From the NCBI GenBank assembly GCA_019635575.1, contig JAHBZF010000019.1, forward strand, positions 1 through 40,749: a stretch of 40,749 nucleotides of DNA. The letters run 5' to 3'. This stretch comes from Pseudolabrys sp. (GTDB lineage: Bacteria; Pseudomonadota; Alphaproteobacteria; Rhizobiales; Xanthobacteraceae). The position numbers were made by a program, and so were the translations under genes. Shown here piece after piece: positions 1 through 40,749 of this stretch. Position 1 is the stretch's first letter. Each line of letters opens with the position of its first letter. A model generated the notes under the pieces. That model made no database searches. It saw nothing but the letters and a program-made list of their open reading frames with translations, and had not been told where the DNA came from.

Positions 1-11
1 ATCCAGCGAAC

Positions 12-863
12 TCACCAGTTCGCCGTGGCTTTCATGGTCGGCGTGCCGCTAGCATTCGCGGTCCACACCTCGAGCGGGTTGTCGCCGTCGCCGGCATTGA
101 CGCTGAACTCCGCGCCGTCGAACAGCGGCTGCACGCCGCGATAGGCGAAGGTCGCAGGCGGCTTGCCGCGCAGGCGGGCGGCGAACTCCGCCAGCAGCGC
201 CGCCTGCAGCGGCCCGTGGAAGATCAGCCCCGGATAGCCCTCGACCTTGGTGACGTAGTCGCGGTCGTAGTGGATGCGGTGGCCGTTGAAGGTCAGCGCC
301 GAGTAGCGGAACAGCAGGACCGGATCGGCCATGTGGGTTTCGCGGTGCTTCGCCGCGGGCGCAGGGGAGGGCGCGGCAGGAGCCTTCTGCGCACCGGCCG
401 GCGCCACGTCGCGGTAGACGATGTCCTGCCGCTCGCGGATCGCGACGCCGCGCGGCGTGGTGATGGTGTGGTCGACCGCCACGAAGCACAGCGCGCCGCT
501 GCCGCCGCTTTTCAGCGTGACGTCGGCGATGCGCGAGGTACGCGTCACGGCGTCGCCGACGCGCAGCGCATCGAGGAATTCCAGCCGCCCGCCGGCCCAC
601 ATCCGGCGCGGCAACGCCACCGGCGGCAGGAAGCCGCCGCGCGCGGGATGGCCGTCGGGGCCGATCTCGCTCATCGGCGCCACCGGCTGCGCCAGGCACC
701 AGTGGGTGGTGAGCGGCGCGGCGTCGCCCGCCTGCGGCGCGCCGATGTCGAGGAACAGCGTCGCGCGCAGCGCCTTCACCAGTTGCTCCGTGACGGTATC
801 GGACGCTTCCTGGGTGCGGCCGATCCACTGGCGCAGATGGTCGATGTCGATCGGGGTGGTCAT
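12..863 (-). CDS. MaoC/FAS1-like double hot-dog acyl-CoA hydratase
   Basis: Predicted enoyl-CoA-type hydratase of 283 residues, cytoplasmic. The N-terminal half looks like the FAS1-like dehydratase domain found in mesaconyl-C4-CoA and itaconyl-CoA hydratases. The C-terminal half carries a MaoC-type segment with the spaced Asn/His/Tyr pattern (FNGHRIHYDRDYV) typical of hydratase-2 active sites. The ATG at 863 overlaps the stop of the CoA-transferase gene as ATGA, which decides the start and indicates translational coupling. It is the last gene of the P450/dehydrogenase/CoA-transferase cluster and probably hydrates the unsaturated CoA ester made by its neighbours. Family is fairly sure; the true substrate is unknown. 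Confidence 0.8.
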   Translation of the reverse strand: MTTPIDIDHLRQWIGRTQEASDTVTEQLVKALRATLFLDIGAPQAGDAAPLTTHWCLAQPVAPMSEIGPDGHPARGGFLPPVALPRRMWAGGRLEFLDALRVGDAVTRTSRIADVTLKSGGSGALCFVAVDHTITTPRGVAIRERQDIVYRDVAPAGAQKAPAAPSPAPAAKHRETHMADPVLLFRYSALTFNGHRIHYDRDYVTKVEGYPGLIFHGPLQAALLAEFAARLRGKPPATFAYRGVQPLFDGAEFSVNAGDGDNPLEVWTANASGTPTMKATANW

Positions 864-1969
864 TGCGTCGGATCCTCCGGGTTGCTGTCGCCGATCGCCG
901 GCACCGGGCCGTAGCGGCGCGGCTCGCCCACAAAAATTGCCGCCGGCGCCGGATAGGCGACGACGCCGTTCGGCGTCGCCACCTCGATGCGGCGCAGGTG
1001 CGGGTGCATTGAAAGGTCGTCCATGGTGTTGACCTCGGCGAAGGCGATGTCGGCCTCGGTCAGGCGCTTGAGCAGTTCGCCGCGCGTCATGGCGGCGAAC
1101 ACCTCGCCCACGATCCTGTCGGTCAGCGCGCGGTTCTGCACCCGCGCCACGCCGCTGGCGAAGCGCGGGTCGTCCGGCAGGTCCGGCATGGCCATCACGT
1201 CGGCGCACAGCTTCTTCCACTCGCGCTCGCTCTGGATCGAGATCAGGATGTCGCGCCCGTCCTGCGAGGTGAACACGCCGTAGGGCGCGATCGAGGTATG
1301 GGCGAGGCCCATGCGCTTCGGCGTATTGCCGGCCTCGGCGTTGAGCAGCGGCACGGTGAGCCAGTCGGCCATCACGTCGAACATCGAGATGCGGATGTCG
1401 GCGCCCGCGCCGGTGCGGCCGCGCGCGATCAGCGCCTCGAGAATGGCGGCGTGCGCCGCGGCGCCGGTGGCGATGTCGACGATGGAGAGGCCGACGCGCG
1501 CCGGCGTCTCCGGGCCGCCGGTGATCGAGGCGAGCCCGCTCTCGGCCTGGATCAGCAGGTCGTAGGCCTTGCGCTCGGCATAGGGGCCGTCGTCGCCGTA
1601 ACCGGAGATGGTGCAGATGATGAGAGAGGGATAGTCGGCGCGCAGCCGTTCGCGCGCGAAACCGAGCCGGTCCATCGCGCCGGGCTTGAGGTTCTGCACC
1701 AGCACGTCGGCGCCGGCGATCAGCTTCTCCAGCGCCTTGCGGCCGTCCGCAGTCGCGAGGTCGAGCACCACCGATTTCTTGCCGCGGTTGAGCCAGACGA
1801 AGTAGCTGCTCTGGCCTTTGGCGGCGGCGTCGTAGCCGCGGGCGAAGTCGCCCTCCGGGCGCTCGACCTTGTAAACGGTGGCGCCGGCGTCGGCGAGGCG
1901 CGAGGTGCAGAAGGGTGCAGCGACCGCCTGTTCGACGGCGACCACGGTCAGTCCTTCGAGCGGCAGCAT
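860..1969 (-). CDS. CaiB/BaiF family (class III) CoA-transferase
   Basis: Predicted class III CoA-transferase of 369 residues, which moves CoA from a donor thioester to a free acid through an aspartyl-CoA intermediate. The N-terminus (PLEGLTVVAVEQAVAAPFC) is typical of the family. The catalytic Asp is in the KAYDLLIQAESGL segment, which matches the formyl-CoA transferase motif. ATG 1969 is chosen because a GAGG lies five bases upstream and the family begins at this point; an in-frame ATG at 2005 would sit inside the upstream dehydrogenase. It overlaps the end of that gene by none and the next hydratase gene by four bases. It probably activates the acid substrate of this operon. Substrate unknown. 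Confidence 0.88.
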   Translation of the reverse strand: MLPLEGLTVVAVEQAVAAPFCTSRLADAGATVYKVERPEGDFARGYDAAAKGQSSYFVWLNRGKKSVVLDLATADGRKALEKLIAGADVLVQNLKPGAMDRLGFARERLRADYPSLIICTISGYGDDGPYAERKAYDLLIQAESGLASITGGPETPARVGLSIVDIATGAAAHAAILEALIARGRTGAGADIRISMFDVMADWLTVPLLNAEAGNTPKRMGLAHTSIAPYGVFTSQDGRDILISIQSEREWKKLCADVMAMPDLPDDPRFASGVARVQNRALTDRIVGEVFAAMTRGELLKRLTEADIAFAEVNTMDDLSMHPHLRRIEVATPNGVVAYPAPAAIFVGEPRRYGPVPAIGDSNPEDPTQ

Positions 1970-1976
1970 GGCGGCC

Positions 1977-3140
1977 TCAATAGGAGCGCGGCATGCCGAG
2001 GACATGCTCGGAGAGGTGCGACAGGATCAGGTTGGTGGAGATCGGGGCCACCGAGTAGAGCCGTGTCTCGCGGAACTTGCGCTCGACGTCATACTCTTCG
2101 GCGAAGCCGAAGCCGCCATGGGTCTGGATGCAGGCGTTCGCCGCCTCGAAGGAGGCGTCGGCGGCCAGCATCTTGGCCATGTTGGCCTCGGCGCCGCAGT
2201 CCCTGCCCGCCTCGTAAAGGCGGGTCGCTTCCTTCACCATCAACTCGGCCGCGCGCATGTTGGCGTAGGACTTCGCGATCGGGAACTGGATGCCCTGGTT
2301 CTGGCCGATGGGGCGGCCGAACACCGAGCGCTCCCTGGCGTAGGTGCTGGCCTTGGCGATGAACCACTTGGCGTCGCCGATGCATTCCGAGGCGATCAGG
2401 ATGCGCTCGGCGTTCATGCCCGACAGGATGTAGCGGAAGCCGCGGCCTTCCTCGCCGATCAGGTTCTCGGCCGGCACCTTCATGTTGTCGAAGAACACCT
2501 CCGTCGTGGAGTGGTTCATCATGGTGCGGATCGGCCGGATGGTCAGGCCGCCGGCCTTCCGCGCCTCCTGCATGTCCACGATGAAAACCGACAGGCCGTC
2601 GGTGCGCTTCCTGGCCTGCTCCTTCGGCGTGGTGCGGGCCAGGAGGATCATCAGATCGGAATATTCGGCGCGGCTGGTCCAGATCTTCTGGCCGTTGACC
2701 ACGTAGTGGTCGCCCTCGCGCTTCGCGAAGGTCTTGAGCGAGGACGTGTCGGTGCCGCTGGTCGGCTCGGTGACGCCGAACGCCTGCAGCCGCAACTCGC
2801 CGCTGGCGATGCGCGGCAGCCACTTCGATTTCTGCTCCTCGCTGCCGTGCCGCAGCAGCGTGCCCATGGTGTACATCTGCGCGTGGCAGGCGCCGCCGTT
2901 GCAGCCCGCGCGCTGGACCTCCTCGAGGATCGCAGCCGCTGCCGACAGCTTCAGGCCCGAGCCGCCGTATTCCTCCGGGATCAGCACCGACAGGTAGCCG
3001 GCGTCGATCAGCGCCTGCACGAACTCTTTCGGATAGGCCATCTCGCGGTCGAGCCCGCGCCAGTACTCGCCGGGAAACTGCGCGCAAAGCCGCGCCACGG
3101 ATTCGCGGATATCGGAATAGTCTTGCTCGTGATGTGTCAT
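1977..3140 (-). CDS. Acyl-CoA dehydrogenase family protein
   Basis: FAD-dependent acyl-CoA dehydrogenase of 387 residues, expected to pass electrons to ETF. Recognisable landmarks are [10 protein letters not shown] (55-63), the FAD/substrate segment VTEPTSGTDTSS (123-134) and the C-terminal QTHGGFGFAEEYDVERKFRETRLY block. The usual catalytic Glu near the C-terminus (YEGTS in MCAD) is replaced by VAPIST. A Glu at 245 in GMNAERILIA sits where isovaleryl-CoA dehydrogenase has its base, so the catalytic Glu is probably on helix G. That placement fits branched or unusual acyl substrates but does not prove it. ATG 3140 (MTHHEQDYSD) is taken rather than an upstream in-frame ATG at 3200, which adds a basic, unconserved-looking extension. 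Confidence 0.9.
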   Translation of the reverse strand: MTHHEQDYSDIRESVARLCAQFPGEYWRGLDREMAYPKEFVQALIDAGYLSVLIPEEYGGSGLKLSAAAAILEEVQRAGCNGGACHAQMYTMGTLLRHGSEEQKSKWLPRIASGELRLQAFGVTEPTSGTDTSSLKTFAKREGDHYVVNGQKIWTSRAEYSDLMILLARTTPKEQARKRTDGLSVFIVDMQEARKAGGLTIRPIRTMMNHSTTEVFFDNMKVPAENLIGEEGRGFRYILSGMNAERILIASECIGDAKWFIAKASTYARERSVFGRPIGQNQGIQFPIAKSYANMRAAELMVKEATRLYEAGRDCGAEANMAKMLAADASFEAANACIQTHGGFGFAEEYDVERKFRETRLYSVAPISTNLILSHLSEHVLGMPRSY

Positions 3141-3271
3141 GGCGGGGTCTTTGGCAGATCGCCGGCTCCTGTGCCAGCGGCTCGGTGCGCGCAGCCGCAT
3201 TCCGAATTTGCATCCATGCGGCGGCGGGCGGCGGGTTCGGGCCGATCGAAAGGGACCGGGGGCATGCGCGG

Positions 3272-4540
3272 CTACGCAGGAATGCGCACGGGCAGGACCT
3301 CGTAGCCCTTGACGAAGCTCGAATAGATGCGGACCGGCTCGCCGACGACCTCGATCGTCTTGAAACGCTTGAGGATCTCCTCCCAGACGATCTTCAGTTG
3401 CAGCTCGGCCAGCCGCATGCCGACGCAGCGGTGGATGCCGAAGCCGAACGACATGTGGGTGCGCGGCCGCGGCCGGTCGATGATGAAGCTGTCGGGATTC
3501 TCGATCGCCTCATTGTCGCGGTTGCCCGAGACGTACCACATCACCACGCGGTCGCCCTTGCGGATCAGCTTGCCGCCGAGCTCGGTGTCGGCAAGCGCGG
3601 TGCGGCGCATGTGCGCCAGCGGCGTCTGCCAGCGGATCACCTCCGGCACGAAGCTGTCGATCAGCGCATGGTTGGCGCGCAGCTTGTCGTATTCGTCGGG
3701 ATTCTCGTTCAGCGCCAGCACCGAGCCGGTCATGGAGTTGCGCGTGGTGTCGTTGCCGCCGACGATCAGCAGGATCAGGTTGCCGAGCAGCTCCTCGCGG
3801 CTCATGTGGCGCATGGCGTCGCTGTGCGCCATCATCGAGACGAGATCGCTGCGCGGCTCGGCGTTGACCCGCTCGTTCCACAGCCGCGTGAAGTAGTCGG
3901 CGCATTCGCCGAGCTCGCGCAGGCGCTGCTCCTCGCTGTCGTAGATGCCGCTTTTGGGCAGCGCGGTGGCGAGGTCCGACCAGCGCGTCAGCTTGCGGCG
4001 CTCCTCCCACGGAAAGTCGAACAGCGTGGCGAGCATCTGCGTGGTCAGTTCGACCGAGACGCGCTCCACCCAGTTGAAGGTCTCGTTGCGCGGTAGATTG
4101 TCGAGGATGGTGGCGGCGCGCGCGCGGATCAGCACGGCGAGCTTGTCGAGATGGGCCGGCGTGAACATCGGCTGCACGGTCTTGCGCTGCGGACCGTGCT
4201 TGGGCTCGTCCATCGCAATGAAGCTCGGCCAGTTGTAGTTCTCGCCGACGTCGCGCAGGCCGATGCCGCCGAGCCGCACGTCGGACGAGAAGATCGCCGC
4301 GCTGGTGTCGACATGCATGATGTCGTGGTATTTGGTCACCGACCAGTAGTTGCCGACCGGGCAGGTGGAACAGAAGTGCACCGGCTCCTCATTGCGCAGG
4401 CGCTCGAAATACGGCCACAGCGTATCGGAGCGGAACAGCTCGGGATGGCCGGGATGAAATTCCGCGAGCGGCATCGCATAGGCTTTTTCCCGGGCGGCGC
4501 GCCATCGCTCATCGCGGGCGGCCCTGATGGTCCCGTGCAC
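3272..4540 (-). CDS. Cytochrome P450, CYP153-like (alkane/terminal hydroxylase type)
   Basis: Soluble bacterial P450 of 422 residues. Visible motifs are the I-helix oxygen-activation segment GGNDTT (261-266), the ExxR Glu300/Arg303, and the heme loop FGFGIHRCVG with Cys372 as axial ligand. From memory the N-terminal half (PYFERLR..PVH, YWSVTKY.DIM.VDT, GGIGLRD, FIAMDEPKH..QRKTV, ELTTQMLATLFDFPWEERRKLT.WSD) closely resembles CYP153 enzymes, which hydroxylate terminal carbons of alkanes or fatty-acyl chains. The start is read as GTG 4540, seven bases after AGGGGAGAG; an ATG at 4633 would add 31 unlikely residues. First gene of the cluster, 131 bases before the dehydrogenase. No ferredoxin or reductase partner is in the window. 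CYP153 assignment is inference. Confidence 0.88.
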   Translation of the reverse strand: MHGTIRAARDERWRAAREKAYAMPLAEFHPGHPELFRSDTLWPYFERLRNEEPVHFCSTCPVGNYWSVTKYHDIMHVDTSAAIFSSDVRLGGIGLRDVGENYNWPSFIAMDEPKHGPQRKTVQPMFTPAHLDKLAVLIRARAATILDNLPRNETFNWVERVSVELTTQMLATLFDFPWEERRKLTRWSDLATALPKSGIYDSEEQRLRELGECADYFTRLWNERVNAEPRSDLVSMMAHSDAMRHMSREELLGNLILLIVGGNDTTRNSMTGSVLALNENPDEYDKLRANHALIDSFVPEVIRWQTPLAHMRRTALADTELGGKLIRKGDRVVMWYVSGNRDNEAIENPDSFIIDRPRPRTHMSFGFGIHRCVGMRLAELQLKIVWEEILKRFKTIEVVGEPVRIYSSFVKGYEVLPVRIPA

Positions 4541-4783
4541 CGGCGTTCTCTCCCCTGATCCTCCGGGGCCGGGTTGGCTCCCGGCATTCGTCTTCGCAGC
4601 GGAAATTACATCGTCTTGCCGGGGCAAGGGCAAGCGGCTGCGGCCCGATTTCCCAGGCTGATGGGGCAGTCGTGCATTCTACCTATGGTAACATTGTAAT
4701 ATAATTTACCGTACAAGTTGTATTAACGAATGGTGGGTAGACTTGCTCCAAGTCAAACTTTTTAGACGGAAGGAGATCCGGTC

Positions 4784-6265
4784 GTGTGGTTTCTCAACTC
4801 AACTCAAGAGCTTACCGCCAAGCTCCAAGCTCTTGAAAAGTCCCAGGCCATCATCGAATTCGATCTCGATGGCACCGTCCTCACCGCAAACAAGAATTTC
4901 CTCGACACGCTGGGCTACACGCTCGACGAGATCAGGGGCTGCCACCACAGCCTGTTCGTGCCGCCCGGGCATCGCGACAGCACGGAGTATCGGGAGTTCT
5001 GGAATGCGCTGCGCCGCGGGGAGTATCAGGCCCGGGAGTTCATGCGCATCGCCAAGGACGGCCGGCCAATCTGGATCCAGGGATCCTACAATCCACTGCT
5101 CGACCGCAACGGCAAGCCGTTCAAGGTGGTGAAGTTCGCCACCGACATTACCGCGCAGAAGCTGCGCAGCGCCGACTACGAAGGCCAGATCAAGGCCATC
5201 TACAAGTCACAGGCGGTGATCGAGTTCAAGCTCGACGGCACCATCATCACCGCCAATGAGAACTTTCTCAAAACGCTGGGCTACCGGCTGGACGAGATCC
5301 AGGGCCAGCACCACAGCCTGTTCGTGGAGCCCGAATACCGCGACAGCGCCGCCTATCGCACCTTCTGGGATTCGCTGCGCAACGGCGACTATCAGGCCGC
5401 GGAATACAAGCGCCTCGGCAAGGGCGGCCGGGCGGTCTGGATCCAGGCGTCCTACAACCCGATCATCGGCGCGGACGGCAAACTGTCCAAGGTGGTGAAG
5501 TTCGCCACCGACACCACCGCCCAGGTGGAGGACCGCATCCGCCGCGGTGAACTGCAGAAGACCATCGACGCCGATCTCGGGCAGATCACCGAGGCGGTGG
5601 CCTCGACCTCCGAGCGGGTGACCTCGGCGGCGAGCGCCTCGACCCAGACTTCCTCCAACATGCAGGCCGTGGCTTCCGGCGCCGAGGAGCTGGCGGCCTC
5701 GGTCGGCGAGATCAGCCGTCAGGCGGCGGATGCGCTGCGCATCTCGATGCAGGCGGTGCAGCAGGCCAACGAGACCAGCGCCATCGTCTCCGGCCTCGCC
5801 GTCGCCGCCCAGAAGATCGGCGACGTGGTCAAGCTTATCAACAATATCGCCGAGCAGACCAACCTGCTGGCGCTCAACGCCACCATCGAGGCCGCGCGCG
5901 CCGGCGACGCCGGGCGCGGCTTTGCCGTGGTCGCCTCCGAGGTCAAGAGCCTCGCCACCCAGACCGCCAAGGCCACCGACGAGATCAGCGCCCAGATCGC
6001 CGAGGTTCAGGGCACCACCGGCAGCGCCGTCAACGTCATCGAGGCGATCACCCAGACCATCTCGCGGATCAACGAGATTTCAGCGGCGATCGCGGCCTCC
6101 GTGGAGGAGCAGGCCGCTGTCACCCAGAGCATTTCCTCCAATATGTTTTTTAATGATACGGCGACCACCGAGATCTACACCAATATGAGCGACATCGCCC
6201 GGGTGACGCAGTCGGTGGACGAATCCACCCGCAAGGTGCGGGAGGCCTCCCGCGCGCTGGTGTAA
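4784..6265 (+). CDS. Soluble methyl-accepting chemotaxis protein with two PAS domains (reading frame contains adapter insert)
   Basis: Chemoreceptor of 493 residues as written. Two PAS domains (about 15-120 and 137-242) are clear tandem duplicates, sharing [29 protein letters not shown] and the closing KVVKFATD. A methyl-accepting coiled coil follows, with the conserved hairpin tip [19 protein letters not shown]. There is no membrane segment or signal peptide, so it is a cytoplasmic receptor; double PAS receptors often sense redox or small ligands, but nothing here shows which. GTG start 4784 has AAGGAG eight bases upstream. Residues 455-468 ([14 protein letters not shown]) come from a 42-base in-frame insertion built on the Illumina P5 adapter. 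Without it the protein would be 479 residues and read ...[12 protein letters not shown].... Confidence 0.9.
6146..6187. other. Illumina P5 adapter sequence embedded in assembly (artefact)
   Basis: Positions 6152-6180 match the 29-base P5 adapter/flow-cell oligo exactly (begins AATGATACGGCG, ends GAGATCTACAC). Six Ts (6146-6151) precede it, like the poly-T linker of the grafted oligo. The insert is flanked by a repeat of CCAATATG (6138-6145 and 6180-6187), so the foreign block adds 42 bases (14 codons) and leaves the frame open. The match is from established knowledge of the adapter; the conclusion that this is contamination rather than biology is close to certain. Confidence 0.97.
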
Positions 6266-6280
6266 GGGCGGCGGCCCGCC

Positions 6281-6318
6281 CCGCGTGCGGATACGGGTTT
6301 CCCGCTGCTCGCACGCGG
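6281..6318 (+). terminator. Terminator-like hairpin after the chemoreceptor gene
   Basis: Inverted repeat CCGCGTGCG (6281-6289) and CGCACGCGG (6310-6318), nine perfect pairs with a 20-base loop, 16 bases after the stop codon. There is no T-run, so intrinsic termination is uncertain. Confidence 0.4.
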
Positions 6319-6412
6319 GCCTCAGGCCCTTCTCCCGGCCACCGCCCCGTGGCATTGTCGCCGCCGCAACGGCGGCGCCGCTCCCGGCGCCCGCTCCGGG
6401 AGACGGCCTAAT

Positions 6413-7585
6413 ATGATTCCTAACGCGCACGGCACCTTCAATTTCGACCTCGGCGAGACGGCGGACGCGATCCGCGAGACCGTCCGCGATTTCTCGGCGC
6501 ATGAGATCGCGCCGCGCGCCGCGGAGATCGACCGCACCAACCAGTTCCCGCGCGACCTGTGGCCCAAGCTCGGCGCGCTCGGCCTGCATGGCATCACCGT
6601 CGAGGAAGAGTACGGCGGCTCGGGGCTCGGCTATCTCGAGCATTGTATCGCGATGGAGGAAATCTCCCGGGCGTCCGCCTCGGTCGGCCTGTCCTATGGC
6701 GCGCATTCCAACCTCTGCGTCAACCAGATCCGCCGCAACGGCAACGAGGCGCAGAAGAAGAAATACCTGCCGAAGCTGATTTCCGGCGAGCATGTCGGCG
6801 CGCTGGCGATGTCCGAGCCAGGCGCGGGCTCGGACGTGGTGTCCATGAAGACCCGCGCCGAAAAGCGCGGCGACCGCTACATCCTCAATGGCAACAAGAT
6901 GTGGATCACCAACGGGCCGGTGGCCGATACGCTGGTGGTCTACGCCAAGACCGATCCGGCTGCCGGTCCGCGCGGCATCACCGCCTTCCTGATCGAGAAG
7001 GGCATGATGGGCTTCTCCACAGCGCAGAAGCTCGACAAGCTCGGCATGCGCGGCTCCGACACATGCGAACTGATTTTCCAGGACTGCGAGGTGCCGGCGG
7101 AGAACGTGCTCGGCACCGAAGGCGAAGGCGTCAAGGTGCTGATGTCCGGCCTCGACTATGAACGCGCGGTGCTCGCCGCCGGGCCCATCGGCATCATGCA
7201 GGCCTGCCTCGACGTCGTGCTGCCTTATGTGCATGAGCGCAAGCAATTCGGCCAGCCGATCGGGGAGTTTCAACTCGTGCAGGGCAAGCTCGCCGATATG
7301 TATGTCACCACCAACGCGGCGCGCGCCTATGTCTATGCGGTGGCCCGTGCCTGCGACCGGGGCGAGACGACCCGCCAGGACGCCGCCGGCGCGATCCTGC
7401 TGGCGGCGGAGAGCGCAACCAAGATGGCGCTCGACGCGATCCAGTGCCTCGGTGGCAATGGGTATATCAACGACTTCGCCACCGGGCGGCTGTTGCGCGA
7501 TGCCAAGCTCTACGAGATCGGCGCGGGGACGAGCGAAATCCGCCGCATGCTGATCGGCCGCGAGATCTTTGAAAAGACGCGCTGA
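6413..7585 (+). CDS. ivd: Isovaleryl-CoA dehydrogenase
   Basis: FAD enzyme of leucine degradation, converting isovaleryl-CoA to 3-methylcrotonyl-CoA with ETF as acceptor; 390 residues, the usual length. The sequence is of IVD/LiuA type throughout: [64 protein letters not shown] and [17 protein letters not shown]. The catalytic Glu is at 250 in [13 protein letters not shown] on helix G, the IVD position, while the MCAD position holds Ala. ATG 6413 follows GGGAG by ten bases. Its product is the substrate of the methylcrotonyl-CoA carboxylase subunits encoded at 15.6 and 20.6 kb. It is not operonic with them. Confidence 0.93.
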
Positions 7586-7602
7586 CCCGTCGCTGGCGGC
7601 GA

Positions 7603-7618
7603 TTAACTGCGCGTTAAC
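7603..7618 (+). promoter_or_regulatory. Candidate CtrA-binding box
   Basis: TTAA (7603-7606), seven bases, TTAAC (7614-7618): an exact match to the full CtrA consensus TTAA-N7-TTAAC. It lies 48 bases upstream of the ATG of the HTH gene, 17 bases after the ivd stop. Such an AT-rich pattern is rare by chance in DNA this GC-rich. Function is inferred. Confidence 0.5.
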
Positions 7619-7666
7619 CATAAGCGCCTAGGCCATTGACCCATGGAATGAGTGGGAGAGTGGCCG

Positions 7667-7954
7667 ATGCTGCGGGTCAGACTGAAAGCGGACGGACGGA
7701 TCGTCGAAATCGGGGAAGACGGCCGCGAGGTCGAGCTTGATCACAACGACCCGGCCGCCTTTGTTCGCCGTGTGCGCGCGCGGGCGCAACTGACGCAGGC
7801 GGCGTTCGCCGAACGCATCGAGGTGCCGCTCGAAACCGTGCGCAACTGGGAACAGGGGAAGCGCGCGCCGCGCGGTCCGGCCCGTGCACTGTTGAAGGTA
7901 ATCGACCGCGCGCCGCAGGCGGCGTTCGCGGTGCTCGGCGCCCGGCGGGCTTGA
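7667..7954 (+). CDS. Small HTH (XRE/NadS-like) transcriptional regulator
   Basis: 95-residue DNA-binding protein. Residues about 33-80 form a helix-turn-helix (FVRRVRARAQLTQAAFAERI, then VPLETVRNWEQGKRAPRGPA), the pattern seen in XRE and NadS/HigA-type regulators. A short basic, strand-like N-terminus precedes it. ATG 7667 has GGGAGAG six bases upstream; a GTG at 7652 is a weaker alternative. HigA-like proteins are often antitoxins, but no toxin gene is next to it: the next gene is a convergent iron permease 11 bases away. The upstream CtrA-type box suggests cell-cycle control. Target unknown. Confidence 0.82.
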   Translation: MLRVRLKADGRIVEIGEDGREVELDHNDPAAFVRRVRARAQLTQAAFAERIEVPLETVRNWEQGKRAPRGPARALLKVIDRAPQAAFAVLGARRA

Positions 7955-7965
7955 GAGAGGCGCGG

Positions 7966-8790
7966 TTACGCCGTCTTGTGCCGCGGGGCCGGCGTGCCGC
8001 GCGCGACACGCATCAGCAGCGCCATGGCGACGATCACAGCGACATAGACGATGAGCTGCATCTCGCTCGGTCGTTCGGTGTAGCCGATCAGCGTGTGCAG
8101 GAGCTTGCCGACGAGACTGCCTTCCGACAGCAGCCATGACGTATCCCAGACCGTGCGGTCGAGAATGGTCAGCGTGCCGGCGGCGTTGAGGAATTGCACC
8201 GACTGCGCCGCCATGCCGGCCGCTAGCAGCGTGATCATCCAGGTTGTTACCGTGAAGATGTGCCGCGACGGGATCGCCAGCAGGCCGAAATACGTGAGCG
8301 CCGTGAACGCCGCACCGGCAATCACGCCGAGCACGCCGCCAGTGAACAGCGCGATGCCGGAGGTGCCGGAAGCGAGGATGCCGTAGAGGAACAGCACGAC
8401 CTCGGAGCCTTCGCGCAGCACGGCGAGGCCGACGACGACCGCCAGCGCGGTCAGCGGCTTCTGGCCTTCGGCGATCGAGGTGCCGACGCTGCGCAGTTCC
8501 GCCGCCATCTCGCGGCCGTGCTTCGCCATCCAGGCGTTGTGCCACATCAGCATCACCACGGCGATGCCGAGCACGCAGGCATTGAACAGTTCCTGACCGG
8601 CGCCTTCGAACGCTTCGGAGATCGCGCCGGCAAACAGCGCGACGATAGCGGCGCCGATGACGCCGCCAGCGACACCGAGCGCGATCCAGCGGCCGCGGCC
8701 GTCGATGCCGCGCGTTGCCGCCATGACGATGCCGACGATCAGGCCGGCCTCGAGGACTTCGCGAAAGACGATGATCAGCGCGCCAAGCAT
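7966..8790 (-). CDS. FTR1 family iron permease
   Basis: Inner-membrane high-affinity iron permease of 274 residues with about seven hydrophobic segments. Both FTR1 iron-binding signatures are present: R-E-x-x-E at 10-14 (REVLEAGL) and again at 126-130 (REGSEVV). The family takes Fe(III) produced by an oxidase partner, as in EfeUOB and FtrABCD. It lies 12 bases downstream of the cupredoxin gene on the same strand, so the two are almost certainly one operon. No P19, EfeB peroxidase or ferredoxin-type partner is in the window. Confidence 0.93.
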   Translation of the reverse strand: MLGALIIVFREVLEAGLIVGIVMAATRGIDGRGRWIALGVAGGVIGAAIVALFAGAISEAFEGAGQELFNACVLGIAVVMLMWHNAWMAKHGREMAAELRSVGTSIAEGQKPLTALAVVVGLAVLREGSEVVLFLYGILASGTSGIALFTGGVLGVIAGAAFTALTYFGLLAIPSRHIFTVTTWMITLLAAGMAAQSVQFLNAAGTLTILDRTVWDTSWLLSEGSLVGKLLHTLIGYTERPSEMQLIVYVAVIVAMALLMRVARGTPAPRHKTA

Positions 8791-8802
8791 AGGAGTCGTC
8801 CG

Positions 8803-9147
8803 TTATTCCGCGATCATCACGCCTTTGGCGGTCGCCTGGTTGAACTCGCCGATGAATTCATAGCGGCCGGGTGCGATCGGCCCGAACCGGACCAGCGCCT
8901 TGCTGTTGCCGGGGATGACCTTCTCGATTTTCATCGGCAGGCTTTCAAACTCTTCCGGCGTCGGGTCTTCGTTGATGACGACGATACTGAGCCGCTTGTT
9001 GGCCGGGATACGAATTTCCGACGGCGTGAACTTGTGGTCCTTGATCGTCACCGTCAGGTCGTCGGCGGCAACGGCCGTCGCGACGACGGTCGGCGCGGTA
9101 AGCAGGATCGTGGCGGTGACGGCGAAGGCAGCGGCAAAGGGGCGCAT
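8803..9147 (-). CDS. Exported cupredoxin-domain protein, iron-transport partner
   Basis: 114-residue periplasmic protein. Residues 1-28 are a signal peptide (hydrophobic core, cleavage likely after AVA/A). The rest is a cupredoxin-like domain of the FtrB/EfeO type: TIKDHKFTPSEIRIPANKRLSIVVINEDPTPEEFES..., ending in GRYEFIGEFNQATAKG. It contains no cysteine, so it cannot make a classic type-1 blue copper site; acidic residues (EEFE, GEF) may bind metal instead. It probably delivers or oxidises iron for the FTR1 permease encoded directly downstream. Role from family context; metal unproven. Confidence 0.88.
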   Translation of the reverse strand: MRPFAAAFAVTATILLTAPTVVATAVAADDLTVTIKDHKFTPSEIRIPANKRLSIVVINEDPTPEEFESLPMKIEKVIPGNSKALVRFGPIAPGRYEFIGEFNQATAKGVMIAE

Positions 9148-9222
9148 TGCTTAATCCAAAAACAGGGATCGCACACGGGGCCACAAAAGCCACGAACCGT
9201 GCCCGATGCAAGGACGGTCTTC

Positions 9223-9236
9223 TTGAATCGTTCCAA
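9223..9236. promoter_or_regulatory. Candidate Irr-type (ICE-like) palindrome upstream of iron genes
   Basis: TTGAATCGTTCCAA is an imperfect 14-base palindrome (five of seven pairs), in the divergent region between the iron operon and the aldo/keto reductase. It loosely resembles the GAA-N3-TTC core of rhizobial iron control elements. Weak evidence, based on memory of the motif. Confidence 0.2.
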
Positions 9237-9374
9237 TCTATGGGGCATCAGCACGGTCCTTGCCGCGGGCGGCAGCCTCTTCGCCCCACATCATGGCTGG
9301 GTTGCGCGGCGGCGCGGGCGGCTGCCGGTCTGCTACGTTGGTCGAATGAGAGCGAAGCGGTGAAAGGATCGGAC

Positions 9375-10190
9375 ATGAACGTGGTCGAAGCGAATGGTGC
9401 GCGGATTCCGCTGGTGGGGCTGGGGACCTGGGATCTGCGCGGCAGCGATTGCGCGCGTCTGGTCGAGCACGCCATCGGGCTCGGCTACCGCCATGTCGAC
9501 ACCGCGCAGATGTACGACAACGAAAAGGAGGTGGGCGAGGGCGTCCGCGCCTCCGGCAAGCGCAACGAGGTGACGGTAGTTACCAAGGTGCATCCCGAGA
9601 ACATGAAGCCGGCCGATCTCGCACGCTCGGTGAAAGAAAGTCTTGCGCGGCTGAAGATCGATGTGATCGACATCCTGCTGCTGCACTGGCCGAACAAGGC
9701 CGTACCGCTGGCCGACACGATCGGCGCGCTGTGCCGGATGAAGCGCGAGGGCCATGCGCGGCATATTGGTGTTTCCAATTTCAACACCGCGCTGCTCGAT
9801 CAGGCGGCCAAGCTCGCGACGGAGCCGCTGGTGTGCAATCAGTTCGAGACGCATCCGTTCCTCGACACGGCGAAGACTATCGCCGCCACCCGCCGCCACG
9901 GCATGGCGGTGGTCGCCTATAGCCCGATCGCGCGCGGCGGCGCGTCGGATAACGCCGTATTGGCGCGGATCGGCGCGAAGCACGGCAAATCGGCGGCGCA
10001 GATATCGCTGCGCTGGCTGGTGCAGCAAGAGATCGTGGTGATCCCGCGCACGCACCGTCCCGAACGGCTCCAGGAGAATTTCGCGCTGTTTGATTTCGCG
10101 CTGTCGGACGACGAGATGCGCGAGATCGCGACGTTGACGAAAGCCAATGGCCGGATCGTCGATTGGCAGTATTCGCCCAAATGGGATTGA
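9375..10190 (+). CDS. Aldo/keto reductase
   Basis: NADPH-dependent carbonyl reductase of 271 residues, (beta/alpha)8 barrel, cytoplasmic. The full catalytic tetrad is visible: Asp42 and Tyr47 in [10 protein letters not shown], Lys71 in VVTKVH, His104 in LLLHWP. Other family blocks are [15 protein letters not shown] and the cofactor segment [24 protein letters not shown] 9375 has AAAGGA upstream; the open frame extends further 5' but without family similarity. It is close in type to DkgA/DkgB reductases. queC follows after two bases, so they are probably cotranscribed. Physiological substrate unknown. Confidence 0.93.
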
Positions 10191-10192
10191 GC

Positions 10193-10927
10193 ATGCCAAC
10201 TCCTGAGCAGAAGTCCGGTGGCGCGCTGGTGCTGTTCTCCGGCGGACAGGATTCGACGGTCTGTCTTGCCTGGGCGCTGGAGCGGTTCGAGCGCGTCGAG
10301 ACCGTCGGCTTTGATTACGGGCAGCGACATGCGGTCGAACTCACCGTGCGGACGACAGTGCGCGACAAGCTCGCCGCGCTGAAACTGGACTATGCGGCGC
10401 GGCTCGGCGAGGACCATCCGGTCAAGGTCGACGCGCTCGCCGCCATCTCGGAGACGGCGCTGACCCGCGACATGGCCATCGAAATGGCCGACAACGGCCT
10501 GCCGACCACCTTCGTCCCCGGCCGCAACCTGCTGTTCCTGGTACTGGCCGGTGCCATCGCCTATCGCCGCAAACTGACCCATCTGGTGGGCGGCATGTGC
10601 GAGACCGATTATTCCGGCTATCCGGATTGCCGGAATGCGACCATGAAGGCGATGCAATCGGCGCTGGCGCTCGGCCTTGACCGGCCCATGACCGTCGAAA
10701 CGCCGCTGATGTTCATCGACAAGGCGGGAACCTTCGCGATGGCGGAGGACATCGGCGGCGAGGCCCTGCTGCGGCTGACCGTCGAGGACACCCATAGCTG
10801 CTATCTTGGCGACCGCAGCCACCGGCATGACTGGGGCTATGGTTGCGGCTCTTGCCCCGCCTGCGAGTTGCGGGCAAACGGATACCGACAATTCCTGCGG
10901 CAGCGCAAAAGAGCAGAGCGAACATGA
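10193..10927 (+). CDS. queC: 7-cyano-7-deazaguanine synthase
   Basis: ATP-dependent enzyme turning 7-carboxy-7-deazaguanine and ammonia into preQ0, for queuosine in tRNA; 244 residues. The PP-loop SGGQDST is at 16-22, with FDYGQRH, TFVPGRN and [13 protein letters not shown] further on. The zinc site has Cys203, Cys218, Cys221 and Cys224 (CGSCPAC). ATG 10193 begins two bases after the aldo/keto reductase stop; an ATG at 10181 overlapping that gene is possible. The stop overlaps the ATG of the next membrane gene as ATGA. No queD, queE or queF is in the window. Confidence 0.95.
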
Positions 10928-11481
10928 CGTCGCGCCAAAGCATTGAAGGCTATGTCTTTCTGGTCGCCTTCATCCTGACCATTCCATTGGCCAACTGGAT
11001 GATCGGCCATGTCGGGACGGTTTGTGATGCCGACGGCACCTGTCTGGTCCCGGTGGCGCCGGGATTGAAGGCCCCGTCCGGCGTGCTGATGATCGGCATC
11101 GCCTTGGTGCTGCGCGATCTGGTGCAGCGCCGCCTCGGGATCGAGTTCGGCATCGCCGCCATCATCGCCGGTGCAGCCATTTCAGTGGTGGTGGCGCCGC
11201 CCGCGCTGGTGTTCGCGTCAGCGGTCGCGTTTCTGCTGTCGGAAACCGCAGACCTCGCGATCTATACGCCGCTGGCGCGCCGCCGGCTGGTGCTGGCCGT
11301 GGTGCTGTCGAGCATGGCCGGGCTGGTGATCGATTCCATCGTCTTCCTGTGGCTCGCCTTCGGCTCGCTCCAGTTCCTGGAAGGGCAGATCGTCGGCAAG
11401 ATGTGGATGGTGCTGCTGTCGATCCCGCTGGTCGCCTGGTTGCGCCGTCGCGATCAGCGGCTTGGTCTGACGCCGGCCTAA
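10924..11481 (+). CDS. VUT/YhhQ family transporter, probable queuosine-precursor importer
   Basis: Integral membrane protein of 185 residues with about five or six hydrophobic segments. Markers of the VUT (Vut_1, YhhQ) family are the early PLANW, the [20 protein letters not shown] segment and the late [17 protein letters not shown]. YhhQ imports preQ0/preQ1-type queuosine precursors in E. coli. The 4-base ATGA overlap with queC strongly supports that role here by context. The cell may therefore both make and salvage the base. ATG 10924 is fixed by the overlap. Confidence 0.88.
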
Positions 11482-11493
11482 CAGGACTACTCC

Positions 11494-12189
11494 ATGCAGG
11501 ACGCGCTCAAGAAGCTCGAAAAAATCACCACCGGCACCATCACCACGATGCTGCTGAAGAAGGGTATCCGTCACTCCTGGATTGCCGGCGCGATGCCGTT
11601 CGGTTTCTCCGGCAAGCGGCTGGTCGGCCCGGCGTTCACGCTGCGCTTCATTCCGGTGCGCGAAGACCTCGCGACCCCGGCGAGCTGGTCGAACCCGATC
11701 TCGACCCGCGCGGCGATCGAGGACATGCCACCCGGCTGTTTCGTCGTCGCCGACGCCATGGGCGTCACAGGCGCCGGCATCTTCGGCGACATCCTGTGCA
11801 TGCGCATGGTCAAGCGCGGCGTCACGGGTCTCGTCACCGACGGCGTGATGCGTGACAAGCAGGGCATCCTTGCCACCGGCATGCCGATCTGGTGCGCCGG
11901 CGTCGCCGCGCCCGCGTCGGTCAACCAGCTCACTTTCGTCGGCTGGAATGAGCCGGTGGCCTGCGGTGGCTGCGCGATCTTCCCCGGCGATGTGATCGTT
12001 GCCGATGACGACGGCGTCGTGGTGATCCCGAAGGATCTCGTCGAATTCTGCGCGGCTGAGGGCGAGGAGCACGAACTGCTCGAAACCTGGCTGGTGCAGG
12101 AGGTGGAGAAGGGCGAGAAGCTCCCCGGCCTCTATCCGCCCAACGAAGAGAACAAGCAGCGTTACGAAGCCTGGAAGAAACAACGCTGA
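11494..12189 (+). CDS. RraA family protein (HMG/CHA aldolase-like)
   Basis: 231-residue protein of the RraA/class II pyruvate-aldolase fold. The active-site block VTDGVMRD (Arg120, Asp121) is present, with GDILCMRMVKRG before it and GDVIVADDDGVVVIP after it. Members with these residues may be 4-hydroxy-4-methyl-2-oxoglutarate aldolases, oxaloacetate decarboxylases or RNase E regulators; sequence alone does not separate them. The Arg-Asp pair favours an enzyme. ATG 11494 follows AGGA by seven bases. It starts 12 bases after the transporter gene, so it may be part of the queC transcript without sharing its pathway. Confidence 0.85.
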   Translation: MQDALKKLEKITTGTITTMLLKKGIRHSWIAGAMPFGFSGKRLVGPAFTLRFIPVREDLATPASWSNPISTRAAIEDMPPGCFVVADAMGVTGAGIFGDILCMRMVKRGVTGLVTDGVMRDKQGILATGMPIWCAGVAAPASVNQLTFVGWNEPVACGGCAIFPGDVIVADDDGVVVIPKDLVEFCAAEGEEHELLETWLVQEVEKGEKLPGLYPPNEENKQRYEAWKKQR

Positions 12190-12209
12190 GAGCGGGGACG
12201 GGACACGCG

Positions 12210-12998
12210 ATGTTCTTCGTCCTCTCCAAGACCGCGGCGTTTCTGGCTCTGCCGTCGAACCTCGTGCTGATCGCCGGCGTCGCCGGCTTGCTCCTGCTGC
12301 TGACGCGCTATCGCAGGCTCGGGCGGCGGTTGGTGGCAGTCTGCGTTGTGCTCCTGCTGCTGTTCGGCGTCACGCCGCTCGGCATTCTCATGACCACGAG
12401 CCTCGAGCAGCGTTTCCCCGCCTATGACATGACCGGTCCCGCGCCGGACGGGATCATCGTGCTCGGCGGCGGCATCGATCCCGATGCCACCGCGGCGCTC
12501 GGCGAACCGGTGATCGGCGCCGCGTTTCAGCGGCTGATCACGGCGCGGCGGCTGGCCGAGGTCTATCCGACGGCGCGCGTCGTCTATAGCGGCGGCAATG
12601 GCAATCTCGTGCCGGGGGCGGGCCGCGAGGCCGATGTCGCCCGCGCGATGCTGATCCAGCTCGGCGTTCCGGCGGAGCGCATCACGCTCGAACGCGAGTC
12701 CCGCAACACCGCGGAGAACGCTGCCTTCACGCAGGCGCTGATCCATGCCGCGCCCGGCCAGCGTTGGCTGCTGGTGACGTCGCCCGCGCATATGCCGCGA
12801 GCGATGGGGTGCTTCCGGCAGGCGGGCATCCCGGTGGTCGCGGTGCCGGCGGGACCGCGCGAACCGTGGCTGTCGCGCTGGCCGTTGCGGTCGCTCGGCG
12901 CCGAACTCGCGCGGCTCGATGATGCCGCGCATGAATGGCTCGGCCTGATTGCCTATCGGCTGACCGGCCGGACCGGCGCGCTGTTTCCAGGGCCATAG
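12210..12998 (+). CDS. YdcF/SanA/ElyC family membrane protein (DUF218)
   Basis: 262 residues. Two hydrophobic segments at about 8-32 and 40-60 anchor it. The DUF218 domain follows, with the family features IIVLGGGID, VYSGGNG, ERESRNTAENA and LLVTSPAHMPRAM. Relatives (ElyC, SanA, YdcF) are inner-membrane proteins; ElyC affects envelope polysaccharide assembly. The domain probably faces the periplasm. It lies 20 bases after the RraA-type gene on the same strand. Biochemical activity not known. Confidence 0.88.
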   Translation: MFFVLSKTAAFLALPSNLVLIAGVAGLLLLLTRYRRLGRRLVAVCVVLLLLFGVTPLGILMTTSLEQRFPAYDMTGPAPDGIIVLGGGIDPDATAALGEPVIGAAFQRLITARRLAEVYPTARVVYSGGNGNLVPGAGREADVARAMLIQLGVPAERITLERESRNTAENAAFTQALIHAAPGQRWLLVTSPAHMPRAMGCFRQAGIPVVAVPAGPREPWLSRWPLRSLGAELARLDDAAHEWLGLIAYRLTGRTGALFPGP

Positions 12999-13004
12999 GC
13001 TCCG

Positions 13005-13065
13005 GGAGCGTTTTCAGGCGAAGCGGAAACCGGTTCGCGTGAAGAAGAGCGGCCAACCAAAACAC
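13005..13065. repeat. Interspersed hairpin repeat, copy 1
   Basis: Copy of a short family starting GAGCGTTTTC and containing GCGAAGYGG..ACCGGTTCGCGT. The inner arms GCGAA/TTCGC are kept; the outer arm is degraded here. It lies just after the YdcF gene stop. The same element recurs at 17201 and 33232, each time after a stop codon. I recognise it as a common Bradyrhizobiaceae intergenic repeat. Confidence 0.75.
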
Positions 13066-13191
13066 CCTTAACCCGTTATTGGAACTTTCCGGCCACGATC
13101 TAAAATGGCTCGAACGATTCGTGTTGCGGGTCGCGTTCGCGTCCTCCGGCACCGTTGCCATCAACGCCCATCACCGTTTGGGGAATCGATC

Positions 13192-13380
13192 ATGTCCATC
13201 GACCATTCCGTCGACAGCGCCGCGCGGCGCTCCGCCTTGCTGGCCCGCTATTCGACCGAGGCGCGCGACCGGCGCGATCCGTTCAGCACGCCGCGCGGCG
13301 AGACCGTTCTGACCATCGTTGCCACCGTGGCCGGTGTGGCGATCGTTGCTGGCATCGCTGTGTTGATGGGGATGGCGTAA
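13192..13380 (+). CDS. Small membrane protein, hypothetical
   Basis: 62 residues. The N-terminal 40 are polar and charged (SIDHSVDSAARRSALLARYSTEARDRRDPF), and residues about 40-60 are one hydrophobic helix (VLTIVATVAGVAIVAGIAVLMG). It is probably a tail-anchored or single-pass protein. ATG 13192 has GGGGAA six bases upstream. No family recognised. It runs convergent to the DUF599 gene, 24 bases away. Confidence 0.6.
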   Translation: MSIDHSVDSAARRSALLARYSTEARDRRDPFSTPRGETVLTIVATVAGVAIVAGIAVLMGMA

Positions 13381-13404
13381 CGCGCGCGCCGGGGCAGCCG
13401 GGAT

Positions 13405-14121
13405 CTAGACCGGTGGCAGCGACGGTTTGTCGATATCGGGCGTTGTGTCGAACGCGCGCCGCGATTCCGAATAGAACTGGCGTCGATAAATGACCCAGAC
13501 GATGGCGGTCGTGGAGAGCGCCAGCGGGATCGGCCCCAGGAACCAGCCGAGATAGCCGAGCGCGAAGAAGAAGGCGCGCTGCCCGCGGTTGAAGTGGCGG
13601 CCGGCATCGGCGCAGATATGCGCCGTGCGGTGCGCCAGCGCGCGGGCGTGCGGTGTGTCCTTTTCCTCGACCGGCGGCGCCGCGCCGATCAGGATCGCGA
13701 CATAGTTATAGAGCCGGTACGACCAGGCGAACTTGAAGAACGCGTAGACGAAGATGATGGCCAGCCCCATCATCTTTCCTTCCCACAGCACGCGGGTCGG
13801 CGGGCTGGAGAACGGCAGCACCGACACCACGGTCAGGATCTCGTCGGCCGAGCGCAGCAATGTCAGCGTGCCGCCGACCGCGATCAGCGACGTCGAGGCG
13901 AAGAATGCCGCCCCGTTCTGCAGCGAAGCCGTGACCTGTCCATCGACCATCCGCATCGGACGGCCGAGCATTTCCAGCATCCACCGGTCGCGATAGCCGT
14001 GCATCAGCGAATTGAGACTCTCGCCGCCACGCGCGCTGCGCTCGACGACGATCGAGTAGGCGAACCAGGCGGCGAGGAAATAGGCCAGCGCCAGGAGATC
14101 GGGAGGCGAGAGATCGAGCAT
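13405..14121 (-). CDS. DUF599 family membrane protein
   Basis: About 238 residues with four hydrophobic segments: near the N-terminus (LLALAYFLAAWFAYSIVVE), GAAFFASTSLIAVGGTLTLL, MMGLAIIFVYAFFKFAWSYRLYNYVAILIGA, and FFFALGYLGWFLGPIPLALSTTAIVWVIY. The RWMLEMLGRPMRMVDGQ loop and NRGQRAFFFALGYLGWF are typical of DUF599. Function unknown. ATG 14121 (MLDLSPPDLL) is preferred on family grounds; ATG 14145 is an alternative eight residues longer. It is divergent from the rhodanese gene. Confidence 0.82.
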   Translation of the reverse strand: MLDLSPPDLLALAYFLAAWFAYSIVVERSARGGESLNSLMHGYRDRWMLEMLGRPMRMVDGQVTASLQNGAAFFASTSLIAVGGTLTLLRSADEILTVVSVLPFSSPPTRVLWEGKMMGLAIIFVYAFFKFAWSYRLYNYVAILIGAAPPVEEKDTPHARALAHRTAHICADAGRHFNRGQRAFFFALGYLGWFLGPIPLALSTTAIVWVIYRRQFYSESRRAFDTTPDIDKPSLPPV

Positions 14122-14274
14122 GGCGGAATCCGGTGCGGATCGCATGGTGCCACTAGCACGCTGCTATCGGCAATGCCGGAGTTCGAACGGACTTCAGGCA
14201 CGTCTTTCGTGGGCTTGAGGGGTGCCCAAGCCTCTGCCACTCTGCCGCGAAACGCAGATACGAAGGTCCAGAAC

Positions 14275-14682
14275 ATGCCCCAGACCATCACGACCGGATA
14301 CAAGGCGCTGGTCGACGCCGCCGAACGCGAGATCGAAACCATCGCGGTGGAGGATGCGATCAAGCTGCATGGCCGCGACGACGTGGTGCTGATCGATATT
14401 CGCGATCCGCGCGAGCTCGACCGGGACGGGCGGGTGCCGGGCGCGCATCATTGCCCGCGCGGCATGCTGGAATTCTGGATCGATCCGGCGAGCCCATATC
14501 ACAAGCCGTTGTTCGCACAGGACAAGAAGTATGTGTTCTTCTGCGCCGGCGGCCTGCGCTCGGCGCTGGCGACACAGACCGCGCACCGCATGGGGCTCGC
14601 GCCGGTCGCGCATATCAAGGGCGGCTTCGGCGCATGGAAGAAAGCCGGTGGACCGGTGGAAGCCGTGCCGGCCAAAGGCTGA
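14275..14682 (+). CDS. Rhodanese-domain protein
   Basis: Single-domain sulfurtransferase-type protein of 135 residues, without signal peptide, so cytoplasmic. The catalytic loop is CAGGLRS with Cys90, and the CDC25-like blocks VVLIDIRDPRELDRDGRVPGAHHCPRG and HIKGGFGAWKKAGGP are present. Single-domain members carry persulfide sulfur to acceptors. The acceptor here is unknown. ATG 14275 has AAGG eight bases upstream. It is followed by a repeat element with a 37-base palindrome. Confidence 0.9.
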   Translation: MPQTITTGYKALVDAAEREIETIAVEDAIKLHGRDDVVLIDIRDPRELDRDGRVPGAHHCPRGMLEFWIDPASPYHKPLFAQDKKYVFFCAGGLRSALATQTAHRMGLAPVAHIKGGFGAWKKAGGPVEAVPAKG

Positions 14683-14696
14683 GCGCTGGCGGTTTT

Positions 14697-14815
14697 CCGT
14701 CATGGCCGGGCATAGCCGTTCGAAGAACGGCGTTCTTCGAACGGCTATCGTCCCGATAAGGTAAGCAGCGTGCCCGCCCAAGCGGGATGCCGGGGTCAAG
14801 CCAGGGCATGACCGA
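14697..14815. repeat. Interspersed repeat with perfect 37-base palindrome
   Basis: Intergenic element between the rhodanese and GST genes. It opens with CGTCATGGCCGGGCAT and ends GATGCCGGGGTCAAG..GGCATGAC, both recognisable pieces of a repeat common in Bradyrhizobiaceae. In its centre, 14712-14729 and 14731-14748 are perfect 18-base inverted arms around one G. Each arm also holds the smaller palindrome GCCGTTC-GAA-GAACGGC. It could act as a strong transcript 3' end or as a REP-like structure. Confidence 0.75.
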
Positions 14816-14843
14816 TATCGAAAGTCATGACACAAGCGCAGAC

Positions 14844-15515
14844 ATGAAACTCATCATCGGTAACAAGAACTATTCGTCATGGTCGCTGCGGCCGTGGATC
14901 GCCATGACCATGGCCGGCATCCCGTTCGAGGAAACCGTCATCCCGCTCTATGTGCCGGGCAGCGCTGAAGCGATCTTGCAGCATTCGCCGGCCGGCAAGG
15001 TGCCGGTGCTGATCGATGGCGATACCCATGTCTGGGAGTCGCTGGCGATCCTCGATTATCTGGCCGAGCTGCATCCCGACGCGGGCCTGTGGCCGGACGA
15101 TCGCGCCGCGCGCGCCTTGGCCCGCTCGGTGGCGAACGAGATGCACGCTGGGTTCCTGCCGTTGCGCCGCGCCTGTCCGATGAATTTCTGGTTGATCCCG
15201 AAGCCGCGGCCGATCCCGGACGACGCCGTGGCCAATGTCCGCCGGATCGATGCGATCTGGGCGGAGTGCGTGCGCCGCTCCGGCGGTCCGTTCCTGTTCG
15301 GCGGGCGCTTCGGCGCGGCCGACGCCATGTATGCGCCGGTGGTGGCGCGGTTCTTCAACTACGGCGTTGCGGTGTCGCCCACAGCTCACGCCTATATGCA
15401 GGCGGTGATGGCGACGCCGGCCTGGGCGTCGTGGCGCGCGGCGGCACTCAAGGAAACCTGGGTAATGCCCAACAACGAGCCGGACTGGCCGGTGATGGAG
15501 CGGATGTCGGCGTGA
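14844..15515 (+). CDS. Glutathione S-transferase family protein
   Basis: 223-residue GST. The N-terminal thioredoxin-like domain (1-80) has NKNYSSWSLRPW with the Ser-containing active site, the cis-Pro block GKVPVLIDGD and the glutathione-binding ESLAILDYLAE. The all-helical C-terminal domain contains GPFLFGGRFGAADAMYAPVVARF. It resembles YfcF-type GSTs. Substrate unknown. ATG 14844 is chosen because the N-terminal strand MKLIIGNKNYSS starts there; the upstream open frame is repeat sequence. Confidence 0.92.
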   Translation: MKLIIGNKNYSSWSLRPWIAMTMAGIPFEETVIPLYVPGSAEAILQHSPAGKVPVLIDGDTHVWESLAILDYLAELHPDAGLWPDDRAARALARSVANEMHAGFLPLRRACPMNFWLIPKPRPIPDDAVANVRRIDAIWAECVRRSGGPFLFGGRFGAADAMYAPVVARFFNYGVAVSPTAHAYMQAVMATPAWASWRAAALKETWVMPNNEPDWPVMERMSA

Positions 15516-15594
15516 TGCGGTTTTCAGCCTCCGTTCGGGAATGAACGGGGGAAGTGTGCTTTAATTTGACGATGCGCCAACCGGGAGCGACCCC

Positions 15595-17202
15595 TTGCCT
15601 GTGCTCACCTCCAGTGTCGATACCGCCAGTCCGGATTTCAGCGCCAACGCCGCGGCGATGCAGGCGCTGGTCGGCGATCTGCGCGAGAAGCGCGCGGAGG
15701 CGGCGCTCGGCGGTTCGGCGAAAGCACGGGAGCGCCACGTTTCACGCGGCAAGCTCCTCCCGCGTGACCGGGTGATGACGCTGATCGATCCCGGTTCGCC
15801 GTTTCTCGAACTGTCGCCGCTCGCGGCTTATGGACTGTACGAGGACAAGATCCACGGCGCCGGCGTGATTACCGGCATCGGCCGCGTGTCGGGCCGTGAA
15901 TGCATGATCGTGTGCAACGATTCCACCATCAAGGGCGGCACCTACTACCCGATGACGGTGAAGAAGCATCTGCGCGCGCAGGAGATCGCGCGCGAGAACC
16001 GGCTGCCGTGCATCTATCTCGTCGATTCCGGCGGCGCGAACCTGCCGCATCAGGCCGACGTGTTCCCGGATCGCGAGCATTTCGGCCGCATCTTCTACAA
16101 TCAGGCCACCATGTCGGCGATGGGCATCCCGCAGATCGCGGTGGTGATGGGCTCATGCACGGCGGGTGGTGCCTACGTGCCGGCGATGTCGGACGAAACC
16201 ATCATCGTGCGCAACCAGGGCACGATCTTCCTCGGCGGGCCGCCGCTGGTGAAGGCCGCGACCGGCGAGGTAGTCTCGGCGGAAGACCTCGGCGGCGCCG
16301 ACGTGCATGCGCGCAAGTCCGGCGTCGCCGATCATTATGCGCAGAACGATCATCACGCGCTCTCGATCGCGCGGCGGATCGTCGCCAATCTCAACACGGT
16401 ACGGCGGGACGAGGTGGTGCTCGCCGCATCGGCCGAGCCGCAATTCGCGACCGCTGAACTCGATGGTGTGGTGCCGGTCGATCTCAAGAAGCAGTATGAC
16501 ATCCGCGACGTCATCACGCGGCTCGTCGATGGCTCGAACTTCGACGAGTTCAAGCGGCTTTACGGCACCACGCTGGTGACGGGCTTTGCCCGGATCTGGG
16601 GCATTCCCGTCGGCATAATCGCCAACAACGGCATCCTCTTCGCCGAAAGCGCGCTGAAGGGCGCGCATTTCATCGAGCTCTGCTGCCAGCGCCGCATTCC
16701 GCTGCTTTTCCTGCAGAACATAGCCGGCTTCATGGTGGGGCGGCAGTACGAGGCCGGCGGCATCGCCAAGGATGGCGCGAAACTCGTGGCGGCGGTCGCC
16801 TGCGCCGAGGTTCCGAAGATCACGGTCATCGTCGGCGGCTCTTTCGGCGCGGGTAACTATGGCATGTGCGGCCGCGCCTATTCACCACGTTTCCTGTTCA
16901 TGTGGCCGAATGCCCGCATCTCCGTCATGGGCGGCGAGCAGGCGGCGAGCGTCCTCGCCACCGTGCGGCGCGACAATATCGAAGCCTCGGGCGGCCAGTG
17001 GTCGGCGGAGGAAGAAGATCAGTTCAAACAGCCGATCCGCGCGCGTTACGAGGAGGAGGGGCATCCTTACCACGCCACCGCGCGGCTCTGGGATGACGGG
17101 ATCATCGCGCCGTCGGAAACCCGGCGCGTGCTCGGGCTCGCCTTTGCCGCCGCGCTCAATGCGCCGGTGCCGCCGACGACCTTCGGCGTGTTCCGGATGT
17201 GA
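15595..17202 (+). CDS. mccB: 3-methylcrotonyl-CoA carboxylase, beta (carboxyltransferase) subunit
   Basis: 535-residue carboxyltransferase that moves CO2 from biotin to 3-methylcrotonyl-CoA to give 3-methylglutaconyl-CoA in leucine degradation. The match to MCC-beta/LiuB is strong along its length: [83 protein letters not shown] and [16 protein letters not shown]. The start is a TTG at 15595 ([14 protein letters not shown]) with GGAG eight bases upstream; a GTG at 15601 is possible. The alpha subunit gene lies 3.4 kb downstream on the same strand, separated by other genes. Confidence 0.93.
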
Positions 17203-17260
17203 GCGTTCTCAAGCGGAGCGGGGCACCGGTTCGCTTGAGAAAACCTGACACATCAAAACC
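17201..17260. repeat. Interspersed hairpin repeat, copy 2
   Basis: Starts inside the mccB stop codon. TTCTCAAGCG (17206-17215) and CGCTTGAGAA (17232-17241) form ten perfect pairs around a 16-base loop containing ACCGGT. Same family as the elements at 13005 and 33232; the arms have co-varied while the fold is kept. It could terminate mccB. Confidence 0.78.
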
Positions 17261-17272
17261 TGAAAACGACGA

Positions 17273-17303
17273 CGGCCCGGCATGGCAATGCCAAACCGGG
17301 CCG
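17273..17303 (-). terminator. Hairpin terminator of the small membrane gene
   Basis: CGGCCCGG (17273-17280) and CCGGGCCG (17296-17303) form an eight-pair GC stem with an inner TGGCA/TGCCA. Read on the minus strand it follows the 27-residue gene and is trailed by TCGTCGTTTTC, a weak T-run. Confidence 0.5.
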
Positions 17304-17344
17304 GTGGTCGCATTAATCGTGTCTCGGGAACGCTTTGTCTCGCC

Positions 17345-17428
17345 TTAACGCCAGAAGATGGCGAGAAGAATGATGATCGGCAGCGGGATTCCCAGCAGCC
17401 ACAATAACAGTCCGCGTCCAAAACCCAT
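17345..17428 (-). CDS. 27-residue single-pass membrane protein
   Basis: Short open frame MGFGRGLLLWLLGIPLPIIILLAIFWR. It is almost entirely one transmembrane helix with a Pro-rich centre (IPLPII), a glycine/arginine N-terminus and a C-terminal Trp-Arg. A textbook GGAGG lies six bases before the ATG at 17428 and a hairpin follows the stop, so translation is credible. I have seen similar tiny proteins in rhizobial genomes, but the function is unknown. Confidence 0.7.
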   Translation of the reverse strand: MGFGRGLLLWLLGIPLPIIILLAIFWR

Positions 17429-17508
17429 TTGTTGCCTCCGTTCGGTTCGGATGGTCAACGATCGGGCCAACACCGAGTTCCCGCGTTCACGCGGACGCTA
17501 TCGTCGTG

Positions 17509-17709
17509 TCAGCTCGCGAGCTTGCTCCACTCCTCGCGTGCGCGGGCGGTGACGATCTCCCACTTGGCGCTGACGACATCCCAGTTCACCAGCGGCCGCT
17601 CGGCGGCCACCCCGTCGGTGGCGGCCCGCATCGCGTTGGTGGAATCGTAGAGGTAGGCGCCGCCCAGGGTGAGGGCCGCGCCGAGGATCATTCCGAGCAA
17701 AGCGCGCAT
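17509..17709 (-). CDS. Small membrane-anchored hypothetical protein
   Basis: 66 residues. An N-terminal hydrophobic helix (LLGMILGAALTLGGAYLYDS) is followed by a polar amphipathic tail ending VNWDVVSAKWEIVTARAREEWSKLAS. It is probably anchored in the inner membrane with the tail in the periplasm. GGAGG lies eight bases upstream of ATG 17709. No family recognised. It sits 80 bases upstream of the 27-residue gene on the same strand. Confidence 0.72.
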   Translation of the reverse strand: MRALLGMILGAALTLGGAYLYDSTNAMRAATDGVAAERPLVNWDVVSAKWEIVTARAREEWSKLAS

Positions 17710-17870
17710 CTGTCTGACCTCCGCGGTGGTGCTGCCGCTGCCAACGCGGGGTCCGGCCGGGGGTTCCGAAGGGCGATGCTGAATGCGTCAGGTTGCCGCC
17801 TTCTTTCCGATAAGTCCATGATTTTTATATAATTTTCTTTTAACAAATTTTCCCACAAGCGGATTTTCGA

Positions 17871-17879
17871 TGCTATAGT
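17871..17879 (+). promoter_or_regulatory. Extended -10 promoter element
   Basis: TGCTATAGT: TATAGT (17874-17879) preceded by TG, in a conspicuously AT-rich stretch (about 17815-17880). A transcript would start about seven bases later, at or next to the ATG at 17887. The -35 region is weak, as is usual for extended -10 promoters. Confidence 0.45.
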
Positions 17880-17886
17880 GCATTTC

Positions 17887-18492
17887 ATGAACAAGAGTTC
17901 AGTGAAAAAGTCTCGTGCGTCCGGTAAGGCGTCCCGCGTCACCACCAAAAAGGCCGTGAAGGCCAAATCGGCCCGCCGTTCATCGACGGCCCAGGCCCGC
18001 GAGGCGTCGAAATCCAAGGCGGCCAGCGCCGCTCGCGCTGTCCCCGGCAAATCCGCCAAGCCCGCCGGTGTGAAGACGGCCGCTAAATCGGCACCGAAAC
18101 CGGCTCTCAAATCCGCGCCGAAGCCCGCCGCCAAGCCGGTGGTCGCGGCCAAGCCCGCGCCGGGCAAGGCGTCGCAGCGCAGCGTGCAGTCGATCGCCGA
18201 GGCGATGAAGACCGCCAAGCTGGCGCTCATCGCGGCAGCGTCGGCCTCGGCACGGCCGGTCCGGGTTCCGAGCCCGACCGTCGTACCGCCAGCGGAGCCG
18301 ATTACGCACAAGTTCCAGGTTGGGCAGATCGTCTACTACAGCGCGCCGACCTTCGGCCGCGCGCCGGCTCCCGGCAATTTCACGGTCGTGAAGCTCCTGC
18401 CGTCGGAAGGCGACGAGCAGCAGTACCGGATCAAGAGCAACGGCGAGGCATTCGAGCGCGTCGCCAAGGAGAGCCAGCTCGACGTCGTCTGA
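17887..18492 (+). CDS. Histone H1-like Lys/Ala-rich protein with conserved C-terminal domain
   Basis: 201 residues. Residues 1-100 are a low-complexity Lys/Ala/Pro/Ser tail with AKPAPKSA-type repeats, like bacterial H1 analogues that bind DNA. The C-terminal 65 residues form a small compact domain (KFQVGQIVYYSAPTFGRAPAPGNFTVVKLLPSEG, YRIKS, FERVAKESQL) which I know as a conserved stand-alone domain in Bradyrhizobium-type genomes, function unknown. ATG 17887 has no Shine-Dalgarno sequence and lies at the predicted transcription start, so it may be read from a leaderless mRNA. GTG 17878 is an alternative start but overlaps the -10 element. Confidence 0.78.
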   Translation: MNKSSVKKSRASGKASRVTTKKAVKAKSARRSSTAQAREASKSKAASAARAVPGKSAKPAGVKTAAKSAPKPALKSAPKPAAKPVVAAKPAPGKASQRSVQSIAEAMKTAKLALIAAASASARPVRVPSPTVVPPAEPITHKFQVGQIVYYSAPTFGRAPAPGNFTVVKLLPSEGDEQQYRIKSNGEAFERVAKESQLDVV

Positions 18493-18519
18493 CGCCGACG
18501 GCCGCCCACCGCAATGCCA

Positions 18520-18558
18520 TCGGCCCGCCCGGATGATTCCCGGCGGGCCGAAACTTTT
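18520..18558 (+). terminator. Rho-independent terminator after the H1-like gene
   Basis: TCGGCCCGCC (18520-18529) and GGCGGGCCGA (18542-18551) give ten perfect GC-rich pairs, followed by AAC and TTTTT (18554-18558). It ends the H1-like transcript 28 bases after its stop. Confidence 0.8.
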
Positions 18559-18693
18559 TCAGCGTCCACAAACGCGACAAATCCATCCCGCGCCGATTGT
18601 CGTGCGCGCCGGTCCGGGGGATAAATAGCGCGGGAAAACCCGCGCGGACCGTTTTGCGGCCGCGATATCAAAGCAAAAGGCGGAGGAACAGTC

Positions 18694-19674
18694 ATGCAAT
18701 CGGTTGTCCGGGGCGCACTCGCCGTGTTGGCGCTCGCAGCTACGTCCATCTGCGTCACCACCGGTGCGCAGGCCCAAGGCTATCCCGCGCGCACGGTGAA
18801 GATCATCGTGCCGTTTGGCGCAGGTGGTCCCGCTGACGTTTATGCCCGCGTTCTGGCGCAGTCGCTCTCCGACGATCTCAAGCAGTCGTTCATCGTCGAG
18901 AACCGGCCGGGCGCCGGCTCGATCATCGGCACCGACATGGTCGCGAAGTCCGCGCCGGATGGTTACACGCTGCTGTTGATGTCCAACACCCATACCACCA
19001 ACGAGTCGCTGATCGCCAACAAGCCGTTCGAGCTGATGCGCGATTTCGTGGCGGTGGCGCCGATCAACTATTCCGACCTGATCATGGTGATCCACCCGTC
19101 GGTGCCGGCGAAAAACCTCGCCGAGTTCATCGCGCTCGCCAAGAAGGAGCCAGGCAAGCTCAACTACGCGTCCTCGGGGCCGGGAACGCCGTATCACATG
19201 GCCGGCGAACTGTTCAAAGCCATGAGCGGCACCGACATCGTTCATGTTCCGCACAAGGCATCTGGCGAGGCGCGCAACAGCGTGCTCGGCGGCCATGTGC
19301 AGATGATGTTCGACGCGATCCCGACCATGCTCAACAACGTCAAGGCCGGGCAGGTGCGTGCGCTCGGCACCACCGGCGAAAAACGTTCGGCGCTGACGCC
19401 GGACCTGCCGACGGTGGCCGAGGGCGGCGTCCCCGGTTATGAGGCGACGATCTGGCTCGGCCTGATGGCGCCGAAGGGAACGCCGGACGACGTGGTCAAC
19501 AAGCTCAACGCCGAGGTCCGCCGCATTGTCGCCAAGCCCGCGGTCAAGGAAGCGTGGCAGAAACAGGGTGCGGCGCCGATGAGCATGTCGCCGAAGGAGT
19601 TCGATGCCTATCTTCGCAAGGACATCGAGAAGTGGGCCAAGGTGGTCAAGCTCTCCGGCGCGAAAGCCCAGTGA
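18694..19674 (+). CDS. Bug/TctC-type periplasmic solute-binding protein
   Basis: 326-residue exported binding protein of the tripartite tricarboxylate transporter (Bug) family. The signal peptide is residues 1-28 (cut after AQA). Family landmarks are YPARTVKIIVPFGAGGPADVYAR, VENRPGAGSIIGTDMVAKSAPDGYTLL, NYASSGPGTPYHMAGELF and TPDLPTVAEGGVPGYEA. Bug proteins bind small carboxylates and related ligands; the ligand is not readable from sequence. No TctA or TctB membrane genes are nearby, so it is an orphan, as is common for this family. GGAGG lies seven bases before ATG 18694. Confidence 0.92.
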   Translation: MQSVVRGALAVLALAATSICVTTGAQAQGYPARTVKIIVPFGAGGPADVYARVLAQSLSDDLKQSFIVENRPGAGSIIGTDMVAKSAPDGYTLLLMSNTHTTNESLIANKPFELMRDFVAVAPINYSDLIMVIHPSVPAKNLAEFIALAKKEPGKLNYASSGPGTPYHMAGELFKAMSGTDIVHVPHKASGEARNSVLGGHVQMMFDAIPTMLNNVKAGQVRALGTTGEKRSALTPDLPTVAEGGVPGYEATIWLGLMAPKGTPDDVVNKLNAEVRRIVAKPAVKEAWQKQGAAPMSMSPKEFDAYLRKDIEKWAKVVKLSGAKAQ

Positions 19675-19711
19675 TGAGCGTGACGACGAACCGGTGGAGC
19701 GGACGGGGCGG

Positions 19712-20533
19712 ATGAAAACGGCGGTGGCCATCGTGCTGGCGATGCTGATCGCGGCGGGCGCGACGTTTGTCGCGCTCGACCGGGTCAGCGACCGCGAGCA
19801 TGCCGCCGACCGCCGTGCGCTGGCGCAACGCGCGGGCGAACTCGCCGCGCGGGCGCTGGTGCCGGGCTCGCCGCTTGCCTGTCTCGACGGTGCCGCCGGC
19901 GATCTCGTCGAGGCTGGCTGCGAAGCCGTGCTGTTCAGGCGTCCCGAGACGGTCGCCGCCGCCGTCACCTACACCGCGGCGCGGCTCGATCTGCTGGCCG
20001 ACGCCGTCGCCTACGGCAAGCAGGGCGACACCAGCTTCGACCGCGTCACCGCCGGGCTGCGGCGCGCCGCGGAGCTTGATCGGTTCGGCATCGCCGCGCA
20101 TGTGCTCGCGACCCGCGACGGCTGCAACCCGGACCGCTGCGCCGCTTTCACGCTGGTCGGCGACGCCAACACGTTGAAATCCAATCTGCGCTCGCGGGTA
20201 TTCGCGCAATATGTCGAGCGGCACCGCGCCGCGTGGACCGTGCCGGAGAAGGCTGCGCCATCCGATGCGCCCGTGGTGTCGGCGGCGCCCGGTAGCGATG
20301 CGATGGCTGCGGCGACGCCGGTGGCACCGGCGGCGCACCCCGCCGCGCCATCGGGCCGCTACGATTTCCCGTCGGCGGCCTCGATCCCGCCGGTCAGCAT
20401 CATGAATCCCGAGCCGAAGCAGGCAGAGCCGAAGCAAGCGGACCCGAAACAGGCGGACCAGCCGGCCGAACGTAACCGTCCCGCGCCGGCGCGGCGTGCC
20501 ACCAATCCCACCTCCGGCGCGGCGCCGCGTTGA
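19712..20533 (+). CDS. Hypothetical exported/membrane-anchored protein with Pro/Ala-rich tail
   Basis: 273 residues. An N-terminal hydrophobic helix (2-22, TAVAIVLAMLIAAGATFVAL) acts as signal anchor. A mostly helical middle domain follows with paired cysteines (SPLACLDGAAGDLVEAGCEAVLF and DGCNPDRCAAF) that could form periplasmic disulfides. From about 190 on the chain is low complexity with the tandem repeat EPKQA near 235-252. Family not recognised. It lies between the Bug gene and mccA on the same strand, 24 bases before mccA, so it may be cotranscribed with the carboxylase. Confidence 0.75.
   Translation: MKTAVAIVLAMLIAAGATFVALDRVSDREHAADRRALAQRAGELAARALVPGSPLACLDGAAGDLVEAGCEAVLFRRPETVAAAVTYTAARLDLLADAVAYGKQGDTSFDRVTAGLRRAAELDRFGIAAHVLATRDGCNPDRCAAFTLVGDANTLKSNLRSRVFAQYVERHRAAWTVPEKAAPSDAPVVSAAPGSDAMAAATPVAPAAHPAAPSGRYDFPSAASIPPVSIMNPEPKQAEPKQADPKQADQPAERNRPAPARRATNPTSGAAPR
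20411..20458 (+). repeat. Tandem 15-base coding repeat (EPKQA)
   Basis: Three consecutive near-copies of a 15-base unit coding for EPKQA / EPKQA / DPKQA within the hypothetical gene's low-complexity tail. Unit count may vary between strains. Confidence 0.7.
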
Positions 20534-20557
20534 GACGAAAAGAGACAGCGAGGCGTC

Positions 20558-22534
20558 ATGTTCACATCGGTGCTGATTGCCAATCGTGGCGAGATCGCCT
20601 GCCGGATCATGCGCACCGCGAAGCGCATGGGGCTGCGCACCATCGCCGTCTATTCCGACGCCGACCGCGACGCTCTGCACACGCGGTTCGCTGACGAAGC
20701 CTATCGCATCGGCCCGGCGCCGGCCGCGCAAAGCTATCTCGTCGCTGACGCGATCATTGCGGCGGCGAAAGCCTCCGGTGCGCAGGCGATCCATCCTGGC
20801 TACGGCTTCCTCTCGGAGAACGCCGCCTTCGCCGAAGCGTGCGCAAAGGCCGGCATCGTCTTCGTCGGCCCGCCGCCGTCGGCGATCCGCGCCATGGGCC
20901 TCAAGGATCGGGCGAAGAAGTTGATGGAGGAGGCCGGCGTGCCGGTGGTGCCCGGCTATCACGGTGACCTGCAGGACGAGCGCTTCCTCAAGCAGAAAGC
21001 CTACGAGATCGGCTATCCGGTGATGATCAAGGCGGTCGCCGGCGGCGGCGGCAAGGGCATGCGGCGCGTCGAGCGCCATGCCGATTTCGATGAGGCGCTG
21101 GCGTCGGCGCGTCGCGAGGCGGCGTCGGCGTTCGGCGACGATCGCGTCCTGATCGAGAAGTTCATCGCCGCACCGCGTCATATCGAGATGCAGGTGTTCG
21201 CCGACACGCACGGCAACGCGATTCATCTCAACGAGCGTGATTGTTCGCTGCAGCGCCGCCATCAAAAAGTGATCGAGGAAGCGCCGGCGCCGGGCATGAG
21301 CGCGGCGATGCGCGCCTCCATGGGCGCGGCCGCTGTCGCGGCGGCGAAGGCGGTCGGCTATGCCGGCGCAGGGACTATCGAGTTCATCGCCGACGGTGCG
21401 GGCGGGCTGAAGGCTGACGGCTTCTGGTTCATGGAAATGAACACGCGGCTTCAGGTCGAGCATCCGGTGACGGAAGCGATCACCGGCCTCGATTTGGTCG
21501 AGTGGCAGTTCCGCATCGCTGCCGGCGAAACGCTGCCGCTGACGCAGGACGCCGTGCCGCTCACCGGCCACGCGGTCGAGGCGCGCGTCTACGCGGAAGA
21601 CCCGGAGCACGGCTTCCTGCCGTCTACCGGAAAACTCGCCGCGCTGTCGTTCCCGCGCGACGACGCGATCCGCGTCGACAGCGGTGTCGAGGCGGGTGGC
21701 GAGGTCAGCCCGTTCTACGATCCGATGATCGCCAAGATGATTGCGCACGCCCCGACGCGCGAACAGGCGCTGGCGCGGCTCGCCGATGCGCTCGATCGCA
21801 CGGTGGCGGCGGGGCCGCGCACCAACATTTCATTCCTCACGCATCTGCTGCGCGCCGGCGACTTCCGCGCCGGCCAGTTCGACACCGGCTTCATCGACCG
21901 TAATCTCGCGGCGCTCGGCGCGACGCCGCAGCCGCTCGATAAGATCGCGGTGGCGGCCGCGGCCGCGACACTGCTCGATGGCGGCGCGGGCAAGGTGGTG
22001 CAACCGGTTTCATCGTCAACATCGTCGCCCTGGGATGTGGCCGATGCATTCCAGCTCTCCGGTCCGCGTCAGGTGACGTGGCCGATTGTCGCCGATGGTG
22101 AGAAACTGTCGGCCGTGGTCCGCTATGACGACGGCGGCCGTGCGGCGATATCGGTCGATGATGTCACGGGTAACGGCGACGTCACCGTGCTGCGCGCGTC
22201 GGACGCGGTGATCGCCGTGCGCAAGGGTCGGCAGACCCGCGTCGCCTCGCCGGATTTCGCCGCGGGCGATAGCGAAGACGGCGCGGGCGGCGGCGTCGTG
22301 CGCGCGCCGATGCATGGCAAGATGCTCGCCGTTCTGGTGGAGGCGGGGGCGAGCGTGAGCAAAGGCCAGCGCGTCGCGATCATCGAGGCGATGAAGATGG
22401 AGCACACCTTGCTCGCGCCGTTCGACGGCGTGGTGCACGACATCGCCGTCGCCGCGCAGACGCAGGTGCCGGAGGGCGCGCGTATCATGACCATCGAACC
22501 CGCTGCCGATCCGGTGGCGGCGCAGACTGCTTAG
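20558..22534 (+). CDS. mccA: 3-methylcrotonyl-CoA carboxylase, alpha (biotin carboxylase/BCCP) subunit
   Basis: 658-residue biotin-carrying subunit of the leucine-degradation carboxylase. Domains in order: biotin carboxylase N-domain from residue 1 (FTSVLIANRGEIACRIMRTAKRMG), ATP-grasp with GGGGKGMR near 165 and EMNTRLQVEHPVTE near 300, biotin carboxylase C-domain to about 450, a linker domain, then the biotinyl domain. The biotinylated Lys613 is in EAMKMEHT. Acetyl- and propionyl-CoA carboxylase alphas look similar; the overall length and the mccB nearby support MCC. GAGG lies just before ATG 20558. The DUF1489 gene follows after ten bases. Confidence 0.93.
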   Translation: MFTSVLIANRGEIACRIMRTAKRMGLRTIAVYSDADRDALHTRFADEAYRIGPAPAAQSYLVADAIIAAAKASGAQAIHPGYGFLSENAAFAEACAKAGIVFVGPPPSAIRAMGLKDRAKKLMEEAGVPVVPGYHGDLQDERFLKQKAYEIGYPVMIKAVAGGGGKGMRRVERHADFDEALASARREAASAFGDDRVLIEKFIAAPRHIEMQVFADTHGNAIHLNERDCSLQRRHQKVIEEAPAPGMSAAMRASMGAAAVAAAKAVGYAGAGTIEFIADGAGGLKADGFWFMEMNTRLQVEHPVTEAITGLDLVEWQFRIAAGETLPLTQDAVPLTGHAVEARVYAEDPEHGFLPSTGKLAALSFPRDDAIRVDSGVEAGGEVSPFYDPMIAKMIAHAPTREQALARLADALDRTVAAGPRTNISFLTHLLRAGDFRAGQFDTGFIDRNLAALGATPQPLDKIAVAAAAATLLDGGAGKVVQPVSSSTSSPWDVADAFQLSGPRQVTWPIVADGEKLSAVVRYDDGGRAAISVDDVTGNGDVTVLRASDAVIAVRKGRQTRVASPDFAAGDSEDGAGGGVVRAPMHGKMLAVLVEAGASVSKGQRVAIIEAMKMEHTLLAPFDGVVHDIAVAAQTQVPEGARIMTIEPAADPVAAQTA

Positions 22535-22544
22535 GATTTTTGGA

Positions 22545-22982
22545 ATGCCGTTGCATCTCATCAAGCTGTCGGTCGGCGCGGAATCCGTGCGCGATCTCGA
22601 GGATTGGATCGAAAAGAAAGCGAAGGAGCGCGCGCGCCGCAAGCAGCCGCCCGAGCGCTCGCACACGACGCGGATGACACCGAAGCGCGTCGACGAATTG
22701 CTCGACGGCGGTTCGATCTACTGGGTGATCAAGGGCGAAATTCTGTGCCGCGAGAAGATTCTCGGCATCCGTCCGTTCCGCGACAAGGACGGCATCAATC
22801 GCTGCAAGCTTGTGCTCGATCCTAAATGCGTGCTGGTCGAGCCGCGTCCGTATCGCGCATTTCAGGGCTGGCGCTATCTCGAGCCGAAGGATGCGCCGCG
22901 CGATCTGGGCAAGGCCGCGCCGGGCGCGGCGGCGATGCCGGAAAAGCTGCGACGTGAATTGAGCGAACTGGGGTTGTTGTAA
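22545..22982 (+). CDS. DUF1489 family protein
   Basis: 145-residue soluble protein of the alphaproteobacterial DUF1489 family. Typical features: MPLHLIKLSVG at the start, the Arg/Lys-rich THTTRM-like segment (RSHTTRMTPKRVDELLDGGSIYWVIKG), the CREKILG Cys, and the conserved VLVEPRPYRAFQGWRYLE. Function unknown; the basic character suggests nucleic-acid or nucleotide contact, but that is a guess. ATG 22545 has AGGA eight bases upstream and is ten bases after mccA, so it is probably cotranscribed. Confidence 0.9.
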   Translation: MPLHLIKLSVGAESVRDLEDWIEKKAKERARRKQPPERSHTTRMTPKRVDELLDGGSIYWVIKGEILCREKILGIRPFRDKDGINRCKLVLDPKCVLVEPRPYRAFQGWRYLEPKDAPRDLGKAAPGAAAMPEKLRRELSELGLL

Positions 22983-23002
22983 GAATTCCGATCCGAAGCG
23001 GG

Positions 23003-23112
23003 GTGGCCGGGACAAGCCGGGCCGTGACGTGGAGAGAGTGATAACGCGAACGTCGATCTCTCACTCCGGCCTCATCCTGAGCAGGCCGTGCAGCGGCCGT
23101 CTCGAAGGATGC
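23003..23112. repeat. Two interspersed repeat fragments
   Basis: 23003-23030 (GGTGGCCGGGACAAGCCGGG...) is the reverse form of the CGTCATGGCCGGGCTTGTCCCGGCC element seen widely in Bradyrhizobiaceae. 23066-23112 (CGGCCTCATCCTGAG...CTCGAAGGATG) belongs to a second common element and folds with stem GGCCG/CGGCC (23084-23098). They fill the space between DUF1489 and the convergent transporter operon and probably serve both as 3' end structures. Confidence 0.65.
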
Positions 23113-23131
23113 GGTTGTCCTTGTTTCGCTC

Positions 23132-23926
23132 TCACCGCCGCTTGATGTTGCTCAATCCGCCGAGCCGGCCGACCAGCGCATTGGCGCCGATTGCCAGCAC
23201 GAACAGCACGATCAGCATCGCGTACATGCGCGGCATGTCGAACAAGGTGTAAGCTTGGATGATCAGATAGCCGATCCCCTTGTTCGACAGCTTGGTTTCC
23301 GCGAGCAGGGTGCCGATCAGGCCGACGCCGAGACCGAGCCGCACGCCGTTGATGATCGGATGACGCATCGCTGGCACGTAAATCTTCGTCGCCATCTGCC
23401 AGGTCGTGGCGCGGAAGCTCTTGCCGACCCGGATCAGCACGCGGTCGATCTCGCGCATGCCGGCGGCGACCGACAGCGCAATCGGGAAGAACGCTGACAG
23501 CGTGCCCATGGCGATCTTCGAGCCGGGGCCGACGCCGAACCACATGATCAGGATCGGAAAGAAGATGATCTTCGGCGTGGGCCCGAGATAATAAAGATAG
23601 GATTCGAACGCGGCGGCGAGAAACCGGTTGCCGCCGAGCAGCAGTCCGACGATCAGACCGAGCACGCCGCCGATCGCCAGCGCGACGAGGATTTCGCCGG
23701 CGGTGACGCCGAGGTGAAAATAATATTCGCCGCTCGACAACAGCGCGACGATCGCCTTGCCAATCGCGAACAGCGAGGGCACCACGTCGCGGTAGAGCCA
23801 GCCCGAGCGCGAGAGCAGCTCCCAGCCTGCCAGCACAGCGACGATGATGCCGATCCGCAGCAGCGTGACGCGGTTGAGCCGGCTGCGCGCCGGTGCGCTC
23901 GCGGTCAGTGAGCCGGTCGCAGCCAT
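23132..23926 (-). CDS. NitT/TauT-type ABC transporter permease (second)
   Basis: 264-residue inner-membrane permease with about six helices. The cytoplasmic EAA loop for ATPase contact reads about GKSFRATTWQMATKIYVPAMRHPIINGVRLGLGVGLIGTLLAE, as in SsuC/TauC/nitrate-type permeases. The start ATG 23926 has AAAGGA seven bases upstream and overlaps the first permease gene by 22 bases. Last gene of the operon. Two different permeases imply a heterodimeric channel. Substrate unknown. Confidence 0.9.
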   Translation of the reverse strand: MAATGSLTASAPARSRLNRVTLLRIGIIVAVLAGWELLSRSGWLYRDVVPSLFAIGKAIVALLSSGEYYFHLGVTAGEILVALAIGGVLGLIVGLLLGGNRFLAAAFESYLYYLGPTPKIIFFPILIMWFGVGPGSKIAMGTLSAFFPIALSVAAGMREIDRVLIRVGKSFRATTWQMATKIYVPAMRHPIINGVRLGLGVGLIGTLLAETKLSNKGIGYLIIQAYTLFDMPRMYAMLIVLFVLAIGANALVGRLGGLSNIKRR

Positions 23927-24672
23927 CGTTCGATCCTTTCGAGCGACATGAAGAACACCACGCTGACGAGAATGACGAAGCAGATCGCCGCGTAGGTGCC
24001 GGCGAGGTCGTAGCGTTCCGCGAGTTCGTTGATGAGTTGGCCGAGTCCGCCGAAATTGATCAGGAACTCGACACCGACGATGTTGATCAAGGCGAAGATC
24101 AGCCCGAGCCGGATGCCGACGAAGATCGTCGGCAAGGCGGCCGGAAACAGGATCTTCCAGAAGCTCTGCATCGGCGTCAGGTTGAAGCTCTTGCCGACAT
24201 TCACCAGCACGCGGCGTGTGTCGGACAGGCCTTCCAGCGTTTTCAGGATTACCGGCGGTAGCGCGGCGACGAAGCCGATCATGATGATGGTCCAGGCGCT
24301 GCGGCCGAAGATCACCAGGAAGAGAGGATACATCAAAACGACCGGCGCAGAGGCCGCGGCCGCAACCCAGGTTTCGCAGGCTTGTTGCAACAGCTTGAAG
24401 CGATGCAGCAGCACGCCGCCGATCACGCCGAACACGGTGAGCATCACGCCGGCGGTCAGACACTCGGTGGCGGTCAGCAGGAAGCGGTGCAGGATATCTT
24501 CCTCGACGATCACCCGCTCGAAACTCATCGCGACTTCCGACGGCGGCGGGATGATGAAGCGGTTGACGAAGCCGAATTGAATCAGGGCTTCCATCACCAG
24601 CAGAAACACGACGAGGCAACCGATGCCGACCGCGAAAGCCAGTGCATTCGGCCCGCGGGAGGCTTTGCTCAT
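23905..24672 (-). CDS. NitT/TauT-type ABC transporter permease (first)
   Basis: 255-residue permease, about six helices. It starts with an N-terminal anchor (ALAFAVGIGCLVVFLLVMEALIQFG) and has the IPPPSEV motif common before the core. Its EAA loop is VGKSFNLTPMQSFWKILFPAALPTIFVGIRLGLIFALINIVGVEFL. It overlaps the ATPase gene by four bases (ATGA) and the second permease by 22, so the three are translationally coupled. Substrate unknown. Confidence 0.9.
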   Translation of the reverse strand: MSKASRGPNALAFAVGIGCLVVFLLVMEALIQFGFVNRFIIPPPSEVAMSFERVIVEEDILHRFLLTATECLTAGVMLTVFGVIGGVLLHRFKLLQQACETWVAAAASAPVVLMYPLFLVIFGRSAWTIIMIGFVAALPPVILKTLEGLSDTRRVLVNVGKSFNLTPMQSFWKILFPAALPTIFVGIRLGLIFALINIVGVEFLINFGGLGQLINELAERYDLAGTYAAICFVILVSVVFFMSLERIERWLRPAH

Positions 24673-25532
24673 GACGCGCTGCCCCGGTTGCGGCTGGTCT
24701 CGTCGTCGGTCAGGCCGCGGCTCGCTTCCTCGCGCAGGTCGGCCCAGATTTGCGCGACGTAACGGCCGAACGCCTCGCTGCCGACGATCTCGGAGGTGCG
24801 GGGGCGCGGCAGGTCGATCTCGACGATGCGCTTGGTTTTGCCGGGCCGGTAGGTCATCACCAGGATGCGATCGGACATCTGCACCGCTTCGGTGATGTTG
24901 TGGGTGATCAGCAGCGTCGTCTGCTGCAACTCCTGCTGGATCTGCAGCACCTTGTCGCCGAGCAGCAACCGCGTCTGCTCGTCGAGCGCGGCGAACGGTT
25001 CGTCCATCAGGAGGATCTTCGGCTCGGAGGCGAGCGTGCGGGCGAGCGACACGCGCTGGCGCATGCCGCCGGAGAGTTCGCCCGGATAGCGGCGCTCGAA
25101 ACCTTGCAGTCCGACCATCTCGATGAAGTGCCGCGCGCGCTCCAGCCGCTGCGCCTTCGGCATGCCGGTGAGTTCGAGCGGGAAGGCGACGTTGTCGATG
25201 ACGGTGCGCCAGGGGAAGGTGGACTCCTCCTGAAACACCATGCCGATCGACGGATGCGGGCCGACGATGGTTTCGCCGGCAACCGAGACGCGGCCCTCAT
25301 GCTCGGTGAGCAGGCCGCCGACGACATTGAACACTGTCGATTTGCCGCAGCCGGAGGGGCCGATGATCGACAGGAATTCGCCCTTGCGGACGGTCAGCGA
25401 CACGTCCTCGACCGCGATGACCGGACCATCCGGGGTCTGGAACGCGACGTGGAGGTGGTCGACGTCGAGGATCGCCTCGCCCGGTTGTGGGGGCGAGGCG
25501 GAGCGCGGCGCGGTGGCGGAAGAAGCTGACAT
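24669..25532 (-). CDS. NitT/TauT-type ABC transporter ATP-binding protein
   Basis: 287-residue ATPase. Walker A GPSGCGKST is at 58-66, the Q-loop at FQEESTFPWRTV, the ABC signature LSGGM at 153-157, Walker B ILLMDE at 173-178, and the switch His in LLITHNITEA. Layout is that of SsuB/TauB/NrtD importers. The four-base overlap with the first permease ties them together. It follows the ThDP-enzyme gene by 37 bases on the same strand. No periplasmic binding protein gene is found on either side. Confidence 0.93.
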   Translation of the reverse strand: MSASSATAPRSASPPQPGEAILDVDHLHVAFQTPDGPVIAVEDVSLTVRKGEFLSIIGPSGCGKSTVFNVVGGLLTEHEGRVSVAGETIVGPHPSIGMVFQEESTFPWRTVIDNVAFPLELTGMPKAQRLERARHFIEMVGLQGFERRYPGELSGGMRQRVSLARTLASEPKILLMDEPFAALDEQTRLLLGDKVLQIQQELQQTTLLITHNITEAVQMSDRILVMTYRPGKTKRIVEIDLPRPRTSEIVGSEAFGRYVAQIWADLREEASRGLTDDETSRNRGSAS

Positions 25533-25569
25533 GTTCCCTCGGACTTTTTTCGTTGGCCGTGACGGCTCG

Positions 25570-27342
25570 TTAGTCGCTGCTGCGGGCCATCACGGCGGTC
25601 GTCGCCGGCGAATATCCGGGTTCGACCCGGACGTCCACGACCGCGACTCCGCCATTCTCGACGGTCGCGATGGCCTTGGCAAAGATTTCCGCAAGCTGAT
25701 CCGGTCGTTCCACCGGGCCGAAGCCCTGTGCGCCTTGGGCGCGGGCCATGCCGGCGATATCGATCGCCGGGTCGTCGATCCGCTGGCCGATCCAGCGGTT
25801 CTCCACCGGGCGGTCGCGCATGCGCGCCACGCGCTCCTGGTGCAATTCATCGTTGAAGAACGAGCGGTTGTTGGCGACCACCACGAGGAGGGGGATGTTG
25901 TAATGCACGGCGGTCCACAATGCGGTGACCCCCATCAGGAAATCGCCGTCGCCGCACACCGCGACCGGCATGCGGCCGCTGCCGCGCAAAGCGAGTGCCG
26001 CGCCGACCGAGATGCCAGGTCCGCCGCCGACGCCGCCGCCGCCATCGGAGCCGAGGAAATCGAGCGGATGCCGGAACGGCCAACTCGCCCCGTTCCACGA
26101 CAGCGAGACGTGGGTGAGGCTCGCGGGCCGTTCGCCGAGCGCCTTGCGCAGTTCGACCGCGAGATGATTGACGGTGAGGCCGTCGCCGAGGTCGAGCTTC
26201 ATCGGTTGCGCGGCGGGGAGTGGCTTCGCCGGTGTTTTCGGCAAGGCATCCAGCAACGCGCTGACAGCCTGCTCCGGCTCGCAGGCGAGCATCAGGTCGA
26301 CGGCGGGAAGCGCCTGATAGTCCATGCTCCAGCCGTTGTGGAGTTGATGATCGACGGACACCTGGATGATCTCGGCTTTCACATCGCCGGCATGTTTCAG
26401 CGTTCCGGCGAGATCGAGCCAGTCGAGGCTCAAGATCACGTCGGCCTGCCGCAGCGCTTCCGCCGCTTCCGGCACCGGCGCGATGGTGCCGGGCGCCCCG
26501 GCATGCAGGGGGTGATCGGTCGGGAACGACGCGGAAATCTTCAGGTCAGTGAGGACGCGCGCGCCAAGCCGTTCAGCGAGTGTAATGCGCTCCTGCCACG
26601 CCGTTTCGCCGCGCGAGCAGCGGCCGGCGAGGATCACCGGATGTTTCGCGGCGGCGAGCCGTTCCGCCGCTTGATTGATGAGCGCGGCGGGCGCGGCCTG
26701 CGTGACTTGCGGCATGAAACGCTGCGCTGAAGCGGTCGGAACCGGCGCGGCAAGTCGCGCTTCCTGCACCTCGGCATCGAGGTTGATATAGACCGGCCCG
26801 CGCGGCGCGGTGTTGGCGATCCAGGCGCCGCGCAGCAAGGCCTCGCGCGCGGCGGCGGGCGAGGCCGGCTGATCGTCCCATTTCGTGTAGCCGCGCACCA
26901 GCGCGCCCTGATCGCGCGCGGTGTGGATCCAGTCGATCCAGGGCCGGCGCTTGGCGGCGTCGACCGGGCCGGTGGCGCCGAGCAGCAGCAACGGCATGCG
27001 GTCGCACCAGGCATTGAACACCGCCATGGTGCCGTGCATCAGCCCGACATTGGAATGCACGCACGCGGCCATCGCCTTGCCGGTGACCTTGGCGTAGCCA
27101 TGCGCGATCGCGACCGCCGCCTCTTCATGCAGACACAGCAGCATCTGCGGCGCGGTGTTGCCGAGATAATTGACCAGACTGTCGTGCAGGCCGCGATAGC
27201 TCGCGCCGGGATTGAGCGCGATATAGGGAATGTCGAGCGCGCGCAGTGCATCCGCGATCACGTCGCTGCCGAACTGCGGCGCGTTGATGCCGGCGGCGGT
27301 CGGTTGCTCGATGGGTTTCGGCGGTGTGGCGGCAGCAGACAA
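25570..27342 (-). CDS. ThDP-dependent decarboxylase/acetolactate-synthase-like enzyme
   Basis: 590-residue thiamine-diphosphate enzyme with the three-domain plan of acetolactate synthase and benzoylformate decarboxylase. The Pyr domain has the ThDP-activating Glu in LLCLHEEAAVAIAHGYA (73 or 74). The PP domain has the GDG...NN cofactor motif (GDG 464-466, Asn 491-492). The start is a TTG at 27342 with GGGAGAG five bases upstream. The substrate is not clear: 2-oxo-acid decarboxylation or ligation is expected. It heads the transporter operon and faces a divergent LysR gene, which suggests the transported compound is, or becomes, its substrate. Confidence 0.85.
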   Translation of the reverse strand: MSAAATPPKPIEQPTAAGINAPQFGSDVIADALRALDIPYIALNPGASYRGLHDSLVNYLGNTAPQMLLCLHEEAAVAIAHGYAKVTGKAMAACVHSNVGLMHGTMAVFNAWCDRMPLLLLGATGPVDAAKRRPWIDWIHTARDQGALVRGYTKWDDQPASPAAAREALLRGAWIANTAPRGPVYINLDAEVQEARLAAPVPTASAQRFMPQVTQAAPAALINQAAERLAAAKHPVILAGRCSRGETAWQERITLAERLGARVLTDLKISASFPTDHPLHAGAPGTIAPVPEAAEALRQADVILSLDWLDLAGTLKHAGDVKAEIIQVSVDHQLHNGWSMDYQALPAVDLMLACEPEQAVSALLDALPKTPAKPLPAAQPMKLDLGDGLTVNHLAVELRKALGERPASLTHVSLSWNGASWPFRHPLDFLGSDGGGGVGGGPGISVGAALALRGSGRMPVAVCGDGDFLMGVTALWTAVHYNIPLLVVVANNRSFFNDELHQERVARMRDRPVENRWIGQRIDDPAIDIAGMARAQGAQGFGPVERPDQLAEIFAKAIATVENGGVAVVDVRVEPGYSPATTAVMARSSD

Positions 27343-27441
27343 CGGCGCTCTCCCGGATCGGCCGGCGGAGCGCCGGCATGTGTTTCGCCCGCGATCATAG
27401 ACTTTGACATTTGATCGCTAAAGCCACTTAATGCGAAAGCT

Positions 27442-27464
27442 ATTGTTGCATAAAATTTGACAAT
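27442..27464. promoter_or_regulatory. Candidate LysR operator
   Basis: ATTGT (27442-27446) and ACAAT (27460-27464) are perfect inverted arms separated by 13 bases in an AT-rich stretch, in the divergent region and ending five bases before the LysR start codon. Shape and position fit a LysR-type autoregulatory site. Confidence 0.4.
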
Positions 27465-27469
27465 CAGGG

Positions 27470-28408
27470 ATGGACCGGTTCCGCACCATGGAGAGTTTCG
27501 TCCGCGTCGTGCGGGCGGGAAGCTTCACCATCGCCGGTAATCAGCTCGGCCTGTCGCGGGCGCTGGTGTCGCGGCATGTGGGGGAACTGGAGCGCCGCCT
27601 CGGCGTGCGGCTGCTGAACCGTTCCACGCGCTCGGTCAATCTCACCGACGAGGGTCGCGCCTATCTTGCGTTCTGCGACAAGGTGTTCGCCGACATCGAG
27701 CAGGGCGAGCGTCAGGTGGCGCGTGCACCGGAGGAGGCGACCGGCACGCTGCGGGTGGTCGCGCCGAAATCGTTCGGCTCGCTGCATCTGGCCGACGCCG
27801 TGGTGGCGTTCGCGGTGGCGCAGCCGAAACTCAACGTCTCGCTCAGTCTCGAGGACGTGTCGTTCCGCCGGCCTTATGAATTCGTTGAGCGAGGCCTCGA
27901 CCTCGCGCTGCGCATCTCGTCGATGCGCACGTCATCTTTGATCGAGGACGAGATCGCGATGCTCGACTGGGTCGTGTGCGCGTCACCGGCTTATCTGGCG
28001 GAAGCGGGAAAGCCGTCGCGCCCGGAGCAGCTCGCGGCGCATCGCTGCCTGTTGCACGCCAACGTGATGCCGAACGACCGGCTGTGGCGGTTCGAGCCGG
28101 CCGGCGGCCGCCACGCGGGGCGCGGCGTCACCGTCAAGGTCAACGGCACGTTCGCGTCGAACAGTGCGTTGGCGTTGCGCAAGGCGGCGCGGGCCGGGCT
28201 CGGCATCGCTCTGGTGCCGCGTTATGTCATCGCCGACGATCTGGCGAGCGGGCAGATCGTGAAGGTGCTGCCGCGTTATCAGCCGCCGCGCCGGCCGCTG
28301 TTCGCGGTCTATCCGCGCGGCACCAGCGTGCCGCGCCGCGTGCGTTTGTTCATCGATTTTCTGCGCGAGTGGATCGCCGGTCAGGACATCAACGACCGGC
28401 GCGCCTGA
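27470..28408 (+). CDS. LysR family transcriptional regulator
   Basis: 312-residue LysR-type regulator. The winged HTH is at 1-60 (FRTMESFVRVVRAGSFTIAGNQLGLSRALVSRHVGELERRLGVRLLNRSTRSVNLTDEG). The effector-binding domain starts near 90 with GTLRVVAPKSFGSLHLADAV and ends near 300. Divergent arrangement with the ThDP-enzyme/transporter operon (127 bases between starts) is the classic LysR layout, so it probably controls that operon with the transported compound as effector. Ligand unknown. Confidence 0.92.
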   Translation: MDRFRTMESFVRVVRAGSFTIAGNQLGLSRALVSRHVGELERRLGVRLLNRSTRSVNLTDEGRAYLAFCDKVFADIEQGERQVARAPEEATGTLRVVAPKSFGSLHLADAVVAFAVAQPKLNVSLSLEDVSFRRPYEFVERGLDLALRISSMRTSSLIEDEIAMLDWVVCASPAYLAEAGKPSRPEQLAAHRCLLHANVMPNDRLWRFEPAGGRHAGRGVTVKVNGTFASNSALALRKAARAGLGIALVPRYVIADDLASGQIVKVLPRYQPPRRPLFAVYPRGTSVPRRVRLFIDFLREWIAGQDINDRRA

Positions 28409-28427
28409 AACAGTGTGGGGAAGGCTC

Positions 28428-29675
28428 TCAGCGCGCCTGCCGGATGCGTGCGAGGACCTTCAGCCCGGCGTAGCCGTCGGCAGGCTCCATGCCGACCTTC
28501 TGCTGGAACGCCTTGATCGCCTTCATCGTGTCGCTGCCAATGCGGCCGTCATTGCCCTGCGTGTCGAAGCCGAGCGCGGTGAGCTTGGTCTGCATCTCCT
28601 TGACCTCGTCGAGCGTCGGTGCGCGCTCACCGCCCGGAAACTGCTGCCGGAACGGCGGATCGCCGCGCACCAGATCGCCGAGATGCAGGAGCGCGAGCGT
28701 GTAGTTGGACGAGGGATTGTAGGAGCGAACCGCAAGGAAGTTCTGCCCGAGCAGGAAGGCGGGGCCACCGGCCTGCGGCAGCCATAGCTTCACATGATGG
28801 CCGGGGTGCTCGAACGCCTTGCCGTCGGCGCGGGTGATGCCGAGCGCCTGCCACTGCGCATAGGTGCGCCGCGTGCGGTTGTCGGCGAGCCGTGACGATG
28901 CGCCGTTGAGGCGCACCTCGCAGCCCCAGCTTTCGCCGCGACGATAATTGCCGCGTTCGACCAGGTAGCGGGCGGTGCCGGCGAAGGCGTCGCCCAATTC
29001 GAACGGCGTGGTCTTGCCGTCGCGGTTGTAATCGACGCCGATCTTGAGCCAGACCTCCGGCATCCATTGGGTGTGACCCATGGCGCCGGCCCAGGAGCCG
29101 ATCATCTGCTGTGGCGTCGACCAGCCGCGATCGACGATGGTCAGCGCGTTGAGCAGTTCGGCTTCCCAGTAGGCGCGGCGGCGCGGCTCGCCGTAAGCGA
29201 GCGCGGCGAGGGCAGGGATTACCGGGCGCATATATTTCGGATTGTCGATGACGTCGCCGAACGAGGATTCCATCCCCCACAGGCCGAGCATCACATAGCG
29301 GTCGACGCCGTAGTCGCGCTCGATGCGGCCGAGCAGCGCGGCGTGCTCTTTGGCGCGCTCCTTGCCGGTCATGACGCGGAAGCCGGAGCAGCGCCGGTTG
29401 ATGTATTGCCACATCGACTCGGTAAATTCCGGCTGGCGGCGATATTGCTCGTAGACCGAGGTATCGGGCTTCAGCCCGGTCATCACCCGGTTGTAGGTCG
29501 CCTCGGAAATCCCGCGCCGGACCGCGCGGTCGCGGAAGGTCTCGACCCACCGGCTGAACGCCGCGGTCTGCGCCGGGGCGCTGTGAGGCAGCACGCCGGA
29601 CAGCAGCGTCGTGGTCGCGCCGAGAAGCCAGCGGCGGCGGGTCAGCGAGCTCGCAAAAAAGGCCATGTGATTCAT
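28428..29675 (-). CDS. Lytic murein transglycosylase, MltB family, with peptidoglycan-binding domain
   Basis: 415-residue exported muramidase-type lyase that cleaves glycan strands to 1,6-anhydro ends. The N-terminus has a Tat-like TRRRWLLG (12-19) and hydrophobic stretch, cut near 35 (SAPAQ/T). The SLT_2/MltB domain spans about 38-340 with catalytic Glu136 in GLWGMESSFGD, and QQMIGSWAGAMGHTQWMPE. A peptidoglycan-binding domain is at about 353-412 (MQTKLTALGFDTQGNDGRIGSDTMKAIKAFQQKVGM). An ATG at 29666 is also possible. It is convergent with the LysR gene. It neighbours an M23 peptidase, a second cell-wall enzyme on the same strand. Confidence 0.92.
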   Translation of the reverse strand: MNHMAFFASSLTRRRWLLGATTTLLSGVLPHSAPAQTAAFSRWVETFRDRAVRRGISEATYNRVMTGLKPDTSVYEQYRRQPEFTESMWQYINRRCSGFRVMTGKERAKEHAALLGRIERDYGVDRYVMLGLWGMESSFGDVIDNPKYMRPVIPALAALAYGEPRRRAYWEAELLNALTIVDRGWSTPQQMIGSWAGAMGHTQWMPEVWLKIGVDYNRDGKTTPFELGDAFAGTARYLVERGNYRRGESWGCEVRLNGASSRLADNRTRRTYAQWQALGITRADGKAFEHPGHHVKLWLPQAGGPAFLLGQNFLAVRSYNPSSNYTLALLHLGDLVRGDPPFRQQFPGGERAPTLDEVKEMQTKLTALGFDTQGNDGRIGSDTMKAIKAFQQKVGMEPADGYAGLKVLARIRQAR

Positions 29676-29768
29676 GCGCCGAGTTTATCGTCGCCCGCGC
29701 ATGGTCGAAAGCGGGGTGGGAAGTTCCCGCCGGTCGTTTCGCCGCGATGGTTAGCGGTGGCCCTTGAG

Positions 29769-31421
29769 TTAGCGATGACGCTTGCCGCGTTTACCCCGTT
29801 TGGAGCGCGGCTTGTGCGCGGACTTGCCGCGGGCTTTCGGTTTCGCCGAAGCCTGCTGCTCAATCAGTTGCTCCGGCATGACCTGCGGCGGGACCGCCTG
29901 TCCAACGCTGTCGTGCGCGACCTCGGTGCCGCGTGCGCCGATCAGCCGCTCATAGGCGGCAACCAGCGTCATGTACGGATTGACCCAGACCCAGCCGTCG
30001 CGCGTGAACACCTGCGTGTCGAAATGCAGATGATAGCTGGTGCCGCGCTCGTGCTTGTAGAAATTGCCGACCTTGCCGATCACTTCGCCCTGCCGTACGC
30101 GCCGGCCGCTGACGATATTGTCGGCGTCCATGTGGCGCGGGTCCATGTGCATGTAGCGGAATCGCACATTGTCGGTTTCGGTATTGGTGACGATGAATGC
30201 CGTTTCGTAAACGGTATAGAGCCGCGGGTTGCGCAGGATCATGCCGTCACGCACCGCGACGACGTCGTGGAAATAGGGCTCGCAGCGGTCGGCGCGGTCG
30301 TTCTTGAGCACGCAGTTCGCGGGGCGGATATCCTGGCCCTGATGGCCGATGCCGCCCGGACACTGGCCGACCTGCGTGTCGCGCGCCTCGCAGAAATTGT
30401 CGCGCCATGGATAGGAGAAGTTCTCCGGCGCGGATTCGTCGAACACCAGCGGCTTGTCGTTGCGCTTGCAGCGATAGGGCGCGCCCTTGCGGTCCATCCG
30501 GCCGACGCGGCCGGTTTTGTAGCAATCGCCCCATGGGTTGAACGATTGCGATTTGGCGAAAGCGGGCGCCCGCGCCAGCGGAAACCGGATCTGCGCGTAG
30601 ACGTGATCGTCGGCGCGGCCACCATTTCCTTTATAGCCCGAGTTGGCGATCAACTGGCCGGCCGGGAGATAGGTGAAATTCTGCGACACGGTCTGCGGTC
30701 GCGTCAGGTCCAGTACCGGCGGCTTTGCGGAGGGTCCGGGTGTGCCGCCGGCAACCCGCAGGCTTTTTAGGAAGTGCGCAGCGATGGTGTCGGCGTCACG
30801 GCACGACAGACGGCGCGGCGTCACGCGCCCGTCGAAGCACTGAATCGAGACCACATAAGGCACGCCGAACCGTTCAAAAGCATATCGAACGTGTGCTTCG
30901 CGCAGGATGCGCCGCAGGCCGGGAATGTCGTCGAAGCCCTTCGGCGTTGTGTCCGACTGCGCGATGTTCGGACCGTCGAGGTCGTAGATGAAGGCCGCGC
31001 CGGACATCTCGATCTCGATCGGACGCGGATAGCGGATCGACAGGCCCGAGCCTTCCTTGAGGAAAAAGCTGGCGTGGTAGCCGGCGGGGCCGGGCAGGAA
31101 GAAATCGGACGGCCTGAAGCTGCCGAAGGTGATCTCGGCCGCCGTGTCCTTGGCGTCCTGGGCCGGCGGATCGACCGGCAGCAGCACCGGCACGGTGCTT
31201 TTCGCGATATCCGGAAAACGGCGCGCCATCCGCGCATTGAGCCGCGCGAACACCTCGGCCGTGCTGGCGCCGTCGCGATCGGGGATGGCGCTCGCGGCGG
31301 CTTCCCAGTCGACGGTGGTGACGCTGGTCCGCGGCGGCAGCATCTCCCCTGCACGCGCCGCGGGCGCCGCCATCAGAACGACGGCGGCGAAGAGGGCGGT
31401 AGCGACACAGCCGGATCGCAT
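29769..31421 (-). CDS. Exported M23 family metallopeptidase
   Basis: 550-residue secreted zinc endopeptidase likely acting on peptidoglycan crosslinks. Signal peptide 1-24 (cut after ARA). A long, Cys-containing N-terminal region of unrecognised fold spans to about 350. The M23 domain has the zinc ligands His360 and Asp364 in GHQGQD and the HLH pair His464/His466 in YHLHFDTQ. A very basic tail (KPKARGKSAHKPRSKRGK...) ends the protein and could bind acidic wall polymers. ATG 31421 has GGAGG five bases upstream. It lies 93 bases upstream of the MltB-like gene. Confidence 0.9.
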   Translation of the reverse strand: MRSGCVATALFAAVVLMAAPAARAGEMLPPRTSVTTVDWEAAASAIPDRDGASTAEVFARLNARMARRFPDIAKSTVPVLLPVDPPAQDAKDTAAEITFGSFRPSDFFLPGPAGYHASFFLKEGSGLSIRYPRPIEIEMSGAAFIYDLDGPNIAQSDTTPKGFDDIPGLRRILREAHVRYAFERFGVPYVVSIQCFDGRVTPRRLSCRDADTIAAHFLKSLRVAGGTPGPSAKPPVLDLTRPQTVSQNFTYLPAGQLIANSGYKGNGGRADDHVYAQIRFPLARAPAFAKSQSFNPWGDCYKTGRVGRMDRKGAPYRCKRNDKPLVFDESAPENFSYPWRDNFCEARDTQVGQCPGGIGHQGQDIRPANCVLKNDRADRCEPYFHDVVAVRDGMILRNPRLYTVYETAFIVTNTETDNVRFRYMHMDPRHMDADNIVSGRRVRQGEVIGKVGNFYKHERGTSYHLHFDTQVFTRDGWVWVNPYMTLVAAYERLIGARGTEVAHDSVGQAVPPQVMPEQLIEQQASAKPKARGKSAHKPRSKRGKRGKRHR

Positions 31422-31445
31422 GCGGACCTCCGGCGCGTAAGTGAA

Positions 31446-31469
31446 GGCCGGACACGTCATGTGCCGGCC
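31446..31469 (-). terminator. Hairpin terminator after efp
   Basis: GGCCGG (31446-31451) and CCGGCC (31464-31469) with an inner CAC/GTG pair form a stable stem ten bases beyond the efp stop on the minus strand. Only a short T-containing tail follows, so termination strength is uncertain. Confidence 0.45.
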
Positions 31470-31479
31470 GCGGGGAACG

Positions 31480-32046
31480 TTAGTCCTTGGCGCGTTCGAC
31501 GTAGGAGCCGTCGACCGTCATCACGACGATGCGCGTGCCGGTGACGATGTGCTGCGGCACCATGGTGCGCACGCCGTTCGACAGGATCGCCGGCTTGAAC
31601 GAACCCGATGCGGTCTGGCCCTTCATCGCCGGTTCGGTCTCGACCACTTCGAGGGTGGCGCGCTGCGGGATTTCGATCGACACGGCGGAGCCTTCGTGGA
31701 CCGAGAGCTTCACCATCATGCTCTCCTGCAGATACGCCTCGGCGTCGCCGATCACGTCCGACTGCACGGTGATCTGCTCGTAGTCTTCCGGGTTCATGAA
31801 GTGGAAACCGTCGCCGTCCTTGTAGAGGAACTGATAGGTCCGTTCCTCGACATGCGCGCGCTCGACCTGATCGGTGGTCTTGTAGCGCTGCGAGGTCTTC
31901 ACGCCGTCGCTGATCCGGCGCATATCGAGCTGCGTGACCGGGGTGCCCTTGCCGGGGTGGATGCTTTCGGCGGTCAGGACCACGTACAGCTTGCCGTCGA
32001 GATCGACGATATTGCCCTTGCGGAGCGAACTGGCGATGACTTTCAC
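31480..32046 (-). CDS. efp: Translation elongation factor P
   Basis: 188-residue EF-P, which rescues ribosomes stalled at polyproline. The three beta-barrel domains are recognisable: KOW-like N-domain ([23 protein letters not shown]), OB domain 2 ([23 protein letters not shown]) and OB domain 3 ([29 protein letters not shown]). The modified residue is Lys33 in HPGKGTP, so it is the lysine type handled by EpmA. The start is GTG 32046 with AAGGA seven bases upstream. It is divergent from epmA, with epmB just beyond, so factor and modifying enzymes sit together. Confidence 0.97.
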
Positions 32047-32138
32047 GGAACGATCCTTGAATAGCGGTTTGGCCAAAATGGCGCTGTCGGCGCGCAAAAT
32101 ACTGATAATGCGGCGGAAGGCCAGAGCAACCGGCCAGT

Positions 32139-32163
32139 TTTTTGGCCCGCGAGAGGCCAAAAA
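32139..32163 (+). promoter_or_regulatory. Hairpin in the leader of epmA
   Basis: TTTTTGGCC (32139-32147) and GGCCAAAAA (32155-32163) are perfect nine-base arms with a seven-base loop, ending six bases before the epmA ATG. The only purine-rich ribosome-binding candidate, GAGAGG, spans loop and stem. It could modulate epmA translation, or be the 3' end signal of a minus-strand transcript. Confidence 0.4.
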
Positions 32164-32169
32164 CCCGGC

Positions 32170-33219
32170 ATGACCGATACCCCCTCGGACTGGTGGAACC
32201 CCGGTTTTCATGCCGACCGACGGCCGTTATTGCGGGCCAGAGGCCGTATTCGGGAGGCGGTCCGGCAATGGCTGCTGGCGCGGGATTTCGTCGAGGTGGA
32301 GACGGCGGCGCTGCAGCGCTCGCCCGGCAACGAGACCCATCTTCACGCCTTCCGGACCGACCTGATCGATCCGGCCACGCGGCCGCATCCGTATTATCTG
32401 CGGACCTCGCCGGAATTCGCCTGCAAGAAGCTGCTGGCGGCCGGCGAGGAACGGATTTTCGAGTTCGCGCGGGTCTGGCGCAACCGCGAGCGCGGGCCGC
32501 TGCACCATCCGGAATTCACCATGCTGGAATGGTACCGGGCCGGGGCCGACACCTATCCCGTGCTGATGGAGGATTGCGCCGCCTTGCTGGCCGAGACGGC
32601 GCGGGCCGCCGGCGTCACCCGGTTCACCTGGCGCGGGCGGACCTGCGATCCGTTCGCCGCGCCCATGCGGCTCGGCGTGCCCGAGGCCGTATCCCGCTAT
32701 GCCGGGATCGACCTGATGGCGACGCTCGACGGCACGGAGGGCAACGACGCCCGGCTGGCGGCGGCCGCCAAAGCCGCCGGCATCGCGGTGGCGGCCGACG
32801 ACCGCTGGGGCGACATTTTCAGCAAGATCCTGGTGGAGCGGATCGAGCCACAGCTCGGCCTCGGCGCGCCGGTGATCCTGTGCGACTACCCGCTGCCGCT
32901 CGCGGCACTGGCGCGGCCACGCGCCGATGCGCCGCAACTGTCGGAGCGGTTCGAGCTTTATGTTTGTGGCGTCGAGCTCGCCAATGCGTTCGGCGAATTG
33001 ACCGACGCGGCCGAGCAGCGCCGCCGTTTTGCCGCGGACATGGACGAGAAGGAGCGCGTCTATGGCGAGCGTTATCCGCTCGACGAGGATTTCCTGCGGG
33101 CGCTGGCGCAAATGCCGGCGGCGGCGGGGATCGCGCTGGGCTTCGACCGGCTGGTGCTGCTCGCGACCGGCGCGCCGCACATCGAGCAGGTGATGTGGAC
33201 GCCGGTGGCCGAACCGTGA
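32170..33219 (+). CDS. epmA: EF-P lysine lysyltransferase (GenX/PoxA/YjeA type)
   Basis: 349-residue class II aminoacyl-tRNA-synthetase paralogue that attaches beta-lysine to the EF-P lysine. Motif 2 is [28 protein letters not shown] (98-123). Motif 3 is [15 protein letters not shown] near the C-terminus. It lacks the N-terminal anticodon-binding domain of LysRS, which identifies EpmA. Location between efp and epmB confirms the assignment. ATG 32170 has no clean Shine-Dalgarno and sits behind a hairpin. Confidence 0.95.
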
Positions 33220-33231
33220 ATAACGGCGCAC

Positions 33232-33290
33232 GAGAGCGTTTTCGAGCGAAGTGGAGACCGGTTCGCGTCCAGAAAACGCGCCAAATCAAA
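33232..33290. repeat. Interspersed hairpin repeat, copy 3
   Basis: Best preserved copy: outer arms GCGTTTTC (33236-33243) and GAAAACGC (33272-33279), inner arms GCGAA/TTCGC, loop with GACCGG. It lies between epmA and epmB, so it may separate or attenuate the two. Same family as 13005 and 17201. Confidence 0.82.
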
Positions 33291-33309
33291 GCTCGAGCGG
33301 ACGGGATTG

Positions 33310-34386
33310 ATGGAAGACACGACGACCTTGCGCACGCCTGATGAACTGATCGCGGCCGGCCTTGTGGCGCCGGACGCGGCGGTTATGCAGGAGCGCATTG
33401 CCGCCCGTTATGCGGTCGCCATTCCGCCGGCGCTGGCGGCGTTGATCGACCGCGACGATCCCGCGGATCCGATCGCGCGGCAGTTCGTGCCCGATCCGGC
33501 CGAGCTCGATGTGCAGCCGCATGAACTCGCCGACCCCATCGGCGACGCCGCGCATATGCCGGTCGAGGGGATCGTGCATCGCTATCCCGACCGCGTGCTG
33601 CTCAAGCTGGTGCATGTCTGCGCGGTCTATTGCCGGTTTTGCTTCCGCCGTGAAATGGTCGGACCGGGCAAGCCGAACGCGCTGTCGCCGGACACACTCG
33701 AGCGCGCGCTCGATTATATCCGCGCGACGCCGGCGATCTGGGAGGTGATCCTCACCGGCGGCGATCCGCTGGTGATCTCGCCGCGCCGTCTGCGCGAGGT
33801 GGTGACCGCGCTTGCGGCGATCCCGCACGTGAAGGTGGTGCGCATCCATACAAGGCTGCCGATCGCCGATCCGGCGGCGATCACCGGCGCGATGGTGGAC
33901 GCCTTGAAAGCGGCGATGCCGCAGGTTGCCGTCTATGTCGGCCTGCATGCGAACCATCCGCGCGAGCTGACGCCGCAAGCGCGCACCGCCTGTGCGCGCT
34001 TCATCGACGCCGGCATTCCGATGGTGAGCCAGACGGTGCTGCTGCGCGGGGTGAATGACGACGTCGAGACCATGGGCGCGCTTCTGCGCGCGCTGGTCGA
34101 GACCCGGATCAAGCCGTACTATCTGCATCACGGCGATCTCGCGCCCGGCACCGCGCATCTGCGCACGACCATCGCCGAAGGGCAGGCGCTGATGCGCGCT
34201 CTGCGCGGACGGTTCTCAGGTCTGTGTCTGCCCGAATACGTGCTCGATCTGCCGGGCGGACACGGCAAGTCGCCGGTCGGACCGAGTTATCTCGCTTGGA
34301 AAAGCGACGGAGCCGCGGCGATCGAGGATTTCAACGGCAACTCCCACGCTTATCCCGAGAGCCCGGCCGGCAGTCGGGCCGATTAG
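33310..34386 (+). CDS. epmB: EF-P (R)-beta-lysine-forming lysine 2,3-aminomutase
   Basis: 358-residue radical SAM enzyme that converts lysine to beta-lysine for EpmA. The iron-sulfur CxxxCxxC is Cys104, Cys108, Cys111 (CAVYCRFC), with ILTGGDPL and IHTRLP after it. The PLP-binding Lys320 is in LPGGHGKSP. It is shorter than clostridial lysine aminomutase and lacks its C-terminal oligomerisation tail, as EpmB does. ATG 33310 is preferred to the TTG immediately before it. It is separated from epmA by a repeat. Confidence 0.95.
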   Translation: MEDTTTLRTPDELIAAGLVAPDAAVMQERIAARYAVAIPPALAALIDRDDPADPIARQFVPDPAELDVQPHELADPIGDAAHMPVEGIVHRYPDRVLLKLVHVCAVYCRFCFRREMVGPGKPNALSPDTLERALDYIRATPAIWEVILTGGDPLVISPRRLREVVTALAAIPHVKVVRIHTRLPIADPAAITGAMVDALKAAMPQVAVYVGLHANHPRELTPQARTACARFIDAGIPMVSQTVLLRGVNDDVETMGALLRALVETRIKPYYLHHGDLAPGTAHLRTTIAEGQALMRALRGRFSGLCLPEYVLDLPGGHGKSPVGPSYLAWKSDGAAAIEDFNGNSHAYPESPAGSRAD

Positions 34387-34486
34387 CATCGGCGCCCACG
34401 GCTGCCGCGCACCTTGCCTGCACGCATAGGTTGATCGATGATCGGTCAGGCCTGCGGGTGGGGAGCGGCGCGCGCCGATAGCAGCG

Positions 34487-35488
34487 ATGACATTACTGGC
34501 CAAAGTAGCGGGCGGGATTTGCCTCGGAGCTTTGTTGTTCGGCGTGACGGACGCCTTTGCAGCCTGTCGGCCGGTCGGACCGATCGACCGAATTGAAATC
34601 AACCGTCAGGCTCTGGCGTCGCTGCAAATATGGGGCGTCGATCGCCAACTGGTGTTCGATACGCTCAAGGTCATATCGACCTTCGAGACAGAGGGGTGCT
34701 GGGGCGGAGCAAGCGGAGACTTCGACGATCAGATCGTCTCCGCCGGCGCCCTCCAATGGAATTTTGGCAAGGGGTCATTGCAGCGGGCGCTGCAAAACTA
34801 CCGCACCCGCATGGGCGATCAGTTCGATGGTGCGATCGCGCAGTTGATGCGGACGACCAACTCCGTGGTGTTTTCGAAAGACTGTCTCGAATATGCCCGA
34901 CGGGAGGCGTGCCGACGCAGGATTTACGGCTCGGCGCGCGGACAGGATTTGCCGGCGGTCTACAAGGAGGAGTTCGACAATTTGTTCAACTCGGACGACA
35001 TGATCCAAATCCAAATGGATGGATTTGTCGGGCTCGTGCAAGGCGTTCGCGATGATATCAAGCGGTTGTTTGCCGATCGCCCGGTAACGGTGCGGCGGTT
35101 GGCATGGGCGGTCGATTCCAAGGTGCAGATGGAAAACCCGTTCCCTGACAATGCACTGATCGCGCGCGTGAGGGAAAAGTGGGAAAAGGTGGTGGAGAAC
35201 GAAGGCGAGGCGGGTCAAAAGCGGCGCTTGCTCGCCCTCGTCGATTGGTATCAAGGGCTCGCGCGATCGGTGGATCAGGACGGCGTTAGAAACGATGTCG
35301 AGTATAACGCGAAAACCTGGAAGGACATCGTTGAAAAGGGCGTCGATGCCGAAACGGCGGAATTGCTCAATTTCACCTATGTCGTGAGCCGCACCCTGTC
35401 GGGTAAGAACGGGCTCTATCAGGCTGATGCTTTCCAGCGGCGGGCCAAGGTCGCGCTTGGAAAAGGAAGCGTCCACGGGCATCGATAG
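34487..35488 (+). CDS. Secreted lysozyme-like hypothetical protein
   Basis: 333 residues with a signal peptide 1-25 (MTLLAKVAGGICLGALLFGVTDAFA/A). Near 65-95 the segment STFETEGCWGGASGDFDDQIVSAGALQWNFGKGSLQ has an FETxG..GGxSGDFD..SxGALQWN pattern that I recall from lysozyme-superfamily domains in phage- and effector-like proteins; the Glu and Asp could be catalytic. The end reads RRAKVALGKGSVHG, also seen in that group. Family assignment is inference from memory. Base composition is visibly more AT-rich than the flanking genes, which hints at acquisition. No immunity-type partner is recognised. Confidence 0.65.
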   Translation: MTLLAKVAGGICLGALLFGVTDAFAACRPVGPIDRIEINRQALASLQIWGVDRQLVFDTLKVISTFETEGCWGGASGDFDDQIVSAGALQWNFGKGSLQRALQNYRTRMGDQFDGAIAQLMRTTNSVVFSKDCLEYARREACRRRIYGSARGQDLPAVYKEEFDNLFNSDDMIQIQMDGFVGLVQGVRDDIKRLFADRPVTVRRLAWAVDSKVQMENPFPDNALIARVREKWEKVVENEGEAGQKRRLLALVDWYQGLARSVDQDGVRNDVEYNAKTWKDIVEKGVDAETAELLNFTYVVSRTLSGKNGLYQADAFQRRAKVALGKGSVHGHR

Positions 35489-35557
35489 TCAACGGACGCG
35501 CGGCGCATAGTGATCGTGGCCGGCGACACTTCAATCCGCCGGCCGAGACCTGATGCC

Positions 35558-35698
35558 TCACTGATGCAGAGCGATCACGTCGTACAGCGTGGCGGCAAGG
35601 GCAAGCGCGGCGAAGCCGAAGACGACCACGGTGATGGCGGCATTGCCCACGAACGTCGCATCGCGACGCAGATGGTCGGCGAGTTGCTTGTTCTTCAT
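35558..35698 (-). CDS. 46-residue small membrane protein
   Basis: Short open frame beginning MKNKQLADHLRRD and ending LYDVIALHQ. The centre (FVGNAAITVVVFGFAALALAATL) is one hydrophobic helix after a basic N-terminus, so probably a single-pass inner-membrane protein. GGAG lies eight bases before ATG 35698. No family recognised. It stands alone between the lysozyme-like gene (convergent) and tRNA-Glu (same strand). Confidence 0.6.
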   Translation of the reverse strand: MKNKQLADHLRRDATFVGNAAITVVVFGFAALALAATLYDVIALHQ

Positions 35699-35812
35699 GG
35701 CGCGTGCTCCATCGGAATCTATCGACAACGGAACAAACGAAACCTAGCGCCGGTTCCTGCGCCGCGGCGCGTATTTTCTCCGTAAAACCTTGATGATTCA
35801 GCCAATTTGCAT

Positions 35813-35827
35813 GGGTGCCATGCACCC
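35813..35827. repeat. Small palindrome downstream of tRNA-Glu
   Basis: GGGTGC-CAT-GCACCC, six perfect pairs, overlapping a second palindrome TGCATGG-GTG-CCATGCA. It is about 36 bases beyond the CCA end of tRNA-Glu and could be a transcript end. Confidence 0.35.
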
Positions 35828-35862
35828 TTGGCCGAAAAGCCAGTCCCCGTTCTGGCGGGAAA

Positions 35863-35937
35863 TGGCGCGCCCTAGCGGAATCGAACCGCTCTCTCCACCG
35901 TGAAAGGGTGGCGTCCTAACCGATAGACGAAGGGCGC
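35863..35937 (-). tRNA. tRNA-Glu (anticodon TTC)
   Basis: 75 bases with encoded CCA. Read on the minus strand: acceptor GCGCCCT pairs with AGGGCGC, discriminator G, then CCA. The anticodon loop CTTTCAC is closed by a CCACC/GGTGG stem, and the T arm contains GGTTCGATTCC. All arms pair, so it should be functional. Confidence 0.96.
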
Positions 35938-35949
35938 GAAGCGGCCGGA

Positions 35950-35978
35950 GGTATAGAGGCGTTGGGCGGTGCTCGCAA
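35950..35978 (-). promoter_or_regulatory. Candidate promoter of tRNA-Glu
   Basis: On the minus strand, TTGCGA (35978-35973), 17 bases, then TATACC (35955-35950); initiation would fall a few bases before the tRNA 5' end. Spacing is ideal, hexamers are moderate matches. Confidence 0.4.
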
Positions 35979-36015
35979 GTCGCTCGCTCACACCTTCCTC
36001 GATTACCAACGGCGG

Positions 36016-36474
36016 TTACCACCGGCCCGTATTCGGCATCGACAGCCAGGGCTCCTGCGGCGGCTTGGCTGCGCCTTTTTGCAGCAATTCGATGGAATGG
36101 CGGTCGGGCGAGCGGATGAAGGCCATCATCCCGTCGCGGGGTGGGCGGTTGATGGTGACCCCGGCCCGCATCAGCCGGTCGCAGGTGGCGTAGATGTCGT
36201 CGACCTCGTAGGCGAGATGGCCGAAATAGCGGGCCTCGCCATAGTCCTCGCTGTCCCAGTTGTAGGTGAGTTCCACCAGCGGGGCGCCGCGTCCGCCGTC
36301 TGATTTCGCGTCGCCGACCAGGCCGGTGTCCTCCGGGGCAGCGAGGAAGACGAGGGTGTAGCGGTTCTTCTCGTCGACCCGGCGGCTCGTCTCCTTGAGG
36401 CCGAGCTTGTTGCAATAGAAGTCCAGCGCCGCGTCGAGATTGCGCACGCGCAGCATCGTGTGCAGATATCGCAT
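36016..36474 (-). CDS. gloA: Lactoylglutathione lyase (glyoxalase I)
   Basis: 152-residue VOC-fold metalloenzyme converting the methylglyoxal-glutathione adduct to S-lactoylglutathione. The four metal ligands are visible: His5 ([10 protein letters not shown]), Glu68 (LVELTYNWD), His86 ([10 protein letters not shown]) and Glu129 (HSIELLQ). It lacks the insertions of zinc-type enzymes, so it is probably nickel-type. ATG 36474 has AAGGAG seven bases upstream. It is divergent from the sirtuin gene. Confidence 0.93.
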
Positions 36475-36553
36475 CACATCACTCCTTCTGGTGACTGGCC
36501 TTGCTGACGCGCAGACCGGTCCCCGTCTGACACTGATCCGTCGGGTTCTTAAC

Positions 36554-37315
36554 ATGGTGACGACCGAACTCACGCGCACGATCGCGGATCTGCGGGAACT
36601 GATCGAGGGGGCGCGGGTGATCGTGCCGTTCACCGGCGCGGGGATATCAACCGAATGCGGTATTCCGGATTTCCGCTCGCCCGGCGGCATCTGGACCAAG
36701 AATCGCCCGATCCCGTTCGACGAATTTTTGGCGAGCCGGGAGAGCCGCGACGAATCCTGGCGCCGGCGGTTCGCTATCGACGCGAACTTTGCCGCGGCGC
36801 GGCCGGGGCGCGGGCATCGCGCGCTGGCGAGCCTTTATCGTCGCGGGCAGGTTCCGGGCGTCATCACCCAGAACATCGACAATCTGCATCAGGCGTCCGG
36901 CATCGCCGCGGACGATGTCGTCGAGCTGCATGGCAACACCACCTATGCCAACTGTCTGGACTGCGGAAAACGCTACGAAATCGCGTGGATGAAGCAGTCG
37001 TTCGACCAGCAGGGCCGGGCAGCCGATTGCCTCGACTGCGGCGGCCATATCAAGACGGCGACCGTGTCGTTCGGGCAGGCGATGCCGGCGCCGGCGATGC
37101 AGCGCGCGGAGGATCTGACGCGTGGCTGCGATCTGTTCATCGCCATCGGATCGTCGCTGGTGGTGTGGCCGGCGGCGGGGTTTCCACTGATGGCGAAACG
37201 CAACGGCGCGGCGCTCGTCATCATCAATCGCGAGCCGACCGACTTCGATGAGATCGCCGATCTCACCGTGCAGCACGACATCGGCGACGTGCTGGAGAGC
37301 TTCATTTCGGATTGA
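36554..37315 (+). CDS. cobB: NAD-dependent protein deacylase, sirtuin (CobB/Sir2) family
   Basis: 253-residue sirtuin that removes acyl groups from lysine using NAD. Rossmann motif GAGIS (28-32) and [20 protein letters not shown] near 105-112, catalytic His126 in ELHGN. The zinc knuckle is Cys134, Cys137, Cys159, Cys162. Later [15 protein letters not shown] and IINREPT are typical. ATG 36554 has no strong Shine-Dalgarno but fits the family start. Deacetylation of acyl-CoA synthetases is the usual bacterial role. Confidence 0.93.
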
Positions 37316-37469
37316 TTCGTAAGGCGTTACGCGGTGGACAGATTTGTGCGCAAGCGCATTTTGTCCTTTGACGCATATCAGCCGATGTTATCTTGCATAC
37401 ACAGATTCGGAGCAGCGTCCTCAAGAGACGCCAGAACAACGGCAGCGTTACGGCGCCATATTACGGCGC

Positions 37470-38078
37470 ATGACGTCGGACGGGATTGAATCAAAAATGC
37501 CAGGCACACGCCTCGGTCTCGGCCCGGAAGTTGATCATCATCTCGATGACGAAGCCGGCGCGAGCATCATTGAAATCAGCGGCACCATTAAATGGTTCGA
37601 TGTCGCCAAGGGTTTCGGCTTCATCATCCCCGACAATGGACTGCCCGACGTCCTTCTTCATGTGACCTGTCTGCGCCGCGACGGCTTCCAGACGGCTTAT
37701 GAAGGCGCCCGCGTCGTCTGCGAGGTGTTGCAGCGGCCGCGTGGTCTGCAAGCCTTGCGTGTCGTCTCGATGGACGAGAGCACGGCGATCCACCCGGCGC
37801 AGATGCCGCCGCCGCGCACCCACGTCTCGGTGACGCCGACCAGCGGCCTCGAACGCGCCCAGGTCAAGTGGTTCAACCGGCTGCGGGGCTTCGGCTTCCT
37901 GACGCGGGGCGACGGGACGCCGGACATCTTCGTCCATATGGAAACCCTGCGCCGCTACGGCCTTGCCGAATTGCGGCCTGGTCAGACGGTGCTGGTCCGT
38001 TTTGGGCCCGGACCCAAGGGCATGATGGCCGCCGAGGTTCGCCCGGATGGTGGGCCGCTCGGACCGGCGTCGCACTGA
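37470..38078 (+). CDS. Double cold-shock-domain protein
   Basis: About 202 residues with two cold-shock domains. The first (about 29-95) has [18 protein letters not shown] and DVLLHV; the second (about 131-192) has [18 protein letters not shown] and DIFVHM, which are the RNP1 and RNP2 RNA-binding motifs. Such proteins bind single-stranded RNA and act as RNA chaperones. The alphaproteobacterial double-CSD layout is common. ATG 37470 is one choice; ATG 37497 ([15 protein letters not shown]) is equally plausible. The 154-base leader holds a possible promoter, TTGACG (37368) and TATCTT (37389), with a short 15-base spacer. Confidence 0.9.
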
Positions 38079-38150
38079 CCAGCCGGCGCTGACGCGATCT
38101 TGATGCGGACTTTGCTTGTTGCCGGGGCGCGGCTCGCGTATCCCGGCAGC

Positions 38151-38603
38151 ATGCGTATCCTGACCCTTCTTGCTTTCGCCCTCGGTGCCGCGCTGTTCGG
38201 GTCGCTCCCGGCCGTCGCCGCCGAATTCCAGACCCTTGAGATCGCCAGCCGGAACGGCGTCCACCCGTTCATGGTCGAGATCGCGACCACCGATCAGGAG
38301 CGGGCTCAGGGGTTGATGTACCGGAAGGAACTGCCCGAAGGGCGGGGCATGCTGTTCGACTTCAAACGTGATCAGGAAGTCGCGATGTGGATGAAGAACA
38401 CCTATGTCTCGCTCGACATGATCTTCATCCGTGCCGACGGACGGATCGCCCGGATCGCCGAGCACACCGAGCCGTTGTCGACCAAGATCGTTTCGTCCGG
38501 CGGGCCGGTGCGCGGCGTGCTCGAAGTGGTGGCGGGAACGGCCCGCAAGCTCGGCATCGCGCCGGGTGACCGGGTTGCTCACGCGATGTTCGAGCCGCGC
38601 TGA
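38151..38603 (+). CDS. Exported DUF192 family protein
   Basis: 150-residue protein with a signal peptide 1-23 (MRILTLLAFALGAALFGSLPAVAA) and a DUF192 beta-rich domain: FMVEIATTDQERAQGLMYRKELPEGRGMLFDF, VAMWMKNTYVSLDMIFI, and VRGVLEVVAGTARKLGIAPGDRV. Function unknown. ATG 38151 is preferred because it puts the signal peptide at the start; ATG 38103 would add 16 residues before it. It follows the cold-shock gene by about 70 bases. Confidence 0.9.
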   Translation: MRILTLLAFALGAALFGSLPAVAAEFQTLEIASRNGVHPFMVEIATTDQERAQGLMYRKELPEGRGMLFDFKRDQEVAMWMKNTYVSLDMIFIRADGRIARIAEHTEPLSTKIVSSGGPVRGVLEVVAGTARKLGIAPGDRVAHAMFEPR

Positions 38604-38684
38604 GGCGCGGTCGCCTTAGAAGGTTGCTTGCCGGGTCTGGGCCGAGCGTGTATCGCAGCCCCCACAGCCGCTTGTGTTGGCGAT

Positions 38685-38761
38685 CGGAGCGTAGCGCAGT
38701 CTGGTAGCGCATCTGCTTTGGGAGCAGAGGGTCGCAGGTTCAAATCCTGCCGCTCCGACCA
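38685..38761 (+). tRNA. tRNA-Pro (anticodon TGG)
   Basis: 77 bases with encoded CCA. Acceptor CGGAGCG pairs with CGCTCCG, discriminator A, then CCA. D arm AGCGCAGTCTGGTAGCGC, anticodon loop CTTTGGGA (TGG), T arm GCAGGTTCAAATCCTGC. It lies 490 bases upstream of an integrase gene and is the probable integration target of the island. Confidence 0.97.
38731..38761 (+). other. Candidate attachment site (attL) at the tRNA-Pro 3' end
   Basis: Tyrosine recombinases usually insert at the T arm and acceptor stem of a tRNA and restore it. This segment would be the core; the second copy (attR) should lie to the right beyond the window. Inference from layout only. Confidence 0.45.
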
Positions 38762-39251
38762 ATCCCTGACGTGTCTTTACGTGCCTTGGCACTTTAAGTG
38801 CCTTGGCGTGATCGTCGTGCAAACCGGCGAAACGTAACGACGAATAAGCGCCACGCCATATAGGGCCGGCACACCACCAAACACCTTCTGGTTTTGTTTT
38901 TGTCGCCGGCGGCTACTGCCAAATTTATGCCGTGCGGCTGCTCAGCAGCGCCCTTTATGCGGAGCAGCGGGCCCGCTTATCCCCAATTCAAATCGCTGTC
39001 CTGTTATACTTGGACTCGAGATTCTTTTGCGAAGTGTTTGATGCGCTTAGGAAAATGGGTCCAGCCAACACGGTCGGTCCAATTAGATCATAAGATATGA
39101 TCTAGACTTGATATTACATACGCATATGGGGAATATTTTCGCGGAAAGCTAAAAAATTTATGAGTTAGTTATGCGTTTAACTTACAGTTTTACCGTCACT
39201 CTGCGGGCTCCAGTGCGATCTGTTTGCGGCGCCATTTCGTAGTCGCCGCAA
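38762..39251. other. AT-rich gene-free stretch between tRNA-Pro and integrase
   Basis: 490 bases with markedly higher AT content from about 38,880 on, above all 39,070-39,200. It holds a direct repeat GTGCCTTGGC (38781-38790 and 38798-38807), which could be recombinase arm sites. Short open frames exist but have no ribosome-binding site or recognisable protein. I see no supportable gene. Confidence 0.6.
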
Positions 39252-40454
39252 ATGCCGACTGTTGTTCTCACCGCGAGTTTCGTTCGTTCTGCATCGTGCC
39301 CCGCCGATGCAAAGAAGCTCGACTTTTTTGACGGTACGCAGCGCGGGTTCCTGCTCGAGGTGCGCTGTTCGGGCGGCAAAACTTATTACCAGCGGTACTC
39401 CGATGCGCGTGGCCGCGCCCGGCAATTCAAGATCGGTCCAGCCGATGTGCTGACGCTCGATCAGGCGCGGCGCAAGGCGCGGCACATTCTCGCGCAGGCG
39501 GTGCTGGGAACGGATCCGCAGAAACAGCGGCAGGAGGCGCGCGCGATCCCGCGGCTCGCGCAGTTCGCCCAGGATCGCTATCTGCCGTATGTCCAGACCT
39601 ACAAGAATAGCTGGCAGACCGACGAGACCGTGCTGCGCGTGCATATCCTGCCGCGGCTCGGGTCGCTGGCGCTCGATGAGGTCACGACCGACGCGATCTC
39701 TGACGTGATCGCGCGCATGCGGGAGAGCGGATACGCCACCGGCACGATGAACCGGGTGATCGTCATCCTGCGCTACATGTTCAATCTGGCGCGCAAGTGG
39801 AAGGTGCCGGGCGTCGCCGATAATCCGGCAGCGGCCTTGAGCGCCGGTCCTGATGTTCAGCGCAATCGCTTTCTCAGCGAGATCGAAGTCGAGTGCCTGG
39901 TCGATGCGATCCGCAAGGATGAGAATCAAACCGCCGCGCGCGCGATCCTGTTGTTGCTGCTCACGGGCGCGCGACGCAACGAGATCACCTTCGCGCGCTG
40001 GGATTATGTCGACTGGGACAATCGTACGCTGCTGGTGCCGCGTTCCAAATCAGGGCGCGCGCGTGTCATCGCGCTCAATCAGGCGGCGATCGCGCTGCTG
40101 CAGGCAGCGCCGCGGCTGCCCGGCAATCCGTATATCCTGCCGTCGCCGGTGAATGGCCGGCCATCGCCGTCACTATTTTTTCCTTGGGATCGCATCCGCA
40201 AGCGGGCAGGGCTTGCCGATGTGCGGCTGCACGACCTGCGCCACTCGTTCGCAAGCTTCCTCGTCAATCGCGGCGTATCGCTCTATGTCGTACAGGGGCT
40301 GCTCGGTCATCTGCATGCGCGCACGACACAGCGTTACGCGCACCTCACGCGCGAGACACTGAGCGACGCCGCCGATCTCATGCAGGACGTGGTCGCTGTG
40401 CCGCTGAAGGGCGGATTGCCGGATACGGCGGCATCAGCGAGTTCGAGCAATTAA
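39252..40454 (+). CDS. int: Tyrosine recombinase (P4-type phage/island integrase)
   Basis: 400-residue site-specific recombinase. The N-terminal arm-binding domain of P4-integrase type (DUF4102-like, RGFLLEVRCSGGKTYYQRYSDARGRARQFKIG) is at about 20-90. A core-binding SAM-like domain spans about 100-195, then the catalytic domain. Catalytic residues: Arg241 (TGARRNEI), His327 and Arg330 (HDLRHSF), His353 (LLGHLHARTT), nucleophile Tyr362 (RYAHL). All are present, so the enzyme looks intact. ATG 39252 has only a weak ribosome-binding site. It is read away from tRNA-Pro, and a strong terminator follows. Confidence 0.93.
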   Translation: MPTVVLTASFVRSASCPADAKKLDFFDGTQRGFLLEVRCSGGKTYYQRYSDARGRARQFKIGPADVLTLDQARRKARHILAQAVLGTDPQKQRQEARAIPRLAQFAQDRYLPYVQTYKNSWQTDETVLRVHILPRLGSLALDEVTTDAISDVIARMRESGYATGTMNRVIVILRYMFNLARKWKVPGVADNPAAALSAGPDVQRNRFLSEIEVECLVDAIRKDENQTAARAILLLLLTGARRNEITFARWDYVDWDNRTLLVPRSKSGRARVIALNQAAIALLQAAPRLPGNPYILPSPVNGRPSPSLFFPWDRIRKRAGLADVRLHDLRHSFASFLVNRGVSLYVVQGLLGHLHARTTQRYAHLTRETLSDAADLMQDVVAVPLKGGLPDTAASASSSN

Positions 40455-40483
40455 ATAAAAATTGAGGACTGCGGTTTAACCGT

Positions 40484-40514
40484 AACGGCGCTTCGCTCGC
40501 GAAGCGCCGTTTTT
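40484..40514 (+). terminator. Rho-independent terminator after the integrase
   Basis: AACGGCGCTTCG (40484-40495), loop CTCG, CGAAGCGCCGTT (40500-40511), then a run of Ts to 40514: a twelve-pair stem with T-tail, 29 bases after the stop. A textbook intrinsic terminator. Confidence 0.9.
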
Positions 40515-40556
40515 GTTTGCCGTTTTGCTGCGCCCTGGAGTGCCTTCCGACGCTAT

Positions 40557-40573
40557 ACCGACCAACGGTCGGT
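40557..40573. promoter_or_regulatory. TetR-type operator-like palindrome
   Basis: ACCGACC-AAC-GGTCGGT, seven perfect pairs around three bases. The form resembles operators of TetR-family repressors. No gene follows within the window; the rest (40574-40749) has no supportable gene. Confidence 0.4.
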
Positions 40574-40749
40574 GCGCTTTGGCGACGGTGGCGGATAAAA
40601 CCGGAAGCGAGTCAATGCCGTGGTGAGCGGCGTGACCTACGCGCCCCCGAAATCGCCGGACCGCGCGACGATGTCCCGTGAGTGCGTCGCGGGGACGTCG
40701 CGGAAAAATTTGTGAGATCATTCAAAGCACGTTGGGGGGCGGTTTTTCG

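Follow-up and report, generated by a model that had tools for sequence, protein, structure and literature searches.

Adapter sequence in assembled genomes

Illumina adapter sequence is known to find its way into public assemblies. For the MGnify microbial genomes, the main text of PMC11536531 describes contamination that is concentrated at contig ends and was counted by the TruSeq stem, AGATCGGAAGAG; a word search of that main text finds neither AATGATACGG nor misprim, internal, or flow cell. The pertinent part of PMC3163567 describes adapter chimeras and leftover adapter in short-insert Illumina reads; its passage on mispriming deals with mixed sequencing primers, unlike the surface primers inside library inserts considered here. 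An immobilised P5 primer with a spacer of ten Ts is described in a passage of PMC11123353. In one open-access library, P5 strings headed by six Ts and by ten Ts (T6-P5 and T10-P5) occur in one and the same published paper. Searches of this library yielded no description of an in-register, frame-preserving replacement by P5, nor the ten-residue peptide that such an artefact encodes here.

This report concerns a replacement of that kind in the window, the entire contig of 40,749 bases that was analysed. It resembles the contamination treated in the main text of PMC11536531 in being Illumina adapter sequence assembled into a public microbial genome, and is a frame-preserving variant of this known problem. 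It differs from the contamination treated there, marked by the stem AGATCGGAAGAG and removed by trimming ends, in three respects: P5 stands alone; it lies inside the contig; and it replaces gene sequence in register.

A preliminary description of this DNA had remarked that adapter-derived peptides are known contaminants of public databases, and the collections scanned do contain such sequence. P5 preceded by at least six Ts is present in 83 stretches of IMG/VR, and P5 preceded by at least four Ts in at least 120 stretches of GTDB contigs. T6-P5 was found in 22 phage records (of the 20 matches listed, 17 are no more than 400 bases from where the record ends) and in one plasmid record, away from the record ends; at that search sensitivity, none was found in Escherichia coli genome records. 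P5 alone occurs in two of 398 genomes of the phylum and two of 43 of the genus, the window genome being counted in both.

These copies are of two kinds. A total of 210 (86 viral, 124 genomic) were classed by what comes after P5, using simple string rules under which a few near-end "direct" copies resemble cut Nextera stems. Among copies at least 300 bases inside the ends of their loci, 12 of 13 are joined directly to genome; the figure becomes 13 of 15 when L009 (direct) and L030 (Nextera), whose loci were cut short of the contig ends, are counted as internal. The other 195 copies lie near contig ends, 181 of them with a TruSeq or Nextera stem, and these stem-bearing copies are ordinary read-through. 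Short-insert read-through thus has the T run and P5 in common with the window block, whereas it carries a stem and sits at contig ends; the window block has no stem and lies inside a gene.

One genome with a completeness rating of 100% has P5, together with 52 Ts and a Nextera stem, in the interior of a 4.79 Mb contig (G087:C1; locus L115, 1449-1529). In a plasmid record described as complete (CP058799.1, 14871-16105), a P5-index-Nextera stretch is preceded by an apparent P7 end and As.

A primer block inside a chemoreceptor gene

The affected gene, at 4784..6265 on the plus strand, encodes a PAS-PAS-MCP chemoreceptor. It begins with GTG and runs as an open frame of 493 codons; Pfam matches (PAS folds, and MCPsignal at residues 323-480) and relatives support the assignment. 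Within it, at 6146..6180 on the same strand, lies a 35-base block with two parts: six Ts (6146..6151), read as the 5′ spacer of a surface-bound primer; and P5 (6152..6180), identical at 29 of 29 bases and joined directly to genome without a TruSeq or Nextera stem. Both elements had been located correctly in the preliminary description, which likened the Ts to those of the flow-cell oligo.

This P5 is the sole copy in the assembly (3.83 Mb, 209 contigs) when up to two mismatches are allowed. Across the whole assembly, the reversed P5 control pattern gave no match, the P7 oligo was not found at up to two mismatches, and the adapter stem AGATCGGAAGAGC was not found by exact match. Starting at 6152, P5 is well within the contig and is followed at once by gene sequence, unlike read-through, which is expected at contig ends with a stem between P5 and genome.

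The block occupies receptor residues 455-466, inside the match to the MCP signalling domain, and the reading frame remains open across these twelve residues. The earlier statements that the frame survives and that the signalling domain is misrepresented are right. The central claim, that this is adapter sequence, is borne out by the complete identity with an Illumina oligo and by the absence of the block from the same place in all nine close relatives. The T6-P5 block is a sequencing artefact and no real feature of the organism; it has no biological significance and matters only as an artefact.

Replacement in register

Close relatives of the receptor (83-87% identical) were found by searching 391 genomes of the family, and nine were fetched (L373-L381; proteins 83-86% identical). 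With the block masked, all nine align across the whole gene without a gap, and the number of bases between the two flanks is the same in each as in the window gene. Register is thus exact on both sides of the block, with no extra length in the window. Nine more distant relatives were also examined with the block masked: seven span the site, none of them with a gap there, and two do not reach it. Compared with L374, the window is identical at 84 of 90 bases in the upstream flank and 68 of 70 in the downstream flank, against 17 of 35 in the block. The comparison shows that the 35 bases at 6146-6180 replace 35 native bases in register and add none. Because the primer letters stand one for one in place of native letters, the gene still looks whole.

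The block had been taken for an insertion of 42 bases bounded by a repeat, such that homologues should pass directly from SISSNM to SDIARV. They do not: the first alignment of homologues already had twelve different residues where the block lies. The repeat itself is there, CCAATATG being present at 6138-6145 and again at 6180-6187, where the second copy takes in the last C of P5. Its boundary role is not upheld, as both copies occur in relatives. The left copy (6138..6145, plus strand) is native, found at the same place with small differences; the right copy, reduced to CAATATG (6181..6187, plus strand), is likewise native and outside the artefact.

Three other origins were considered and rejected. 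A target-site duplication by Tn5 (Nextera) does not account for the repeat, which is native and has no adjoining mosaic-end sequence. Gain or loss of whole heptads in the coiled coil of the receptor (14 residues make two heptads) would need an indel, and there is none. Nor were two distant loci joined into a chimera, as both flanks match one gene in relatives.

Other direct junctions

At internal direct junctions, P5 is preceded by about six or about ten Ts. The counts are six (the window, L116, and L188), seven (L170), ten (L009, L011, L016, L019, L193, L215, and L227), eleven (L031, L189, and L232), and thirteen (L060). Neighbouring native Ts lengthen the run; at L060, the sister sequence suggests that three of the thirteen are native, leaving ten. 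A contig from another genome, L342, starts exactly at T6-P5 and continues directly into genome. The T spacer is the mark of a surface-grafted primer and points to the flow-cell oligo.

Replacement in register is seen at seven sites: the window, L116, L060, L016, L189, L215, and L011. The L116 block (1495-1529; G028:C28:75794-75828) lies in an RND transporter gene of a genus-mate, with MdtB as a solved relative, and is in register in 11 of 11 relatives; the relative L243 is 93% identical and of the same length. L189 is a XerC/D-type recombinase gene, in register in 12 of 12 relatives and with XerD as a solved relative. L016, which also has solved relatives, is in register in 79 of 79. The remaining comparisons are smaller: two of two relatives fetched for L215 (from three matches), the one relative of L011, and the one relative that spans L060.

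At two further sites the picture is ambiguous: for L193, both relatives align with a gap of two residues next to the block, as do solved relatives, and L232 differs in length from all four of its relatives. A third, L188, is out of register; it contains five Ns, and a flank is duplicated. The register comparison left out L009, L019, L031, L170, L217, and L227. The frame is not kept in every case: in L227, from a Chloroflexi contig with the coverage label 211, T10-P5 at 5517-5555 on the minus strand introduces two stops where the frame is open apart from them.

P5-like sequence at the affected sites

Positions in relatives were ranked by their match to the 3′ end of P5; the ranking drew on three of the nine relatives of the window gene and, at every other site, on a single chosen one. 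In L373 and L374, the two closest relatives of the window receptor, the site is the best match over 15 bases, with none better among 8,900 and 8,894 positions, respectively; in the third, L378, one position is better. The result is weaker over 12 bases, where one other position is better in each of the three. Over 17 bases there are ties in L373 and L374, and four better positions in L378.

Similar matches occur elsewhere. The relative L243 has the last 8 bases of P5 at the L116 site, and the sister of L060 has the last 9. The single relatives chosen for L189 and L215 have no better position over 15 bases and one tie each (for L189, L348 was chosen, the closest relative being L347). At L188, native and P5-tailed versions stand side by side with 12 bases in common, counted by eye. 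In the distant relatives of L011 and L016 there is no P5-like sequence at the site, 70 and 45 positions, respectively, being better over 15 bases.

The last 17 bases of P5 are present in ten genomes among 385 alphaproteobacterial ones: six times as adapter, the window genome included, and four times as native sequence at intact XerC/D-type sites (L338, L341, L345, and L346). Each of the four native matches lies in a XerC/D-like TTEIYTHV motif, two recognised by translation and two by eye from the DNA. In GC-rich genomes, the codons for the XerC/D recombinase motif TTEIYTH can include 17 bases of P5; L189 is one such gene, and it is overwritten. P5 with a XerC/D-like continuation was not found in viral contigs. 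These native matches have two implications: they are possible false alarms in adapter screens that use the 3′ end of P5; and, being intact, they argue that mispriming is not inevitable. Even where the match is good, overwriting must be an occasional event.

How the block may have arisen

The observations to be explained are P5 with six Ts, joined directly to genome; replacement in register here and at six further sites; and, in the closest relatives, sequence resembling P5 at the affected place. The best explanation, and a probable one, is mispriming by a surface primer within a library insert, after which the mixed cluster gave reads running from native sequence into P5 and back. During cluster growth, the 3′ end of the surface-bound primer (T spacer plus P5) would pair with a part of the insert that resembles P5. 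Extension would then yield shortened strands that start with T6-P5 and pass directly into genome. Because the surface primer is attached by its 5′ end, no genome precedes its Ts on the same strand, and the return to native sequence needs another source.

Full-length strands of the same cluster may be that source. Shortened and full-length strands would be read in step, cycle by cycle. A read towards P5 would begin with native bases and go on to the P5 complement and the As of the shortened strands, which would win the base call; where the shortened strands end at the surface, full-length strands would be read again at the same cycle. The product would be an in-register mosaic, which the assembler may take as a path; with no adapter stem in it, a trimmer has nothing to find. 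Mosaic reads are thus predicted; mispriming on the surface is the probable first step, and the mixed cluster is probably what set the register. Some observations count against this explanation: the better or tied positions over 12 and 17 bases, and the one better over 15 bases in L378; the distant relatives of L011 and L016; the gap at L193, the length difference at L232, and the loss of register at L188. So do the coverage labels of affected contigs (110 for L189, 211 for L227), since at such high coverage the native path should have been open to the assembler.

The main rival supposes that the reads, coming from shortened molecules, did no more than end in P5, and that gap closing, polishing, or overlapping then placed them on the native sequence in register, the adapter winning the consensus. 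It would yield an identical contig, and L188, with its Ns and duplicated flank, could be an assembler coping with P5-ended reads at a misprimed site. We nevertheless consider it unlikely. Contig names of affected cases look like those of de Bruijn assemblers, which need reads over both junctions; L189 and L227 are on contigs named NODE_, which we take to denote SPAdes. Moreover, exact register at seven sites exceeds what the sole visible join, at L188, achieved. The same regularity makes the preliminary description's assembly "joined across an adapter-containing read" too simple, because a plain join is not expected to regain exact register, here or at six other sites. Together with the native repeat copies and the equal lengths in nine close and seven spanning distant relatives, this leaves the 42-base insertion highly improbable, even though CCAATATG does flank the block.

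Mispriming might instead have involved the P5 primer of library PCR, whose 3′ end would be identical if that primer stops at the end of P5. The runs of about six or ten Ts at internal direct junctions make this very doubtful, and we know of no library primer with a T spacer; the collection scans required at least six Ts (IMG/VR) or four (GTDB), so they would miss cases that lack Ts. That the block is real sequence of the organism could be argued from the open frame and from the MCP domain match that runs across it. Such an origin is scarcely conceivable: the block has a T spacer and matches P5 at 29 of 29 bases, and the same T-P5 block recurs in genes, genomes, and viral contigs that are unrelated to one another.

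It seems reasonably likely that mispriming by surface primers, as clusters grow, is an Illumina error of a general kind that depends on sequence. Where DNA resembles the 3′ end of P5, exactly 35 or 39 primer bases could silently take its place, gene length and often the frame would be kept, and the place would be partly predictable. Such an artefact escapes common checks, having no stem, no contig end, no frameshift, and a normal gene length, and its peptide could pass for natural receptor variation. Trimming of contig ends or counting of AGATCGGAAGAG would have missed the window case; cases of this sort are found by searching for P5 alone inside contigs.

Contig context

The nearest relatives of the receptor belong to another genus of the family. 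A misbinned contig was considered and is contradicted by DNA and protein matches to the genus-mate G015: a window protein that we presume to be carboxylase-like is 95% identical there, and window positions 6509-25560 match its DNA at 92-98% identity with two short breaks. The contig thus fits the genus. DNA similarity to G015 ends at about 6509; the adjoining 19.8 kb fetched from that genome contains nothing that matches the receptor gene or the sequence to its left. Towards the right contig end, a tRNA-Pro gene (38685-38761) stands about 490 bases before a gene for a phage-type integrase with an arm DNA-binding domain (39252-40454); this region (38685-40454) is possibly the edge of an integrated element.
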